NCBI GenBank assembly: GCA_019054805.1
Contig: JAHQIY010000001.1
Coordinates: forward strand, 11,670,501-11,734,500
Direction: 5' to 3'
From: Brachionus manjavacas
Taxonomy: Eukaryota > Rotifera > Eurotatoria > Ploima > Brachionidae
Length of the DNA: 64,000 nucleotides
Part shown: positions 1 through 64,000 of the stretch, piece by piece
How positions within the stretch are numbered: position 1 is the stretch's first letter
How the letters are laid out: each line of letters starts with the position of its first letter
Program-made: the position numbers and the translations under genes
Notes under the pieces: model-generated
Database searches by the model: none
Told to the model about the DNA's origin: nothing
What the model saw: the letters and a program-made list of their open reading frames with translations, nothing else

Positions 1-379
1 TATAATTCGTTACGGAACAATTGGGTTTTAGGAAACACAAATGAACCGCGGAAAATATTTTTTTTCTTTTCCAGAATATCATTGAATCATTTAATAATAA
101 AAAAAAAAATAACTTCTTTTTTTTTCACATTTCGGAAACTTTTGACGGTATCTGGCATGACGGTCTATTATATAAACTCATAAAAATGAACCTCCGACAC
201 TACCTAATTCACTAAATTTAGTCTTTTTGGACTCTGAGAAATACAAAGCAAACGTTAAGCAAGTAATTTTCCAATCATCATGAAATCAGCCTAACATCAT
301 TACAGACCCTAATGGAAGGTTTCAAAAGTCGGATTGAAAAAATTCGGAATTAGAAAAAAAAAAAAATATTTTAGATATA
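1..379. other. AT-rich flank without a recognisable gene
   Basis: No coding frame is convincing here. A stretch near 308-345 (motif TTCAAAAGTCGGAT) recurs near 546-565 inside the neighbouring inverted-repeat element, so part of this flank is probably an older, decayed copy of the same repeat family. Confidence 0.4.
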
Positions 380-675
380 TTTAATTAAGTAACGGGTGAA
401 GACAACGTTTTCGGAATTTTTTCAAAAGGCCATAATTCCTTCATTTTTAAAGAATAAAGACTAATGCCGAATGAATTAGAAAGAAAAATTAAAGCTTTTC
501 AAAATTTATTTATAAACTTTTTTCTATTATATCATTTCTTCGAATTTCAAATTCAAAAGTCGGATAGACAATTTTCGAAGAAATGTCTTCTTAGTCTCCA
601 TTCTTTAAAAATTAAGGAGTTATGGCTTTTTGAAAAAATTCCGAAAACTTGGTCCTCACCCGTTCCTTAATTAAA
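380..675. mobile_element. MITE-like inverted-repeat element
   Basis: The two ends are inverted copies of each other over roughly 90 bp. The left end begins TTTAATTAAGTAACGGGTG and the right end finishes with the complement, CCCGTTCCTTAATTAAA. The arms continue to match through the GTTTTCGGAATTTTTTC motif and the GGCCATAATTCCTT region, with scattered mismatches. The unit is about 296 bp with no coding capacity, which is the form of a non-autonomous DNA transposon (MITE). The TTAA at both tips would fit a TTAA-targeting family such as piggyBac, but because TTAA is also inside the repeat the target duplication cannot be separated by eye. Confidence 0.65.
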
Positions 676-690
676 TGTCACTTAATCTCA

Positions 691-735
691 TTAATTAAGG
701 AAGGGGTGAGGACCAAGTTTCTGGAAAATGTTCAT
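691..735. repeat. orphan third copy of the MITE arm
   Basis: The sequence starting TTAATTAAGGAAGGGGTGAG and continuing through GACCAAGTTT is a further direct copy of the left terminus of the element at 380-675. It lies only 15 bp beyond that element. No matching right end was seen downstream, so this is a truncated neighbour or the remains of a tandem insertion. Confidence 0.55.
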
Positions 736-884
736 TAATTTTTTCTATATTTGATTTAAATGAATTTTTATTTTATTTTATCTTATGGAGCTTAAGCTCG
801 GAAAAGATAAAAAAGTTAATAAATAAGATAATAAAAAGGCCGAAAAATTAATTTGCAAAATTGATATTCGCAGGATTATAAAAT

Positions 885-890
885 TTTATT
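885..890 (-). promoter_or_regulatory. poly(A) signal AATAAA of the opsin gene
   Basis: TTTATT on the plus strand reads AATAAA on the minus strand, about 30 bases after the opsin stop codon at 920. This spacing is normal for a cleavage signal, but AATAAA is common by chance in such AT-rich DNA. Confidence 0.4.
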
Positions 891-919
891 CTAAATTTTA
901 AAAACTTCTTTTTATAAAT

Positions 920-2240
920 CTATTTGTTGGAATAATAGATAACCAAAACTTTTAAACCACACTTAGCATGTTTGTTCGTTTGAGCCGCGCTTTGCTCGTA
1001 GTTAACTTTGTCAACTTGGCTTAAAAAATTAAAGTGACTTAAAATAAATATATTCAAATTAATAAAAATACTCGAAGGAACTTGCGTACTGTTTTTTGCT
1101 TTTTTGAATATTTGGACAAATTTTCTCTTTGCTTGATTGTTTACCATCATATACAAAAAAGATGTCCAAAATAACGAAGACTTGGCGAACAGAGCCGGAA
1201 GTGTCGCAATTATTGGTTCTACTCTTGAACCCAAGGCTGCATGAAGTGAAACAAGGCCGTAAGGAAGCCAACTCAGTATAAAAAAAGCTTCAAAATAAAA
1301 ACAATTAAATTCGATATCATCCGTGATTAGAGTTGAATACTTATTAGCAATGATGTGACTATTATTAAATTTTTTTCAATTGAGATTCTAGACCGTGTTT
1401 TGTTATTGGTAAAAAGTTCTTGTTTAGATTTTCGGAATTTTTTTATCTTTTAACAAAAATAATTAAAAAAAAGTAACTTTTCGATCTAGTTGATGTACTC
1501 ACAAGGCAAATGAGTTTTAAATTATTGATAACTAGACAAATTGATGGCAAGAAAAAGACAAACACCAGAATGGTCAGATTATAGCTGATTACATTGAGAC
1601 TTTTTTCATTCCATTCAACACTACAGCTCGTTCCAACTCCTTCGTATGAATAGAAAGACCAGCCGAAAAATGGCAACACTGACCACCATAGTCCAAGTGC
1701 AATGCATGCAAATATTACCACTGAATAAAATGACTTGGCTATTTTTTTGCCCACTCTGGTCATCGGTTGTCCTATTACGTATAATCGCTCAAAAGAAATC
1801 GCTACCATCAGATAGATGCTAGTGCAGCCAACAAAATACATGATAAATGCAGAAATCGGACAGAAAATTGGCGGCAGAACCCATCTTAAAAAAAACAATT
1901 CAAATTTCTGTTAATTTTTTTAAAAAGAAAAATTTTTAAATGAAAAATATTTTTTTTCAAATTACTCGCAATAGTAATTGTTCACTATTAAGATTGGAAG
2001 TTCAAAAATTGTGCCAAAAAGATTGAGCAGTACTAGTGCGAGAATGATTAAATTAAATGATTTATGGAGCTCTTTGTACAAATAGAATAAACGAAGTAAA
2101 ACAATGTTGAATGTCATACTAAGACTAAACAAAATGATGCAATATAAAGATATGATTTTGAGACTTGTACAATTTTCACCAACTAGTTCTATTTGGTTCG
2201 AAAGATTTATACTTGAATTTATCGCATAATTTTTTTTCAT
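920..2240 (-). CDS. opsin (retinal-binding seven-transmembrane receptor), three exons
   Basis: This is a light-sensing G-protein-coupled receptor in the opsin family. I place exon 1 at 1966-2240, exon 2 at 1503-1884 and exon 3 at 920-1339. All junctions have GT..AG borders and matching phases (2 then 0), giving about 358 residues. Exon 1 carries N-glycosylation sites, TM1 and TM2. Exon 2 carries TM3 with Cys100, the ERL triplet (residues 124-126) in place of D/ERY, TM4, and an extracellular loop 2 with GW, the counter-ion-type Glu173 and disulphide partner Cys179 (EGVGTSCSVEW), then TM5. Exon 3 holds TM6 (SWLPYG) and TM7 with the Schiff-base lysine Lys272 in the motif PALFAKS. NPxxY is replaced by TSFLY, and the third intracellular loop is short. 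The opsin class (ciliary, Opn3/TMT or peropsin-like) cannot be fixed by eye. The exon 3 acceptor is the least certain border. Confidence 0.85.
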
Positions 2241-5200
2241 TTCGATCTAAATTTAAAAATCATTAATTGAGTAACAAAAATTTATTTATATTCTTTTAAC
2301 AATGATAATTATAAGGTAAAAGAAAATTTCATTTTCTAAATATTTTGCATGATAAAAATCTAAATTAAATTATCAGATTAATATTTCAAAATTTTTTATG
2401 TAAAAAATCACGAATTAACAATCAATTTAGAAAATGATTCGCTTGTCTACTTTTCTTATTTTATTTTGACTTAGTTAAAAAAGATAATAATATTTATCAT
2501 TTAAATTTTTTTAATATTCAAATAGTTAGGTATTTACAAAACTTACTTCTGCAATCAATCATCAAAAAATATAATAAAAAATAATTTTGAACAAATGATT
2601 TTTTCTTTATTCAAGGAGCAAATAAGTACAAGTCCAATTTATATTTTTAATTATTATTAATAAGTTTAATTTAGAAACTAAAAGGGTTTTGGAAAGTGAG
2701 GCTGAACTTTTTACGCATCTTGCTAGCAAGGATGTCTTACATCTTTGGTAGACTGCTTGCTAAAGCTTATTCTTATCAGTGTTATTTATTTACATCCTTT
2801 TTAAGAAAACTTTTAAATTTAAAAATAAATTTAAATAGTTAAATACTTTAAAAAAAATTACTGTATTTACTGTATTCTCCTTATCTTTGATGTGTTTAAA
2901 ATAAATAAGTTTTTGGTAAATTTTTTTTTTAATTTTTCGTCAATTCTTCCGGTATTAACCTTTAAAATTTAATTTTTTTATCAAAACTGATCCTTATTGT
3001 CCATTTTTAAAACTAAGAATTAACATTTAACTATTCTATTCTATTATTCCAAAAAGTTAAATTTCATTGAAACTAAAATTTAAACCTCCCACTGATTCAT
3101 TTAATTTAATTATCGATAGTTGTAATTAGGATAACATTTTTCAAAGGAAAGTTGAGAAGTCTCTGGAAATTGTCTCTTAAATATCACTAAAATTAAAAAA
3201 AAAAATTTATTAAACTACCTTTTCTGGATCGAGTATTTTAAATAAATTTTTTTAAATTTCTCAATTTTCGCTTTTGATTCTACTATTATACTTAGTTTTA
3301 CTAGATTCTTAATTAAGTTAAGATTCTGAACAAATTAATTAATTATTTATGATTAAGGCTATGGAAGGCGACAAAAAAAAATGTTTTAATTATTAGTTAT
3401 TTTCAGGACTATTTTTAAAAATATTTTTTTTTCACTTATTTCTCAACTAAATCAATTAATATGTTGGTTCATTAAATACTAGTTTTTTAATTTGCTTGAT
3501 AATAATTACATTGATAATATTTTAAAATAATTTTGATCTAAATGAACCATAAAATGGAAACGAAGACAAAGATCACATTTTGGATTTTAATTATAAATTA
3601 TCTTAATTGGAACATTAATAAAATATTTTATTTAATATTTTAATGTGAATCTATTTTTTATTTAAATTAAAAATTATTTTGATATGATCAGATCAAGATA
3701 AAAAATTATTCTAATTTAGCAATAGAATTAATTTTATCTCAATAAACGAAAAATAATTAGTACAAAAAAGAAAACAGTTAATCTTTAAAAGATAAATAAT
3801 AATTATTAATTATTAAAATTTAAGATTTATACTGATTTTTTAAAAGATATTTTTTATATATTATATAATTTCCATTGTGAATTTTAGTACTAAAGGAGAT
3901 AGAAAAATTAGAAAAAAAAACATATTTTTTTCTTAGTCTAGAATCGATTCTGTTTATTTATTGACAAGCATATATACATGATTTCTAAATTGAAAATTAA
4001 TTTAGATGACTCTATGAACTAAATACACAAAATTATATGTCGAAAAAAGTAAAAATTAAGTCAATTACTTGTATAGTTGTATAACATACGAATAAATAGG
4101 TTTAACACTTAACATTTATAGGTTAAACTTTTTTAACTTTATTAATTGAAAATTTTTTCAATTTAACGATTATTTAAATGTAAAAAATTAATCCAAGGAT
4201 TTAGAATATATATTTTCAGAAATATTCTGTCATCAAATCTTAAAAATAAATTTATTTATTAATTTTTATAATCATGGTTTTGTTAAATTCAGAATAGAAT
4301 AAAAACAAAAATTCAAAATTTTTTTTTCAAATAGTTAAAAATAAGTTGTATTTATGGAAAATAATGTCACATCAATCGTCGATGTCTTCTAATCAAATAA
4401 AAAATCTCACAAAATATTAGATCCGAAAGAAAGATTTTTCGGATATTTTAATAAAGCTCTAAAGCTCTATTATGCGATAGATAATCTCAAAAGAGCTTAT
4501 AAATTTTGAAACTAAAACACATGCTCACTTAATCTATAATTTGACATATTTCTTAAATTTTGCTTTTATAAAAATTATAAAAAAAATATAAAATACTGAA
4601 TACTGAAAAATTGCATTTGAGACGTGCTTTATTAATTTCATCTACCAAAATGTTGTCCATGTCTTAAGAAATTTTTGAGATGATACAGTGGCAGAATTTT
4701 CCAGCATTGATTTGTCATGTCTACCCCTTTATAACTAATGTTAATATTTAGAGGGTCAGAGAACTAACATCTATCTAATATCTCTGTTCGTATTGCTTAC
4801 ATGAATAATTTTGAGGATCATCACAACATCCCAGAAAATTTTATCCTTTTTTGAGTAAAAATTAAAAGCTTTTTATCGAGATGGTATTTTTTAGTACATC
4901 ATAAAATAAAAAGTATTTTCTTTTTCGTTTATTTAGATTTTTATTTTTTCAAATATTGATTAATCGCGCAATCCTGTGAATAAATTTAATTTTTTTAAAT
5001 AAAACTTTTTGTTCAGTTCTAGTCTTCCTATCTAAGTTCCAAAATTTTGAAAAAGAAAAATCGAAGAAAAAAATTGATTCAAATAAATGAGCCAAAAATG
5101 ATTATCTTGATAATAATAATTGAGTAATAAATAGTCATTAAAATAAAGTAAAAGATTAATAGCTTTTTACTCAAATTACTTCCCTAAAAACTGCTCTATT

Positions 5201-7536
5201 GTTTGATAAACTTCAAAATGATTTGAAATACAAAATTTATGTAAGCAATTAATTCCAATATTGTCAAACCTAATTTCTTCAGAGTCTTTTGATGTGAAAA
5301 AATTGAAAATCAATATTATATAAAATAATATCTACTGAATTAAAAGATTTTTAAGAATTTTTAATAAGCTAGGTCCAACTTTTTAATTGTTTAAATTATG
5401 ACAGAACCTTTCTTGATGAAAATTGGACATTTATTATTCTAGACTTTTTGCCAAATAATCGAAATTAAATATGCAATGCATTTGTGTTAATTTTATTAAA
5501 AATAATTTGGTTAATGAATTAATTCAAAATCACTTTAATAAAAATAATTCATTTCAATAGACTTGCAACTTATTCCACTCATCAAACTTGAATACTTTTC
5601 TCTAATTAACTGAAATGAAATATTTAATTGAAATAATTTTAATTTGTTTATTTAAAAAACTGTAGTATATTATATTTATTATAATATTTTTATTGGATTG
5701 CTGCGAAAAAGATAGATTGTTTATAGATCCTCTCGTTCCAATCATCGCAATTTTAATCAATCCTAGTGAAAATTCATTTTTAATTTTTTTATCAATTTAG
5801 TAAAAAAAATAAGGCAATGCTTTCCTATGAACTAACGAAGCAATAAGAGCAATCTTAATAAATTAAATTGTTTAGTAAAGCAGTGTATTATGTCATAGAG
5901 ACATGAAATTAATTAAATGATTCAAATAAAGAAGGTATTTATTGATCTGTGAAAATTTCTCTAAAAATTAAATTTTGTCAAACTTGTTCAATCAAGCGAC
6001 TAAGCTTTAGATCGATTGTAAATCAAAGACAAAAAATATTTCATATAAACAAAGAATTATTATTTTTAATTTATTTATTTTTATGTCCAAAAGAGCGGTT
6101 TAAAAAAAAATTTAAAGTAAAAATTTAAGTTAAAAAAACTTATTTAATAGATACAAAGAATAAAATACAAAGAAATATTTTAAATATTTTATGAGAAATA
6201 TGACTGATTTTTATTCATTTATTTGTTTATCTGTATCAATCTAAAGCTCCTTCGGATCAAAAATAAAGATTCAAACATTAAAATAGGGTTTAATTTTTAC
6301 AATTAAATTAAAATGAAATCTCTATAGACAATTATGACCAGACATTAATTTTTTAATTTTTTAATTTGTTTTTCCGGAAGTAAATTGTTTGAAAATTTAG
6401 TTATAATTAATAAATTAATTTTTTTCAAGTAGCTCCTTAAAAAAATTAAATTAATTTATTTGTAAAAAAATTAAGATTAGGTAATAGATTATTAGGTAAT
6501 AGGTTGTCTTATTTTTCAATAAATAGTAAATTTTCCTTATCAAAATTTCAAGTGTAAAAAAAAAGAAAATCTTTGTTTTGTTATATAACCTTATTATTTC
6601 TTGTTTCTTCCACAAACCGTCTAGTTTTAAAAAAATCCAATATTGGAATCAAAAATAAATTTATTTTATACATTTTTAATGGAGTCTTAGTGCAACATTT
6701 TTTGGCACTTGAAAAATTTTTTAATTGTAGAATTACAAAATATTGAAGTACATTTAATCTTAATGCTTAAAACGAAACAATCTAAATTTTATAATTTATG
6801 AGTTTTTTGTAAGACATTAAGCTAAAAAACTTAGTGATTTATTTATATTTAAGGTCCTGTTATTTTCTAAAAAAATTTTCAGAAAAAAATATTTAAATAT
6901 TTTATTCAAACTCAATAGCCTGTTAGAAACCATTTGAACAGGATCAAATCAGTGTAAAAAAGGATGAAAATTTGACACACTAAAAACTAAATTAAATGTA
7001 TTTAGTATCATTATTGTATTAAATGCTTTTTTTGCTTTTTTTCATATTTACGAATTCAATCTTGTTTAAAACCATTATGCAATTTTTTAAAAAAAATAAT
7101 TTACCAAAAAATTACCTGAAAAGATAAAAAAGATAAACAAAGAAAAAGAAGAAAATATTAATTTTTCTTTTTTAGAATCACCGGTTTAATTTATTTTATT
7201 CTAAAATTTTTTTCTTACAAATAATTTTATTTACTTCGAGCTCCTAGTTTTTATCTTAAATTAAACACTTTTACGCCCTAGAAATCTGTAATTTATCAAG
7301 GCCAACATTTCTTTCATATTTCTCGTAATGAAAATGCAATGAACACAATTCCATCTAACCGAGCTTTTTATACAGTTCGAGTAATGGCTAATCAAATTGA
7401 AATTTGTCAACTAGCAAAAAAAAATAGGAAAACAAAAAGAATTAATATTTTTTTATAATTATGATTCACATTTCTGTTCATTTTTGTTTTCTAAATAAAT
7501 AAATAATGAAAAAAAAATTTCTGAAAAAAATGGATC
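2241..7536. other. intergenic AT-rich DNA, no gene seen
   Basis: This 5.3-kb stretch upstream of the opsin is extremely AT-rich with poly-A and poly-T runs and has no open frame or family motif I could recognise. A slightly more complex patch lies at 2685-2785, about 450 bp upstream of the opsin start, and could be promoter or 5' untranslated sequence. No RNA gene was recognised. Confidence 0.4.
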
Positions 7537-7887
7537 ATAGTAAACTGTACCACTAATTTAATAAAACAAGCACAAATTAAATTTTTAAACACAGGTTTAG
7601 TTTTTTCGACTAAACTATATATTTTAATATTTTATATATTTAAATATAAATAAAATTTAAAAAAAAAAATTTTTTTACTTGAATTAAAATAGAAATATTT
7701 TTTTTATTTTTCTATTTTTTATTCTTCTTTTGATATTTTTTTTTTTTAATTTATGATTATTATAATCAAAATATGGTTTAAAATAAAAATTATTGGTAAC
7801 ATAACTAGATTAGTGGAAAAAACTAAACCTAAGATTGAAAATTTAATTTGTGCTTGTTTTATTAAATTAATGGTATAATTTACTATT
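7537..7887. mobile_element. second MITE-like inverted-repeat element
   Basis: The left arm (7537-7613) and right arm (about 7811-7887) are inverted copies. Both contain the core TTTAATAAAACAAGCACAAA next to an AGGTTTAGTTTTTT block. By eye the arms agree at more than four in five positions over about 75 bp. The 200-bp middle is AT-rich and non-coding. The family differs from the element at 380-675. Confidence 0.65.
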
Positions 7888-9217
7888 TTTATGGTATTTA
7901 TTACTTTTTTGAAAAAAAATGTAAATTTAAATGAATTAGTTTAGTTAAATTGTGAAAAAAGTAAAAAAATAATTTGTAGCTAATTATTAGTTACTGGGAC
8001 GAAATTAAAGTAATTTAACTTTCAAATTAATGTGTTCAATGCATTTCATTCTGATTAATTTGAAAAATTAATAACGCAAATCTGTTGTGATTATATCCTC
8101 TTATCTTCTAAATCAGGATTTATTAAAGAATCTATTAAAACATTGAGAGTATAAAATCTTAGTTTAATTATTTGGCTATCGAAAAATGGTAACAGAAAAT
8201 ACATATAGTATAACTTTTTAGATTTTTTTTCTGATGAATTTGCATTGTAGCATTAAGAAACACTTTGGCGCAGACAGTTTAAGCTTAGAATGTTTTAACA
8301 TGGGCGAGATGGTATTTATTGCCTGCGTCAAACGCGTATTTCGAATTATTATAATATCGCACAAGGGAATACCGTATTTCAAAATTTTTTGAAAAGGATA
8401 TTTTTAATTTAAAAAAAAAATAACCTGCAAGCTGAATATCTTGATCATGATTTATTCATGTATCTTGAAAATTTGAGACTGGTTCAAAAACAAGATCTCT
8501 ACGACAATTTTTTGATATTAAAAAATTTATTTTAAGATTTAATTTTTTCTTAAAATAATTAAAAAAACACAAATTACAATTAAAAATCTTGTAAATTTTT
8601 TTTGGTCGTTTTATTGATTTACTTTTAAAATTGTTATATCTTAAGCCTTAATATTTTTAATATTTCTAGTAAACAAAAAAATTAATTCATTAAGAGCGCA
8701 TAAATAATTTATTTTCGTTAAAAGCATTAGATAAAACAACTTTATTTAAAATAATTATTTTCTCTTCCTTATTATTCACTGAATAATAAAAATAATATTT
8801 ATCATGTATTTTTTTTTTGAACAATGCATCTTTTCACAATTCAACCATGTGTATTACTTTATTTAATAAAACATGTGTGTAAATGCTTATTTAATAGTAC
8901 TAAAAATTTAAAAAACAATGAATTACTTTAAAGATATTTTTTAACAAAAATTATTTTTGATTTACGTCATTTTTATAAATTTAAAATATTCATATTGATT
9001 CTTGAAAAAAATGCTCAATAAACTTAGCAGCGTCGTTACGGCTGAGGGGTGCTCCAAAAATTAGAAGGACCCAGTGCCTATTTAAAAAGTATCAAAAATA
9101 GTTATAATTTTTCAGTTATTTGTAAATTTTTTGGTAAAAAATTCGTTTGTCTATTTATTTTATATTTTTGAGTGAATTTATTTAAACACAAATTGTGGAT
9201 AAATATCTTGTTTTATC
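7888..9217. other. intergenic DNA with a small imperfect inverted repeat
   Basis: No gene is seen. TTTGGCGCAGACA (near 8264) and TGCCTGCGTCAAA (near 8320) are imperfect inverted copies (11 of 13), forming a possible stem in an otherwise AT-rich region. A GC-richer patch at 9025-9080 shows no coding frame. Confidence 0.3.
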
Positions 9218-9900
9218 GCACACAATTTACCTGTAAATAAACAAAAAAATTTTCTTGTGTATATAAAATAATTAGTTATTTAGCCACAAATTGACAATAT
9301 TTTTTTGTTTATTCTTTACATTGAAATCCATCGAAAAAATATAATTGAAGCTCATCAAATCAATTAATTAGGAACAAGCTTGAATAAGAACATATAAAAT
9401 ATAATAAGCCAAGTGTAGATAGTTTCATTTCAAAAGAGCGTGTGGTCGATGAAGAGCATATACAAGTAATACCTTCGAAAATTAATCCTAGTGTACTTAG
9501 TTGTGCTTTTGTGAATGAAAATAATGAAATATCTTCTTTAGTTTCAAGTTTCTTCACTAGTGATGCTCTCTTAATGTTGCAAAATACATTATCAGCATTA
9601 AGATCACATGGTCAATTAAATTCTTGCAACTCTTGTTCTTTATCTTGCGACTCTAAGTTTATCGTTTGTAGTTCTTGTAATAATTATTTTCATTTAAAAT
9701 GTGTTAAAAAAGCTTATGCTCCTAAGATTAAAAAATGGCTTTGTGCTAATTGTAACTCTAATTAATTAATCTAAATTTGTTAATCTTATTTTTTTTTATT
9801 TTTTAATATAACTTGTGTCTAAATAAATAAAAAAATTTCAAATCCACATCCACTTTTTGTGTGTATCAATTTTTGTTTATTTATCCATAAAATGTGTGAA
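9218..9900 (+). mobile_element. possible TIR-bounded element carrying a PHD-finger ORF
   Basis: Imperfect inverted repeats flank the PHD-finger frame. CACACAATTTACC plus TAAATAAACAAAAA on the left matches the complement of the segment near 9862-9899 on the right at about 19 of 24 positions. This suggests a short non-autonomous transposon that picked up, or always carried, the PHD coding segment. AT richness makes chance matches of this kind more likely, and no target duplication was established. Confidence 0.35.
9388..9765 (+). CDS. PHD-finger protein fragment (no ATG in frame)
   Basis: The frame is open from just after a TAA at 9385-9387 to a TAA after 9765, about 125 codons. The C-terminal 50 residues form a PHD-type zinc finger: CNSC, a spaced Cys, CSSC, then FHLKCV and a terminal WLCANC. 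The order Cys4-His-Cys3 and the Trp two residues before the last Cys pair are typical of the family, which usually binds histone tails or forms part of retroelement proteins. There is no ATG before the finger region except late (around SFFTSDALLM), so this is either the 3' exon of a spliced gene, a transposon-borne fragment, or a decayed copy. It ends directly after the finger. I cannot assign a host gene. Confidence 0.55.
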   Translation, partial: EHIKYNKPSVDSFISKERVVDEEHIQVIPSKINPSVLSCAFVNENNEISSLVSSFFTSDALLMLQNTLSALRSHGQLNSCNSCSLSCDSKFIVCSSCNNYFHLKCVKKAYAPKIKKWLCANCNSN

Positions 9901-10915
9901 AATAAACGCTACCTATATTTTTACTTATAAATTAAATTTTTTTTCCATCTAGTAAAATTTAATATTATTTCCTGATAAAAGATCATTCAGCTAGACTATG
10001 TGAAAAATTTATATCAGATCAAACATAAATCACGGAATCATATATGAATAAAAAACAAGACATTCAAATCTTTACAAGTGTTGATTTGAGATTTCGATAA
10101 TAGAACATATTCTTAATATAAATAGCCAAAATTTTATTCAATTAACTTTAAATATTTTTTATCTAAAGAATTTTATTTTATCTTAATAAATAAATTGATT
10201 TAAGATTTTTCTGAAAATTAAATAATATTTTTTTTAGAATAGCAAAATTCAAATTCGAACGGTTTAAATGACTCTTTTCGAATGTTTAAATGTAAGAATA
10301 TTAATATTTTTAATTGTTTAAAGTAATTAGTCGGATCAAGAAGAGCTCAGAAAATTTTTAAAACTTTTTTTAATCAGATTTAAAAAATCTAATTTCGAAT
10401 TCAAAAAAATGTTGGTATTTACTTGGAATTTAAATCTTAAGCCTTAGAAATATTTAAATAAAGTCACTTTTAAAATTAATATAGTAAAGCCGATTTAAAA
10501 AACCAGATTGTTAAATTGTAAAATTTTAAAAATTAATATTTTTTTAGCCAGATAAAAAATCATCTCTTATTACAAAGAATTAAAAATATTAACTTTAAAA
10601 AAATAAAAGTAAATGAAAAAAACTTTTCATCAGTGATCTAACAAAAATTCAAGTAAGTAGTGAAAATATCAATTTTTTTAGAATTTTATTTTAAAAAATA
10701 ATTTTAGATTTTATAAATTGAATTTTATTTATTTTTTAATGTCTAGCAAAAGCTAATTATTTCCAAATATTCTTTTTTGAAAAGAATATTGAAAAGTTGT
10801 AACTTTTTTCTAAAAATTTTCAATTTTTTGTTTTTAATTATTATTTTGAACTAATATTCGAAGCAAAATTATTTTCTTTTTAACTTTAGAAACAACTAAG
10901 TTATCAAAGAATAGG
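9901..10915. other. AT-rich DNA, nothing recognised
   Basis: No open frame, repeat arm or RNA gene was recognised in this interval. Confidence 0.35.
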
Positions 10916-10917
10916 TT

Positions 10918-11000
10918 TTTTGGAGACGAGTCATGGTGCTTTGGCAAATGAGAACAATTAGTTCAAGTATCGAAGACGAAATTTTGAGTTTTTGAAAAAA
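10918..11000 (+). pseudogene. possible mariner transposase scrap (GDESW motif)
   Basis: A frame reads GDESWCFGK then a stop, followed by a Lys/Arg-rich stretch in a shifted frame. GDESW is the hallmark around the second catalytic Asp of mariner transposases. Only this pentapeptide is convincing, so the call is weak and could be chance. Confidence 0.25.
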
Positions 11001-12827
11001 ATTAACTTGACGGTACATCAAACTGGAATTTTTTTTTGTGCGGGTACCAAATTATTAATAGTTAAAAAATTGGGATAAATATTTTGTCTTTTATTCGATT
11101 TTTAATTCAAATGAGGAGAAAAAATATGACTCAAAGCCATTCGGGAGAGTCCTTGAGGTATATCCCTGAAAAATTTAAAAAAAAAACTTCATTATTTTGA
11201 TAGGAAAGATGATATTCTCTGAAAATGGAGACTTGGAAGTGTTTTATACTTTAATCATTTATCAATTTAAAAATATGAAGATACAGGATGAAAAGACTTG
11301 TTAAATGTTGTTTTCAAATTATAAAAAGGAAAATGCTGATCTAAACCTAAGAGTCTATGGTATTAAAAAAAAAGATTAAAATTGATCCCAAAAAATTTGT
11401 ATCATTTGCCCAAAATAATTTATTTTTTCTAAAAATATTTATTAAAATTCCCCAATAATTGAGACTGTATATTGAGATTGAAATAAAAAGGAATTAATTA
11501 ACACTAAATTAAATAATATTTTAAACTAATTGAACTTTTTTCTTAAAAATGACAACTAGTTCAAAACAAGCATTTATTTACAATGGTAAAAAAAAATGAT
11601 AGAACTTTTTACAATGATATCATATCTAGTTAGTTAAAAAAGAGTTCTTTTTTTGCTTTTTTGAAATTAATTTTATTTACTTTTTGGTAGTTGGTTGCCA
11701 AATATAATTATAAAAACCTAATACGGGGTCCAGGACCGGCCCCCTGATTACGATAAATAAAAAGCTTAGATTTTGTGTCAATTAATTTAATTGATTTTTT
11801 AAATTTGGGAATATTAAGTCATTAATAGCATAATTATATAAAGTAAGTGCTTACTTACCAAGGAGGGATATTTACAAATCTAAATAGAATTCTTTTTATT
11901 AAAGAGTACTTATAAAGCGCTGTTGTCAATAGATCAAAACAAGGTACTAAAAATTTTTATCTTTGAAACTTTATAATTGATGTAAAAATTATAAAGAAAA
12001 AAAAAACGAAAAAAAAATAAAAAAAATATGAAATGTTGTAAATGCTAACTTATCATTTTCTCTTATTTTCAGAACCTATATCAATACTGGATCATGTGAC
12101 ACTTTTAACTTCTCATTTCATACTATCTGCTTTAAATTTTTTAATTTGATTTATTTGATTTATTTACGTAATTTCTTGTAAATTTACAAAGATAAATTTA
12201 CGTAAAATACAGTTATCGTAGCACCACTGTAAGTTACAATAAAAATAATTTTTTTCAACTCACAAAAAATTGACTAAATAGACTAAATTTCAAATTTCTC
12301 AACATGAATTATCAAAAAAATTAAATAAAACTGACAATTAAAAAAGCAGCACATGACTCCTTTATACGCAGAAATGGAGCCAGAGTCAGAATTCCAAAAT
12401 AAAAAATTCAAAGATAACCCGTTCGAAAGTCCTAAAAGTTCAATTTGAATTTGGAACATAAAATGTTTTGCTTATAAAATTCCTTTTTTTCATAATTCAC
12501 CTGAAAATTTTAGATTGAAATCGAAGAATAATGACTAAATAAAATTTAAGGATAAATATGAAACTGATTGATCCAGCATCAAAACAGAAAATGGTGAAAA
12601 AAACATTTGGATTTTTTTTATACAAAACTGATGAACTTAATGATCAAGAGATCAATGTTAAAGTTTGTAACATTCAAGTATTCAACATTCAATAAATTAA
12701 TTTGATATTTACAGATTTCGTAAAAAAAGGCCTGTGATTAACCTTGAACTAAACCAACTAAACTAGAACAAAATTTTAAAAAATTTAATAGCTTTTCTTC
12801 TAATAATTAAAATAAATTGTCCCTAAT
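11001..12827. other. intergenic DNA with one GC-rich palindromic patch
   Basis: The stretch is AT-rich and without a gene, apart from a sudden GC-rich block at 11725-11744. That block contains the near-palindrome GGTCCAGGACC bracketed by GGGG and CCCC. Such blocks are often tips of DNA transposons, but no partner end was found nearby. Confidence 0.35.
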
Positions 12828-12964
12828 CTAACTTAGCGGCAAATAGAGGAGACGCTCGTCTTCTTTTCCAGTACGTTTTTGAGTCCTGCTCCGATCTGAC
12901 ATTGAAAATACTGCATCGAGTTGATCATCTACACCGCAATTATTACTCAGTTGAAACGAGTTCC
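12828..12964 (-). CDS. possible terminal coding exon, unknown protein
   Basis: On the minus strand an acceptor (AAAAAAG followed by GGAAC) opens a frame of about 45 codons with normal amino-acid complexity, unlike its surroundings. It contains CGVDDQLDAVFSMSDRSR and ends ERLLYLPLS before a stop. I do not recognise the family. Upstream exons would lie beyond 13 kb on the minus strand and were not found, so this may be a last exon with a distant partner or chance. Confidence 0.3.
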
Positions 12965-14944
12965 CTTTTTTATAATAAAATAATTTTAAAATTCGTCCTA
13001 TACTTATTAAACCCACAAATAATTTTTTAATTTCTGATTTAATAATCATAAAATTAGAATTAAAAAGACACATGAAAGATTTCAAATTTTTTTAAATTTT
13101 TTTAATTAATAAAAACAATTTTTCAGTTCAATTAATTTTTCAGTTTTTAAATTAATTCTCTTAAAAAATTGTATAATCTAATTAAATAATATTCTAATTT
13201 ATCTTTTGGTTTTATTTACTCATTTTTAGTTAAGAAGTAATTAGCAATTTTAAGAAGTAATTAAAGAGTAAGAAGTAATTTTTTTTATGATAATTGATTT
13301 ATGAAAATTTTTGTGAATTTTTTTAGCACTTTATCTAAAATTTTAATATATTCTAAATATTTCTAATTACTTTTTTAAACGAAATAAGTCCTAATTAAAT
13401 AAACTAAATAAAAATTTGATTTTTACTTTTGTTTATTTAGTAAAAATGATCAATAAGGTAAATAATGGTTTTATTAAATTTAGTTTAAAAGACAAAGCAA
13501 AATTGTTAAAAATTGAAAAACTTAATTCCTTTAAATTCAAAATTTGTTCTGTGAAAATAATATGGTGCAACATACATAGTTTTGTCAGCTGTCAGAGTAA
13601 GCTAGTTCCTGCTCAACTCTGGAAATTTAGCAGAAATTAAACTTCAATATATTTTAGCGTATTGTAATCTGCAAAGATTTCGATAACAGACTTTGACAGT
13701 AAAAATGTTCTAATAATAAAAAAATTTTGCCATATCATCTTTTCTTAACCTAACGTTATTAATGTTTAAATGATTTCCATAGACAATTATATTTCATTCA
13801 CGTTCAAAATTTTCACGTTAATCTAATTATAAAACTCTAACTAAATAGACTTGTACATTTTAATAATTTCAAGATCAGAAATTTTTCATAAAAAGGATAA
13901 AATTTTAACTCAATTAATATACAACACTGGATTCTAGATGTAAATGAATGATGATTTAATCATCTTTAACCTAAAATTAGGTTATTTTCATTTGGCTAAT
14001 CTTTTAAAAACTTGTCGTGACATATAAATAATATATTTATTAAAGAATTTATCTAAAATTTTTATTTGGGATATTATATCAGGTTTTCACAGCCATCCTG
14101 CTTCCGATTAGGTATTTCAATCAAAAATAACTATCTTAAGCATTAAATTTCTTTTGCGTAGATTAAATTTTTTCTCATAACAAGAAAAAATTAATAAATT
14201 AAATTAGTTTTGCTTTTTCTTCCGGAATTTTTTTTGGAAAATTATAATCAATTTTAAATGATTAAAAGAAAAATTGATTAAGCGTCCATTTTAATTTTTA
14301 TAGACAATTTGGGGTTAATTTTTAATCAATGTCTTAGACGATATTTATATTTACTTTGAATTTTTAAACACTAATTTTATTTTAAAATTAAAAATAAATA
14401 ATTATCTGTCTAAACTTCATCATTTTTAAATCTTAAATTAAAATTAAAAAAATAAATAATTCAAAATACGATTTTTTAACGTAAGAAAAATAGAAATTAA
14501 TTTTAAAATCTTTTATTTTTATTAAATTTTCTCTTAAAATTAAATATTCCACCCTGTTTTAATAAAAATAACTTCTTTTTTTATAAAAAAAATTAATAAA
14601 ATCTATTAATAAAAAAATGTTTCAACATAAAAATCATTTAGTGCTGTAATTAAATTTTTTCTTTCTAATACTAGAGTTTTATTATTTTTAAACTAATCTA
14701 CTAATCCAGTTCTCAAATACTAGAATTTATCATGGAAGAATGCTAAATCTCAAATCATGACTGAAAAGAGATAAATAAAATTTTGAAAAATAAAAGAAAA
14801 TTGTATATTTAGAGCTTCTATCATTTGGTTATATAAATAAAATTTAAATTTAGCCACATTAAAAATCGCATACTAGATTTTTAACAAAAAAAGGTCTACG
14901 AAATTTTAAATAGCAAACTCAACAATTAGAAAACAAATATATTT
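12965..14944. other. intergenic DNA with a short tandem repeat
   Basis: No gene is seen. Three copies of TAAGAAGTAATT occur at roughly 13231, 13251 and 13269, a small imperfect tandem array. A patch at 13550-13640 is more complex than its surroundings, but no consistent exon could be built on either strand. Confidence 0.35.
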
Positions 14945-15240
14945 AGAACCTTTTTAATGTAGTAGTAGAAGTAGTGTAAATTGCTGCAGAGCTCTCTAAT
15001 GAGCTAAAGCAGTCGCTTTAAATCGTTTCACCATCCAAACATCAAGTTTTGCTTAGAAACTGGTTGTATTCCTTGAGTCGATAATTTCTTCCGGTAATTT
15101 TTTCCAATCATTGACAACTTTGTTAATTGAAAAGTTAAATCAAGGAAGGCAACTCCTTACTTGCTCTCGTGTAAGATTCTGTCCGTGTCTTCTCAACTCA
15201 TAATGGATGTAGAATAAAAATGGCACAAAATTTAATATAA
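14945..15240 (-). pseudogene. LINE ORF2 C-terminal fragment and 3' tail
   Basis: Minus-strand frames read ELRRHGQNLTREQ and then NKVVNDWKKLPEEIIDSR, matching the C-terminal RVVxxWNxLPEEIV signature of non-LTR retrotransposons (CR1/RTE/jockey-like). Stops interrupt the frame, for example TGA after CLP. The 3' side carries TACTACTAC-type triplets near 14965, like tails of other LINE fragments in this window. It is a dead, 5'-truncated copy. Confidence 0.6.
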
Positions 15241-15316
15241 TATTTATTTTATTTAACAAAGGCTTCAAATCTTTTTTTAAATTTCAACTGAACCCTCCTA
15301 TTTTGAAAAAATAATA

Positions 15317-15829
15317 TCAGTTAAGGTATTGAACTCCATGACGACGTATGGTAAATAGCCTAGAGCGAACAGTCTTTGCATGGTCCTGTACAAACTTTGG
15401 ATCCATACTGCTCAGGCAAGTGCGAATTTTGTTTTCGAGTTGGTTAAGATTTTTGGTTGCTTAATCACCCTCATAAACTTTGGCTTTCAAATTTTCCCAA
15501 AAATCTTCGATTGGTCGTGCTTTTGGTAAGTTTGTTGGATTCACTTCTTTGGCTATATACCTATAATTAGATGATGCTAAGTCGAGCCAAAATACATAAT
15601 TGCCATCCTGATAATATTCTTTAATCATTGGCTCAAGTCGTTTCTTAAAATACTCTCCAAGGTAGACATGTTGATTGACCGCTAAACCACTAGGTACAAA
15701 ATATAGTTCACTTATTCCGCGTTGTGAAATTGCCAACCAGACCATTAATTTTTCTTCAAATTTTTTAACGTCCTTGTTCTTTACACTCTCCGGCGTCTTG
15801 TTAACGTTACTGCTATTAATGGAATACAA
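15317..15829 (-). pseudogene. Tc1/mariner-superfamily transposase, 3' half, broken
   Basis: The frame reads EEKLMVWLAISQRG, later YVFWLDLASSNY (catalytic Asp region), then PKARPIEDFWENLKAKVY, the standard order of the DDE catalytic core and C-terminus in this transposase family. An in-frame TAA follows YEGD. The same frame then continues with family-like sequence (NQLENKIRTCLSSMDPKFVQ and onwards) to a stop at 15317-15319. The first third, with the DNA-binding domain and first Asp, is missing upstream. The copy is truncated and nonsense-mutated, and no terminal repeats were identified. Confidence 0.75.
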
Positions 15830-15998
15830 CTTACAACAACTTTAGCTTTTGGCAAATTTTGGTTATTAAACAATGAGATTAAACTTTTCAAAAATCATTT
15901 TCCTTTTTGTACTTTTGTAATTAATGGTAATTTTAATCTTTATATTAAAAATTAATAGTATTCAATATATCTTGATTCGAAACCTTCTTTGTATTCCT

Positions 15999-18481
15999 TG
16001 GTGATGAAATCGAATATGCATATTCGAACCGATATTCGAAAAAGTAGTATTTCGAATGAAATTGAGCTTCGAATATAATATTTGAATAGAAAAAAATTTG
16101 AGTTATATAATTGAAAAATAATTTAATTTAAATTAATAATTGAATTTATGAAATATTCGAATAAAAATTAGAAAATAGAAAATTATCGAATTAAAAATTG
16201 AATACAAAAAATATTCGATTGATTCTTTGAAAACACATATATATCAAAAAAAATTTTGAAAAAAAATTTAAATTGTATAAAAAATCAAAAAATAAATTGA
16301 GTATAGATGCGATTTTGATACTTATGTCAGATTTTGATATTTAGATTTTGACTAATCAACACAACTCGCCTTACATATTCTGGACTTATTTTGTTACGAC
16401 GGCCACTATAGCCTGCATATGAAAAAAGTTGTTCTGACGGAACCGACGTTGCAGGAGTACAATATACTCTGATGAAAATCTGATAAAGAATAGGAAAGTT
16501 TTCTTTATTTTGCTTCCAAAACTCTACAGGCTCAATCTTTTTTGCGGGTTCCAAATTGTATCTATAAAATTCCTTATCTAAAATATTTAATTTTGCGTAC
16601 GATTTTTTAGACTGATAATCACTCGTAAAATCGAAAAAAATTGTAATCGATCTTCTTCAGAATTAGAATTTAGGGTAAGATCGATTTGATTATTAGATTC
16701 CGTTGATTTGTTACAATTTAAGGAATTGGCTAGGTTTAGTTTTACTTTGAGCTCAATTGGAAACTGTTCAACTAACTTTCTGATATAACATTTAGCCATG
16801 CTAATATATTCTTTTTTTTGAAAATCTGAACATCTTATAAAATATTTAGTGCGTTTGTCTAAAAAAGTAGCAGTAATCAAATGATTATCTTTAAGAATAT
16901 TATATTTTTTAATATATATTTATCCATATAGTATAAAATGTATTTTTTAAAAGTGTTAGAAAACATGGAATCTTCTTCGTTTTCTAATAACCTGTTTCTT
17001 AAACTTAAAATGATAGGAATAACAATCGAAATAGTTGGATATTTTACTGCTGAAATCTCATTTGTTGCATCCCAAAAAAACTTTAATACTGTTACTGAAT
17101 CTTTTAGAATCTTGATTTCATTTTGATTTAGTATCAAATTTTCAAACTTATTATTTAACTTCCTATCTCTTAATGTATCATTAATAAATCCCTTTGCTCA
17201 AAAATTCTAGATAACATTAAAAAAGTAGAGTTCCATCTTGTTTGAATGTATATAATTATCTTATTTGGCTTTTTATTACTATTTTTTTGTTTTTTTTCCA
17301 AAATTTCACATGCAACAGTTGATTGATGGAACAAAGACGCAATTTTTCTGCACTTTTCGACCAAATTTGAGAAGCTTTCCATTAAATTTAGCTCAGTTTC
17401 ATATAAAATACACTCATTATTATCATTTTCTTCCTCAACCTCATTGTTGTTTTTTTGATTTTCTTCACTTGCTTTAGTAAATTTTGTAATTTTTTTGACA
17501 ATTAAGTTAAGAAAATGTGCCAAACAGCCAATATGGTGAAAATCACTCACTGTGGACTCAGAATTTCGAAAGCTGTCTAACAAAAAGCGTTTTAAATGTT
17601 TCATGTTGCTAGCATTATCGGTGACAATCGAAACTAATTTATTTAATATGCCCCAGTCTTTGAGAACCTCAAACAAAGCATTTGCTAAATTCTCGGAGGT
17701 ATGACTTCCAGGGAGGTTACATATTTCTAATGTCCGACTATAAAGCTCTGACATCTCATTGAAAAAATGATATGTAATGCCTAAATAACTATAACGCTGT
17801 ATCGAAGTCCATCCATCAAGCGTAACTATAACAGCCTGTGCTTGAAGTAGTTCATGCTGTATCCACTGTTTAGTTTTTGTAAATTCTTCGGGCAAAATTT
17901 GGGTTTAGAGGGTTATTAATTGTTGTGGGAGTCAGTTGACAATTGCTTATCTCTTGACTATAAGACACTAAAATTTTTTTAGATAAAATATTTTAATAAA
18001 GATTTAAGCTTACTTTTTTTAAATTGGTTTTTTTAAATTATTGTGTAAAAAACTTTCATAAATTGTTTAAAATTAATATATTAAATATATATTTTTTAAG
18101 CATTTAAAATAAGGAGTGCATATATACTTTATGCTTAATGAAAAAATAATTTTTTCAGAAAACAAAACTTTCTTGAATTTTTAAAAACATATTCAAATTT
18201 AAAATAATTCAAAAATTTTATTTAAATTTTTTTTATTTTTCATTTATTAGTTGATTTAATTCTAAATTGCTTCTCAAATTTAAGTTAAGTTCGAATTTTA
18301 ATTTAAATATCAACAGTTATCGAATTAATTTCCAAAAAAAAAAATAAATCAAATTAAAATTCAAATTATTTTAATATTCCAGAACTTATTCGAATATAAT
18401 TCTTTATTGATTGTCTTTTCAAATTTATTTTTTTTTCAAGTTTCAATTTGTGTAGAAAAAACTAATTCGATTTCATCACTA
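15999..18481 (-). mobile_element. hAT DNA transposon with TIRs and 8-bp target duplication
   Basis: The left end TGGTGATGAAATCGAAT and the complement of the right end, TAGTGATGAAATCGAAT, are near-identical terminal inverted repeats. They are flanked on both sides by the 8-bp direct repeat GTATTCCT (15991-15998 and 18482-18489). Eight-base duplications are diagnostic for hAT elements. The element is about 2.48 kb. TTCGAATA-type motifs cluster just inside both ends (16010-16210 and 18290-18410), as expected for subterminal transposase-binding repeats. The internal transposase is on the minus strand and broken. Confidence 0.85.
16327..17895 (-). pseudogene. hAT transposase, frameshifted
   Basis: Reading along the minus strand, several frames give one protein in pieces. 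The first piece is an N-terminal RNase H-like part with VTLDGWTS and VTDNASNM (17170-17895), including GCLAHFLNL and TRWNSTFLML. Next comes a middle piece (16877-17137), then LITATFLDKRTKYF (16587-16890). Last is the C-terminal dimerisation domain with ATSVPSEQLFSYAG and RRNKISPEYV (16327-16554). LDGWTS and the C-terminal VPSEQLFS block are hallmarks of ZBED-like hAT transposases. At least two frameshifts (one near 16905) and loss of the N-terminal BED finger make it non-functional. A functional source copy may exist elsewhere. Confidence 0.85.
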
Positions 18482-18489
18482 GTATTCCT

Positions 18490-18600
18490 CCTCTAGTCTG
18501 ATTACCAATGGAATAGAATGACTCTAATGAAAGATCTATCTTTGGAAAGATCTCGAGATTTTCTTGAATTTGGCTTTTACAGATCGAAAGAAGCTCAAAT
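18490..18600 (-). pseudogene. LINE C-terminal relic interrupted by the hAT element
   Basis: On the minus strand the short frame SHSIPLVIRLEEEY resembles the conserved HSIPLV segment near the end of LINE ORF2. A related segment occurs at 35370 and a weaker one near 59440. The hAT target site GTATTCCT is its last part, and joining the sequence beyond the hAT (towards 15990) keeps the frame open for about 12 more codons. The hAT therefore appears to have inserted into this older LINE remnant. Confidence 0.35.
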
Positions 18601-19613
18601 TTTCGAAAAGTTATGCAGTCAGGAAACTTAGGGGTTTTGACCAGTTACTTGGTTTCGAAGCTAAATATGATATTCATTTAACAGATCGATCAACTTGACC
18701 TAGCTAGACCAACTATTTTTGGAATTATCAGAAAAAAGACCAAATGAATTGTAAAGAATTCTTTGAAAAAAAATTAAAAAAGTCTCTTTAACAATCAAGA
18801 AGAATTTTATGATATTTTGTTAGAAAGAACTTTTGTAGACATCCTTTCTGTGCTTTTTGTACTTTTTCAGAATATTGTTTTGTTTGGCACTGTTCCTTTT
18901 TCTACTTTCAGTTCTTTTTTTGTAAATAACCAAGGAAAATTAATAATGAGCTAAGCGAATTCTTAAGACTAAATGGTTAGGTATCAAAAATTTTAAAAAA
19001 ATTTAACTTACTGCATTTAAATGTTTATTTTAAGAATATTTTTAAAATTTAAATTCTCGATCTTTAATTACTTTAACTTTAATTATTAAATGGGAAATAT
19101 TTGCAAAAAAATGTTTAGTAAAAATTTTATTTCTTTTAAGAAATTATAAAATTTGATCAATTAGTTTAAACAATTGTTAAATATTTTATTAAAAAATTAT
19201 CAAAAAAAAAAAGAAAATTACAAAACCCATGAAAAAAAAAGAAAAACAAATTTCAATAAATAATTTGCTTTTTCGTTTACCAAAGGTCTATTAGATAAAT
19301 TACGAGTTCATACTATATACCTTATTTATTCATGTCAACAAAAAATAAAGAAAATCTATCAACAAATTGAAAAAAAAAATACAAAACGAAAAGATTACAA
19401 AAAATTAAGCTTATTAGACTCAGTTTATACAAAAATTAATTGTAAAATTTAAGCTTCGAAAAGAAATGAATATAAACCACTAGAAATCGAAATTTATACC
19501 CCCTTTTTGTTTATACAATTAATAAATTCGGACGCCACTAAAAAGGCCTAGATGCGCCATCGGCTAAATATTTGGGGTTTTTTGATAAAATAAAAAAAAT
19601 TTAATAATTGGAT
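18601..19613. other. AT-rich DNA downstream of the RhoGAP gene
   Basis: This interval probably includes the 3' untranslated region of the RhoGAP gene on its right side. No other gene or repeat was recognised. Confidence 0.35.
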
Positions 19614-22600
19614 TCAAACAAGTGTCTCTTGCTCACCGATTGTGTTAAATTTAGATTTGTCATAGTATTTCGAGCACAATTTGGACGAGTTGACACGGTA
19701 TGCTTCGCTTTGCTCCGAATTATCCAAGTTTAAATTAGACAAACTTCGAATGGACTTGGACATAACAATTCGTTCGCTTTTGTTGTCACCAACTATTGAA
19801 TCAGTTTGTCTTATTCTAGGCCTTTGATTTGGGCCCTGATTTTGAATCATCAGCAGCAAGGAGCCTTGGTTCTGTACCGGTTTGGTGTAAAAATTCTCAC
19901 TCAAATTTTCACTATATTTATAGGGCTCACTGATTCTCTTGGGCTTGCGGACACTCTGTCCTACTGGTGAGTGCGATGGTGAATTGACAAAGCAGATGGT
20001 TTCGTTGTGATAATTCAGATTGTTGGAAATTTTGTGCAGCTTGGTTTTGGATGAGCGGATGCGAGCTGAGTTGCCATTGTCTATGAAGTCTACATTTTCA
20101 TTCAAATTTTTCTGTCTTAATGAACTAACTGATGAGGACTGGATCAATCGATCCAAGTCGTAGTTAGACGAGTAAAACGATCCGGACGAAGACGATTCTT
20201 CGCTCGGATTGTGCTTAGGTGCTTGATTGTTCGAGTCCAAACCTGTCGGATATTCACTGTTTTGTTCAAGGGCTAAACTAGATGGAATCGGGTCCAAAAT
20301 GGTCACTCTGTTGGAAAAAAATTAGAAAAATTTTATAAAAATTAATCGAGAATTTACCCAATCTGGGATGAAATTTTTCGGTTTAATATTAGTTCAGCCT
20401 CACTCGGTGTTATGTTGTTGATGGTCTGGATAAGTTCATTGTGTAATAATGAATCAATCTTAATAAATAAATTGAATAAAAAATTCAAAAATATTTTTTT
20501 ATTAAATTAAAATAAGGAGAATTATTTTGATGATTATTAGTTACTTAAAAATTAGCTTTGTTGTTTTTTTTTTAATTATTTTCTTATTTTTTAAACATCG
20601 ATTTATTGAATAAAGTTTAATGAAATTATTGTTTTTAAATTAACTTGTGCCATATATTTCATAAGGCCAAGGATCTTATGAAATATATGATCAGCTACTT
20701 TTACAAATCTTGACTTGCCCGACAGGCTTCTCTAGGATTTTTTTTTCAAGATTCCTTTCCGAATTCTTCTAAAATTAAGAGATATAAAAATATTAAGATT
20801 TTTTTCGAGTAGAGTCAAAATGGAACGACCCGTCAGAGGAAATTGCCAGTTCTAAATCAATCAACAGTTTCAAATCAAGTATAGATAATGAATTGTTTGG
20901 CAATGGGTAAAACAAGAGAAGAAAGACTGTCAAAGCCCTTCATGAGCTAAATGCTGACAATCATTTACCACAGTCTCAATACTACTACTACAATTATGAA
21001 ATAAAATCAAATTGTTGATTTAAATTTCTTAAATATTCTCAAGTAAAGATTGTTATAATTTTCTTAAAGAATCAGTTATAAGTTATAATGTTTTTGTTGT
21101 GTAATTTTTAGTACCCGACAATAGCGACACCTTACTTTTCGATTCAAAATTTTATTATCTAAAAAGATCAAAAATCCTTTTTTGATAAAAAAAGTAAGTC
21201 TTAAATTCTTTTAAAAAATTAAATTAACTTTCAGAATCAAGAAAAAAATGAAAATAAACACATAAGGTTAACACATTAATACCTAAAATAGTATTAATGG
21301 TCAATGACAGAAAAAAATTATCTACTTTTCTATATCCCAGAGTTAAAACTAATTAAATTTTCTATAAAAACTATGTTTCTATAGCATCCAAATTTTTTGA
21401 CTCGTTTTCTAAAAATTTAAATCAGTCATCTTTTTGTAAAAAAATTTGATTAATCAATTTAGAAAAATAAATTTTTAAATTATTGACAAAAAATATTTTA
21501 AGTCAAATTAATAAGTTGTCTTTGAGGTTGAATTCAATTAAATTATTTTTGAATTTTTGAACATTATAAACAACAATTCTAGGTAGATGTTACTAAAAGC
21601 AATCAAGGAATATTTTGTAAATCTCAGTGAACGTCATATTCTGATCAATATTAAATTATGTCATTTTCATTTTATCATTTTAATTTCCGAAAAGTGTACT
21701 TAAAGCTCAAGTCAATTTTCTAATATATTTAACTTAAAGTAAGATCGATAATTGATCGCTTCTTCTAAAATTCTGAACTCAGTCGGTTTCTTAAAAAAAT
21801 TTAAATTAAAAAAATAATTTATTAAAAATTACCAATCATTAAAATCAAATAGCAATTTATTTATTGATTAATATATTTAAAAAATAAAAATTTCTTCAGA
21901 AAAATGCTTGATTAAAGTCAAAATTTTGCAGAATTTTTGTTTACTAAAAAATTAAAGCCAATTTTTCTTTTTTGAATTAAAAAAAATCAATTATAAATAA
22001 TTTATTATAAATATATATATATTGATATTTTAGTTTTTGGATTTAAAATTTTTAATTTTGATATATTGTATAAAAATATATTATTGCAGAAATTGTGCAA
22101 TGCTATTGTAAAATTTTTGTAGTTAATTTTTTTTTACTTAATATATTGAAGTTTTAAATCATAAATTAATCTTTGTTATTACAAAAAACTTTTTACGTCA
22201 TAATTTTAGCTAATATTATATAAGAACTAATAGAGACGCCAACATATCAAGACGTCATTATTTTTATTTATACTTTGGATTTAATTGATAAGGCTGGAAA
22301 TTTATTTAGAATGCAGATGCCTATTAACAAAAAAACATCTAAAAATATCTCATCAATGCTAACATCAATCAAAAATAAATTTATAGCTAAATTTCAGAGC
22401 CTTGTTAGTTTAAAAATAGCTTAAGCAAACTAATTTATTTGGTGTATGAATCGTAATTTTTTTAATTTAATGTTTTCTTTAACTCCCCAAAAATTTCCAA
22501 CTTTTAATTTAATTGAAAAAAATTTTTTTTTCTAATTAAAAAAATTAAATAAAAAATAGCTTACATTAAAAATCAAACTTTGGTTTTCTATTAAAAATTT

Positions 22601-25600
22601 GGTAACTGAAATGACCGAATCAATATCGTCGATGATATTGTACTTGTCGTTCTGCAGCTCATTGGGCTTGGTGTTAAGTGATATTTGTGAAAGCTTGTGT
22701 TTTTTGAGCAAATTTGGACCAAAAACCATGGCCAGATTGAACGCGTCCATTTTATTGCCGCCAACAATTTTGTCCCTCTGACTCACTGGCTCGGCATGCG
22801 ACTTAATTCGATCCAACAGCTTTAACAACACTTCTAATGTGTCTCGATTTGGCACCGGCAAAAGACATATTAAGTAGCGAGTCATTTCGAGCCTCAGAGC
22901 TCTGTTGGTAATTTCTTAAAAATTTAAAATTAACCTATCTTTTCAATTTAAACTGTGGTCAATTTACTGTTTGTGGCTAAAAAGCTCGAGTATAGATCAC
23001 GAGTCAGTAGTGGCTCCGGCAACGAGCGCAAGTACTCTTTGAGCAGACAAGCAGCATCGTTTGTGTTAAAATGCTCTCCCATGTCAATATTTTTACCATT
23101 GTCATACATTTCTTTGAGCTTTTGAGAAAAAAAATAAATTAAAAAAAAATAAAAACAACAAAAAATTTTTATTAATTAATAAAAAAATAGAAATTACTTC
23201 TTTTATTCTTTTTTTTGAAGAGTCTATTCGGAAAATGCCGACAACATCGAGACCATAGTCACTGATGTGTTTGCAACACGACTTGACAATGTTGGGCACC
23301 AGACCTTCGCTGCGTATGGACAAGTTCTGGCTATTGTTGCTCGGGTCTATTTTGCTTTTGTCGGTGGGGCTTTTGGCTGAGTTTTTTTTTGCAGTCGAAT
23401 TCTTGAGGTCCAATGCTTCGAACAGAACCGAATTTCGCTTGGCGTGGTCATGCTCAATGTTTTGGCGCATTTTGACTTTTTGCTCGCCATTCAGTATGTT
23501 CAGGTCATTCTTGGACGCGATCAAAAGATTAGTGGTGTTGGACTTCCATCTTTTGTTCACAGTAAGAGATGCATTTTTTTTTTGCTCTGGATGAACGCTT
23601 TTTTTCAAGTCGTTAAGAATACATTTGTACAAAGTCTGGCCGAATACCAACTCGGCATTGTCTTTCTGGCCCTTTTTGAAAAAATAATTCTCTTTTATGT
23701 CCTCGAAGAATTTGAAGTCAACCGAGCGGCTGCGGATCGCCGTCGATGATATGTTTTTGGTTTTTATGGTTTTCATTGATTCGTCTTTGGGAATACACAG
23801 CGACTTTAGGCCCAGCTCTTTGGCCGAGTTCTGCTCGGATATAATCTGAAGTTTGTTAAAGCAAATTTGTTTCAAATACTTAAGTTCGATTAGAGTCAAA
23901 AATTTGACTTGAATGTCGTTCAGCTTTATTTTCCTGGCTTGGTCGGCTGCATCGCCCATCGATGAGCACGACGAGGCCGAGGCCATTTTTTCGACTGGTC
24001 CTGTCATGTACCAACACTCCTCAGCCTAGAAAATCAGGAATTTGTTTAATCCAAAGTTCTCAATTTAAAATAATAAAAAAATTCTCAACATAATCAAAAG
24101 GAAGTTAAAATAAATCAACTCTATGCAAATAATTTCCGCAATAAAAGTTTATCGGTGTGTTTTTTATTAAATAATTTTATTTTGGGTGAAAAATTTTATC
24201 AGTAAAAGTGGAAAATTAATTTTTCTCTTTAACAAACAAAATTCCAAATTAATTGATATGAACAGATCAAACAACTTTTTTTGTTGTCTGATGTAACTGA
24301 ACATCTTTCCGACGCATAAATTCAAAACAGGGTGTACCCTTGAATTTAATTAATTGCTAACAGAGTTGTCTAAAACCGGTCAGATTAGAAAAAAAAAAAT
24401 TTTTAATTTTGAAAAATTTTTTTTTAATAAAAAAGCAATTTTGAAAATAATTTTTTAGCTGAGAGCTTGAAATTATTTGAATTTACTAGAGTTTTAAAAA
24501 AAAAAGCTCTAATGTATTAATTCAGAAACCAAATTAACTTGAGAAAAATTAAAAAATTTATTATGATTAATGGTAAATTGTTGAACCATCTAGTAAATAC
24601 TGCTTTGAATATTTGAAACATTTGAACATAGTTCAATCAATTGAGTAAGCTTAAAATAATTAAATATCCCGCTATCATTTTCGCCAAATTTCTTAATTAT
24701 TTATCTCTAGTTAAAAAAATAACTATTAACAAAAAAATAATTTAAAATTATCAAACACTTCCCACTCAAAAATGTAATTATCAAATTCTTGCATACTCGT
24801 AATTTCAGGTAAACCGAAAGCCTGTTTGAACAAAAAATAATTTAATTATAATCAATTCCTGGAAAATTAAGGAAGCTCTTAATGTCACGTTTTATTAAAT
24901 TTTATGATTAAATAATTTTTAATGTCAAGAATGTGAGCTCTTTCAATCAACTGTGGTCTCAAGAACTCTACTTTAGTCAAACTATATAATAGATTATTCT
25001 TTTTAAAAGTCAAATTGACATGACATTTTCTAAAGAAGCTTTTTTTGACCCATATTAAGTTTCATTATTTTAAATTAATGTTTGTCTTAATTAAAAAAGA
25101 CCACAAAAAAAACAAAAAGGCAAAGTTTCTTCAAATAGTATTTTTTAACAATCAAATAAAAAATAGCTTATTTTCTAAAGGGAAAAATGTTTCATTCAAA
25201 AATTGCTTTTGATTTATTTTTTGCGATTTTACAGTACCTTAACTGAAATTATTCTATGTCAAACAAAACTGTTCCCCTTGTTGCTCCTAGAAGAGGTAAA
25301 ATTATTTTAATTTTTCAAAAATTTTTTTAGAATTTAAATTTTTGTTTAAACTAAAAAAAATGGTTAAAATAATCCAAAATCTGACTCGAACCAACAAGTC
25401 TTAATAATATCACTTTAAGAAGAAAGGTATCAATTTAGTTCCTTTTTGAAATTTTAACCATAAATAAAAATTTTGTTAGCTTTTTTTAAAAAAGATTATT
25501 TTTACACCTTTAATTGAAATCTATAAATAGAGATATGTTTTTATATGGAATTATTTTTTACTTGAGTAAAAAATTATTTTTAATTTCATTGTTAAAATAA

Positions 25601-28559
25601 TTCAAATTTTCCAAAAAATTCATTTTAGCATTTAAAATCATAAATGTCCATGAGAAAATTTTTTTGCTATTTCATAATATCTATTTTTCATCTAACTAGC
25701 TTACGTTAATGTATCACAAAATATTTATCTGAATTGAATTAATTTTAAGGCAAAATAAGAGACTTAAAAAAGCGTACCTTATATTAAAGGAAGTTAAGCA
25801 AATTTTTAAAAACGTGTAGATATCTTCTTTATGAGAACAATTTTCAATAAGTATATTATTTTATAAAAATATAAATTTAACCACTGTTTTTTATCAAAAA
25901 TAAAGTTTGAAGCAAATTTTGAACTGGGAGCAGAGCATATTTTTAAAAGAACAAATTTGTTCTGACTGGAAAAAAAGCGTGATTAGTTTTAATTTTTAAG
26001 CTAACAAAATTAAACACATATAATATATAAATAAATTCTGAAACATTTTGGGCATTCAATCCAATACCCATACCTTAACAAATAAAATATTCATTCTTTT
26101 ATTTATATTTTTTTTTGAATTATTGTCTATAATAAACTATTATATACTGCCAAAAATAAACCAAATTTTAAATAAAAATCTACAAAATTGCGTACTAAAT
26201 AGAGGAAAATTAAATTTTCTATCTAATGGCATATAAAACATATCAAACATTCTGTTTAATGTTTTGATCTATATTTTTCTATTTATATTGATGTAGAATA
26301 GATCCCTAAGTTTGTTTGTTTTATTTTATTAATTTTTTTTATTATTCACCTTTTTTGCATCAATAAAGACTTAATTTTGCTGATTTCTTTCGAATGAAAG
26401 ATCCTAAAAGTACAATTTACATTCATCCTCATCTTATAATCAATCATAGAACAAATTCAACAAATAAAAAATAATATTTATTTGCTGCCGGTTAGACCCA
26501 TTAGTGCGCAAAAGCTGGTACAAATAAATAAGTTAAACCCTTGGCAAAATTTATGAATTCAGTTTTGTTATCACAAAAAAATTGAAAATGTTAAATTGTT
26601 AAAATTAAAATTTAATTTTTTTTTATAAATTAGGCAAAATTATTTTTTTTGTTTTTGAGACTTAATTATTTAATTTTTTTAAAAAAAAATTAATTAAAGT
26701 TAATTTTCTAAAAAGAATTGCTCATGAAATTTTTTTACACTGAGACTTAAAATAAATTCTTTCGAATGAAAGATCCTAAAAGTACAATTTACATTCATCC
26801 TCATCATATAATCAAGCAAAGACCTAATTCAACAAATAAAAAATAATATTTATTTGCTGCCGGTTAGACCCATTAGTGCGCAAAAGCTGGTAAAAATAAA
26901 TAAGTTAAACCCTTGGCACAAAAAAATTCCACATTCGACAAAATAAATATTTGTTTTCGTAAAGCCATTTTTTTTGATGTTAAATTAAAATTTAATTTTT
27001 TTTATAAATTAGGCAAAAATTATTTTTTTTGTTTTTGAGACTGAATTATTTTAAAAAAATTAAATTAAAAAAAAATTAATTAGAGTTAATTTTCTAAAAA
27101 AAATTGCTCATGAAATTTTTTTTTACGCTTAGACTTTAATTAAATGAAAAAAAAAATAAATTACCGGATTGAAGAACCAGACTTTGTTGTCAAGATTGGC
27201 ATGAATGCTTTGACTGCGCTTTTTGAACGGACGTCTGGAACTGGTGACCACATGTGCGGACGATTTAGTCGACGAACTAGAGCTTGACGCCGATTTCAAC
27301 TGCTTGACTCGCTGCACCGTTTTGTATGCCATTTTGGCGCCATCAGCACAATCCATGTGGTGACTCATCAAGCAGTTGATCTCTTCGTCGCACTCGTCTT
27401 CCAGATTGGTGCCGAAGTTTTCGTCCAAATCCATAGTGATGCTGGGCGACGCGTTCTCCTGGTCTATCGAGTTCACAGACGAAGAGGACAAAATCGTGTA
27501 CGAGTTGGAACTGAGCGGGGTGGTGGAAAGCTCCATTTGCTGCTGACTGAGCTTGCGGTTGAAAAATTTGGTCGTCTTGCTCGCCAGGTTGTTCATGAGG
27601 CCAGCGTTGTTGGTCATGATGGGCGACTGCTGGGCAGAGGAAGAGCTCGAGGACGAGCTGGTCGGTGTCACTGACGGCCTGCTTTTCGGCAGAGTCAAAC
27701 TCGCCAAAGAGCTTATTTTAGAAAGCAGGTAGGACGTGGACGCTGACTTTATGGCCGGACACTCGGCTGGACTCGAGTTCTTGCCCAATTTACTGTAATA
27801 GTTGAAAGAATCAAAGGGCACCAGGGTTGGCGAGGATATGTTGTCAATGGAGATTTTTTTGCCCTGTTTGGTGCTTGTGTTGTGCAGAGGAGTTAGCAGG
27901 GTGGAGTCGTGGGCCGCGCTTTGATTCGACCGATTGGAAGGCTTCAGCACCAAGAGATCAAAGTTCTTCTGAATTGTGCTGTTCGAGTCCTCATCGTGGG
28001 AGACCGACTCGTCGGCCCTGGGCTGCTTGGGTATCTGGGTGGTGATGAGCGAGTACTGCAAATAGGTGTTGAGGTCGGGCGAGGGCTTTTTTCTGACCAG
28101 CAGGGTCTGCGAGTTGCTTATGGACGAAGTGGAGGATGTGGGCGATTTTTTTTGCTTGGAGCTTGTGGATGACGTCGAATTGGACGACGTGGAACAAGGT
28201 GATGCAGATTCTGAACTATTGGTTTTAATTAGCTTGAACAAAAGCTGTTCGTTGTTGTTTGATTTAGTGTTTTGTTTGCCAAAAATGTTATTCAAGTTAT
28301 CTTTGTAAATTTGGTTTATTGAATTTTGCTTGCTATTTTGCTGGCTTAATGTTAAACGTTTTGTTTTGAGAGAACGTTGTTTTTCTTGTTGCTGAATCAA
28401 ATGTTGTTGATTAACTTGATCAACAAAATGCGAGTCGGCTAAATCTTGGTAAATGTTCATGGCTTGAAGAGTGGGCTGTGTTTGGCAAGTTTTGTTTCTG
28501 TCAAAATTGACTAATTTGGCGTAATAAATGGCATCGTTTGGATCATTCCTGCTGTTCAT
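19614..28559 (-). CDS. ARHGAP6: ARHGAP6-like Rho GTPase-activating protein, six exons
   Basis: The product stimulates GTP hydrolysis by Rho-family GTPases and so acts on the actin cytoskeleton. Exons are 27165-28559, 23198-24025, 22968-23118, 22565-22914, 20358-20458 and 19614-20307. All have GT..AG borders and consistent phases (0,0,1,0,2), giving about 1172 residues. Residues 1-465 are one large Ser/Asn/Gln-rich, probably disordered exon ending KVWFFNP, which joins to AEECWYM. A conserved ARHGAP6-type block follows (RKIKLNDIQVKFLTLIELKY). The RhoGAP domain spans about 706-890: VGIFRIDSSKK contains the arginine finger (Arg731), then LKEYLRSLPEPLLT, then NKMDAFNLAMVFGPNLL. The tail is Ser-rich. 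The closest family I recognise is ARHGAP6 (with ARHGAP36), based on the CCxH..GLxxVGIFR and SSKKR wording. Known ARHGAP6 acts on RhoA; that substrate is inferred here. Introns 1 (24026-27164) and 4 (20459-22564) are large. Confidence 0.87.
20651..20689. repeat. perfect hairpin in RhoGAP intron 4
   Basis: CATATATTTCATAAG is followed nine bases later by its exact complement, CTTATGAAATATATG. This gives a 15-bp uninterrupted stem. It is too short for a usual miRNA precursor and may be a tiny transposon remnant or chance in AT-rich DNA. Confidence 0.5.
20811..21020 (+). pseudogene. LINE ORF2 C-terminal fragment with TAC tail, inside RhoGAP intron 4
   Basis: The plus-strand frame reads WNDPSEEIASSKSINSFKSS, the WNxLPEEIVxxxSVNxFK signature at the very end of many LINE ORF2 proteins, followed by a TAA. 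Downstream is a TACTACTACTAC stretch (about 20980-20993), the same kind of tail seen near 14965, 47035 and 59200. The fragment is antisense to the host gene and clearly dead. Confidence 0.6.
21021..22564. other. remainder of RhoGAP intron 4
   Basis: This is AT-rich intron sequence. A small hairpin, CATTAATAC followed eight bases later by GTATTAATG, lies near 21272-21299. No exon was recognised, and the flanking exons join in phase without one. Confidence 0.4.
24026..27164. other. RhoGAP intron 1 containing a tandem duplication
   Basis: The intron runs from the donor after KVWFFNP to the acceptor before AEECWYM. It is AT-rich without coding signs. A frame at 26048-26236 is hydrophobic and AT-driven, so I do not count it as a gene. 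Its donor-proximal part consists of the duplicated block listed separately. Confidence 0.55.
26385..27136. repeat. tandem duplication of a 372-bp unit
   Basis: Copy 1 starts at 26385 and copy 2 at 26757, both with TTCTTTCGAATGAAAGATCC. The first 170 bp (including TTTGCTGCCGGTTAGACC and TTAGTGCGCAAAAGCTGGTA) are almost identical. The remainder, with a shared TTTTATAAATTAGGCAAAA motif, has small indels. Copy 2 ends about 30 bp from the splice donor of exon 1. Confidence 0.85.
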
Positions 28560-29921
28560 CGTTTGTCGACTAATTAGTGCGAACTCATTATAAAAAATAT
28601 TTTCATCTAAAATCTTAAAAGTTTTCTTTTGTTCAGCTGCACTTTTTAAATTGTTTACACATTTATGAAAATAAGAAGAAAATTTTTTTTTTTTTTTTTA
28701 AATAAATATTTACATTTACTTAGGTGCATCGTTGACTTTTCACAAGATAATTTTTTGATCGGATCAAAAAATTTCATCAATTTTGAGAATTTTTTTTTTG
28801 TATCTCGAACTTAGTCAACAAGTTGTTTGAGCACTTGATCAATGCGCCTCAAAATTCCGTACCACTTGATAAATGGGAAATTTTTTTTAATGCCAATTAA
28901 ATTTTGCAATATGGATTAATTGTTGAAAGTGAAAGTCTGCTAGTGATGTGCAAAGACTGCCAAGTTTACCAGAATTTGGTCAATATTAATTCACAAAAGT
29001 AGTTTTGAACTTGTGGAGAAAAAAAATTTTGTAATGAATTTCACAAAACCTTAGCTTTGAAGTAAAAAAATATTGTGATTACTTTTATTGTTTAATAAGA
29101 ATTAGAAAATTTTTGAATTTCATTGAAATCATTAATTATAAGAAAACATTTTTTTGTTCGCTATTTAACCAAGTTCAGCTATCTAATCGAAATTAGAATT
29201 TTTAAAATATTGATTAATTTTGTTTCATTAAAATTGTAAATATTAAAGATTGATTTGAAAAATTGCTAAAATTAATTTTGTAGACATTTTCTAAAAATAT
29301 TTTAAATCGATCTTGAATTTATTTTCTACAATTTTAATAGCCTTCAGTGTTCCAATATTTGAGAAATTTTGATGAAATTTTATGAACTACGAAATGGTGG
29401 AATAAAAAATTTCAAAAGCCTGTCAAAACTTTTCCAAGTTAAAAATTATTTCAATGAAAAAAAAAAGCTGTCTTATTTTAATTTTATCAAATTGTAAAAC
29501 TCATTCTAATTATGGGTGGGAAACCGGTTATAGAGAGCAATAAAAAGAAGATTTTTGAAATTTTAACTCTTTTAATTTTATTAATTTTTTCAACTAAAAG
29601 AAAAATTAAATTCTGATATAAATTTTTTTTAATTATTCTGTTACTTAATGTAGAACCGGTTTTCGTTGAGACCGGTTTTACACCTCTAATTCTAACGAGC
29701 TAATATTTTAGTCATAATATTGTAACAAAAATACACCATTTTTATTATCTTTAAAAATCTATTCTTGTTGATTTAGAATAGAAAAAAAGGAAAACATTTA
29801 TACTTTCTTGGTATTTTATTTAACAAGCCCTGAATTTAGATTACTCCTAATGTGATTACTACTTAAATTTAGTAATTAGAATAAGAGTACAAAAAATAAT
29901 TTTTTTTCTAAAGAATTTATC
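28560..29921. other. upstream region of the RhoGAP gene
   Basis: This region probably contains the promoter and 5' untranslated region of the minus-strand RhoGAP gene. A perfect palindrome lies at 28749-28773. Otherwise the sequence is AT-rich, with no gene or recognised motif. Confidence 0.4.
28749..28773. promoter_or_regulatory. perfect 12+12 palindrome upstream of the RhoGAP gene
   Basis: AATTTTTTGATC, one G, then GATCAAAAAATT is an exact palindrome. It lies about 190 bp before the RhoGAP start codon. It could be a dimeric protein-binding site or a hairpin in the 5' leader. No known motif is claimed. Confidence 0.3.
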
Positions 29922-30120
29922 TTGTTTTCTTTAATCAACATGCACTCAAAAACCAAAGGACACTTGTTCAAAGGCTATATTATATCAGTTCTTTTATATC
30001 GGCTTGTAAATCTGAAAATATCATGGAAAGATTGGAAGGCAATCAAGGGAATGGTGGACATTTCCACTACAAGGCGAATTTCTAGTCTTAACATAAAATT
30101 ACATCCAAAAATGTGTTGAC
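29922..30120 (+). pseudogene. LINE reverse-transcriptase C-terminal scrap
   Basis: The frame contains TKGHLFKGYIISVLLYRL and later IKGMVDISTTRRISSLN. It aligns in order with the segment of the longer LINE ORF at 56872-58776 that reads MKGHLYNTFIRPVIHYGLEN and then IGIPTRCRSTDLL. It is therefore an isolated, 5'- and 3'-truncated copy of the same or a sister LINE family. Confidence 0.6.
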
Positions 30121-33100
30121 TAATATTTAAAATTTGTAAATGACAGGATTTTTATTTCATGAATACATTTTTTTCCTTAAATTTATATGGTATTTATTTG
30201 AGTAAAAATTATATTTTTTTTTATTTTTTAATTATTATTCATTTATAAATAATCTTTTAATAAACAAAGTTATTAATAATCAAAAATGTTTTTTATTCAA
30301 TATTTTGATCTATTAAAATTAACTATGAAAATTTTGCTCACTTTTAATTTTGATTATTGAAAGGATATTAATAAATGAATAATAATTTAAAAATTCAAAA
30401 AAAATTTAAGTGATATGTCAAAAAAAATATGATTTTAAAATAAGATTACATGAGATATCCAAATGAAGCACTTGTTAATTTATACCTTTTTCAATAAATA
30501 CATCGGGAGTTTACATCCAAAAGAGGGTACCCTTTCGATTTTATACAATAGGCATGGAATCAATTTTTAGTTCTAGAAATACATCTTTTTGTGCAGCATT
30601 TAACAGGTAATAAAGGCCTTGTAAAATTAATTTATCTGAAGTATGAACCCAACAAGATTGTTAATTGGAAACAAAAGCAAACCAAATTTAAGCGGTCCCA
30701 GTTGAATTCTTTTCAACAAAATCACAAGCTCAATGGGGAAAAGAGAGAATTCATTTTTCCTTTATACTTTGCTAAATATAGTTCTAAATGTTGATTTAGA
30801 CATAACATAAATAGTCAAATGACTTTTTAATGATTGATTATTCAAAATCGTTTTTACATTTAACTAATAACTTTTTTTTATTATGACCATGGGAGAGATA
30901 ACTAAATAAATAATTATAACAATTTTTCATATTTTAACTCTTAATTTTTTCCAAAACTAATATTTACAAAATAGTCTTATAAGAAAACTACTGATTCAAA
31001 GGCTGTAAATGTCTTTCCCTAAAAATTAATAATGGTCAACATACACCCAAAAGAGGGGACCCTTTGAATTTTTTTTTTACAAAAAAATGTAATAAATAGA
31101 TAAAATTTTTAGGTAATTATTGACAAAGACTTAAATTTTTTAAATTTAATAAATTTGGTGATGAAAAAAAAGTATTAATTTCTGAATTTTTTCCTAAATC
31201 TGAAGGAGCTTTAGCTTGTTACAAATAAACAATTAAATATATCCATATTTAACTTATTTATTGAAAATAGTCTTTATTTTATAAGAGTTTTTTTTTAAGT
31301 TATACCTTTTTATTTAAATTTTTTATGATCGCCAAATCTGGCGTAATTTTTCATATAAATAATAATTATTGATTAAAAATAATAGAAATAATGATCATTA
31401 ACCTTCATTCAAACAAACAGAAAATATTTATTGAATTAAAAAAAAGTTGAGAGGAGATACTCTTTTAAAGACAATACCGCAGGTACTAAATTAGAACACA
31501 TAGTTAAAAAGCAAAAATGGCGTAAGCGTGGACTTGTTTTAAAAATAAAAATAATTTTCTAAAATATTTCTAAAACTAAATTTTTTTGATACAAAAAATG
31601 GTATCTATCAAAGCGGACAAAGCGGATTGAGTCAATTGCATCTACTTACATGAATCAAAAACTGCACATTCCGAAAGACCCAAATTGAATTCTGAAAATG
31701 GCAAGAGAAAAAAAATTTTGTTCAGACAACTAAGCGACTAAATGGCCAATTTTGATCCCATTTAAAAATTTTACAAATAGAAGCCTGAAATTGTTTGCTT
31801 GACTAAACAACATTGATTGTTCCGGCCTTGAGAAGAAAAAACGGACAAAAAATTAATTTCTAAAGGAAATAAAACTAAAAAATTAGTCATTTGGTGCATA
31901 AAAGAACTAGTTGAATTAAATTGACCTGTTGAAGTGGGACGGATGGCGGTTGTGAGGCTAATTTGGCGCTCCGAGGCCTTCCCTCAACCGCAGACTAAAC
32001 GTTTATTATTCACACTAGACAACAACAACAAAAAAGTTCAATGATTCTAATTTTTAGTGTGTATTACGTTATGAATAAAATAATTTAGCCAACATGACTA
32101 GAATAATGGATGAATTTTTGGATGAATGAAATATTCAATAGCAAATATTGACCTCCTCAACTTGAACAATTTATTTCCTAATTTGATTTGATTTTATCGC
32201 CATTTAATTTCTCAGAATAAAGAGCGCTTGGGGGCAACAAAATTCAAATGTTTAATTGTAGGTTGACACGGATTTGGCCTGCGGACTACGAGCCCCACGC
32301 TTACAAGAAATTAAGTCAAATAGACACGGTTTTTGACGTTTATCAATTTTATTGTTTCTAGTTAGCTCTAATCCGAACAGACTCGATGAAGACATGTATG
32401 TTTGGATAGGAATTTGTTTGCTTATTTTTTAGAGTCTGGCTAAGTTTATTTTATCAATGGTTTTTGGCCAAGTTTGTTTTCTATCGTGAAGGATATTGTT
32501 TAAACATGGATTGAGCAAAATATTGAAGACAAAACTAGCCGAGCAAATAACAACCATTGTCTCTCTCTGAAATTAGATACAAACAGCTTTGCCGCCAAAA
32601 CGAACCCATTTATTTAACTTAATCTAAAAACAAATTCGACTAGCATACCATTCTTGGCTAAATTCCTTGAATATCTATGCTATTATCATCTGAATTTTGA
32701 CTGACTTTGATATTTTAATCTCCCGCTTTTTCCTTATCTCAAAAATGCACCGCTTTCCGCTCTTCATTGGAAAAAATCTAGGAAAATTTTCTAACTAAAA
32801 TTAACAACAAAAATAATTTTTCCCCAATTTGCATAGCTGATATTATTCTTATTAATTTTTCTAAATTGTATTAAAATTATAAATTAAACATAATTATACT
32901 TTAAAAAAATTAAAAGTCGATTTAGAACAATATTTGGACAATTAAGAATATTGTGGTAAGAATTTTGATGAAAAATGTGAGTTCTGTATAATCTGGTTTC
33001 TAATTAAGGTCTCAACAATTCTTTGTCTATTACAATTCGCTTCATATAGTGGCAAAGGATAAACAAAAAATTTTAACAAAGTTAATAAAAAAATAATTTT

Positions 33101-35369
33101 TTTAAAATTTAACTAAATATTGAAAAATTGATTTTTAAAATTAATTCACATTTTTTAATTAAGTAATTTTTTGTAATGTAACTCATTTTTACATTCATCT
33201 AGTAAAATTGGTGTAATTCAGCAATTTTAGTTAATGAATCAGCACACGCCATTGTACACATTGACTAATGAACTAAACATTTTTATTTCAATTTTACTTA
33301 TAGAAGGTTTAAAATATTGTTCTGAGATGCCTGAGACCGATGTCTAAACTTTTTTAAATATATATTATTATATAGATGTTTAATTTAAGCATCGAATCTT
33401 TAGATTGATAAATGATTTTTTTATAAAAAAAATCGATTTTTAATATTTTTAAAATCTCAAGTAAAATGACTCAAAAATGATGGACCCCAATGAAGTCAAT
33501 TTTTTTTATTGAAAACCTTGAGTCTACTTCATCCTCTAACAAAAAATTCAAAATTTTAAGCCAGATGAAAGCAAAATTTTTGTCAAAATGATAATTTTTG
33601 ATTCAAGTTTTGAATAAAAGATTATCAAAAAAAAATTTTCGTTTCCGAGTCTTAATGCTCCACGTTTTTTTTTTTAAATATTAATTTATAAAAAAATAAT
33701 CAATGGTTTATTTATCAATGTTGCAACTCGATGGCTAAAACTATGCTCCTTAATTAAATTTTAAAGTTTAAAAAATAATTTTCTATTTTTTTTCAATTTT
33801 TCAAATATAAATTTAACTTGTTCTATTAAACAAAAAAATTAATTTTCTAATGCTTGAAATTTTAACTAAAATTTTTTTGAATTGATAAAATACTTGTGAA
33901 TCTATAAATTTGTAAAAAAAATATCAAAGCTGTCTGAGGCTGATACCTTAACTTTTTTAAATATAAAATATAAATTGTCAGAAAATTAAATCAATTATCT
34001 AAATAGATAAAAGCATATTCCCAGATCTCAAATGACTTTACTCAAAAATAAAATTTACTAATCTTAAATATATCCTTGCAAATTTTAGTCATACTCATGA
34101 GATATTTTTCAAGTATTTAATTTTCTTTATTCAAAACCCACTAAGGATTTAATAATATTGCTTTTGAAAATTCCATGAGACACTATCTGCGAAAAGTTCC
34201 ACTGAATTTCTGCAATATCAATTCGTTGATTTTTTATCTAATTTAAAAAATAAAATTAGATAAAATTAGTTTTGATTTTCGAAAATTTGATCTATTAAAT
34301 CATAGCGAAAATGCAAAAATAGCTATTAAAGTTTGGACCTAATTTTAAGTTAACAAATCTTTTGATTAAAATCTAACAATCTTTTGATAATCCTTTAAAA
34401 GCAAATATTTTAATTTCTTTATGAATTTTAAAAATTTGTCAATTAACCGTCACAAAAGAGATCAATTGAGGGTTACCTTAAAATAGCTGCCTCTAATCCT
34501 CTCTTCTAAATATCTACCTTATTGAGATATTTTTATTTATTCTTGGTATAATTGATTATGACCACAGGTTCAAATTTATTTATTTATTGTATAGATGATC
34601 GAACTATTGCTCCTTCAGTGGAAACAAAACTCTAAAATAATTAAAATTTTTTTTAGAACAGGTTTTAGACTGTCGTTTTTAAGTATGTCTTAAAAAATAA
34701 AGATAAAAAAAAAATTATCTAATTCTCAGAAAATTTAAAGATTTTTAAGATGGAAAAAGTTTTGGATCTGCGAAAATAAAATTAAAATTAAATTCTCTTA
34801 CAAGTTGACATGCGATAACCACTTGCAAACGGCCAAAGTACTGACTCTAACCTAAAGATCTATAGAAATAAATTCAAAGATAAAAAAAAAACAAGTTTGT
34901 GGATGTTAAATTTGACTAAAGATTAATTTTTTCTTCAAATTGAGACAACTAAAAGAATGTCGTAATTCAAGGCTAAATATACTTAAGATCCTGTCAACAA
35001 AAAATTTGGGTCTAAATTGCAAAACTTTACAAAACCTTTGTTAATCTTTAGTTGGATCTATTATATATTATTCTTAGCCTTGTCTTGACTCATTTTCAGA
35101 AACTAATAACAATATTGAATTCTAGTTATTCAAAATAGAGCAATTTTTAAATTTGAAAGTTTTGAACCACGAGGCCTTTTACCCTAGAAGCACCAAGCTT
35201 CATCTTTTTCTAATATAAAATATATTGAATATAAATAAAGTAATACTTTTTTTAAGAAAAAATAAAATCTATTCCAAAAAATTAAAATATTTGAAAAATT
35301 TGAATTTTTTTTTTAAACAAATGACTCGTTTGGTGCATCTAGTGTTAATTAACTATTTACAGTCCCGAA
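30121..35369. other. large gene-poor interval with scattered repeats
   Basis: No complete gene was recognised. Seen here are: two direct copies about 530 bp apart of CCAAAAGAGGGTACCCTTT (near 30518) and CCAAAAGAGGGGACCCTTT (near 31047); a GC-rich hairpin (31946-31991, stem GCGGTTG/CAACCGC); a short open frame after a good acceptor near 32272 that might be an exon; and diverged direct repeats near 33335 and 33925 sharing ACTTTTTTAAATATA. Between 31.4 and 32.8 kb the base composition is less AT-rich than on either side. Confidence 0.35.
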
Positions 35370-35571
35370 TCAATCTTTCAAATTGAGTGATAGATATGAT
35401 AGGTCAGGACTGGGTCATTCTGTTCCATTAGTGACACACTGGTGGAAGAATAAAAATAATGCAATTATTTCTTCTTCCTTTCCTGATCGAACAATAATTA
35501 AGCTGCTAGTACTTGTCACTCACTATTTCAATTTATCTATTTTAGAAATCTTTTTTACACTTTATTTTTAA
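35370..35571 (+). pseudogene. LINE ORF2 C-terminal fragment
   Basis: The frame reads SDRYDRSGLGHSVPLVTHWW, then SSSFPDRTIIKLL, resembling the RTGLSHSIPLV..FFPxTIxLWN end of LINE ORF2 proteins. No reverse-transcriptase core precedes it. It is short and 5'-truncated. A related scrap lies at 18490-18600 and a weaker one near 59440. Confidence 0.45.
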
Positions 35572-35993
35572 TTTTTATTTAATTTTTTTTATATTTTTTA
35601 TATAGTAAAATACCAAGTTACCTCACCATGTTTTAAAACAAGTGAGCAGACCTGCAAAATAAAATACTTAGACAAATAAATTAATTTCCTCACAAGAGTT
35701 CAATTGAATTTATGCATCAAAGCTTAAATATGAATCTGATTTAATAACTAATAAATGTCCTTTTTACCAAGTGTACAAAATATACCTAATCGTTTTATAA
35801 TTATTTAAAACTTTTTCAATTTGTTCTAGCCCGACATCGATTTAATTAAAAATCTGTAGTCTTTTTTAAGGAAAAAATTTTTATGATCATAATTTTATAA
35901 CCCAAATAAATTTTCATTTATTTACCTTAGAAATATTAATAGTATTTTGTTCAGTTTAGAAAACTTCAATGAAAATCAAATGAATAATAAAGT
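35572..35993. other. AT-rich spacer, nothing recognised
   Basis: No gene or repeat is seen between the LINE scrap and the hydrophobic exon candidate. Confidence 0.35.
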
Positions 35994-36284
35994 TTAAATT
36001 AGATAAAATGAACTTGAATGTGGATATTTGATTGTTGGCGAAAAATCACGATAATCGATCTTGAAATATTGAGTGTGTTTATCACTTGGTATTTGATAAA
36101 GAAAAGTCAAAAATTGAGGTCCTATGGCAAAACCAGATAGCGTAAACAACACTGTCACATTTGGCAAGTTATAATTATTTTCACTTAAAAATACTAATGT
36201 GATAATGAACACAAAATGTTTTTTTCTAATTAGCCAAGTTGATCTTTTCAAGTAAGAATATGGACACATTTGTTGAAGGTCATT
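35994..36284 (-). CDS. possible terminal exon of a membrane protein
   Basis: A strong acceptor (TTTTTTTTGTCACAG) opens a 96-codon frame on the minus strand that ends in a stop. It contains two hydrophobic stretches: one around HFVFIITLVFL and one around VTVLFTLSGFAIGPQFLTFL. A polar tail (DYRDFSPTIKYPHSSSF) follows. The layout would suit TM6, TM7 and a C-terminal tail of a seven-transmembrane receptor, with GPQFLTFLY where NPxxY would be, but no diagnostic motif settles it. Upstream exons were not found. Confidence 0.35.
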   Translation of the reverse strand, partial: NDLQQMCPYSYLKRSTWLIRKKHFVFIITLVFLSENNYNLPNVTVLFTLSGFAIGPQFLTFLYQIPSDKHTQYFKIDYRDFSPTIKYPHSSSFYLI

Positions 36285-39200
36285 CTGTGACAAAAAAAAG
36301 TTTATTTTGAAAAATAATACTAAAGAATGTTTTCTCTAAATTAAAAAAAATCACCTGGGCATTTTAACTCGAGACAAGTATCACTACAGGAAATATGCAT
36401 GCTCTAGATTTGCTTGCTTGGATTTTATATAACTCGAAAAATGTTCAAAGCTCATTTGGCTTCGAGCTAAAATCCATTCTCGGACGAGCATAGTTCAATG
36501 AGCATTTTGTGCTCGAAATTAGTGTCCTGAGACTGTTTGGTGTCACTTGAGCAGAAAATATTGTCGATACTAATCGCTTTTAAAAGCACGAAACTTTTAA
36601 TTAGACTTTCCACTATTCCGGCTTGGATTCTAATTATCCATTCTTAAGGTCAAACAAATATAGAACAAAAATCGCTTAGCCAAACACTTGAAGCGGTGAT
36701 TTACGGAAATTAAGTTTGAATAAGTTCAGTGCTCCTCAAAAATGGATTTCAACAACAAGAAAAAATGGCTCAAAAATTAAATTTAATATTCCTGTCACAC
36801 AAGTCTGGGAGGTTAATCTTGAAAATTCTCATTCCAACAACTGACTGATAATGATAAATGATTTGAAAATGATAAACAAAACAACAAAATGAATATCTAT
36901 TTTTCATAAGAATTTTCTAAACAATCCGGGCAGACTAAAGCGAACTCTTAAGTGCAGTAAACAATAAATAATAGATTAGAAAGATAAATGGAATGTAGAT
37001 AATTTAATATCTTTAAAAAACAATTTTAAAGCAGTCGTAAAACTGGGCTCAAAACGGCCAATTGACCAAAAAATGTTGATAAAATTTTATCTTCTAAGGA
37101 CGAGTCAAGTGTCCATTGAATTGATCAAACACTAGAAAACAAATTAAATAAAAAAAGTTTGAAATTTTTTATTTTTCTTTAACAAGTTACGTAATTGTTT
37201 AAAACGCCCAGTTTTTAATATACATTTTTTGAACTTGTTATCTAAACAATTTATTGAGTAACACTTTTTGCCTTTGGTAAAATTTCTATCAAACCGCTTG
37301 TGGCTGCTGAAGTTTAAGATGAAAAAATTTACACTAGAAATGACAAAATCGCACTAGAAGTCATGAGAAAGCTAATTAATTTCTCATTTTTATTTCACAC
37401 AATAATTGCTATTCGATTTAAAAAAAAAATAAAATATTTTTTTCTTTCTTTCTCGAGAACAACACTTAACACGTCCATAATAGCCAAATACATATTTAGG
37501 AAAAAATTTCTATAAATTAGATCGATTAGGATAAAAATGAAAATTGATTTTTAGCAAAAATAATGAGTTCGAATGGCAAACCAAAGGCATTTTAATGAAC
37601 ATGGACACAAATAGAATGGAAAACTTTTGTTTTTTAGATATTTTTTAAAGTTCGATTAGCTTATTTAATTAGGTCTAGAGAATAGGAGGCGAACAATGGC
37701 CCGGAGCCAATGTGGACAAAACTTCATGGAATAAATATTTGCTCTTAAGGCCGATTCCAATGCTGATTTTGCAAAAGTTCCTTTCATTGTTAATCTAAAT
37801 TCGACTCAAAGTCACAAAAGTTACACTTTGAATTTATTGAATTAGCACTTTGTTTAAATAAATATTTGTTGTTGCCTTTTTTTTCTTTAAAAAAATTAAT
37901 AAAATATTTATTTCAAATAAAGGATAAAGAACCAGGAAACGAGATGAGAGCTTTGTTGGATATTGGCTTTTAGATGGGTCAGCTTTTTGCTCTCAAATGC
38001 TTTTATCGACTTTTTGGCCTTGATTTTTCTTGACAAGCCGAGCAAAATTTAAATTCAAAGCTTGTAGGCAAACAATTTTTGCATTAATAAGCTTTTTAAA
38101 TCTCTTACTAATTAAATGTGAGCTTTTGTTGATCGCAGTGATAAAATGCAGATCATGAGGAGACTTTATGTGGCAAAGATCTAATTTTGAAAATTATTAA
38201 TGGATTCCCTACATTGATTTTGTTATTATTCTTTACTTTATTTAAAAAATAAAATTTCCAAAAATAAATAGAGATGTACGGAATATGTGTGAGATATGAG
38301 GCGAAATAAAAAAGCTCAAAAAAAAATCACGTGTTTAGCCTACTTACTGTAATTGTTGAATTAAAGATCGATTATTTATGATCTCAGCTGGATTGATCGG
38401 CATCTAATTAGACGCAGCCAAAGTTCCTATTCATCCTTATCGATGTTTACAGCAGACTTACTTAATTTTGATTTAGTATAAAGTTGATTTTAATTGAACA
38501 AATAATTATAACCAAGCTTAGTAATATAAATTTATCTAAAACTTAAATAAAAATTAAAACAAAAGGCACTAATTTATTTAGTTTATTTTTATAGAAAAAA
38601 ATTGGAGTCGGATTTCAGGTAGTTTCGAGCGGCTAAAGTTCTCTTTTCATCCTTCTTCTTAGTAAACTCTGATAGAATAAAATTTTTTTAGATAAAAAAA
38701 AAATTAAAAAATAAAGAAAAATGCTTTGTAAAGTTAAGAAAAAAAAAAAAAGACAACCGAGTTTCCTGATTTTTTTCAATCACGATTTTTAATACTTTGA
38801 ATAATTTTTATTTGAAATTAAAAAAAAAAGTGAAATAAAGTAAATATTAATAATTTTTTTATCGCTTATTTATTCAAATAATAAGTGAATTCAAATTTAT
38901 TATTTAACAAATATTAAATAATTGTTTTTATTAATTATTTATTCAGGAAAGCATTTAAAAAAAAGTTGAAAATGTACTTTGATTTTTGTCTCTTAAGTGG
39001 ACTTAAAAAAAATATTAATTATTAAATTAATTAGCAAATCAATATTTTATCTTGAAAAAATAAAAACGTATCTAAATCCATTTTAGAAGAGATTAGTAAA
39101 CTCTTAAAAAGTATAAGTGGTCTTTTTAATAGAATTATACTTTTTTTGTTGATAAATTAATGATAAATTTTACAGTCATAAAAAATCATCATTCTATGAT

Positions 39201-40946
39201 CTATTCATTTTAGTTAATTAAATTATTTTATTAGTTAATTTTTTCAATTCAATTTGAAAAGAAAACCTAGGAACCCTTAAAAAAGTGACAAATCATCTCT
39301 TATATCCTAAAATATTTGTCTGAAAAAAATTTTAAATCCTTTTAAAAATTAGAGTTCATCTGAAACGATTTGCAGATAGATATTTTTAAATGTGCCAACA
39401 TAATTTGTCACTCTCATTGAGGTTATTCTAAGTTTACTTGAGAAGAACTGAGTAAAAAAAATTTAAAAAATTAAAATTTATAGACTAAAATGAATAGATT
39501 AAATAATATAGAATAGATTATTTTTTTTTAATACTTATTTTAACTTTAATAATAATAATAATAATACTGACAATTTATCTATGGCTGTAAAATTATCAAA
39601 AGAACATCAAAATAAGTATAATTCTATTAAAAATACCACTTGGGATGCAATTTGAATCTATAAAAAAATTTCAAGACTCAAAGATATTAGCCAAATTTAG
39701 AGGAAAAAAAATTAAATAAAATTTTTTGACTAGACTGAGAAAAAGATTTAAAACAAAAGTTAAAATCTTAGCAGTGAAGTTAAATTAAACAAAAAAGATC
39801 GATTACTTAGTTATTTAATTTTTTTTAATCTCAATAAAAAGAAATATCTATCGATAGATGATATAAAGCCTCATATAACAAAATAATTATATAATTGATC
39901 TATTCATAAGCTAGAAAAATGTTTATGTTGATTCGATTTTAATTCAATATGTAGAACCAAGTCGAAGAGGATATTTTCCTCGAGAAAAGTGCTTAAAATT
40001 CGATTAAACAATCGATTGAGCTGTAAATAAAGTTCAATCCTTTTTTTTTTTTGAGATTAATTACAAAAAGCTTTAAGTTAAAAAAATTAAACTCGGATTA
40101 AAAAAATATGCATAAACTAATTTAAAAACTTTGATCGAGGATACAAATTTATATTCTCTAAACATAGTCAAATAAACACTTCTTATATTTCACACTAATT
40201 TACCTAAAGACATTTAATTCTCTTGTTTTTTTTTATCGACACTGATCAAAATATAAAAAAATAAAAAAAACAAATTTTTAATTTAGTTCTAAATTTTGTA
40301 AATAGATGCTTGAAAAAGCCTTGGTCTCAATTACTTGAGCGAATTAATTAGCTTATTGTATCCAAATCTCACGATTATTTGACTCTTCAAATTCTATTTC
40401 CTGTCCACGAAATCAAATACCACTCTCTAGAGGAAAAAATTTCTCAAATATTTTCCTTGTAATATATATGTCAAGTTAAAAATTCACTCAGTTCATATGA
40501 TAATCAAGCTAAAACTAAAAAATTTAAAAGTATGAAAGATATTTATATTTTTTTATATAAAAAATGATTAATGTGTTTATGGCATTTTTGCTAATTTTTA
40601 CAAATGCAAATTTATCCAGGGACGAAGCCATGTTAAGCGGCTTAAGTCCAAAGCAAACTTCCCTCTAGCTTGGTATATCACTTGCATTAGCCGAGCCAAC
40701 TTAGATATAAATCTCTAATCCGGCCTCTATTACAACACCGACCAAAAAAATTAAGACTAAATTAATATTAATTTTGTTTAAAACTTGCCTAGATGAGCAA
40801 ATTTTTGTCAGGCTTTTGGACAAACCGTACTTTTGCTATTCCTAATATTAAGGATGCCTCCTAGCTAATCTAAAAAGCATCTCAAATAAATGATGAGCTA
40901 TCCAGAAAGAGCTCATTAATTTCAAAATAGAAGCCGTAACAATGTT
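36285..40946. other. gene-poor interval, moderately higher complexity
   Basis: No gene was recognised. Parts (36.35-38.5 kb, and again from 40.3 kb) are visibly less AT-rich than surrounding DNA and lack poly-A/T runs, but give no consistent spliced frame. A (TAA)n run is at about 39547-39567. A short stem (CGAGCA/TGCTCG) lies near 36482-36513. These parts could be regulatory sequence, long introns or untranslated RNA. Confidence 0.35.
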
Positions 40947-41174
40947 CTATTTTTTCAACAAAACTGCGAAATGTTTTTGGCGAATTGAGCAAATTAAGAA
41001 CAAATTTTTAGTTAAGAAAATAGCAACTAAAGTTAAATAGTATTTGTAGACGTGGGCTAATGATTTATAGCTGGCATTCAACAAAACTAATAAACAGTTG
41101 AAATAAATCATGGCCAAAAGCAGAAGAATTCGCTCAATTCGGGTGATCACAAAAGGTTCAAACTTTAACTTCAA
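40947..41174 (-). CDS. possible membrane-protein exon
   Basis: A minus-strand frame of 75 codons has two hydrophobic helices, around ILLLLAMIYFNCLLVLLN and around LTLVAIFLTKNLFLICSI, then a basic end (RQKHFAVLLKK) and a stop. An acceptor-like AG (CTCGACAAG) precedes it. The spacing resembles TM6-TM7 of a receptor, and a lysine sits in the second helix. Similarity to the opsin at 0.9-2.2 kb is only suggestive and could be chance. Confidence 0.3.
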   Translation of the reverse strand: MKLKFEPFVITRIERILLLLAMIYFNCLLVLLNASYKSLAHVYKYYLTLVAIFLTKNLFLICSIRQKHFAVLLKK

Positions 41175-44100
41175 ACAAGCTTGTCGAGTTTATTTTCTTT
41201 AAATTAAATTAAAAATTTACAAGATGAAATTAGAGAATTTTATTTTTTGGCTTTAATTGGGGCTAAATTTTCCGTTTTCTAATCACCATAACAAAAAATA
41301 GTAAAACTCTTTTTTTAATAACTAATCTTAACAAATTCAAAATAGACTACTCATTTTTCTAAAGCTTCCACCTGTATTTTGTTTCGAAGTGAATTATGAG
41401 CTTGAATTTCACCACAAAACAAATCCGCTAAATCCCGGTGTCTCGGCTATGCATTGTTTTAATGTTGTACAAGAAATTCGACCCTTTGCTTTGCTTCACA
41501 AATTTTTCCTCAAACTTAAAATTTTAATTGAAGTAATTTGTGCAATGAGTCTAACTTGAAAAAAATCGATTCTGAGCGGAAATTTGTAAAAATGCATTGG
41601 AAATGAATTACCTCAAACTATGATTAATTTTGTAGAAACCTGGGCCTCCAAAGGACCATAAAAATTAATCGAATTTTTTGTTCTATTCCACAAACTACAA
41701 ATGTTGTTATTCTAAAAGAATCAATTTCCTTTTAAATTGTGTCCATAAATTGCATAATTCTAAAATAAATACAAATTAAAAATTAATGCTTTTTTCTAGT
41801 TGTATAATTCTCTTTTGCAATGGAGCACCTGGCGCTCCGATCCGGATTTTGATGTTACCACAATGTTTAAATTACAGTGAGCATATTGCGTAAGAAAAAG
41901 CAAAAAAATTCTATTCTATTAATTTGAAATAATTTTCCTAGGTCCAAATTTCAAATATTTAATAGGCAAACTTTTCACCTTTTCTCAATTTAGCTAAATT
42001 TGGCTCGATTAAAAACCGGGTCGCAACCAAAAACTTTATTCTAAGCCGAAGTTAAATTAGAGAGAATTTTTAGTACAAAATTAAAGCTCAAATTTGCATT
42101 TAAATTTCGCTTTGTCAAACATTTTTAATAATTAAAGCGACAATAAAAAGTTGATTTTGTTCGTATTTGAAAAGCAAATAGCAAACAAAAAACAAATTAT
42201 TGTACACTTGGCCTTTATCACTCAGCACATTTTCCAACCTACTTGACATTGCTGATCAATGATCAAATTTCGAACTAAATCATTTTGAATTTTACTTTTG
42301 ATAGGCCTCGCTTAGGTGCCTAAGGCTAATTTAGCTCATCTCCTAATCCTAATCCCATTATGCAACCATTTCGAGATGGTTAACAATAGCCCGCTTCCTT
42401 ATTGTTGCTCATAATTGAATTTTCAATTATAATATTCGAAAGGGCTTTTAAAACTATTCTAAAAACCAAAAAAGTCTTCATTATCTTGCGTAGTATTATT
42501 TAATAGAAAAAAAAAGCGCTAAAATTGGGTTAAAAATCCTAGCGCTATCTTTGAGTAAATTTTTAATTAGCTAAATGTGCACTTCGGATCACTTGCTTCA
42601 TTAAAGCATTGACAGACTATGGATCAATAAATGAGTGTGTAATTTTTAATATATATATTTTTTTTTAAATAATAAAACAGAATAAATAATTTGAATAAAT
42701 TTTTCTTTTTCAATTTAAAAGTACTAATGATCATGTTAATTAAAAACTAGAAAAATGAGTTCATATTTGCTGACAAACTAAAAATTTCAATTCGAATCCT
42801 TTAGACTTATTTTTTAAGAAAAATTTTGCTTAAAATTCTAAAATCGCATTTTTAAGCGGATATTATTGCCTTTTTTAAAGTTTATCTGCAAACATACAAT
42901 ATTTTAAAGATAAAAAAGTGTAATTTTTCCAAGGTTGGCTTATCAAAAGAGACTGTAATAAAACCCCTACAAAAAAACCGTCTTTATATTACAGACCTAT
43001 TGCAAAGCTATTCATTATTCTAATGAAGGTAGAAAAAAAGTTAGCCTGATAGCCCATCGAGATTTTCTAAAGCCTAATCTTAAGATCAACAAGAAATACC
43101 TAAAAAATTAATAATATAAAAGAAAAAAAAAGTATTAGTTGTTTACTCTAGAAGAATAAGGAGCTCCATCACGAATAGCAATATTCAAAAGCATACAAGC
43201 CATATAATTTAGATATTCGGTGATCTAGACATAGAAAATAATTACTCCTGATTAAACAGACTCAGAAAGTGCTATTCAAAATTTGAATTGGCGCCTTATA
43301 GAAAAAAATTTTGCTTTTTAATTTAAAATTTAGCATTTGAAAAATCACGTTCTTTTTCTAAATGAGTCGAGATCTGTATTCCAAATTGCATAATAGAGAT
43401 AAATTAACCAAACGAAATGCATTCAAACTAGTTCAGATATCTTTTTAAACTTGCTCTATACAAAAATTAAAAATTAAGAAAAATAATTTTTGGCTTAGTG
43501 AACTTAACACTGGAACACCTTTGGTTTTTTACCAAACTACCCAACAAAAAATTTTTGTTTTATTTTCATAAATTTAAATTTGTTTTGACATTTAAAAAAA
43601 TAAAATAATTTAGTGTCAAAAAAATATACCCAAACGCTTGGGAGATTTTTTTAGACAAAAGAAAAACAAATCTGATTAAGTTATTTTTTAAAGCGGGCTT
43701 TTTAGTGTTAAATAATTAAGCTAAAAATTTTTTTTTCACTATCATTTGTTTATTGTAAAAATAATCTTAAAAGTTCAATAATCTTTTTTCATACTTACAT
43801 AACTAATTTTAAAATTTTTGTTTAACAAAATTTTCTAATGCAAACTCGAGTGCTCCTGGTGCTTTGTTGGGTTAATGCAAACATATTTTTTTAAGTTTTA
43901 GAGCTTATTCGATTAGCTTCAAGTTTTTAAATGAAGAAAAAAAAATTGATTTACTTATTTATAAATTAAAGGAAGCACTCTGTATCACGCAGCAAAGTAA
44001 TTTAAAAGAAACAAAATTATTGAACTATTACTGTCTTTTTTTTAGTAATTTAGATGATTCTTTGAATAAAAAAAGATTTGCGTGATTAACTTTTTTTAAT

Positions 44101-46039
44101 TATCTAAAGCCCAAATTTTATTAGGCAAAAATTATTTCGACCCTAAAATATCATGCCTCTTGATAAAATCATTCACGCAAATTTAGTCTAAAAATCAGCA
44201 CAGCTAGTTCGAAGTAAATTTTATCATTTGAAAAAGAATATCCCGAACAACAAGGCAGAAGAAATTGGTAAATTTTGACTATAACAAGGATAATAACACT
44301 TAAATTGCAAGTCATCAACATTGCAAAAAATTATTTTCTAGACCTGGAGCTTTAATCATTTAAGAGTCATTAAATGGAAAAATTATTTTCTATGTTGAAT
44401 CTTAAGAAATCTGTAAAAGCATCAAAAACATAAATAGACAATAACCCTCAAGATTTAATTTAAATATTTCACTTTAGGTAACAGTTTGCCAAAAATTGAA
44501 AAAATCATTTTTGCTTCTTAGTTATGCTGTTTAAGAAAATTGAAAATAAATTATCTTCTCGTGAACAGACCAAAATCTTGAATAAAGAAATCGGATTTGT
44601 TTGGAAAAAAATTTTCATTAATGCTTCATCGAAAAATTGTTTATTTAAATGGAATGTTTACCTATCTATTTATTTTTATTTGATTATCTTACTTTAATTT
44701 AATTATTGGAATATTTTTTAAACTAAAAAAATTTGAAAAAAAAATCAAATTTTTTTCGATCTATTGCTATTATTAATTGTGTGGTAGAAACATTTTTCTT
44801 TCGATTGATAAAAGTTGGAAATAGAATGAATTTTTTTTTAAAATAAAACAAAAATTTCTAATATTTGGAATCAAAAAATAAAAATAATGCCTCGATATTG
44901 TCTTGATATTTTGATATCTGAATACTGTATGTGCTGATATCTAAATGAAAAAAATTGATGTATGATTTTAAAGCACTTTGAATAAACAAGATAAACTTTC
45001 GCTTTTATTCATTTATTTATTAAAAACTAGCGATGAAAATGATAAAAATTTCAAGAAACTTATTTTTAAATTTTGGAAGATCAGACAAATAAAATTAAAA
45101 GGAAAAAAATTATTCCAATAAAAGTTAAATTTATGGTTGTTTAATTTCGATTAGCTGAGTTCTAAAGAGATCAGCTCTTCTAATTATTTTTATTGATTTC
45201 TGAAATGCAAAATTTATTAAAAAATATGTTTTTAAATGATTAATTTTCGCTCTAAAAAGCTTTAATTGAATGAACGAAATTACAGAGCTAGCTTACTTTA
45301 GGATAAATAGTTTGAAAGGTAAATTAAGCTTCGTTTTGTTTCTAAATGCCGATCATATTGAAATTTTTCACCGCCAAATTAATCAATACCCTTATTTATA
45401 AAAACTATTCTTTGATCTAGCTATTCAAAAAGTTTATTCTTAAAATAGTTGATTTTTTTTAAACTTAAAATAATTAAGTTGCATTCAAATTTCTTTTTAA
45501 AAAAATAAACTTTTCGAATCCTTTGTAAGCAAAAGCAAACAAATAACCATTTTGAATTTTTTAGACTTCTTTTAAATTAATAAAATATTTATATTTTTAA
45601 GTTTTGGTAAATAAGATTGTGAAATGACTAATTTTTATGATATAATTATTAATAATTTTGTGAACAGAGAAAAATAGCTTTTAATTTGAGCAAATTTATT
45701 TTAGGCCAACATATTTATTTGAGAAGCTATCACACAACAAATTAACGAAAAATTTCTAATTATGTTTTAAAATTTTTCTTATGTGTTCAGAGATCAAGTG
45801 CATTTTAAACACACTGTGACAATGATGATTAGATGACCAAAAAAAGAAAATAAAGAAAAAATTTATTTTGTGATTTAAAAAAATATAAATTTAAAGTTTT
45901 TAGACCAAATTTTTCTGAGTCTCTTCTTTTCATTTTCTTCAGCAATATTGGCTTCATTTATGAACATCATTTTAATTTGTCTTTAATTTTTGTATTTCAA
46001 TCCATTTATAATATGGAGCCAAAAATTTCTCATTGTCAT
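41175..46039. other. gene-poor interval
   Basis: No complete gene was found. A possible 65-bp exon on the plus strand at about 41813-41877 (acceptor TTTTTTCTAG, donor GTGAGC) would encode QWSTWRSDPDFDVTTMF, without a family match. Around 42960-43080 a weak frame (SLYYRPIAKLF) may be a scrap of reverse transcriptase. The rest is AT-rich. Confidence 0.3.
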
Positions 46040-47065
46040 AATATTCCTTGACTTTTCTAAAGCATGTGACAATGTCTCGCACTAAAGACTTCTGCGGAAA
46101 CTGGAGGCTTACGGTTTCGATGATAATCTCATTAAATGGATTGATAGCTTTTTTACTTGAAGAAAACAAAAAGTTGTACTAGATAGCGCAGAATCTGAGT
46201 GGGCAGAAGTACCAAGCGGTGTTCCACGGGACTCAGTCCTTACACCACTATTTTCATATTATTAATAAATGAAATGGAGAATAAAAAATAAATACAAGCT
46301 GTGCGCCGACGACGCAAAAATCATGTCATCATTTGCAAACACTGATTTTTGTCAAAATGGACGAAATTGTGGTGTACCAAGTTCGATGCCAAAAAATGCA
46401 AATACATGGTCTTAAATGAAAAAAAAATATGCCCATCAATTTTGACATGTAGGACGTGATGAGCACTCAAACCCACGTCCTAGAGCGAACATAACAAGAG
46501 AGAGACCTACATCGGAACACATCTTCAGTTTGCAGTTAAACCTAAAGGGTGATCAAAAAGTACTCGAAGATGTTAAGAGATGGGTGACAAAACAAGTTCC
46601 GGAGCTGAGAAACAGACCATTTGAATAGAGGTTGAATCATCTAAACCAACAAAATTTAAGGCACATAGCATCCAGAAAAATTTTCGAAACCAATTTTTGT
46701 TTAGCCAAAAACTAGTCGAGGCGCCAGCGACTGTGAAGTTCAAGTAAGGTTTAGAAAAATTTATAAGAGCAAATCAGAGCATATTTAACTCCTGGCAAAA
46801 TAAAATTCAACTTTTACTTTTACTTTTATTTTTACTTTTATTACCAATGCCCATATCGTTGTTGAGATTGTTTTAACATATATAATAATCAGAAATAAAT
46901 TAGAATGTTCGTCCTAAGTTATTTTTTGAATTTTTTCATTTAAAATATTTTATAAATAAAAAGTTAGATAGTCATTATATGGTGATGTAATGCTGTCTTT
47001 AGTGCGTAATGTGAATTAGTCAAGAAACTGATAACACCATACTACTACAACTACAACATTGGCTC
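46040..47065 (+). pseudogene. LINE reverse transcriptase, heavily decayed
   Basis: Plus-strand frames read RLLRKLEAYGFDDNLIKWID, then SEWAEVPSGVPRDSVLTPL, then KYKLCADDAKI. These are the RT motif blocks around AFDTVxHxxLLxKL, SGVPQGSVLGPLLF and the catalytic ADD of jockey/CR1-type LINEs, in the right order. Many stops and frameshifts interrupt them. A TTTTAC-rich run follows at 46805-46843, and a TACTACAACTACAAC tail occurs near 47040-47062. Confidence 0.7.
46805..46843. repeat. TTTTAC microsatellite
   Basis: About six imperfect repeats of ACTTTT/ATTTTT follow the decayed reverse-transcriptase frame. This could be the remains of a LINE 3' tail or a simple repeat. Confidence 0.6.
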
Positions 47066-48890
47066 CGTTTTTAAAATCTTTGTTTTTTTTTTAAATTTTG
47101 TATCACTATTCATTTTAGATTTTGTGCGATTCTTCTTTTGTTAATACTAAATCACAATAAAACTTATTTACAAAAATCATCCTCTTAACAAATACAGCCA
47201 TTTAACTTAAAAATAAAATAAAAATTAAATTGCTAAAATTTTTAATCAAATAAATGATGGCATTGTCTAGACCATACCTGCTCAGGTCAATTAAATATTT
47301 AACTCAAAATTTTTTAAGGTTTATTTGTATGAAATTTATGTAATTGTTTTTAAGATTTTTTTTTAAATTTCTTTACATTAATCTTTTGAAGGTATCCACA
47401 TAACCTTAATCTTTAAATAATGATTGCTGAAAGAATCAGGAGTCATTTTTGTCTGTCCCCATTTTTCAATATTTGATTAATTAGTATTTTCTATTTAAAT
47501 TTTTAGAGCCAAAATATTAATTTACTCAATATTTCACTGCTTTTTTAATGCAAAACTAAAGAATAGATTATTAAACCGGCTTTTAAAATTTTTCTTCTCT
47601 TTGGCCTGATATGTCAAATTTAATTATGTTAGTTCTTTAAAACAAGGCTAAATTATTTTTGGCAATTTGAGCCTATGTAGTGCTTCAAGGTAGTCACATG
47701 CTTTCAACAAGCAATTTAAAATAAATTAAAAATTTCAATAATAAACCTAAATATTACTGATACAAATATCGGATCAATATAGACATAGGTTAACTATTTT
47801 CTTTAGTAATTCTTTATTTTAAAAGTGATAATCTGATGGCAATAATAGAAAAAGGAAATTAAATTTTATCTAAAAAATAACGTTTTTGAAATTTATAATA
47901 TTTGTGAAAAAAGTAAAAACATAAAGTTTATTTATTTTTATATCAAAATTACAATTGAATATAGCTTCGGCAATGCAAATTCAGAAAAAAAAAGAAATCA
48001 AGCTCAGTTTGTTGATCTTGAAGAATCTTTAGAAGTTGAACAATTGTTTCTCTTTTTTTTTTAAAGTTTGAATTAAATCTTCAAAAGTGCACTTTGAAAT
48101 TGAATATAATGACATATTATTAAAAAGATAAAATGCACAATTTCTTTTAAAAACAATCACTTTCTTAAAGTTTTTTTTTATTTATTTAAAATTTATTTTA
48201 TTTAAATTAAAAAAATAAAATCAGAGCTTTTTGATCTTGATCTCAAATTTCAATATGCTAAAAAAGTACCCTTTTTTAAAATTGGTTCAACTTGAACGAT
48301 TCTGCTTTTCAAAGTAATCATCGAATGTAAACTAAAATTGATAAATAAAAACATTTAATTATTATTGAATAGTCTAATTAATTAATAAAATTCTAACGTT
48401 TTAATATGAACTAAAATATATAATGACAACCCACAAATGAAATATTTGCATATTTATGAACATTTTCAACTATTGAATTTAAATAATTATTAAAAAGAAA
48501 TATTAAAATTAAGATTATTTTTCTATTTTAAACTGAAAAAAATTTCTGAAACATCGCACTTTTTCAATGTTATTTCTACAAAAGATTTCTTTTATAATTC
48601 AAACACAAAAAATTCAACCATTTTTAAATCAACGTAAAATTCGATAAAAAATTTTATTGAAAATTTTACTTTTTTTAAAATTTTTTTTAAACTTGATTTT
48701 TAAATGCAACATTATTTTTCCAACTTTTAAAATCTGCACAAAAATTCTAAATCCACAAATTTTTTAAGAATTTAAACTTTGCGCTGGAATATTTGTATGA
48801 AAATTTACAATGCCTGTCGAACACCACAGACAACTTCTCCCCATTAGGAGAAACAAAAAGCATAAAAAAAATTAGATAAAAAAATAATTT
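47066..48890. other. AT-rich DNA downstream of the TMEM232-like gene
   Basis: No gene was recognised. A minus-strand frame at 48747-48980 partly overlaps the TMEM232-like last exon in another frame and is taken as incidental. Confidence 0.35.
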
Positions 48891-48896
48891 TTTATT
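48891..48896 (-). promoter_or_regulatory. poly(A) signal AATAAA of the TMEM232-like gene
   Basis: AATAAA on the minus strand lies 35 bases past the stop codon at 48931. It supports the view that this stop is the true end of the protein. Confidence 0.4.
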
Positions 48897-48930
48897 TTTT
48901 ACAATTTTAAATTTAAAAATCAAAATTTGA

Positions 48931-51900
48931 CTATTCATTAAGATTGTCTCGTAAATCTTTTCGAAATTGGTCCTCAACAATTCTCATCAAATCAATGTTT
49001 TTCCTTTCGTAATAATTGGGCACCTTTGTTTCAAATTGACTACTGATCAAAAGCTCATCCTTAAGTGTAGTTCGTTTTTTGACGGACATGAGAACTTGGT
49101 CAGCTATTTTTGTCTCAGTGTTGGTCAAAATGGATTTGTTGTGAACTGAAATACTTTCTGGCGGTAAGCTTTCGAGCCTCATAGCTTTTAATTCATCATC
49201 GGCAGACGACTCTCTGTTCATTTGAGACTTGGGCAGTCCATTCTTTCTCAAATCACCAAGTCTGTAAGCAAACCTACAGTAAACATTTGTCTTGCTCGAC
49301 TCAACTTTTTCCTTTTTTATCAAAGGTTCAATCTTGGAATTAATTTGACCAACTTTAAGAGCCTCAAGCACATTTGGATTTTTCTCGCTTTCCTGAAAAA
49401 TAACCAAACAAGCCCAGCTTATTTGGCGAAATTCCTCATTTTGCTTGTCATTTAGGCTTTTGCAAATCCTGACCAGACCTTTCACGGCCATGTAGCGAAC
49501 CATCCAATCCGACTGGGAGTTTGCGCTAAATTTTGCCGTGTCCAACAGCCCAAAAACTTGGGGATCACCATTATTGAACACATCAGCAGCCTCTTTATGG
49601 TTTCCCAAGAGCGCTTTTCGCTTAAGCAGCGGGCTCGAACCATTAATGCAAATATCTCCCAAAAGCTCCACATAAACACAAGTCAGTTCAATGGACCATT
49701 TAAACAGACCAGAAGATTTAAGATTTTTACGTGGTGAAATCTCATCACGTATGAGTCTGTCTTCGTAGTCATCGTCCTTAAACGAAAGCTGTAAAAATAT
49801 GTCCAGAGCTTTCATGTTGATCTTTGAGCATTCGGCCAGAATGTACAATGATAGGCTGGCGTCCAGCCAGTTCTCATCGCGGAAAATCAGTGAATCAAAT
49901 GTGGTCAAAAATTCCTCAAGTGTTTTCCTGGCATATTTTGATTTAAGCAATTTGAACAGTTCAATGGTGGACCACAAAAATTGGTCTAGCATATTGAGGC
50001 GTCTCTCTGAATCGGTAAAATAACTAGCTGCTGTGGTGTTTGTTTCCGATTTTGGATGTTTCACATGACCACTGACTATTTCTCCTATTTTGATCATGAA
50101 CTCGATGTACAAAAATGCATCGGGATAGGGCGAATAGGCAGCTTTTAAATCTGAAAATCCTTGCAAATAAATTGACAAATGGTCCACCAGATCATGCTGG
50201 TCATCGAGGCTTTTGTCCATGAAATGGATGTAAATGCGCTCGAAAATCATTTTTCCCACTTTGAGTAGTTTTATTTCAAAGGCTCTGAGAAATGGCTGGT
50301 TGACTGTGTCAGTCCGGATCCAGTAGATAATGGTCTCGGCAAGAAAGAAGAGTGTTGGAATTTGAGAAGAAGAAAGCTTGGCGTTTTCTAACGACTCGAT
50401 GAACAGGTCCATGCATTCTTCCTGAAATGGCGAGTCACACTGCATCAGTTGGGATAATTCGGCCCAGCATAGTTGAATGCTTAGATCATCAATTGTGTCA
50501 AAATTGGAGAGCTTTTTCTAAAAGAAACTATTTTATTAATTTTCATTAATTAATTAGTTAAAAAATAATCAAAAGTTAAAATTTTTCAAAAATTTTGATC
50601 ATTTTTTACTTATAATATTTACTCTAAAAACTTATAAAATTCACGAAATTCAAAACTTTAGTGCTATCTGAATTTCACATTTTTGACTCAAAATTCGTAA
50701 TCTACGCCCTCAAAACACCAAAAAAAAAATTTTTTTGAAGGGGCAAAAAAAAATTTTTTACACCCAGGGTTCCAAAAATAGCAAACCCTTTAAAAATTTC
50801 TTCTTTAAGACTCAAAATCTCAAAGATAAAACTTTAATATACTAAAAAAAGTATATATATTCTGAAAGAGCATAAAATTTTCTACATGCTATATTAATTT
50901 AGAAGAAAAAAAAAAGGGTGTGGCGGTTTTTGTTGGCTAAAAAAATGAAAAAATGTGTTTTTACTGATTTAAATCGTATCTCCTCCGAGGGATCAATTAT
51001 GACCCGATATTTTTTTTTTTTAAATCTAGACAAAATTCTGAACAGTTCTATGATTTTACTTTTTAATTTATTGCTTTATTTTTCTTAAAAAATGTTTTCA
51101 AATCATGTGATTTTTAACAAATTTGTCAAATTTGAATTATTTTATTAAAATTTTTAGATTAAACTATTGAAATCGATATTTTTAGGTGCTCAACTACTGT
51201 TTTTTACGATTTTCCTGAAAAATATGCTTTTAGGACTTGACCGTATGTCGCACCACTCATGTTACCTACTAAATCCCGCCAAAATCGTCGATTAATTTTT
51301 TTGAAAGCTCAGAACGTCGATTTATTTCGATTTTGGCGGGATTTAGTAGGTAACATGAGTGGTGCGACATACGGTCAAGTCCTAAAAGCATATTTTTCAG
51401 GAAAATCGTAAAAAACAGTAGTTGAGCACCTAAAAATATCGAATTCTTCAGTTTAATCATTCCACAACGCAATATATACCAAAGAGTAAACAGATTTCCA
51501 CTAGTAGAAAGAGATTAAAGGTTAACCAAAAATTTATTTTAAACCACAATATATTTGTGGCGAACAAGAAGAGAAAATAAACTTTTTTTTTTTAATTAAA
51601 TAATTTTCTCAAAAAAATTATTAGTTTTAAATTAATATAATTATTTAAATTAATTAAATTAATATTTCTGAAGTCTGTTTAAATGAGTACCAACAGCAAC
51701 AACATTTACTGGTTTGTTCACTCGTCTGTAAGTTTTAAATTTTGTATTGAAAAATTAAAATTTTAAGTTTTTTTGTAAATTTTTTTGTTTGTTTGTCGAG
51801 AGAATTTTTGTTAATAAAATTTAGTGATGAACAGATATTTGATTGTGGGTGACAAATTTTAATTTGTGTAGAATGAGATACATTTTGGAAACCAGGGTAT

Positions 51901-53290
51901 TTTCACTTAATGAACCGATTAAAGGCTGAATATTAAATCATAATCATGACTAAAGTTTTCCAAATTAAATTTGATCCTTTCTAAAATCTTAAAATTTTTT
52001 TTTCAGAAAGCCTAATTTTGAGTGGATTTTTTCTTAATTTCTGAAAGAAATCAAACCAATTTTTAATTCTTAAATTTTTCTAAAGAGGTTTTTAACTCAA
52101 ATGTTCAGTGATTAAATTTTTGCTTTAGCTTTTGACAGCGAGTTCCCTCAAAATTTCAACCTAACAGTCTTCAGGGAAAGACTGGTTTTGGTTTTCAAGA
52201 TATTCTGTGACTGATATTTGATTTAGAGACTTGAAAAAAGACTTTATGCCAAATGAATTTTAAAGTACAAGTTTAAAAAAAATACACAATTTTTAATTTA
52301 TTGCATTTTTTTAAGCTAAAATTATACAGAGAATGTTCTAAGATATATTTCCTTACAATTTTACTAAAATTTTGACTTTTTGATAATAAATTTAATTAAT
52401 ACTTTAATGACTTTGATTTTAATTTTTTTATTATGAATAGATTTGATATATCTAGAAACAAGCACCGCATTTTATTTTTAAAATTTAACTAAATTAAAGA
52501 GAGTAAGATTGAGTGAATTTTGCAAAACGACTGAAGATAAAATGCAGAGTCTGTATTTTTCAACAATGTTGTCGACGAAAAAGTGAGGAAGATATGAAGT
52601 GTTGATTGAAAAGTATTTGGCCGAAATTTTTTGGGTAACTTTTTTAAACTTTTTTAAGAAGAAATAAGTAAAAAAAAATTATTGAACATTTTTAGAGTCT
52701 CCAATGAAGGGTTTTAATAAAAAAAAATGTCAATAAATTCTTAATTTTGTTATTTAATGATAAAAATCAAAAATTTAAAAAAAATTTAAAATCTCCTAAT
52801 TGAATTTTAAGACATAATTTTTGTGTAAATCATGCATTTTCTGATATCTTTCGGTTGAATATGCACTCTACTGCTTTTTAAATTGAGATGAATAAAAATA
52901 ATATTGAATTAAATAAATTCATATAAAAGAGTTGAATGATGATAAGATTTAGAGAAATAAAGATTATCTAAAATACTGTATTATACCTTGATTTTTTCAA
53001 ATATTTTTGTGCATTTTTGATTTAGTTGGATTTTTTTTTCGCTTGAAGATTCGTTGTATTCTTTAACAAAATCTTCATTAATTTGCAAGTTAATTCTATT
53101 GTAAAAAAAATTAAAAATAATTTTTTTGCTAAAAAAGTTAATATTACAGATCATTGGGATCCTTTTTTTTTTGCTTTTCTTGGCTTTCGAGCAGAAATTT
53201 TTGCTTGATTAATCTCTCTTGAAGTTGTCGTTTGTGGCTTTGAGATATAATGCCAAATTTATGAGTTATTAGAATCTTATCAATTGGCAT
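48931..53290 (-). CDS. TMEM232: TMEM232-like protein, three exons
   Basis: Exon 1 is 53148-53290, exon 2 is 52987-53095 and exon 3 is 48931-50517, with GT..AG borders and phases 2 and 0, giving about 612 residues (human TMEM232 is about 657). The start MPIDKILITHKFGIISQSHK, exon 2 (INEDFVKEYNES), and exon 3 segments LPxLFFxAE-like IPTLFFLAETIIYWI, FEIKLLKVGKMIFERIYIHF and NWLDASLSLYILAECSKINM follow the vertebrate TMEM232 sequence as I recall it from end to end. In mammals the protein is needed for sperm flagellum structure. The hydrophobic segments here are amphipathic helices rather than clear membrane spans. The C-terminus ends shortly after EDQFRKDLRDNLNE, lacking the long coiled Lys/Glu tail of the human protein. 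Intron 2 (50518-52986) contains a fold-back element. Confidence 0.85.
50518..51156. other. TMEM232-like intron 2, left part
   Basis: AT-rich intron sequence with no exon recognised. The flanking exons join in phase without one. Confidence 0.4.
51157..51458. repeat. long fold-back (inverted repeat) in TMEM232-like intron 2
   Basis: The arm at 51157-51289 is inverted at 51328-51458. The central 110 bp, including GGTGCTCAACTACTGTTTTT and GACCGTATGTCGCACCACTC, appear identical. The outermost 20 bp differ slightly, apart from the shared GATTAAACT tip. The loop is 38 bp. Such an arm would form a very stable hairpin in the pre-mRNA of the host gene. One arm reads as the start of a transposase relic. 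Confidence 0.9.
51328..51535 (+). pseudogene. transposase DNA-binding-domain relic (mariner/Tc1-like)
   Basis: The plus frame through the right arm reads GATYGQVLKAYFSGKS, stop, KTVVEHLKISNSSV, stop, SFHNAIYTKE. A basic helix-turn-helix with a GxSxxxVAxxLxxSxxxV spacing like this starts Tc1/mariner and IS630-type transposases. A shifted frame then gives RFPLVERD and further basic residues. Only the N-terminal part is present and it is interrupted. Because the inverted left arm carries the same stretch, the fold-back probably formed from the end of this element. Confidence 0.45.
51536..52986. other. TMEM232-like intron 2, right part
   Basis: AT-rich intron, no exon or element recognised. Confidence 0.4.
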
Positions 53291-54299
53291 TTTTTTATTT
53301 TATTGAGAAATGAATTTCTTGATAGCTTAAATACCATGTTACTATGGTAACAAAAGTTCAGAGAAATAATTTATTTATTAAATAATTTTTTTTAATTAAA
53401 AATTTTTAAAGCAATTAAAAAACCCTTAAAAAAATATATCTAAAATGTATGTAGCCATATTTAAAATTATAAGATGCAGTCTTTGATTTAGAATTTAATA
53501 TTTTTTAATTAAATTAGTTTTATTTGCTGCCTGCTACACTATTATCATGAAAGTGTATGCCTGCTTTTTTTAACTGCAAATATATTCCAAAATAATTACC
53601 GCCTGATATCGATTACCTTTAGCAATAAAAAAGATTCATCGATACGTTCCATGAGAATCGACAAAATATTTGAAAACCATTATAATAAAAATAGTTATAT
53701 TGAAATGATTTTTAATAATCATTTTTTTTTGAAAGAATTAAAATATATTTTATCAATTATTTTAATTATTTAGATAATTTTTTTTTTCTATCGTTAAAAT
53801 TTTTTTAAAATGCATGCTTACAAGTTAAAGTATTTGCTTAACGTAAAATTCCACAGGTTCTTGAGAGAACTACTTGATGGTCCCAGCTTCTTTTATTTAG
53901 AGATAATTTATACCAGACATTTTAAAAAGATTATTTTTTTTTTAATTTATGTTCTATGTTTAACAAAATTTTGGCTTGAAATTTAAAATTAAAAAAAAAG
54001 GCTCTCAAAGTAGATTGATATAATTATTTAATCTTTTGGATTATAAACTTTTAAACCAACTTTAATTTTTTTATTTTTATACGAAGTTTTTTCATTTTAA
54101 ATAATTAAGAGTTAATAAAATGTATATGCCGAATGTAATATGTCAAAATGTAGAAGAAAAAACTCTTCAAATTAGTGTTTTAATTTTTTCCTTTAGCACT
54201 CAATTATTCGTATCAATAAATAAACAATTTTAGATAAATAAAATAATCAATTTCTAAATTTTTTCAACATACTGTTGAATATTTAAAAACTAACAAGTC
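53291..54299. other. upstream region of the TMEM232-like gene
   Basis: Probable promoter side of the minus-strand TMEM232-like gene. It is AT-rich and no motif was recognised with confidence. Confidence 0.35.
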
Positions 54300-54535
54300 A
54301 ACTCGATTTATAAGCTACAATCAGATAAAGATAAAATTTGCAAGTGGTCAAAAGAGTGGTCGACTCAGCTGAATGAAGATAAATGCAAAGTTGTAAAAAT
54401 TGGGAACAATATTCCGAATTTGATTGAAACACTTGAGAAAGTCAAAATGCGAAAAGGATTTGGGAATTTGCAAACAGAATGATTTAGAATGGGAAACACA
54501 AGTCAGAAAAAATAAAAACTAAAGAAAACAGAATG
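54300..54535 (+). pseudogene. LINE reverse-transcriptase thumb fragment
   Basis: The frame reads LQSDKDKICKWSKEWSTQL then NEDKCKVVKIGNN, the LQxDLxxLxxWSxxWxLxFNxxKCxVxxxG block that follows the ADD motif in jockey/CR1-type LINE reverse transcriptases. A shifted frame then gives NDLEWETQVRK. It is a short relic with a frameshift. Confidence 0.6.
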
Positions 54536-54770
54536 TTGAGTCAAACTGTGGTTATTGCTTTTAAATAAGATTCAACTGATGTCCAAGATAAATTTTACAA
54601 GTAAAATTAAATAAAATACAAATAAAATTATAAGGCTTCAAAATTTAAAAAACTTTATTTTTGAAATTTATTTTATTACTTAATCTTACTTTTTGCTACA
54701 AAAATTTTAGATCAAACTTTTTTATTCTTTTTACTAGAAAGGAATTATTTTGATTATGATTTAGATAGGA

Positions 54771-54776
54771 AAAAAA
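54771..54776 (-). terminator. RNA polymerase III T-run terminator
   Basis: Six A residues on the plus strand read TTTTTT on the minus strand immediately after the tRNA-Gly 3' end. Confidence 0.7.
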
Positions 54777-54847
54777 TGCACTGGCCGGGAATCGAACCCG
54801 GGCCGCCCGCGTGGCAGGCGAGCATTCTACCACTGAACCACCAGTGC
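54777..54847 (-). tRNA. tRNA-Gly(GCC): tRNA-Gly (anticodon GCC)
   Basis: The minus strand gives a 71-base cloverleaf. The acceptor stem is GCACTGG/CCAGTGC with discriminator A. The A box lies in GGTTCAGTGGTAGAATGC, the anticodon GCC in CTGCCACG, and the B box is GGTTCGATTCC. It closely matches animal tRNA-Gly-GCC as known. There is no intron, and CCA is not encoded. A run of six T directly after the 3' end is the RNA polymerase III terminator. Confidence 0.97.
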
Positions 54848-55844
54848 TTGATCTTATACAAAACCCTTTTTTTTTATAAAATCGATAAAAATCAAATTTT
54901 TTAAAAAAGTCAAATAAAAAAATATTTTGAAAGTCCAAAAAAAAAATTACTATGCATATTTAAAAAATATTTTATTTTGTCAAATTAATTCAAAAAAAAT
55001 TTTTAAGAAGTCAAAAACTTGATAAATTAAGAATACCTTTAGAATAAAAATAAAAATTCGATGGAATCGGATGATATCGATTTTGGTATTGGATAACAAG
55101 CAAAATTATTAATTCTAATTTTTTAACTTGGTTACTGATTCAAAGCTGTTACAATAATTATACAAAAAAGTTTTTAATTTAAATTTGGTAATTAGCTAAC
55201 AAATTAATATTTAATAAAAAATGGTGATCATAGATAAAATAATAAAGCCTGTTTTTAACTGTTTTATTAATTAAAAAAAAAATTTCTTTTAAATGAATGC
55301 AAACTTTGACCAAATGACCACATGTCTCTCGAACAAGCCTATCAAAAAGAAGATAAAAAAAAATTATCCTCTCAATATCTTAGGACTTAAATTGGACCTA
55401 TCTGAGTTTTGTATTTTGATAGACAAAATTTTCATTCTTTTGCCATTAATAATTAAAATCAATTAAACAAAAGCCACTTAATTATATTTTAATAAATGAT
55501 TGAGAATAAATTTTTTAAAATTCAATTTTTTACAATTATTTTAGCTATTTTTTGAATCGAATAATTGATCAACTATTCAAATCTATTTTTTGTGTAAATT
55601 AAACAATCATGAAAATTAAATCTTTACCACGCTTTTAATCGTAGGCTCAACCATCTAATATTTTCGATTATTAATTCAGACACGAATAATGAATGTATTT
55701 AAGATTGTCTTATCTAAACAATTCAGAAACAATAAACCATGATATTGACAAAAAAAAATTGAAAATTTCCAACCATTCCAAATTTAACCAGGCATGAAAT
55801 AAATTTAACTTAACTAGAAATAATTTTTTTTAATTCAATCAATC

Positions 55845-55852
55845 TATAAATA
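55845..55852 (+). promoter_or_regulatory. TATA box of Cys/Pro-repeat gene, copy 1
   Basis: TATAAATA lies 80 bp before the start codon of the Cys/Pro-rich gene and is the obvious core-promoter candidate. The predicted start of transcription is near 55876. Confidence 0.5.
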
Positions 55853-55931
55853 AGTAATATTTTCCTCAAAGCTGAATCAGAAAAATTAGATTTTTAAATC
55901 CTCTCATCTCTCTACAAAAATAAAATAAAAA

Positions 55932-56264
55932 ATGTTTGGTGATTTTGGTTTATCATTCGGTGGTTCATGTGGTTCATGCCCACCACCGTGTCCACCACCA
56001 ATGCCTTTGCCATGTCCAAAGCCATGTCCACCACCAATGCCTTTGCCATGCCCACCACCATGCCCACCACCAATGCCTTTGCCATGTCCAAAGCCATGCC
56101 CACCACCATGTCCACCACCATGCCCACCACCAATGCCTTTGCCATGTCCAAAGCCATGCCCACCACCATGTCCACCACCATGCCCACCACCGATGCCATT
56201 GCCATTACCTCCAGTTAGCTCTTGCTCTCCTTGTAGTGGTTCTACTGGATTTTCATTTTTCTAA
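55932..56264 (+). CDS. Cys/Pro-rich repeat protein, copy 1
   Basis: This single-exon frame encodes 110 residues. It begins MFGDFGLSFGGSCGSC, continues as tandem PPPMPLPCPKPC and PPPC units, and ends SSCSPCSGSTGFSFF. About 17 cysteines and over 40 prolines make it a cross-linkable structural protein by composition, as in small sperm-tail, cuticle or eggshell proteins. There is no signal peptide. The start is the first ATG after a TATA box, and AATAAA follows the stop by about 30 bases. The opposite strand is also open over the same repeat and would encode Gly/His repeats (GGGHGFGHGKGIGGGH) in an exon-like frame. Which strand is truly coding needs RNA evidence. I favour this strand because start, promoter and poly(A) signal are all in place. 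No family is assigned. Confidence 0.55.
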   Translation: MFGDFGLSFGGSCGSCPPPCPPPMPLPCPKPCPPPMPLPCPPPCPPPMPLPCPKPCPPPCPPPCPPPMPLPCPKPCPPPCPPPCPPPMPLPLPPVSSCSPCSGSTGFSFF

Positions 56265-56296
56265 ATTAGTTTTTTATTAATTTTTGAATAATAAGA

Positions 56297-56302
56297 AATA
56301 AA
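56297..56302 (+). promoter_or_regulatory. poly(A) signal, Cys/Pro-repeat gene copy 1
   Basis: AATAAA lies about 30 bases past the stop codon; the mirror copy is at 61427-61432 on the minus strand. Confidence 0.45.
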
Positions 56303-56871
56303 TGGCCATTTAATCGTCTTATTATACTTATTGAATAAATTTTGAAATATTAATTCTTTTCTTTTTTTCGATGTTTTTAATACTAACTAGAATAAAAAAA
56401 TCGCATCCGAGAATCGAACAACACTAATTAAAAAATATCTACCGAAATATAACACAGAATTGATTTTGCTCAAAATTTGTTTTAAAAAATAAAGTTATTG
56501 AAAAAAACTTTATTTAAATAATAATTATTTTACCCATTAAATATTGATAGTATAGAAAATTAATGCATAAAATATTAAATTTAATGCGGTCATTGTGAAA
56601 AAATTATTTTGACGCAAAAAAACGAAATGCTGAATACTTTTTATGATAAGATTTATAAGTTATCATTTTCCTGTCTTGAACTTGTGATATATTTTTTTTG
56701 ATTATGAAAGTTTTGTTGGTCTGGCGAATGATTTTTGAATTATTAGTTTCGACGATTTGAGATCTTGTTTGATGTCTTAATTTTCGATCGTTGCATTTAT
56801 TTTTGTTGAAATGACCAAAGAATTGATATGTAAAAGTTAACTTACTACTAAATAAAAAGATTTAGGGATGA
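56303..56871. other. inner part of left arm and start of the LINE
   Basis: Up to 56654 this is arm sequence shared with the right arm. Beyond it the sequence is unique. No intact endonuclease domain is seen before the reverse-transcriptase frame, so the 5' half of that LINE is missing or decayed. Confidence 0.45.
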
Positions 56872-58776
56872 TATATTCCGTCAAATAATGCTAAACGCGA
56901 ATTTAGAGCAAAAAAAAGATTAAACATAACACTGAAACGAGATCGGTGCTTAAGAAATCTAAAATCCTTGTTCCAGATGGATAAAACAGGCTTTTGGAAA
57001 AAGATTAAATCGATGAATAGTAAGCAGCAAAATGTCGATATTGAGATAGCAAAAATTAAAGATGTATTTTTTAAACAATTTAACGAAAGAATTAGTCAAA
57101 ATTCGCCAAATGAACTTAAAAACATAAAAATACTGAATGAATTTGTTTGCAAGCACAAAAATCAAGTACACGATTACAGATTAGATCCGGAAAACTTTAA
57201 AGAGCTGATAGACAATCTGCCGAATGGTAAAAGTTGTGGTATAGGTGGTGTTACTTATGAGATGCTAAAGTACTGTTCGAACGATTATGTAAGTAAATAC
57301 TTAACAATTATTTTTGAGAAAATGATCCGTTTTCAACAAACCCCGTACCTATTTAACATTTCTATAATTAAGCCATTGATTAAAGACCCTAAAAGCTCCA
57401 ATAACGATTTAAATAATATTCGTCCCATTGCAGTATCTGATGCTTTCTCAAACTTATTCGAAGCTGTTCTTCTAAAAGAAATAGAAAAGTATTATACTGA
57501 TAATGAAAAACAGTTCGGGTTTAAGAAAAAATCGTCTTGTGGTCATGCGATTTTTGTTTTAAAACAAGCGATTAAATTGAGTAGATTGTTGAAAAAAAGA
57601 CTGTATGTTTGCGCAGTAGATGCCTCAAAGGCGTTCGATAAAGTAAATCGTACAAACCTCTGGACCAAAATGATTCTCAAAAATATTAACCCAGCAATTG
57701 TACTTGCTACATACAATTATTACAATCAGTCAGTTATGTTGGTTGAAAATGACAACGAATTTTCAAGCATCTTCAAAACATCTATGGGTGTGCGCCAAGG
57801 TGGAATTATGTCACCAAAATTATTCTTAATATACGTTGATGATCTGATCAAACAAGTAGAAGAGCTCGAACATGGCCTCGAAGTAAAAAATGGAAAGAAA
57901 ATTGACATTATTTTCTGCGCCGATGGTATACTTTTGATAAGTACGACAAAATTAGGGATCCAAAAACAACTTGATGTTGTACAAAGCTATGGAGAAATAG
58001 ACGAAATCAAGTATAACCCAAGCAAAACATCTTTCATAATCTTCAATTATAATATTAAATTAACCAAAAAAGAAAAAAGTCAGGACCTGTGGCAGCAAAA
58101 CTTGCTGTTAAATGGCGACGCAGTTGAAAAAATAAAAAAAATGAAGTACTTAGGTATAATATTGACAGATGATGGTAAAAATAGCGAACACATTACTAAG
58201 TGTAAAAACTCTGCACTTAAAGCACACAATAAACTAAAAAAACTTTCAATTATATCCAACGAGATCCACCCAACTATGAAGGGACACCTTTATAACACAT
58301 TCATAAGACCAGTCATACACTACGGACTCGAAAACTCTCACCTAAATAAAAGCGAGAGGTTAGTATTAAAAAGACTAGAAGGGAACTTGGTCAAAATGAT
58401 GATTGGTATACCAACAAGGTGTAGATCTACTGATCTTTTGTGTGCGCTTAAAATCGAACCAACAATGAAACGTTTAGACGCGCTAAAATGCGACTTTTAC
58501 TTGCGTTTAAAGAATAATAGTTATACAAACGCGCTCCTTGAATCTATAGAAATCTTAGAAGAAAGTTTGCCAAACGAAATTAACGAAATAAAGTCAGCTT
58601 ATAACATCAACGAATCAGAATTGCATACTGTATGCCAAACGATAAAATACCACACCAAAACTGAGTTCAAAGCCACTAAGCTTAATAATCCGAACGTAAC
58701 CGAACTGCACAAACTATTCAACACAAAAAACAGACAGGAATTATCAAAAAAAATCTTCGAAATTATAAAATTTTAA
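56872..58776 (+). CDS. LINE reverse transcriptase, long open frame, altered active site
   Basis: The frame is open for about 635 codons (first ATG at 56977). It has the non-LTR reverse-transcriptase blocks in order: LIKDPKSSNNDLNNIRPIAV, AVDASKAFDKVNR with catalytic Asp (57619), GVRQGGIMSPKLFLIYVDDL, then FCADGILLIS, KYNPSKT, KMKYLGIIL and the thumb. In the active-site box the usual ADD reads ADG (codon 57925-57927, GGT), so the second catalytic Asp is lost, which should abolish polymerisation. The endonuclease and ORF1 are absent. Long, almost undamaged coding sequence shows that the copy is young despite the lethal change. It sits inside the spacer of the inverted repeat. Confidence 0.85.
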   Translation, partial: YIPSNNAKREFRAKKRLNITLKRDRCLRNLKSLFQMDKTGFWKKIKSMNSKQQNVDIEIAKIKDVFFKQFNERISQNSPNELKNIKILNEFVCKHKNQVHDYRLDPENFKELIDNLPNGKSCGIGGVTYEMLKYCSNDYVSKYLTIIFEKMIRFQQTPYLFNISIIKPLIKDPKSSNNDLNNIRPIAVSDAFSNLFEAVLLKEIEKYYTDNEKQFGFKKKSSCGHAIFVLKQAIKLSRLLKKRLYVCAVDASKAFDKVNRTNLWTKMILKNINPAIVLATYNYYNQSVMLVENDNEFSSIFKTSMGVRQGGIMSPKLFLIYVDDLIKQVEELEHGLEVKNGKKIDIIFCADGILLISTTKLGIQKQLDVVQSYGEIDEIKYNPSKTSFIIFNYNIKLTKKEKSQDLWQQNLLLNGDAVEKIKKMKYLGIILTDDGKNSEHITKCKNSALKAHNKLKKLSIISNEIHPTMKGHLYNTFIRPVIHYGLENSHLNKSERLVLKRLEGNLVKMMIGIPTRCRSTDLLCALKIEPTMKRLDALKCDFYLRLKNNSYTNALLESIEILEESLPNEINEIKSAYNINESELHTVCQTIKYHTKTEFKATKLNNPNVTELHKLFNTKNRQELSKKIFEIIKF

Positions 58777-58955
58777 ACTTTACTTATCTCTGTACAAATT
58801 TTTTCTTTCTACGTAAAAGACACCTATTTTTATTTTTATTTTTTTATCTTTTTTTTTTTTTTTTTACTTTTTTATTTTTGTAATTGGTACGCTTTATTTT
58901 ACAGCGTACCGGAAAGTGGTCGCATAGCGGCCTTGGCATTAGGCTAAATAATAAT
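58777..58955 (+). mobile_element. LINE 3' untranslated region with stem-loop and AAT tail
   Basis: After the stop codon is a T-rich stretch, then a perfect stem-loop (58886-58910, GGTACGCT/AGCGTACC, 9-base loop), then a second GC-rich near-hairpin (GGTCGC/GCGGCC), and an (AAT)n run ending the element. A conserved 3' stem-loop next to a short repeat tail is how several LINE families mark their RNA for the reverse transcriptase. Confidence 0.6.
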
Positions 58956-59533
58956 AATAATATTCCGATTTATAAAATCTTAAAAGGCTATGATAGCATT
59001 TAATGTAATGAACTTCTCCCCGAATCAATTATGCAATTTCGTCATCAAGAACGCTCAAAATGCATGGTAAGAGAAGGAGTCAAAAATTGTTTTCATCTTT
59101 TTCTTTTTTTGACAAATCGTGTGTTTAAATTAACATTTATATAACTGCTGATGATTGAAGAGGCTTTACCTGTTTTGGGTCGTAGTATTTTTTACTACGC
59201 CTACTACTACTAAAACTGAATAATTCATAATGGGCAAAAATATTTAAGTGAAACTCTGATTAGTTTGAAAAATGCTTCCTATCAGTCACAAAAAATCTGA
59301 GTATTAGTTATAAAAATACCACAACGAACTAAAACAAAATCTTCAAATTAAAATTCTCAACTTAAAATATGATACTCCATCCAACATAATGCATCATTAA
59401 AGTTCAGTCTAGAATCGACTTTTTAATTTTAAAAAGAGATATGCTGGGACAAGACTGAGTTATGCTATTCCATTGGTTTTCAGTAGGGCTGGTAGTACGG
59501 TATCTTAAAACCTGTTTCAAATCGCATTTTTGC
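58956..59533. other. spacer between two convergent LINE relics
   Basis: A TACTACTACTA-type tail (near 59193-59214) and a weak HSIPLV-like LINE frame (RLSYAIPLVFSRAG, near 59440-59500) suggest further small LINE scraps on the plus strand. No gene is seen. Confidence 0.35.
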
Positions 59534-61010
59534 TTAACCGAGTTTATAGAAACGCGTATAAGGTGTGTTGTACCACGTTATTTCGTCTTTGTTCTTGATG
59601 ACTTTTAAAAGTTGGATTAAGTCACCATGCTGTGGTCTTGTCTCCAGTGATGTAAGACCCATCCGCACAATTCTGCTCTCGTACTCCATGTCTTTCAAAG
59701 CAGTAGGGACTCTCGTTTCTCTTTTCAAGAATATTTAAACTGTGTCAATATCTCTTCTGAAATATTATTTTTTAAGATCATCGGCAAAGAGTTTGCTTGT
59801 GTGTTTCAAGTGACTAAGTAGGTCATTGATGAAGGTTGCGAAGAGAATTGGGCATAAGACACTACCCTGGTGGACTTCTGAGGTTACATCTTTCCAATTT
59901 GAAACGTGTGGACCTGTAACCACGCTGCTTCCTACCCTCAAGATAAAATTTAATGCAGTCGAGAAGTTAGTCCGTGGATGCCAACAATTCTTAGCTTATT
60001 AATCAGCCTATCATGAGGAACCTTGTCGAACTTGGAACAAACCCATGCTGTCGTGGAGCAAGTAATCTATTTGCGCATAAATGCAACATTATTGAGTCAC
60101 GGACAAGAGATTCTTTTATTCTGCAGACCACTTATGTCAATGAAATCGGACGTTAATTGAACGCATCGACACAAATACCTTTCTTGAAAACTGGGCTTGC
60201 GTTTGCCAAACTCCATTTCATAGGAAGAGCTGAGGTGATGAGGGACAAGTTGAAGATATGAGCAAGTGGCCGAGCGATCTCCGTGGCACACTTCTTAAGA
60301 ACGTTAGGGTGAATTCCGTCCAAAGCGATCGATTTAGATGCGTTTTACTTGACAAGTTTGTTTGAGATCATGTTTTCGTTCCTGACAAGCTTCTCAATTG
60401 TTGCAGTGGTATGCTCGTGGTCAACGTCTGTCTCAACCTGCAAATTGACAATTAAGATTATCGGTTATGTCGCAGGGCGCTGTTAACGAAAAGACGTTTC
60501 CTATTTTTATCTAGCTTCACTAACTCGTAGGTCATCCAGGACGGTTTGCAGCCCCGCACAGTATCTGCTCTTAGGAATGTTTTTACAAAATAAACGATTA
60601 TTTATGTTTAGGCTTTTGTAATGTTTACATTAGTACCATTGGGCCCGTCTATCTGATCTTTTCGTAAGACGTATTGGAGCAGCTATTTATGTTCCTTGTT
60701 AACTTAAACGCTCATGGTTAAGTTAATCAACTTTCCAGTGATATCGACAAAGATGTCACTATATCACAGCTTCGTTAATGTGTGAGGTATCGAGAATGAG
60801 AGCCGACTGCAGCGCTGAGTACTTTTCTTTAGTGTGATTAAACCGGATCGATCCGATATTCGGAGGTTTGATAAGTTTAGGTGGACCACAAACTAAATTA
60901 CCGCATAGACTTGTCAAGCCTTACCAAATGGAGCGCCGATCAGATGTATCTGATCAATTCTATCTGGCCAGTCACTGATTACAAGGTCAAGAACGTTGAT
61001 CGGAAAGAAC
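59534..61010 (-). pseudogene. second LINE (endonuclease to RT C-terminus), decayed
   Basis: On the minus strand, from 61.0 kb downwards, pieces appear in the canonical order. First is NVLDLVISD with HLIGAPFG (end of the endonuclease), then LDGIHPNVLKKC and SLITSALPMKW, then FDKVPHDRLINKLRIVGIHG. After these come HQGSVLCPILFATFINDLL with LFADDLK (catalytic box intact), and last the C-terminal RMGLTSLETRPQHGDLIQL. Stops and shifts separate them. This is a jockey/CR1-like family different from the LINE at 56872-58776. The upstream end is cut by the right arm boundary. Confidence 0.75.
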
Positions 61011-61426
61011 ATGAAGTACCGCACAATTGATAAAGTGAAAATTTATCGAGCGTGTCAAGATTAACCAAAATTAAAAATCTTATCATAAAAAGTATTAAGC
61101 ATTTCGTTTTTTTGCGTCAAAATAATTTTTTCACAATGACCGCATTAAATTTATTATTTTATGCATTAATTTTCTATACTATCAATATTTAATGTGTAAA
61201 ATAATTATTATTTAAATAAAATTTTTTTCAATAACTTTATTTTTTAAAACAAATTTTGAGCAAAATCAATTCTGTGTTATATTTCGGTAGATATTTTTTA
61301 ATTAGTGTTGTTCGATTCTCGGATGCGATTTTTTTATTCTAGTTAGTATTAAAAACATCGAAAAAAAGAAAAGAATTAATATTTCAAAATTTATTCAATA
61401 AGTATAATAAGACGATTAAATGGCCA

Positions 61427-61432
61427 TTTATT
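61427..61432 (-). promoter_or_regulatory. poly(A) signal, Cys/Pro-repeat gene copy 2
   Basis: TTTATT on the plus strand reads AATAAA on the minus strand, about 30 bases past the stop codon. Confidence 0.45.
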
Positions 61433-61464
61433 TCTTATTATTCAAAAATTAATAAAAAACTAAT

Positions 61465-61797
61465 TTAGAAAAATGAAAATCCAGTAGAACCACTACAAGG
61501 AGAGCAAGAGCTAACTGGAGGTAATGGCAATGGCATCGGTGGTGGGCATGGTGGTGGACATGGTGGTGGGCATGGCTTTGGACATGGCAAAGGCATTGGT
61601 GGTGGGCATGGTGGTGGACATGGTGGTGGGCATGGCTTTGGACATGGCAAAGGCATTGGTGGTGGGCATGGTGGTGGGCATGGCAAAGGCATTGGTGGTG
61701 GACATGGCTTTGGACATGGCAAAGGCATTGGTGGTGGACACGGTGGTGGGCATGAACCACATGAACCACCGAATGATAAACCAAAATCACCAAACAT
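61465..61797 (-). CDS. Cys/Pro-rich repeat protein, copy 2
   Basis: The protein is the same as that from 55932-56264, residue for residue over all 110 positions, in the opposite orientation. It has the same TATA box 80 bp upstream and the same poly(A) signal. Two such perfectly matching copies in mirror arrangement are either very recent or kept alike by gene conversion between the arms. The complementary strand is again open as a Gly/His-repeat frame with an AG acceptor just before it (about 61468-61469), so the coding strand is not proven. Confidence 0.55.
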   Translation of the reverse strand: MFGDFGLSFGGSCGSCPPPCPPPMPLPCPKPCPPPMPLPCPPPCPPPMPLPCPKPCPPPCPPPCPPPMPLPCPKPCPPPCPPPCPPPMPLPLPPVSSCSPCSGSTGFSFF

Positions 61798-61876
61798 TTT
61801 TTATTGTATTTTTGTAGAGAGATGAGAGGATTTAAAAATCTAATTTTTCTGATTCAGCTTTGTCGAAAATATTACT

Positions 61877-61884
61877 TATTTATA
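61877..61884 (-). promoter_or_regulatory. TATA box of Cys/Pro-repeat gene, copy 2
   Basis: TATTTATA on the plus strand reads TATAAATA on the minus strand, 80 bp before the start codon, mirroring the left arm. Confidence 0.5.
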
Positions 61885-63054
61885 GATTGATTGAATTAAA
61901 AAAAAATATTTCTAGTTAAGTTAAATTTATTTCATGCCTGGTTAAATTTGGAATGGTTGGAAATTTTCAATTTTTTTTTGTCAATATCATGGTTTATTGT
62001 TTCTGAATTGTTTAGATAAGACAATCTTAAATACATTCATTATTCGTGTCTGAATTAATAATCGAAAATATTAGATGGTTGAGCCTACGATTAAAAGCGT
62101 GGTAAAGATTTAATTTTCATGATTGTTTAATTTACACAAAAAATAGATTTGAATAGTTGATCAATTATTCGATTCAAAAAATAGCTAAAATAATTGTAAA
62201 AAATTGAATTTTAAAAAATTTATTCTCAATCATTTATTAAAATATAATTAAGTGGCTTTTGTTTAATTGATTTTAATTATTAATGGCAAAAGAATGAAAA
62301 TTTTGTCTATCAAAATACAAAACTCAGATAGGTCCAATTTAAGTCCTAAGATATTGAGAGGATAATTTTTTTTTATCTTCTTTTTGATAGGCTTGTTCGA
62401 GAGACATGTGGTCATTTGGTCAAAGTTTGCATTCATTTAAAAGAAATTTTTTTTTTAATTAATAAAACAGTTAAAAACAGGCTTTATTATTTTATCTATG
62501 ATCACCATTTTTTTTAAATATTAATTTGTTAGCTAATTTCCAAATTTAAATTAAAAACTTTTTTGTATAATTATTGTAACAGCTTTGAATCAGTAACCAA
62601 GTTAAAAAATTAGAATTAATAATTTTGCTTGTTATCCAATACCAACATCGATATTTTTAAAATCGATATCATCCGATTCCATCGAAATTTTATTTTTATT
62701 CTTAAGACATTCAAAATTTGTCAAGTTTTTGACTTCTAAAAAAATTTTTTTGAATTAATTTGACAAAATAAAATACTTTTTAAATATGCATAGTAATTTT
62801 TTCTGTTTGAATTACAAAATCCATCCAATCTTGAAATCACATTCAAAAAGTGCGATGTTTCAAATTATTTTTTCAGCTTCAAAAAAAAAATAAATTTTAG
62901 ATAATATTGCAAACATCGAACAAAAACTTGGAGTTGTTTTTTAAATTTTGACTTTGGGTTTGTGAAATAAAGATCCTTATAAGATAAAATTTGTCGTTTA
63001 AGAAACTATCTTCTCTCTGTTTTACAATTTTCAATGGGAGCCTATAAGTAAAAA

Positions 63055-64000
63055 ACTGATTCGCACACGGCTAAAAAGGAAGCATTGTAACACATCTATC
63101 ATACAATGCTATGCCCTAACTAACGAAGCAAGTGAAGAGGAAAAGTCTATATTCTACGAACAGCTACAAGGAACTTTAGATAAAGTTCCTCGACATGACT
63201 TCATGATAGTCATGGGCGATATGAATGCGAAAGTTGGAAGCGATAACTATGTGTTTGAAAAATGCATGGGAACCCAAGGTTGCGGAAAAGAAATAACAAT
63301 GGTGAAATTTTAGTATATCTGTGTATGATTTACAACCTCCGTATTGGTGAAGCAATGTTTCAGCACAATAATATACACAAACTGACATGGCGATCTCCAG
63401 ATAAAACTTTAAACCATATTGGTCATATAATGATCAATAAGAGACGGAGGTCTTCCCTAAATGACATCAAAGTCTTTAGAGGAGCTGACATATATAGTGA
63501 TCATTATCTGGTAGGAGCGTGTATAAAGCTGAAACTAAATAAAGCCTATCAGAGAAATGCAGAAAAGAAATACGATATTGGACGTCTAAATGACCCCAAA
63601 CGAAATTAGGATACAGCACAAAGCTTAGAAAAAGCCTACAAAAACTTGAACAACAAGGGCTTTCGAATATACAGACAAGATAGTCATAAATTCGGGAAGC
63701 CTATAGCAAAACAGCAGAAGAGGTTCTCGGTTCAAAAACATCAAAGAGTTGTAAAACATCAAAGGAAAAGATGGATATCCGACGAGACATGGGCACTGAT
63801 AGCTGAAAGAGGGGAAAACAAAGCGAGAATGCTTTAAGCAAAGTCTGACCGAATCCGCGAAAAATTAGAAACATCATATGGAATAAAGAACAGCCTTGTG
63901 AAGAAGGGAGCAAGGCGTGATAAGAGGAACTAAATAAACCAGTGTGTAAGCGAAGAAAAAGAAGCCAGCTCAAAAGGGGACCTACATAAATTACAAAAGA
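63055..64000 (+). pseudogene. LINE endonuclease and linker fragment, runs off the window
   Basis: Plus-strand frames read NTSIIQCYALTNEASEEEKS, then FMIVMGDMNAKVG (endonuclease GDxNAxxG box), then KLTWRSPDKTLNHIGHIMIN and VFRGADIYSDHYLV (SDH box). This is an APE-type endonuclease of RTE-like LINEs, often annotated in animals as craniofacial development protein 2-like. A frameshift near 63295 and stops at 63607 and 63836 break it. The linker before the reverse transcriptase (RKRWISDETWALIAERG) follows. It belongs to another family than the two LINEs in the spacer. Confidence 0.8.

Follow-up and report, generated by a model that had tools for sequence, protein, structure and literature searches.

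Signs of gene conversion in a palindrome with twin Cys/Pro-repeat genes in the rotifer Brachionus manjavacas, apparently one case of a family pattern

Two copies of a small Cys/Pro-repeat gene lie in opposite orientation within a palindrome at positions 54941..62802 of a 64,000-nucleotide stretch of the Brachionus manjavacas genome (hereafter the window), and their predicted proteins are identical. Published mlh3 and vasa sites have exact matches in this genome, in keeping with B. manjavacas or a very near relative. What keeps these twins alike, and does their arrangement say anything about their function? Most discussion of conversion-maintained palindromes concerns sex chromosomes and testis genes. 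A preliminary description of the locus named gene conversion or strong selection as expected causes of the identity and raised the idea of a reproductive role.

The two inverted arms of about 1.7 kb that had been described were confirmed at 54941-56661 and 61068-62802. Identity amounts to 99% over the 1,451 nt of the core (55211-56661/61068-62518), 98% in the next segment outward (55074-55220/62508-62654) and 93% in the outer segment inside the window (54941-55084/62659-62802); a wider arm alignment of 1,754 columns gave 97.6%. Inverted arms of at least 97% identity hence surround a short spacer of 4,406 nt between the inner arm ends (56662..61067, no strand). The left arm can be divided into a diverged part (93%; 54941..55084, + strand) and a core termed homogenised (55085..56661, + strand), which shows 11 mismatches to the right arm in 1,576 columns. 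The right arm correspondingly comprises a homogenised core (61068..62643, - strand) and a diverged part (93%; 62644..62802, - strand) that includes 15 bp without left-arm counterpart. As found by blastn, the palindrome runs on outward, with partner pieces beyond the window end. The left-arm piece 54622..54940 (+) matches window-equivalent positions 66312-65961 (87.8%, 352 columns, 10 mismatches plus gaps), and the outermost mirrored piece 54487..54603 (+) matches 66912-66796 (93.2% over 117). Among these partner pieces is a second tRNA-Gly, the mirror copy (window-equivalent 66074-66144) of a tRNA-Gly(GCC) gene at 54777..54847 on the - strand that was detected with ARAGORN and Rfam RF00005.

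Mobile DNA occupies both the spacer and the right arm. The spacer carries two convergent LINE pieces, as described before. The piece on the + strand is not simply a relic, because its reverse-transcriptase frame (56872..58776; RVT_1, 3.1e-21) is open for 634 codons. The - strand piece (59407..60920, approximate limits) is a relic broken over several frames; one part of it matched RVT_1 at 1.4e-4, a value that does not reach the curated cut-off. The right arm is split by a 3.1-kb insertion whose first part occupies 62803..64000 (no strand) and which continues to window-equivalent position ~65957. It contains LINE endonuclease/RT-like pieces, assigned by eye, and the one insertion piece searched against Pfam (63259-63606) returned no match. 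A 17-bp overlap of two BLAST pieces had suggested a LINE-type target-site duplication, which was rejected because the letters instead show inverted repeats of ~70 bp at the ends of the insert.

A palindrome of this kind could in principle be created by a chimaeric inverted read joined during assembly. This is highly improbable here, given 45 substitutions in 2,174 aligned columns plus several indels between the arms and an insertion that splits the right arm alone. Nor is the region an assembly doubling, since the neighbouring TMEM232 exon is single-copy, a second open reading frame of the window has only partial matches of 69-72% elsewhere in the genome, and the arms differ from each other. 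Assembly polishing, for its part, is able to make near-identical arms look more identical.

Each arm holds the same single-exon gene, on the + strand at 55932..56264 and on the - strand at 61465..61797, encoding identical proteins of 110 amino acids. As the preliminary description had stated, the TATA box TATAAATA (55845..55852, + strand; 61877..61884, - strand) and the poly(A) signal AATAAA (56297..56302, + strand; 61427..61432, - strand) are also identical in the two copies. The left TATA box lies within a block, AATCTATAAATAAG.

When identity was followed along the aligned arms, as had been suggested, mismatches proved strongly patchy, with 34 in 598 columns of the outer pieces versus 11 in 1,576 of the inner ones (Fisher 1.7e-11). 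The longest perfect runs extend over 632 and 584 columns, lengths that none of 20,000 permutations equalled when the whole alignment was shuffled (p 5e-5); for the core alone the value was p 1e-4. These tests assume independent sites. Within the outer pieces, a near-perfect patch of ~200 bp around the tRNA (1/200 mismatches) is flanked by stretches at 89-93% (33/398). The coding sequence is unchanged at all 333 aligned bases and the outer arm sequence has drifted, exactly as first noted. Perfection does, however, extend beyond the coding part: the upstream non-coding stretch 55216-55822 (607/607) and 243 bp downstream of the gene are equally perfect. Coding-specific selection was therefore rejected as the cause of arm identity; in line with this, mismatches in the coding sequence (0/333) do not differ from those in the non-coding core (9/1,109; p 0.13). 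Arm-to-arm gene conversion, the other cause proposed, is supported by the patchy distribution as the process that keeps the twin genes nearly identical.

Alternatively, the arms might be so similar simply because the inverted duplication is young, the outer pieces then representing older repeats or fast-changing DNA. The 11 differences in 1,576 core sites are compatible with a recent origin, and faster change in the outer parts would fit site by site. Yet, the outer pieces continue the core in collinear, mirrored order and share a tRNA-Gly unit that has 30 matches in the genome and is identical over 202 bp in the two arms only; the 28 others are shorter, the longest spanning 139 bp at 84%. One age also does not fit a 200-bp near-perfect patch amid stretches of 89-93%, and gene tails elsewhere in the family independently point to conversion (see below). 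Recent duplication as the sole explanation hence appears unlikely.

With gene conversion as the preferred reading, the following history is probable. The locus would have originated when a single-exon gene with a TATA box, encoding a small protein, was duplicated in inverted orientation, after which the arms would have diverged by ~6-8% and one of them gained mobile DNA. Gene conversion would have replaced patches comprising the gene unit and the tRNA-Gly unit with the sequence of the other arm, and because of this overwriting the two genes would stay identical. A benefit of conversion might lie in gene dosage and uniform subunits.

The window gene belongs to a subfamily of 13 genes with common head and tail. 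Its most numerous close relatives, 10 of the 13, form a plain tandem array on C3 rather than a palindrome. The block AATCTATAAATAAG is unchanged in the eight subfamily genes that were aligned. Heads and tails of the window gene and the C3 array differ by nine synonymous changes in ~27 sites and six non-synonymous ones in ~84; this excess of synonymous over non-synonymous change per site, which refers to paralogues only, suggests that purifying selection may act on the protein.

Members of the wider Cys/Pro/VPVP family occur on C1, C3, C12 and C15, and a gene on C4 is alike by composition. Head-to-head A/B pairs were found for 22 of 23 A-type relatives, and the A/B blocks occur in both orientations, with 9 of 15 neighbouring blocks inverted. 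Inverted blocks of high identity lie at C1:11501278-11512580 (arms of at least 3.8 kb, 98.9%), C12:2734263-2747147 (4.2 kb, 99.7%), C12:2758224-2767690 (3.5 kb, 98.5%) and C12:3128633-3131999 with 3147300-3150668 (3.4 kb, 99.4%). Inverted arms of 8.5 kb at C12:3120741-3129221/3136701-3145204 contain A-gene tails only and no whole blocks. A and B genes have common 3' tails in the three clusters that were compared, with a distance of 0.003 between A and B within a cluster versus 0.162 between A genes of different clusters. Exon 1 behaves in the opposite manner in the two clusters measured, A genes of different clusters being ~90-91% identical and A and B of one cluster only 53-55%. The sharing of tails fades in the 3' UTR (A-B within cluster, 0.154). 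The window palindrome thus seems to exemplify a habit of the family and not to stand alone: in the wider family, A and B genes are paired head to head, their blocks face either way, some lie in high-identity palindromes, and A/B tails are shared within clusters.

What might such a protein do? It consists of 15% Cys and 47% Pro and is built from a head (MFG.FG.S...SCGSC), repeat units of the types PPPC, PKPC and MPLP, and a tail (SSCSPCSGS.GFS.F). No Pfam family was matched at E<=1 by the window protein or four relatives. Four PDB matches at E<=1 were set aside as probable low-complexity proline matches. Judged by hydropathy, no N-terminal hydrophobic stretch or signal peptide is apparent in the window, A or B types; the best 12-residue mean near the N-terminus ranges from 0.17 to 1.24, compared to 2.79 for a membrane-stretch control. 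The apparent lack of a signal peptide suggests a structural protein of the cytoplasm that is linked by disulfides. Within the integument, the skeletal layer (intracytoplasmic lamina/lorica) would be its most likely site, whereas male rods, sperm or egg envelopes are less likely. This assignment draws on the missing signal peptide, the composition and the chemistry of the lorica; the lorica is called chitin-containing in a passage of PMC5333405.

Taken together, we consider it reasonably probable that the locus arose by inverted duplication with patches of conversion, that it exemplifies a wider family pattern and that it encodes a cytoplasmic structural protein. A bolder version, tentative and rather doubtful at present, would see an undescribed intracellular armour superfamily that is inverted on two levels (gene pair and block) away from any sex chromosome. 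Conversion between inverted copies would keep tails identical within a cluster and heads distinct, so that A and B partners would always possess matching cross-linking ends, and the window palindrome would be a stripped-down single-gene form.

The reproductive role that the preliminary description derived from ampliconic testis genes and the neighbouring TMEM232 gene is unsupported. As a gene of cilia and flagella, TMEM232 reveals little about sex in an animal whose females also bear cilia. Still, an ampliconic male gene could encode a testis or sperm protein resembling Mst-CGP/SMCP, or a protein built into the stiff testicular rods with which males are thought to open the female integument. 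Other animals do have small Cys/Pro-rich proteins in their sperm tails. Against this stands the spread of the family over C1, C3, C12 and C15, along with the C4 gene alike by composition, and we know of no sex chromosomes in monogononts. Sex-chromosome palindromes often contain testis genes (passages of PMC3403216). B. manjavacas males are haploid (PMC10395877, in part). Excerpts of PMC13403294 state that, in the monogonont Asplanchnopus, the filament protein of these rods still awaits identification. They also describe the outer rod membranes as Golgi-derived, so that the rod contents might need a signal peptide, which was not seen here by hydropathy. A male function is hence improbable.

Among the matches listed in literature searches, neither a sequence-level account of rotifer lorica proteins nor a Brachionus study of sex-biased expression was found. 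Term checks (proline, keratin and lorica among others) of parts of PMC3701536, PMC10821554 and PMC5333405 yielded no such protein and one lorica passage, in PMC5333405. The terms palindrome, gene conversion and gene duplication had zero hits each in the portion of PMC6555955 covered. A section of PMC1925144 lists abundant transcripts, four of them without any match and none described as Cys/Pro-rich. On the basis of these searches alone, the Cys/Pro genes are undescribed. They supply candidates for rotifer structures, including male rod filaments that are without an identified protein in the excerpted text of PMC13403294, and B. manjavacas is editable with CRISPR (PMC10395877, in part). Repeated inversion of probable structural-protein genes in an animal with haploid males also makes it possible to ask whether palindromes can be driven by dosage and uniform subunits instead of sex-chromosome biology.

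Compared with known systems, the feature that fits a rotifer integument skeletal protein is the missing signal peptide, as judged by hydropathy. The SPRR/cornifin proteins of the mammalian cornified envelope are likewise small, lack a signal peptide, carry PKPC/PPPC-type repeats and are encoded in multigene clusters. In contrast to them, the window protein and four relatives match no cornifin/SPRR domain (0 Pfam families at E<=1), and its ends are rich in F, S, G and C instead of the Gln and Lys used by transglutaminase; the translation has no Q across all 110 residues and no K in head and tail. Short Cys/Pro-rich repeats and clustered genes are also typical of Drosophila Mst(3)CGP and mammalian SMCP sperm proteins, but the rotifer protein has no C-G-P repeat. 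The A/B relatives share head-to-head pairs, Cys-rich ends and A-B shared sequence with the HcA/HcB genes of the silkmoth high-cysteine chorion locus (passages of PMC4639761), so that an egg-envelope family of this style may be considered. This is distinctly unlikely, as neither a chorion domain or other Pfam match (window protein and four relatives) nor, by hydropathy, the signal peptide of a secreted chorion-type protein was apparent, while the blocks occur in both orientations and the window gene is unpaired, no head-to-head partner being present among the open reading frames listed nearby. Finally, the Brachionus palindromes differ from those of ampliconic genes on the primate Y and X in that the arms around these genes measure only ~1.5-4.2 kb, the subfamily is partly arranged in a tandem array, and the host has haploid males and, to our knowledge, no sex chromosome; both have in common high-identity inverted arms, multi-copy genes and signs of arm-to-arm conversion.

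The inverted repeat occupies the right part of the window (C1:11670501-11734500 of the assembly G000, in which genome searches covered 114.17 Mb on 61 contigs) and is built as the preliminary description had stated. A 40-nt mlh3 stretch and a 20-nt vasa site listed in PMC10395877 (Table 1) for Brachionus manjavacas are each present a single time in the genome with no mismatch, which indicates this species or one very closely related to it. Its main arms (55211-56661 and 61068-62518; 1,451 nt, 99% identity) are extended by stretches of 98% and 93% identity out to 54941 and 62802 and flank a spacer of 4,406 nt. Each arm contains one centre-facing copy of the Cys/Pro-repeat gene, a 110-aa open reading frame at 55932-56264 (+ strand) and 61465-61797 (- strand), respectively. 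The palindrome reaches past the window: counting on beyond position 64000, 54622-54940 is mirrored at 66312-65961 (87.8% over 352 columns including gaps) and the outermost pair is formed by 54487-54603 and 66912-66796 (93.2% over 117). The outer piece of both arms harbors an outward-directed tRNA-Gly(GCC). The respective 221-bp unit has 30 genome matches; between the two arms, identity extends over 202 bp, and the remaining 28 matches span at most 139 bp and mostly comprise the tRNA alone. Eight of the 30 tRNA-Gly(GCC)-like places cluster at C17:166346-334486.

Mobile or mobile-looking DNA is found in both the spacer and the right arm. The spacer encodes a LINE-type reverse transcriptase frame (56872-58776, + strand; 634 open codons; RVT_1, 3.1e-21) and a broken LINE-type frame on the - strand (~59407-60920), one piece of which matches RVT_1 below the cut-off (1.4e-4). 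For the former, at least 77 genome matches including itself were obtained, a lower bound because only 73 of 3,483 candidates were scored; among the matches listed, the next-best is 48% identical over almost the full length, and a C2 fragment of 176 aa shares 97% identity. The right arm is interrupted by ~3.1 kb of mobile-looking DNA from 62803 to ~65957 (~1957 of L051, the locus continuing the window rightward) with ~70-bp inverted repeats at its ends and LINE-like pieces within, one piece of which gave no match in a Pfam search.

The region is not doubled by assembly, as follows from two other ORFs of the window: TMEM232 (48934-50517; PF15877, 9.2e-56) matches only itself in the genome at the DNA level, and a second window ORF is represented by one full copy plus three partial matches of 69-72% on C5. 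Further Pfam assignments in the window are a rhodopsin-family receptor (1443-1910), a PHD finger (9388-9762), a RhoGAP in two pieces (22535-22915, 23105-24025) and, below its cut-off, DUF659 (17173-17904).

When the arms were aligned with the right-arm insertion excluded, 45 mismatches and eight reported gaps in 2,174 columns revealed a patchy divergence. In order, the segments contain 8/117, 11/97, 1/200 (the tRNA patch), 14/184, 1/130, 0/607, 4/109, 0/333 (the CDS), 0/243 and 6/154 mismatches. Outer segments thus differ at 34/598 and inner segments at 11/1,576 positions (Fisher p 1.7e-11), and the tRNA patch is set apart from its own flanks (p 1.7e-5). Assuming independent sites, as all these statistics do, none of 20,000 permutations of the full alignment attained the combined length of the two longest perfect stretches (632 + 584 columns; p 5e-5); within the core, this combined length gave p 1e-4 and the weaker bin-variance test p 0.011. 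The preliminary description had offered gene conversion or strong selection as the cause of the unchanged coding part. The CDS is indeed unchanged, yet it does not differ from the rest of the core (0/333 versus 9/1,109, p 0.13). The arms therefore support conversion, which is a likely account of their identity, and not selection on the coding part.

A protein search with the window protein retrieved 34 matches at E<=0.001. Thirteen genes share the head MFG.FG.S...SCGSC and the tail SSCSPCSGS.GFS.F: the two window copies, ten in a tandem array of ~1.8-kb units at C3:6400989-6417521 and one at C3:6873252-6873638. In all eight genes aligned upstream (both window copies, five of the ten array copies and the C3 singleton), AATCTATAAATAAG is unchanged, with the ATG ~75-90 bp downstream. 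Comparison of heads and tails between window and array yielded differences at 9 of ~27 synonymous and 6 of ~84 non-synonymous sites (Fisher 0.0012, counts rounded); two other paralogue comparisons were weaker (5/25 versus 7/86 and 7/26 versus 7/85). This suggests purifying selection on heads and tails.

The window protein consists of ~15% Cys and ~47% Pro; neither a hydrophobic N-terminus nor a Pfam family was found for it. This composition, the lack of an apparent signal peptide and known domain, the conserved TATA block and the many near-identical copies would be consistent with a structural protein that is abundant, cytoplasmic and disulfide-linked. Two other CPPPC-repeat proteins (positions 1378-1758 of locus L025 and 1068-2108 of locus L022), akin to the family by composition alone, begin with MGNRRSSC and MGSRNSRC; these starts resemble N-myristoylation signals and would be in line with membrane-side attachment. 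A role in the integument, at the intracytoplasmic lamina, is tentatively predicted. Older work described lorica proteins as keratin-like and soluble in reducing agent. The lorica has also been called chitin-containing (PMC5333405). Alternatively, the protein may serve in male rods, whose filament protein is described as unidentified for another monogonont in PMC13403294, or in egg envelopes.

Judged by heads, tails and repeat composition, the window type is probably related to a wider family, whose members on C12 and C1 carry a VPVP rod between Cys-rich ends. A-type genes begin with MASFxSS...SCGSC, while B-type genes, for which a first exon with seven coding bases is inferred, continue with the window-gene-like start MFGSFDSS...SCGSC. 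Exon searches located matches to the A first exon at 23 places (14 nearly full length, nine partial) and to the B second exon at 52. Using 23 hand-chosen rows of the 52, the nearest B partner was head-to-head for 22 of 23 A places, with 12 blocks oriented one way and ten the opposite way; neighbouring blocks are mutually inverted in 9 of 15 cases. In the sequence examined, whole family genes reside in inverted arms at C1:11501278-11512580 (at least 3.8 kb, limited by the sequence examined; 98.9%), C12:2734263-2747147 (4.2 kb, 99.7%), C12:2758224-2767690 (3.5 kb, 98.5%) and C12:3128633-3131999 with 3147300-3150668 (3.4 kb, 99.4%, 15 kb apart); those at C12:3120741-3129221/3136701-3145204 (8.5 kb, 99.2%) contain A-gene tails alone. 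By inspection, palindromes appear to be in excess in the family. The C3 array is a counter-example, being tandem throughout with 10/10 genes on one strand. Beside the C1 palindrome, a B-type second exon interrupted by a single in-frame TAG (C1:11499652-11499942) is possibly a pseudogene. Several family clusters occupy the final portion of their contigs, on C1 (11.50-11.87 Mb), C12 (1.98-3.15 Mb) and C15 (2.217-2.243 Mb); those on C3, C4 and at 4.59 Mb of C1 do not.

Among 24 genes from three of the five known C12 clusters, the 3′ coding tails of A and B genes within one cluster differ by a mean of only 0.003 (48 pairs), in contrast to 0.162 for A-A and 0.165 for B-B between clusters (48 pairs each). 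This sharing drops upstream of the tail (0.051) and in the 3′ UTR (0.154). For exon 1 the relation is reversed, with 89.7-91.1% (A-A) and 94.6-97.5% (B-B) identity between clusters versus 53-55% for A-B within a cluster (two clusters). Such incongruence is the pattern expected from conversion between inverted A and B genes. One A gene (C12:3136572-3136877; L045 6572-6877) lacks rod and intron and encodes a 101-aa head-plus-tail protein resembling the short window type, which suggests that the latter may have arisen by such a loss of rod and intron.

Nothing observed links the window locus to a sex chromosome or to testis, and neither an apparent signal peptide nor a chorion match in Pfam was found; on present evidence, it belongs neither to the sex-chromosome palindromes nor to the silkmoth chorion genes. 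Monogononts are not known to have sex chromosomes. B. manjavacas males are haploid according to PMC10395877. The layout of the window palindrome works like that of sex-chromosome palindromes as described in PMC3403216. The likeness to silkmoth HcA/HcB genes is confined to the layout of the A/B relatives: in PMC4639761, the silkmoth genes are described as strictly head-to-head, and the title of a reference therein speaks of sequence transfer between the HcA and HcB families.
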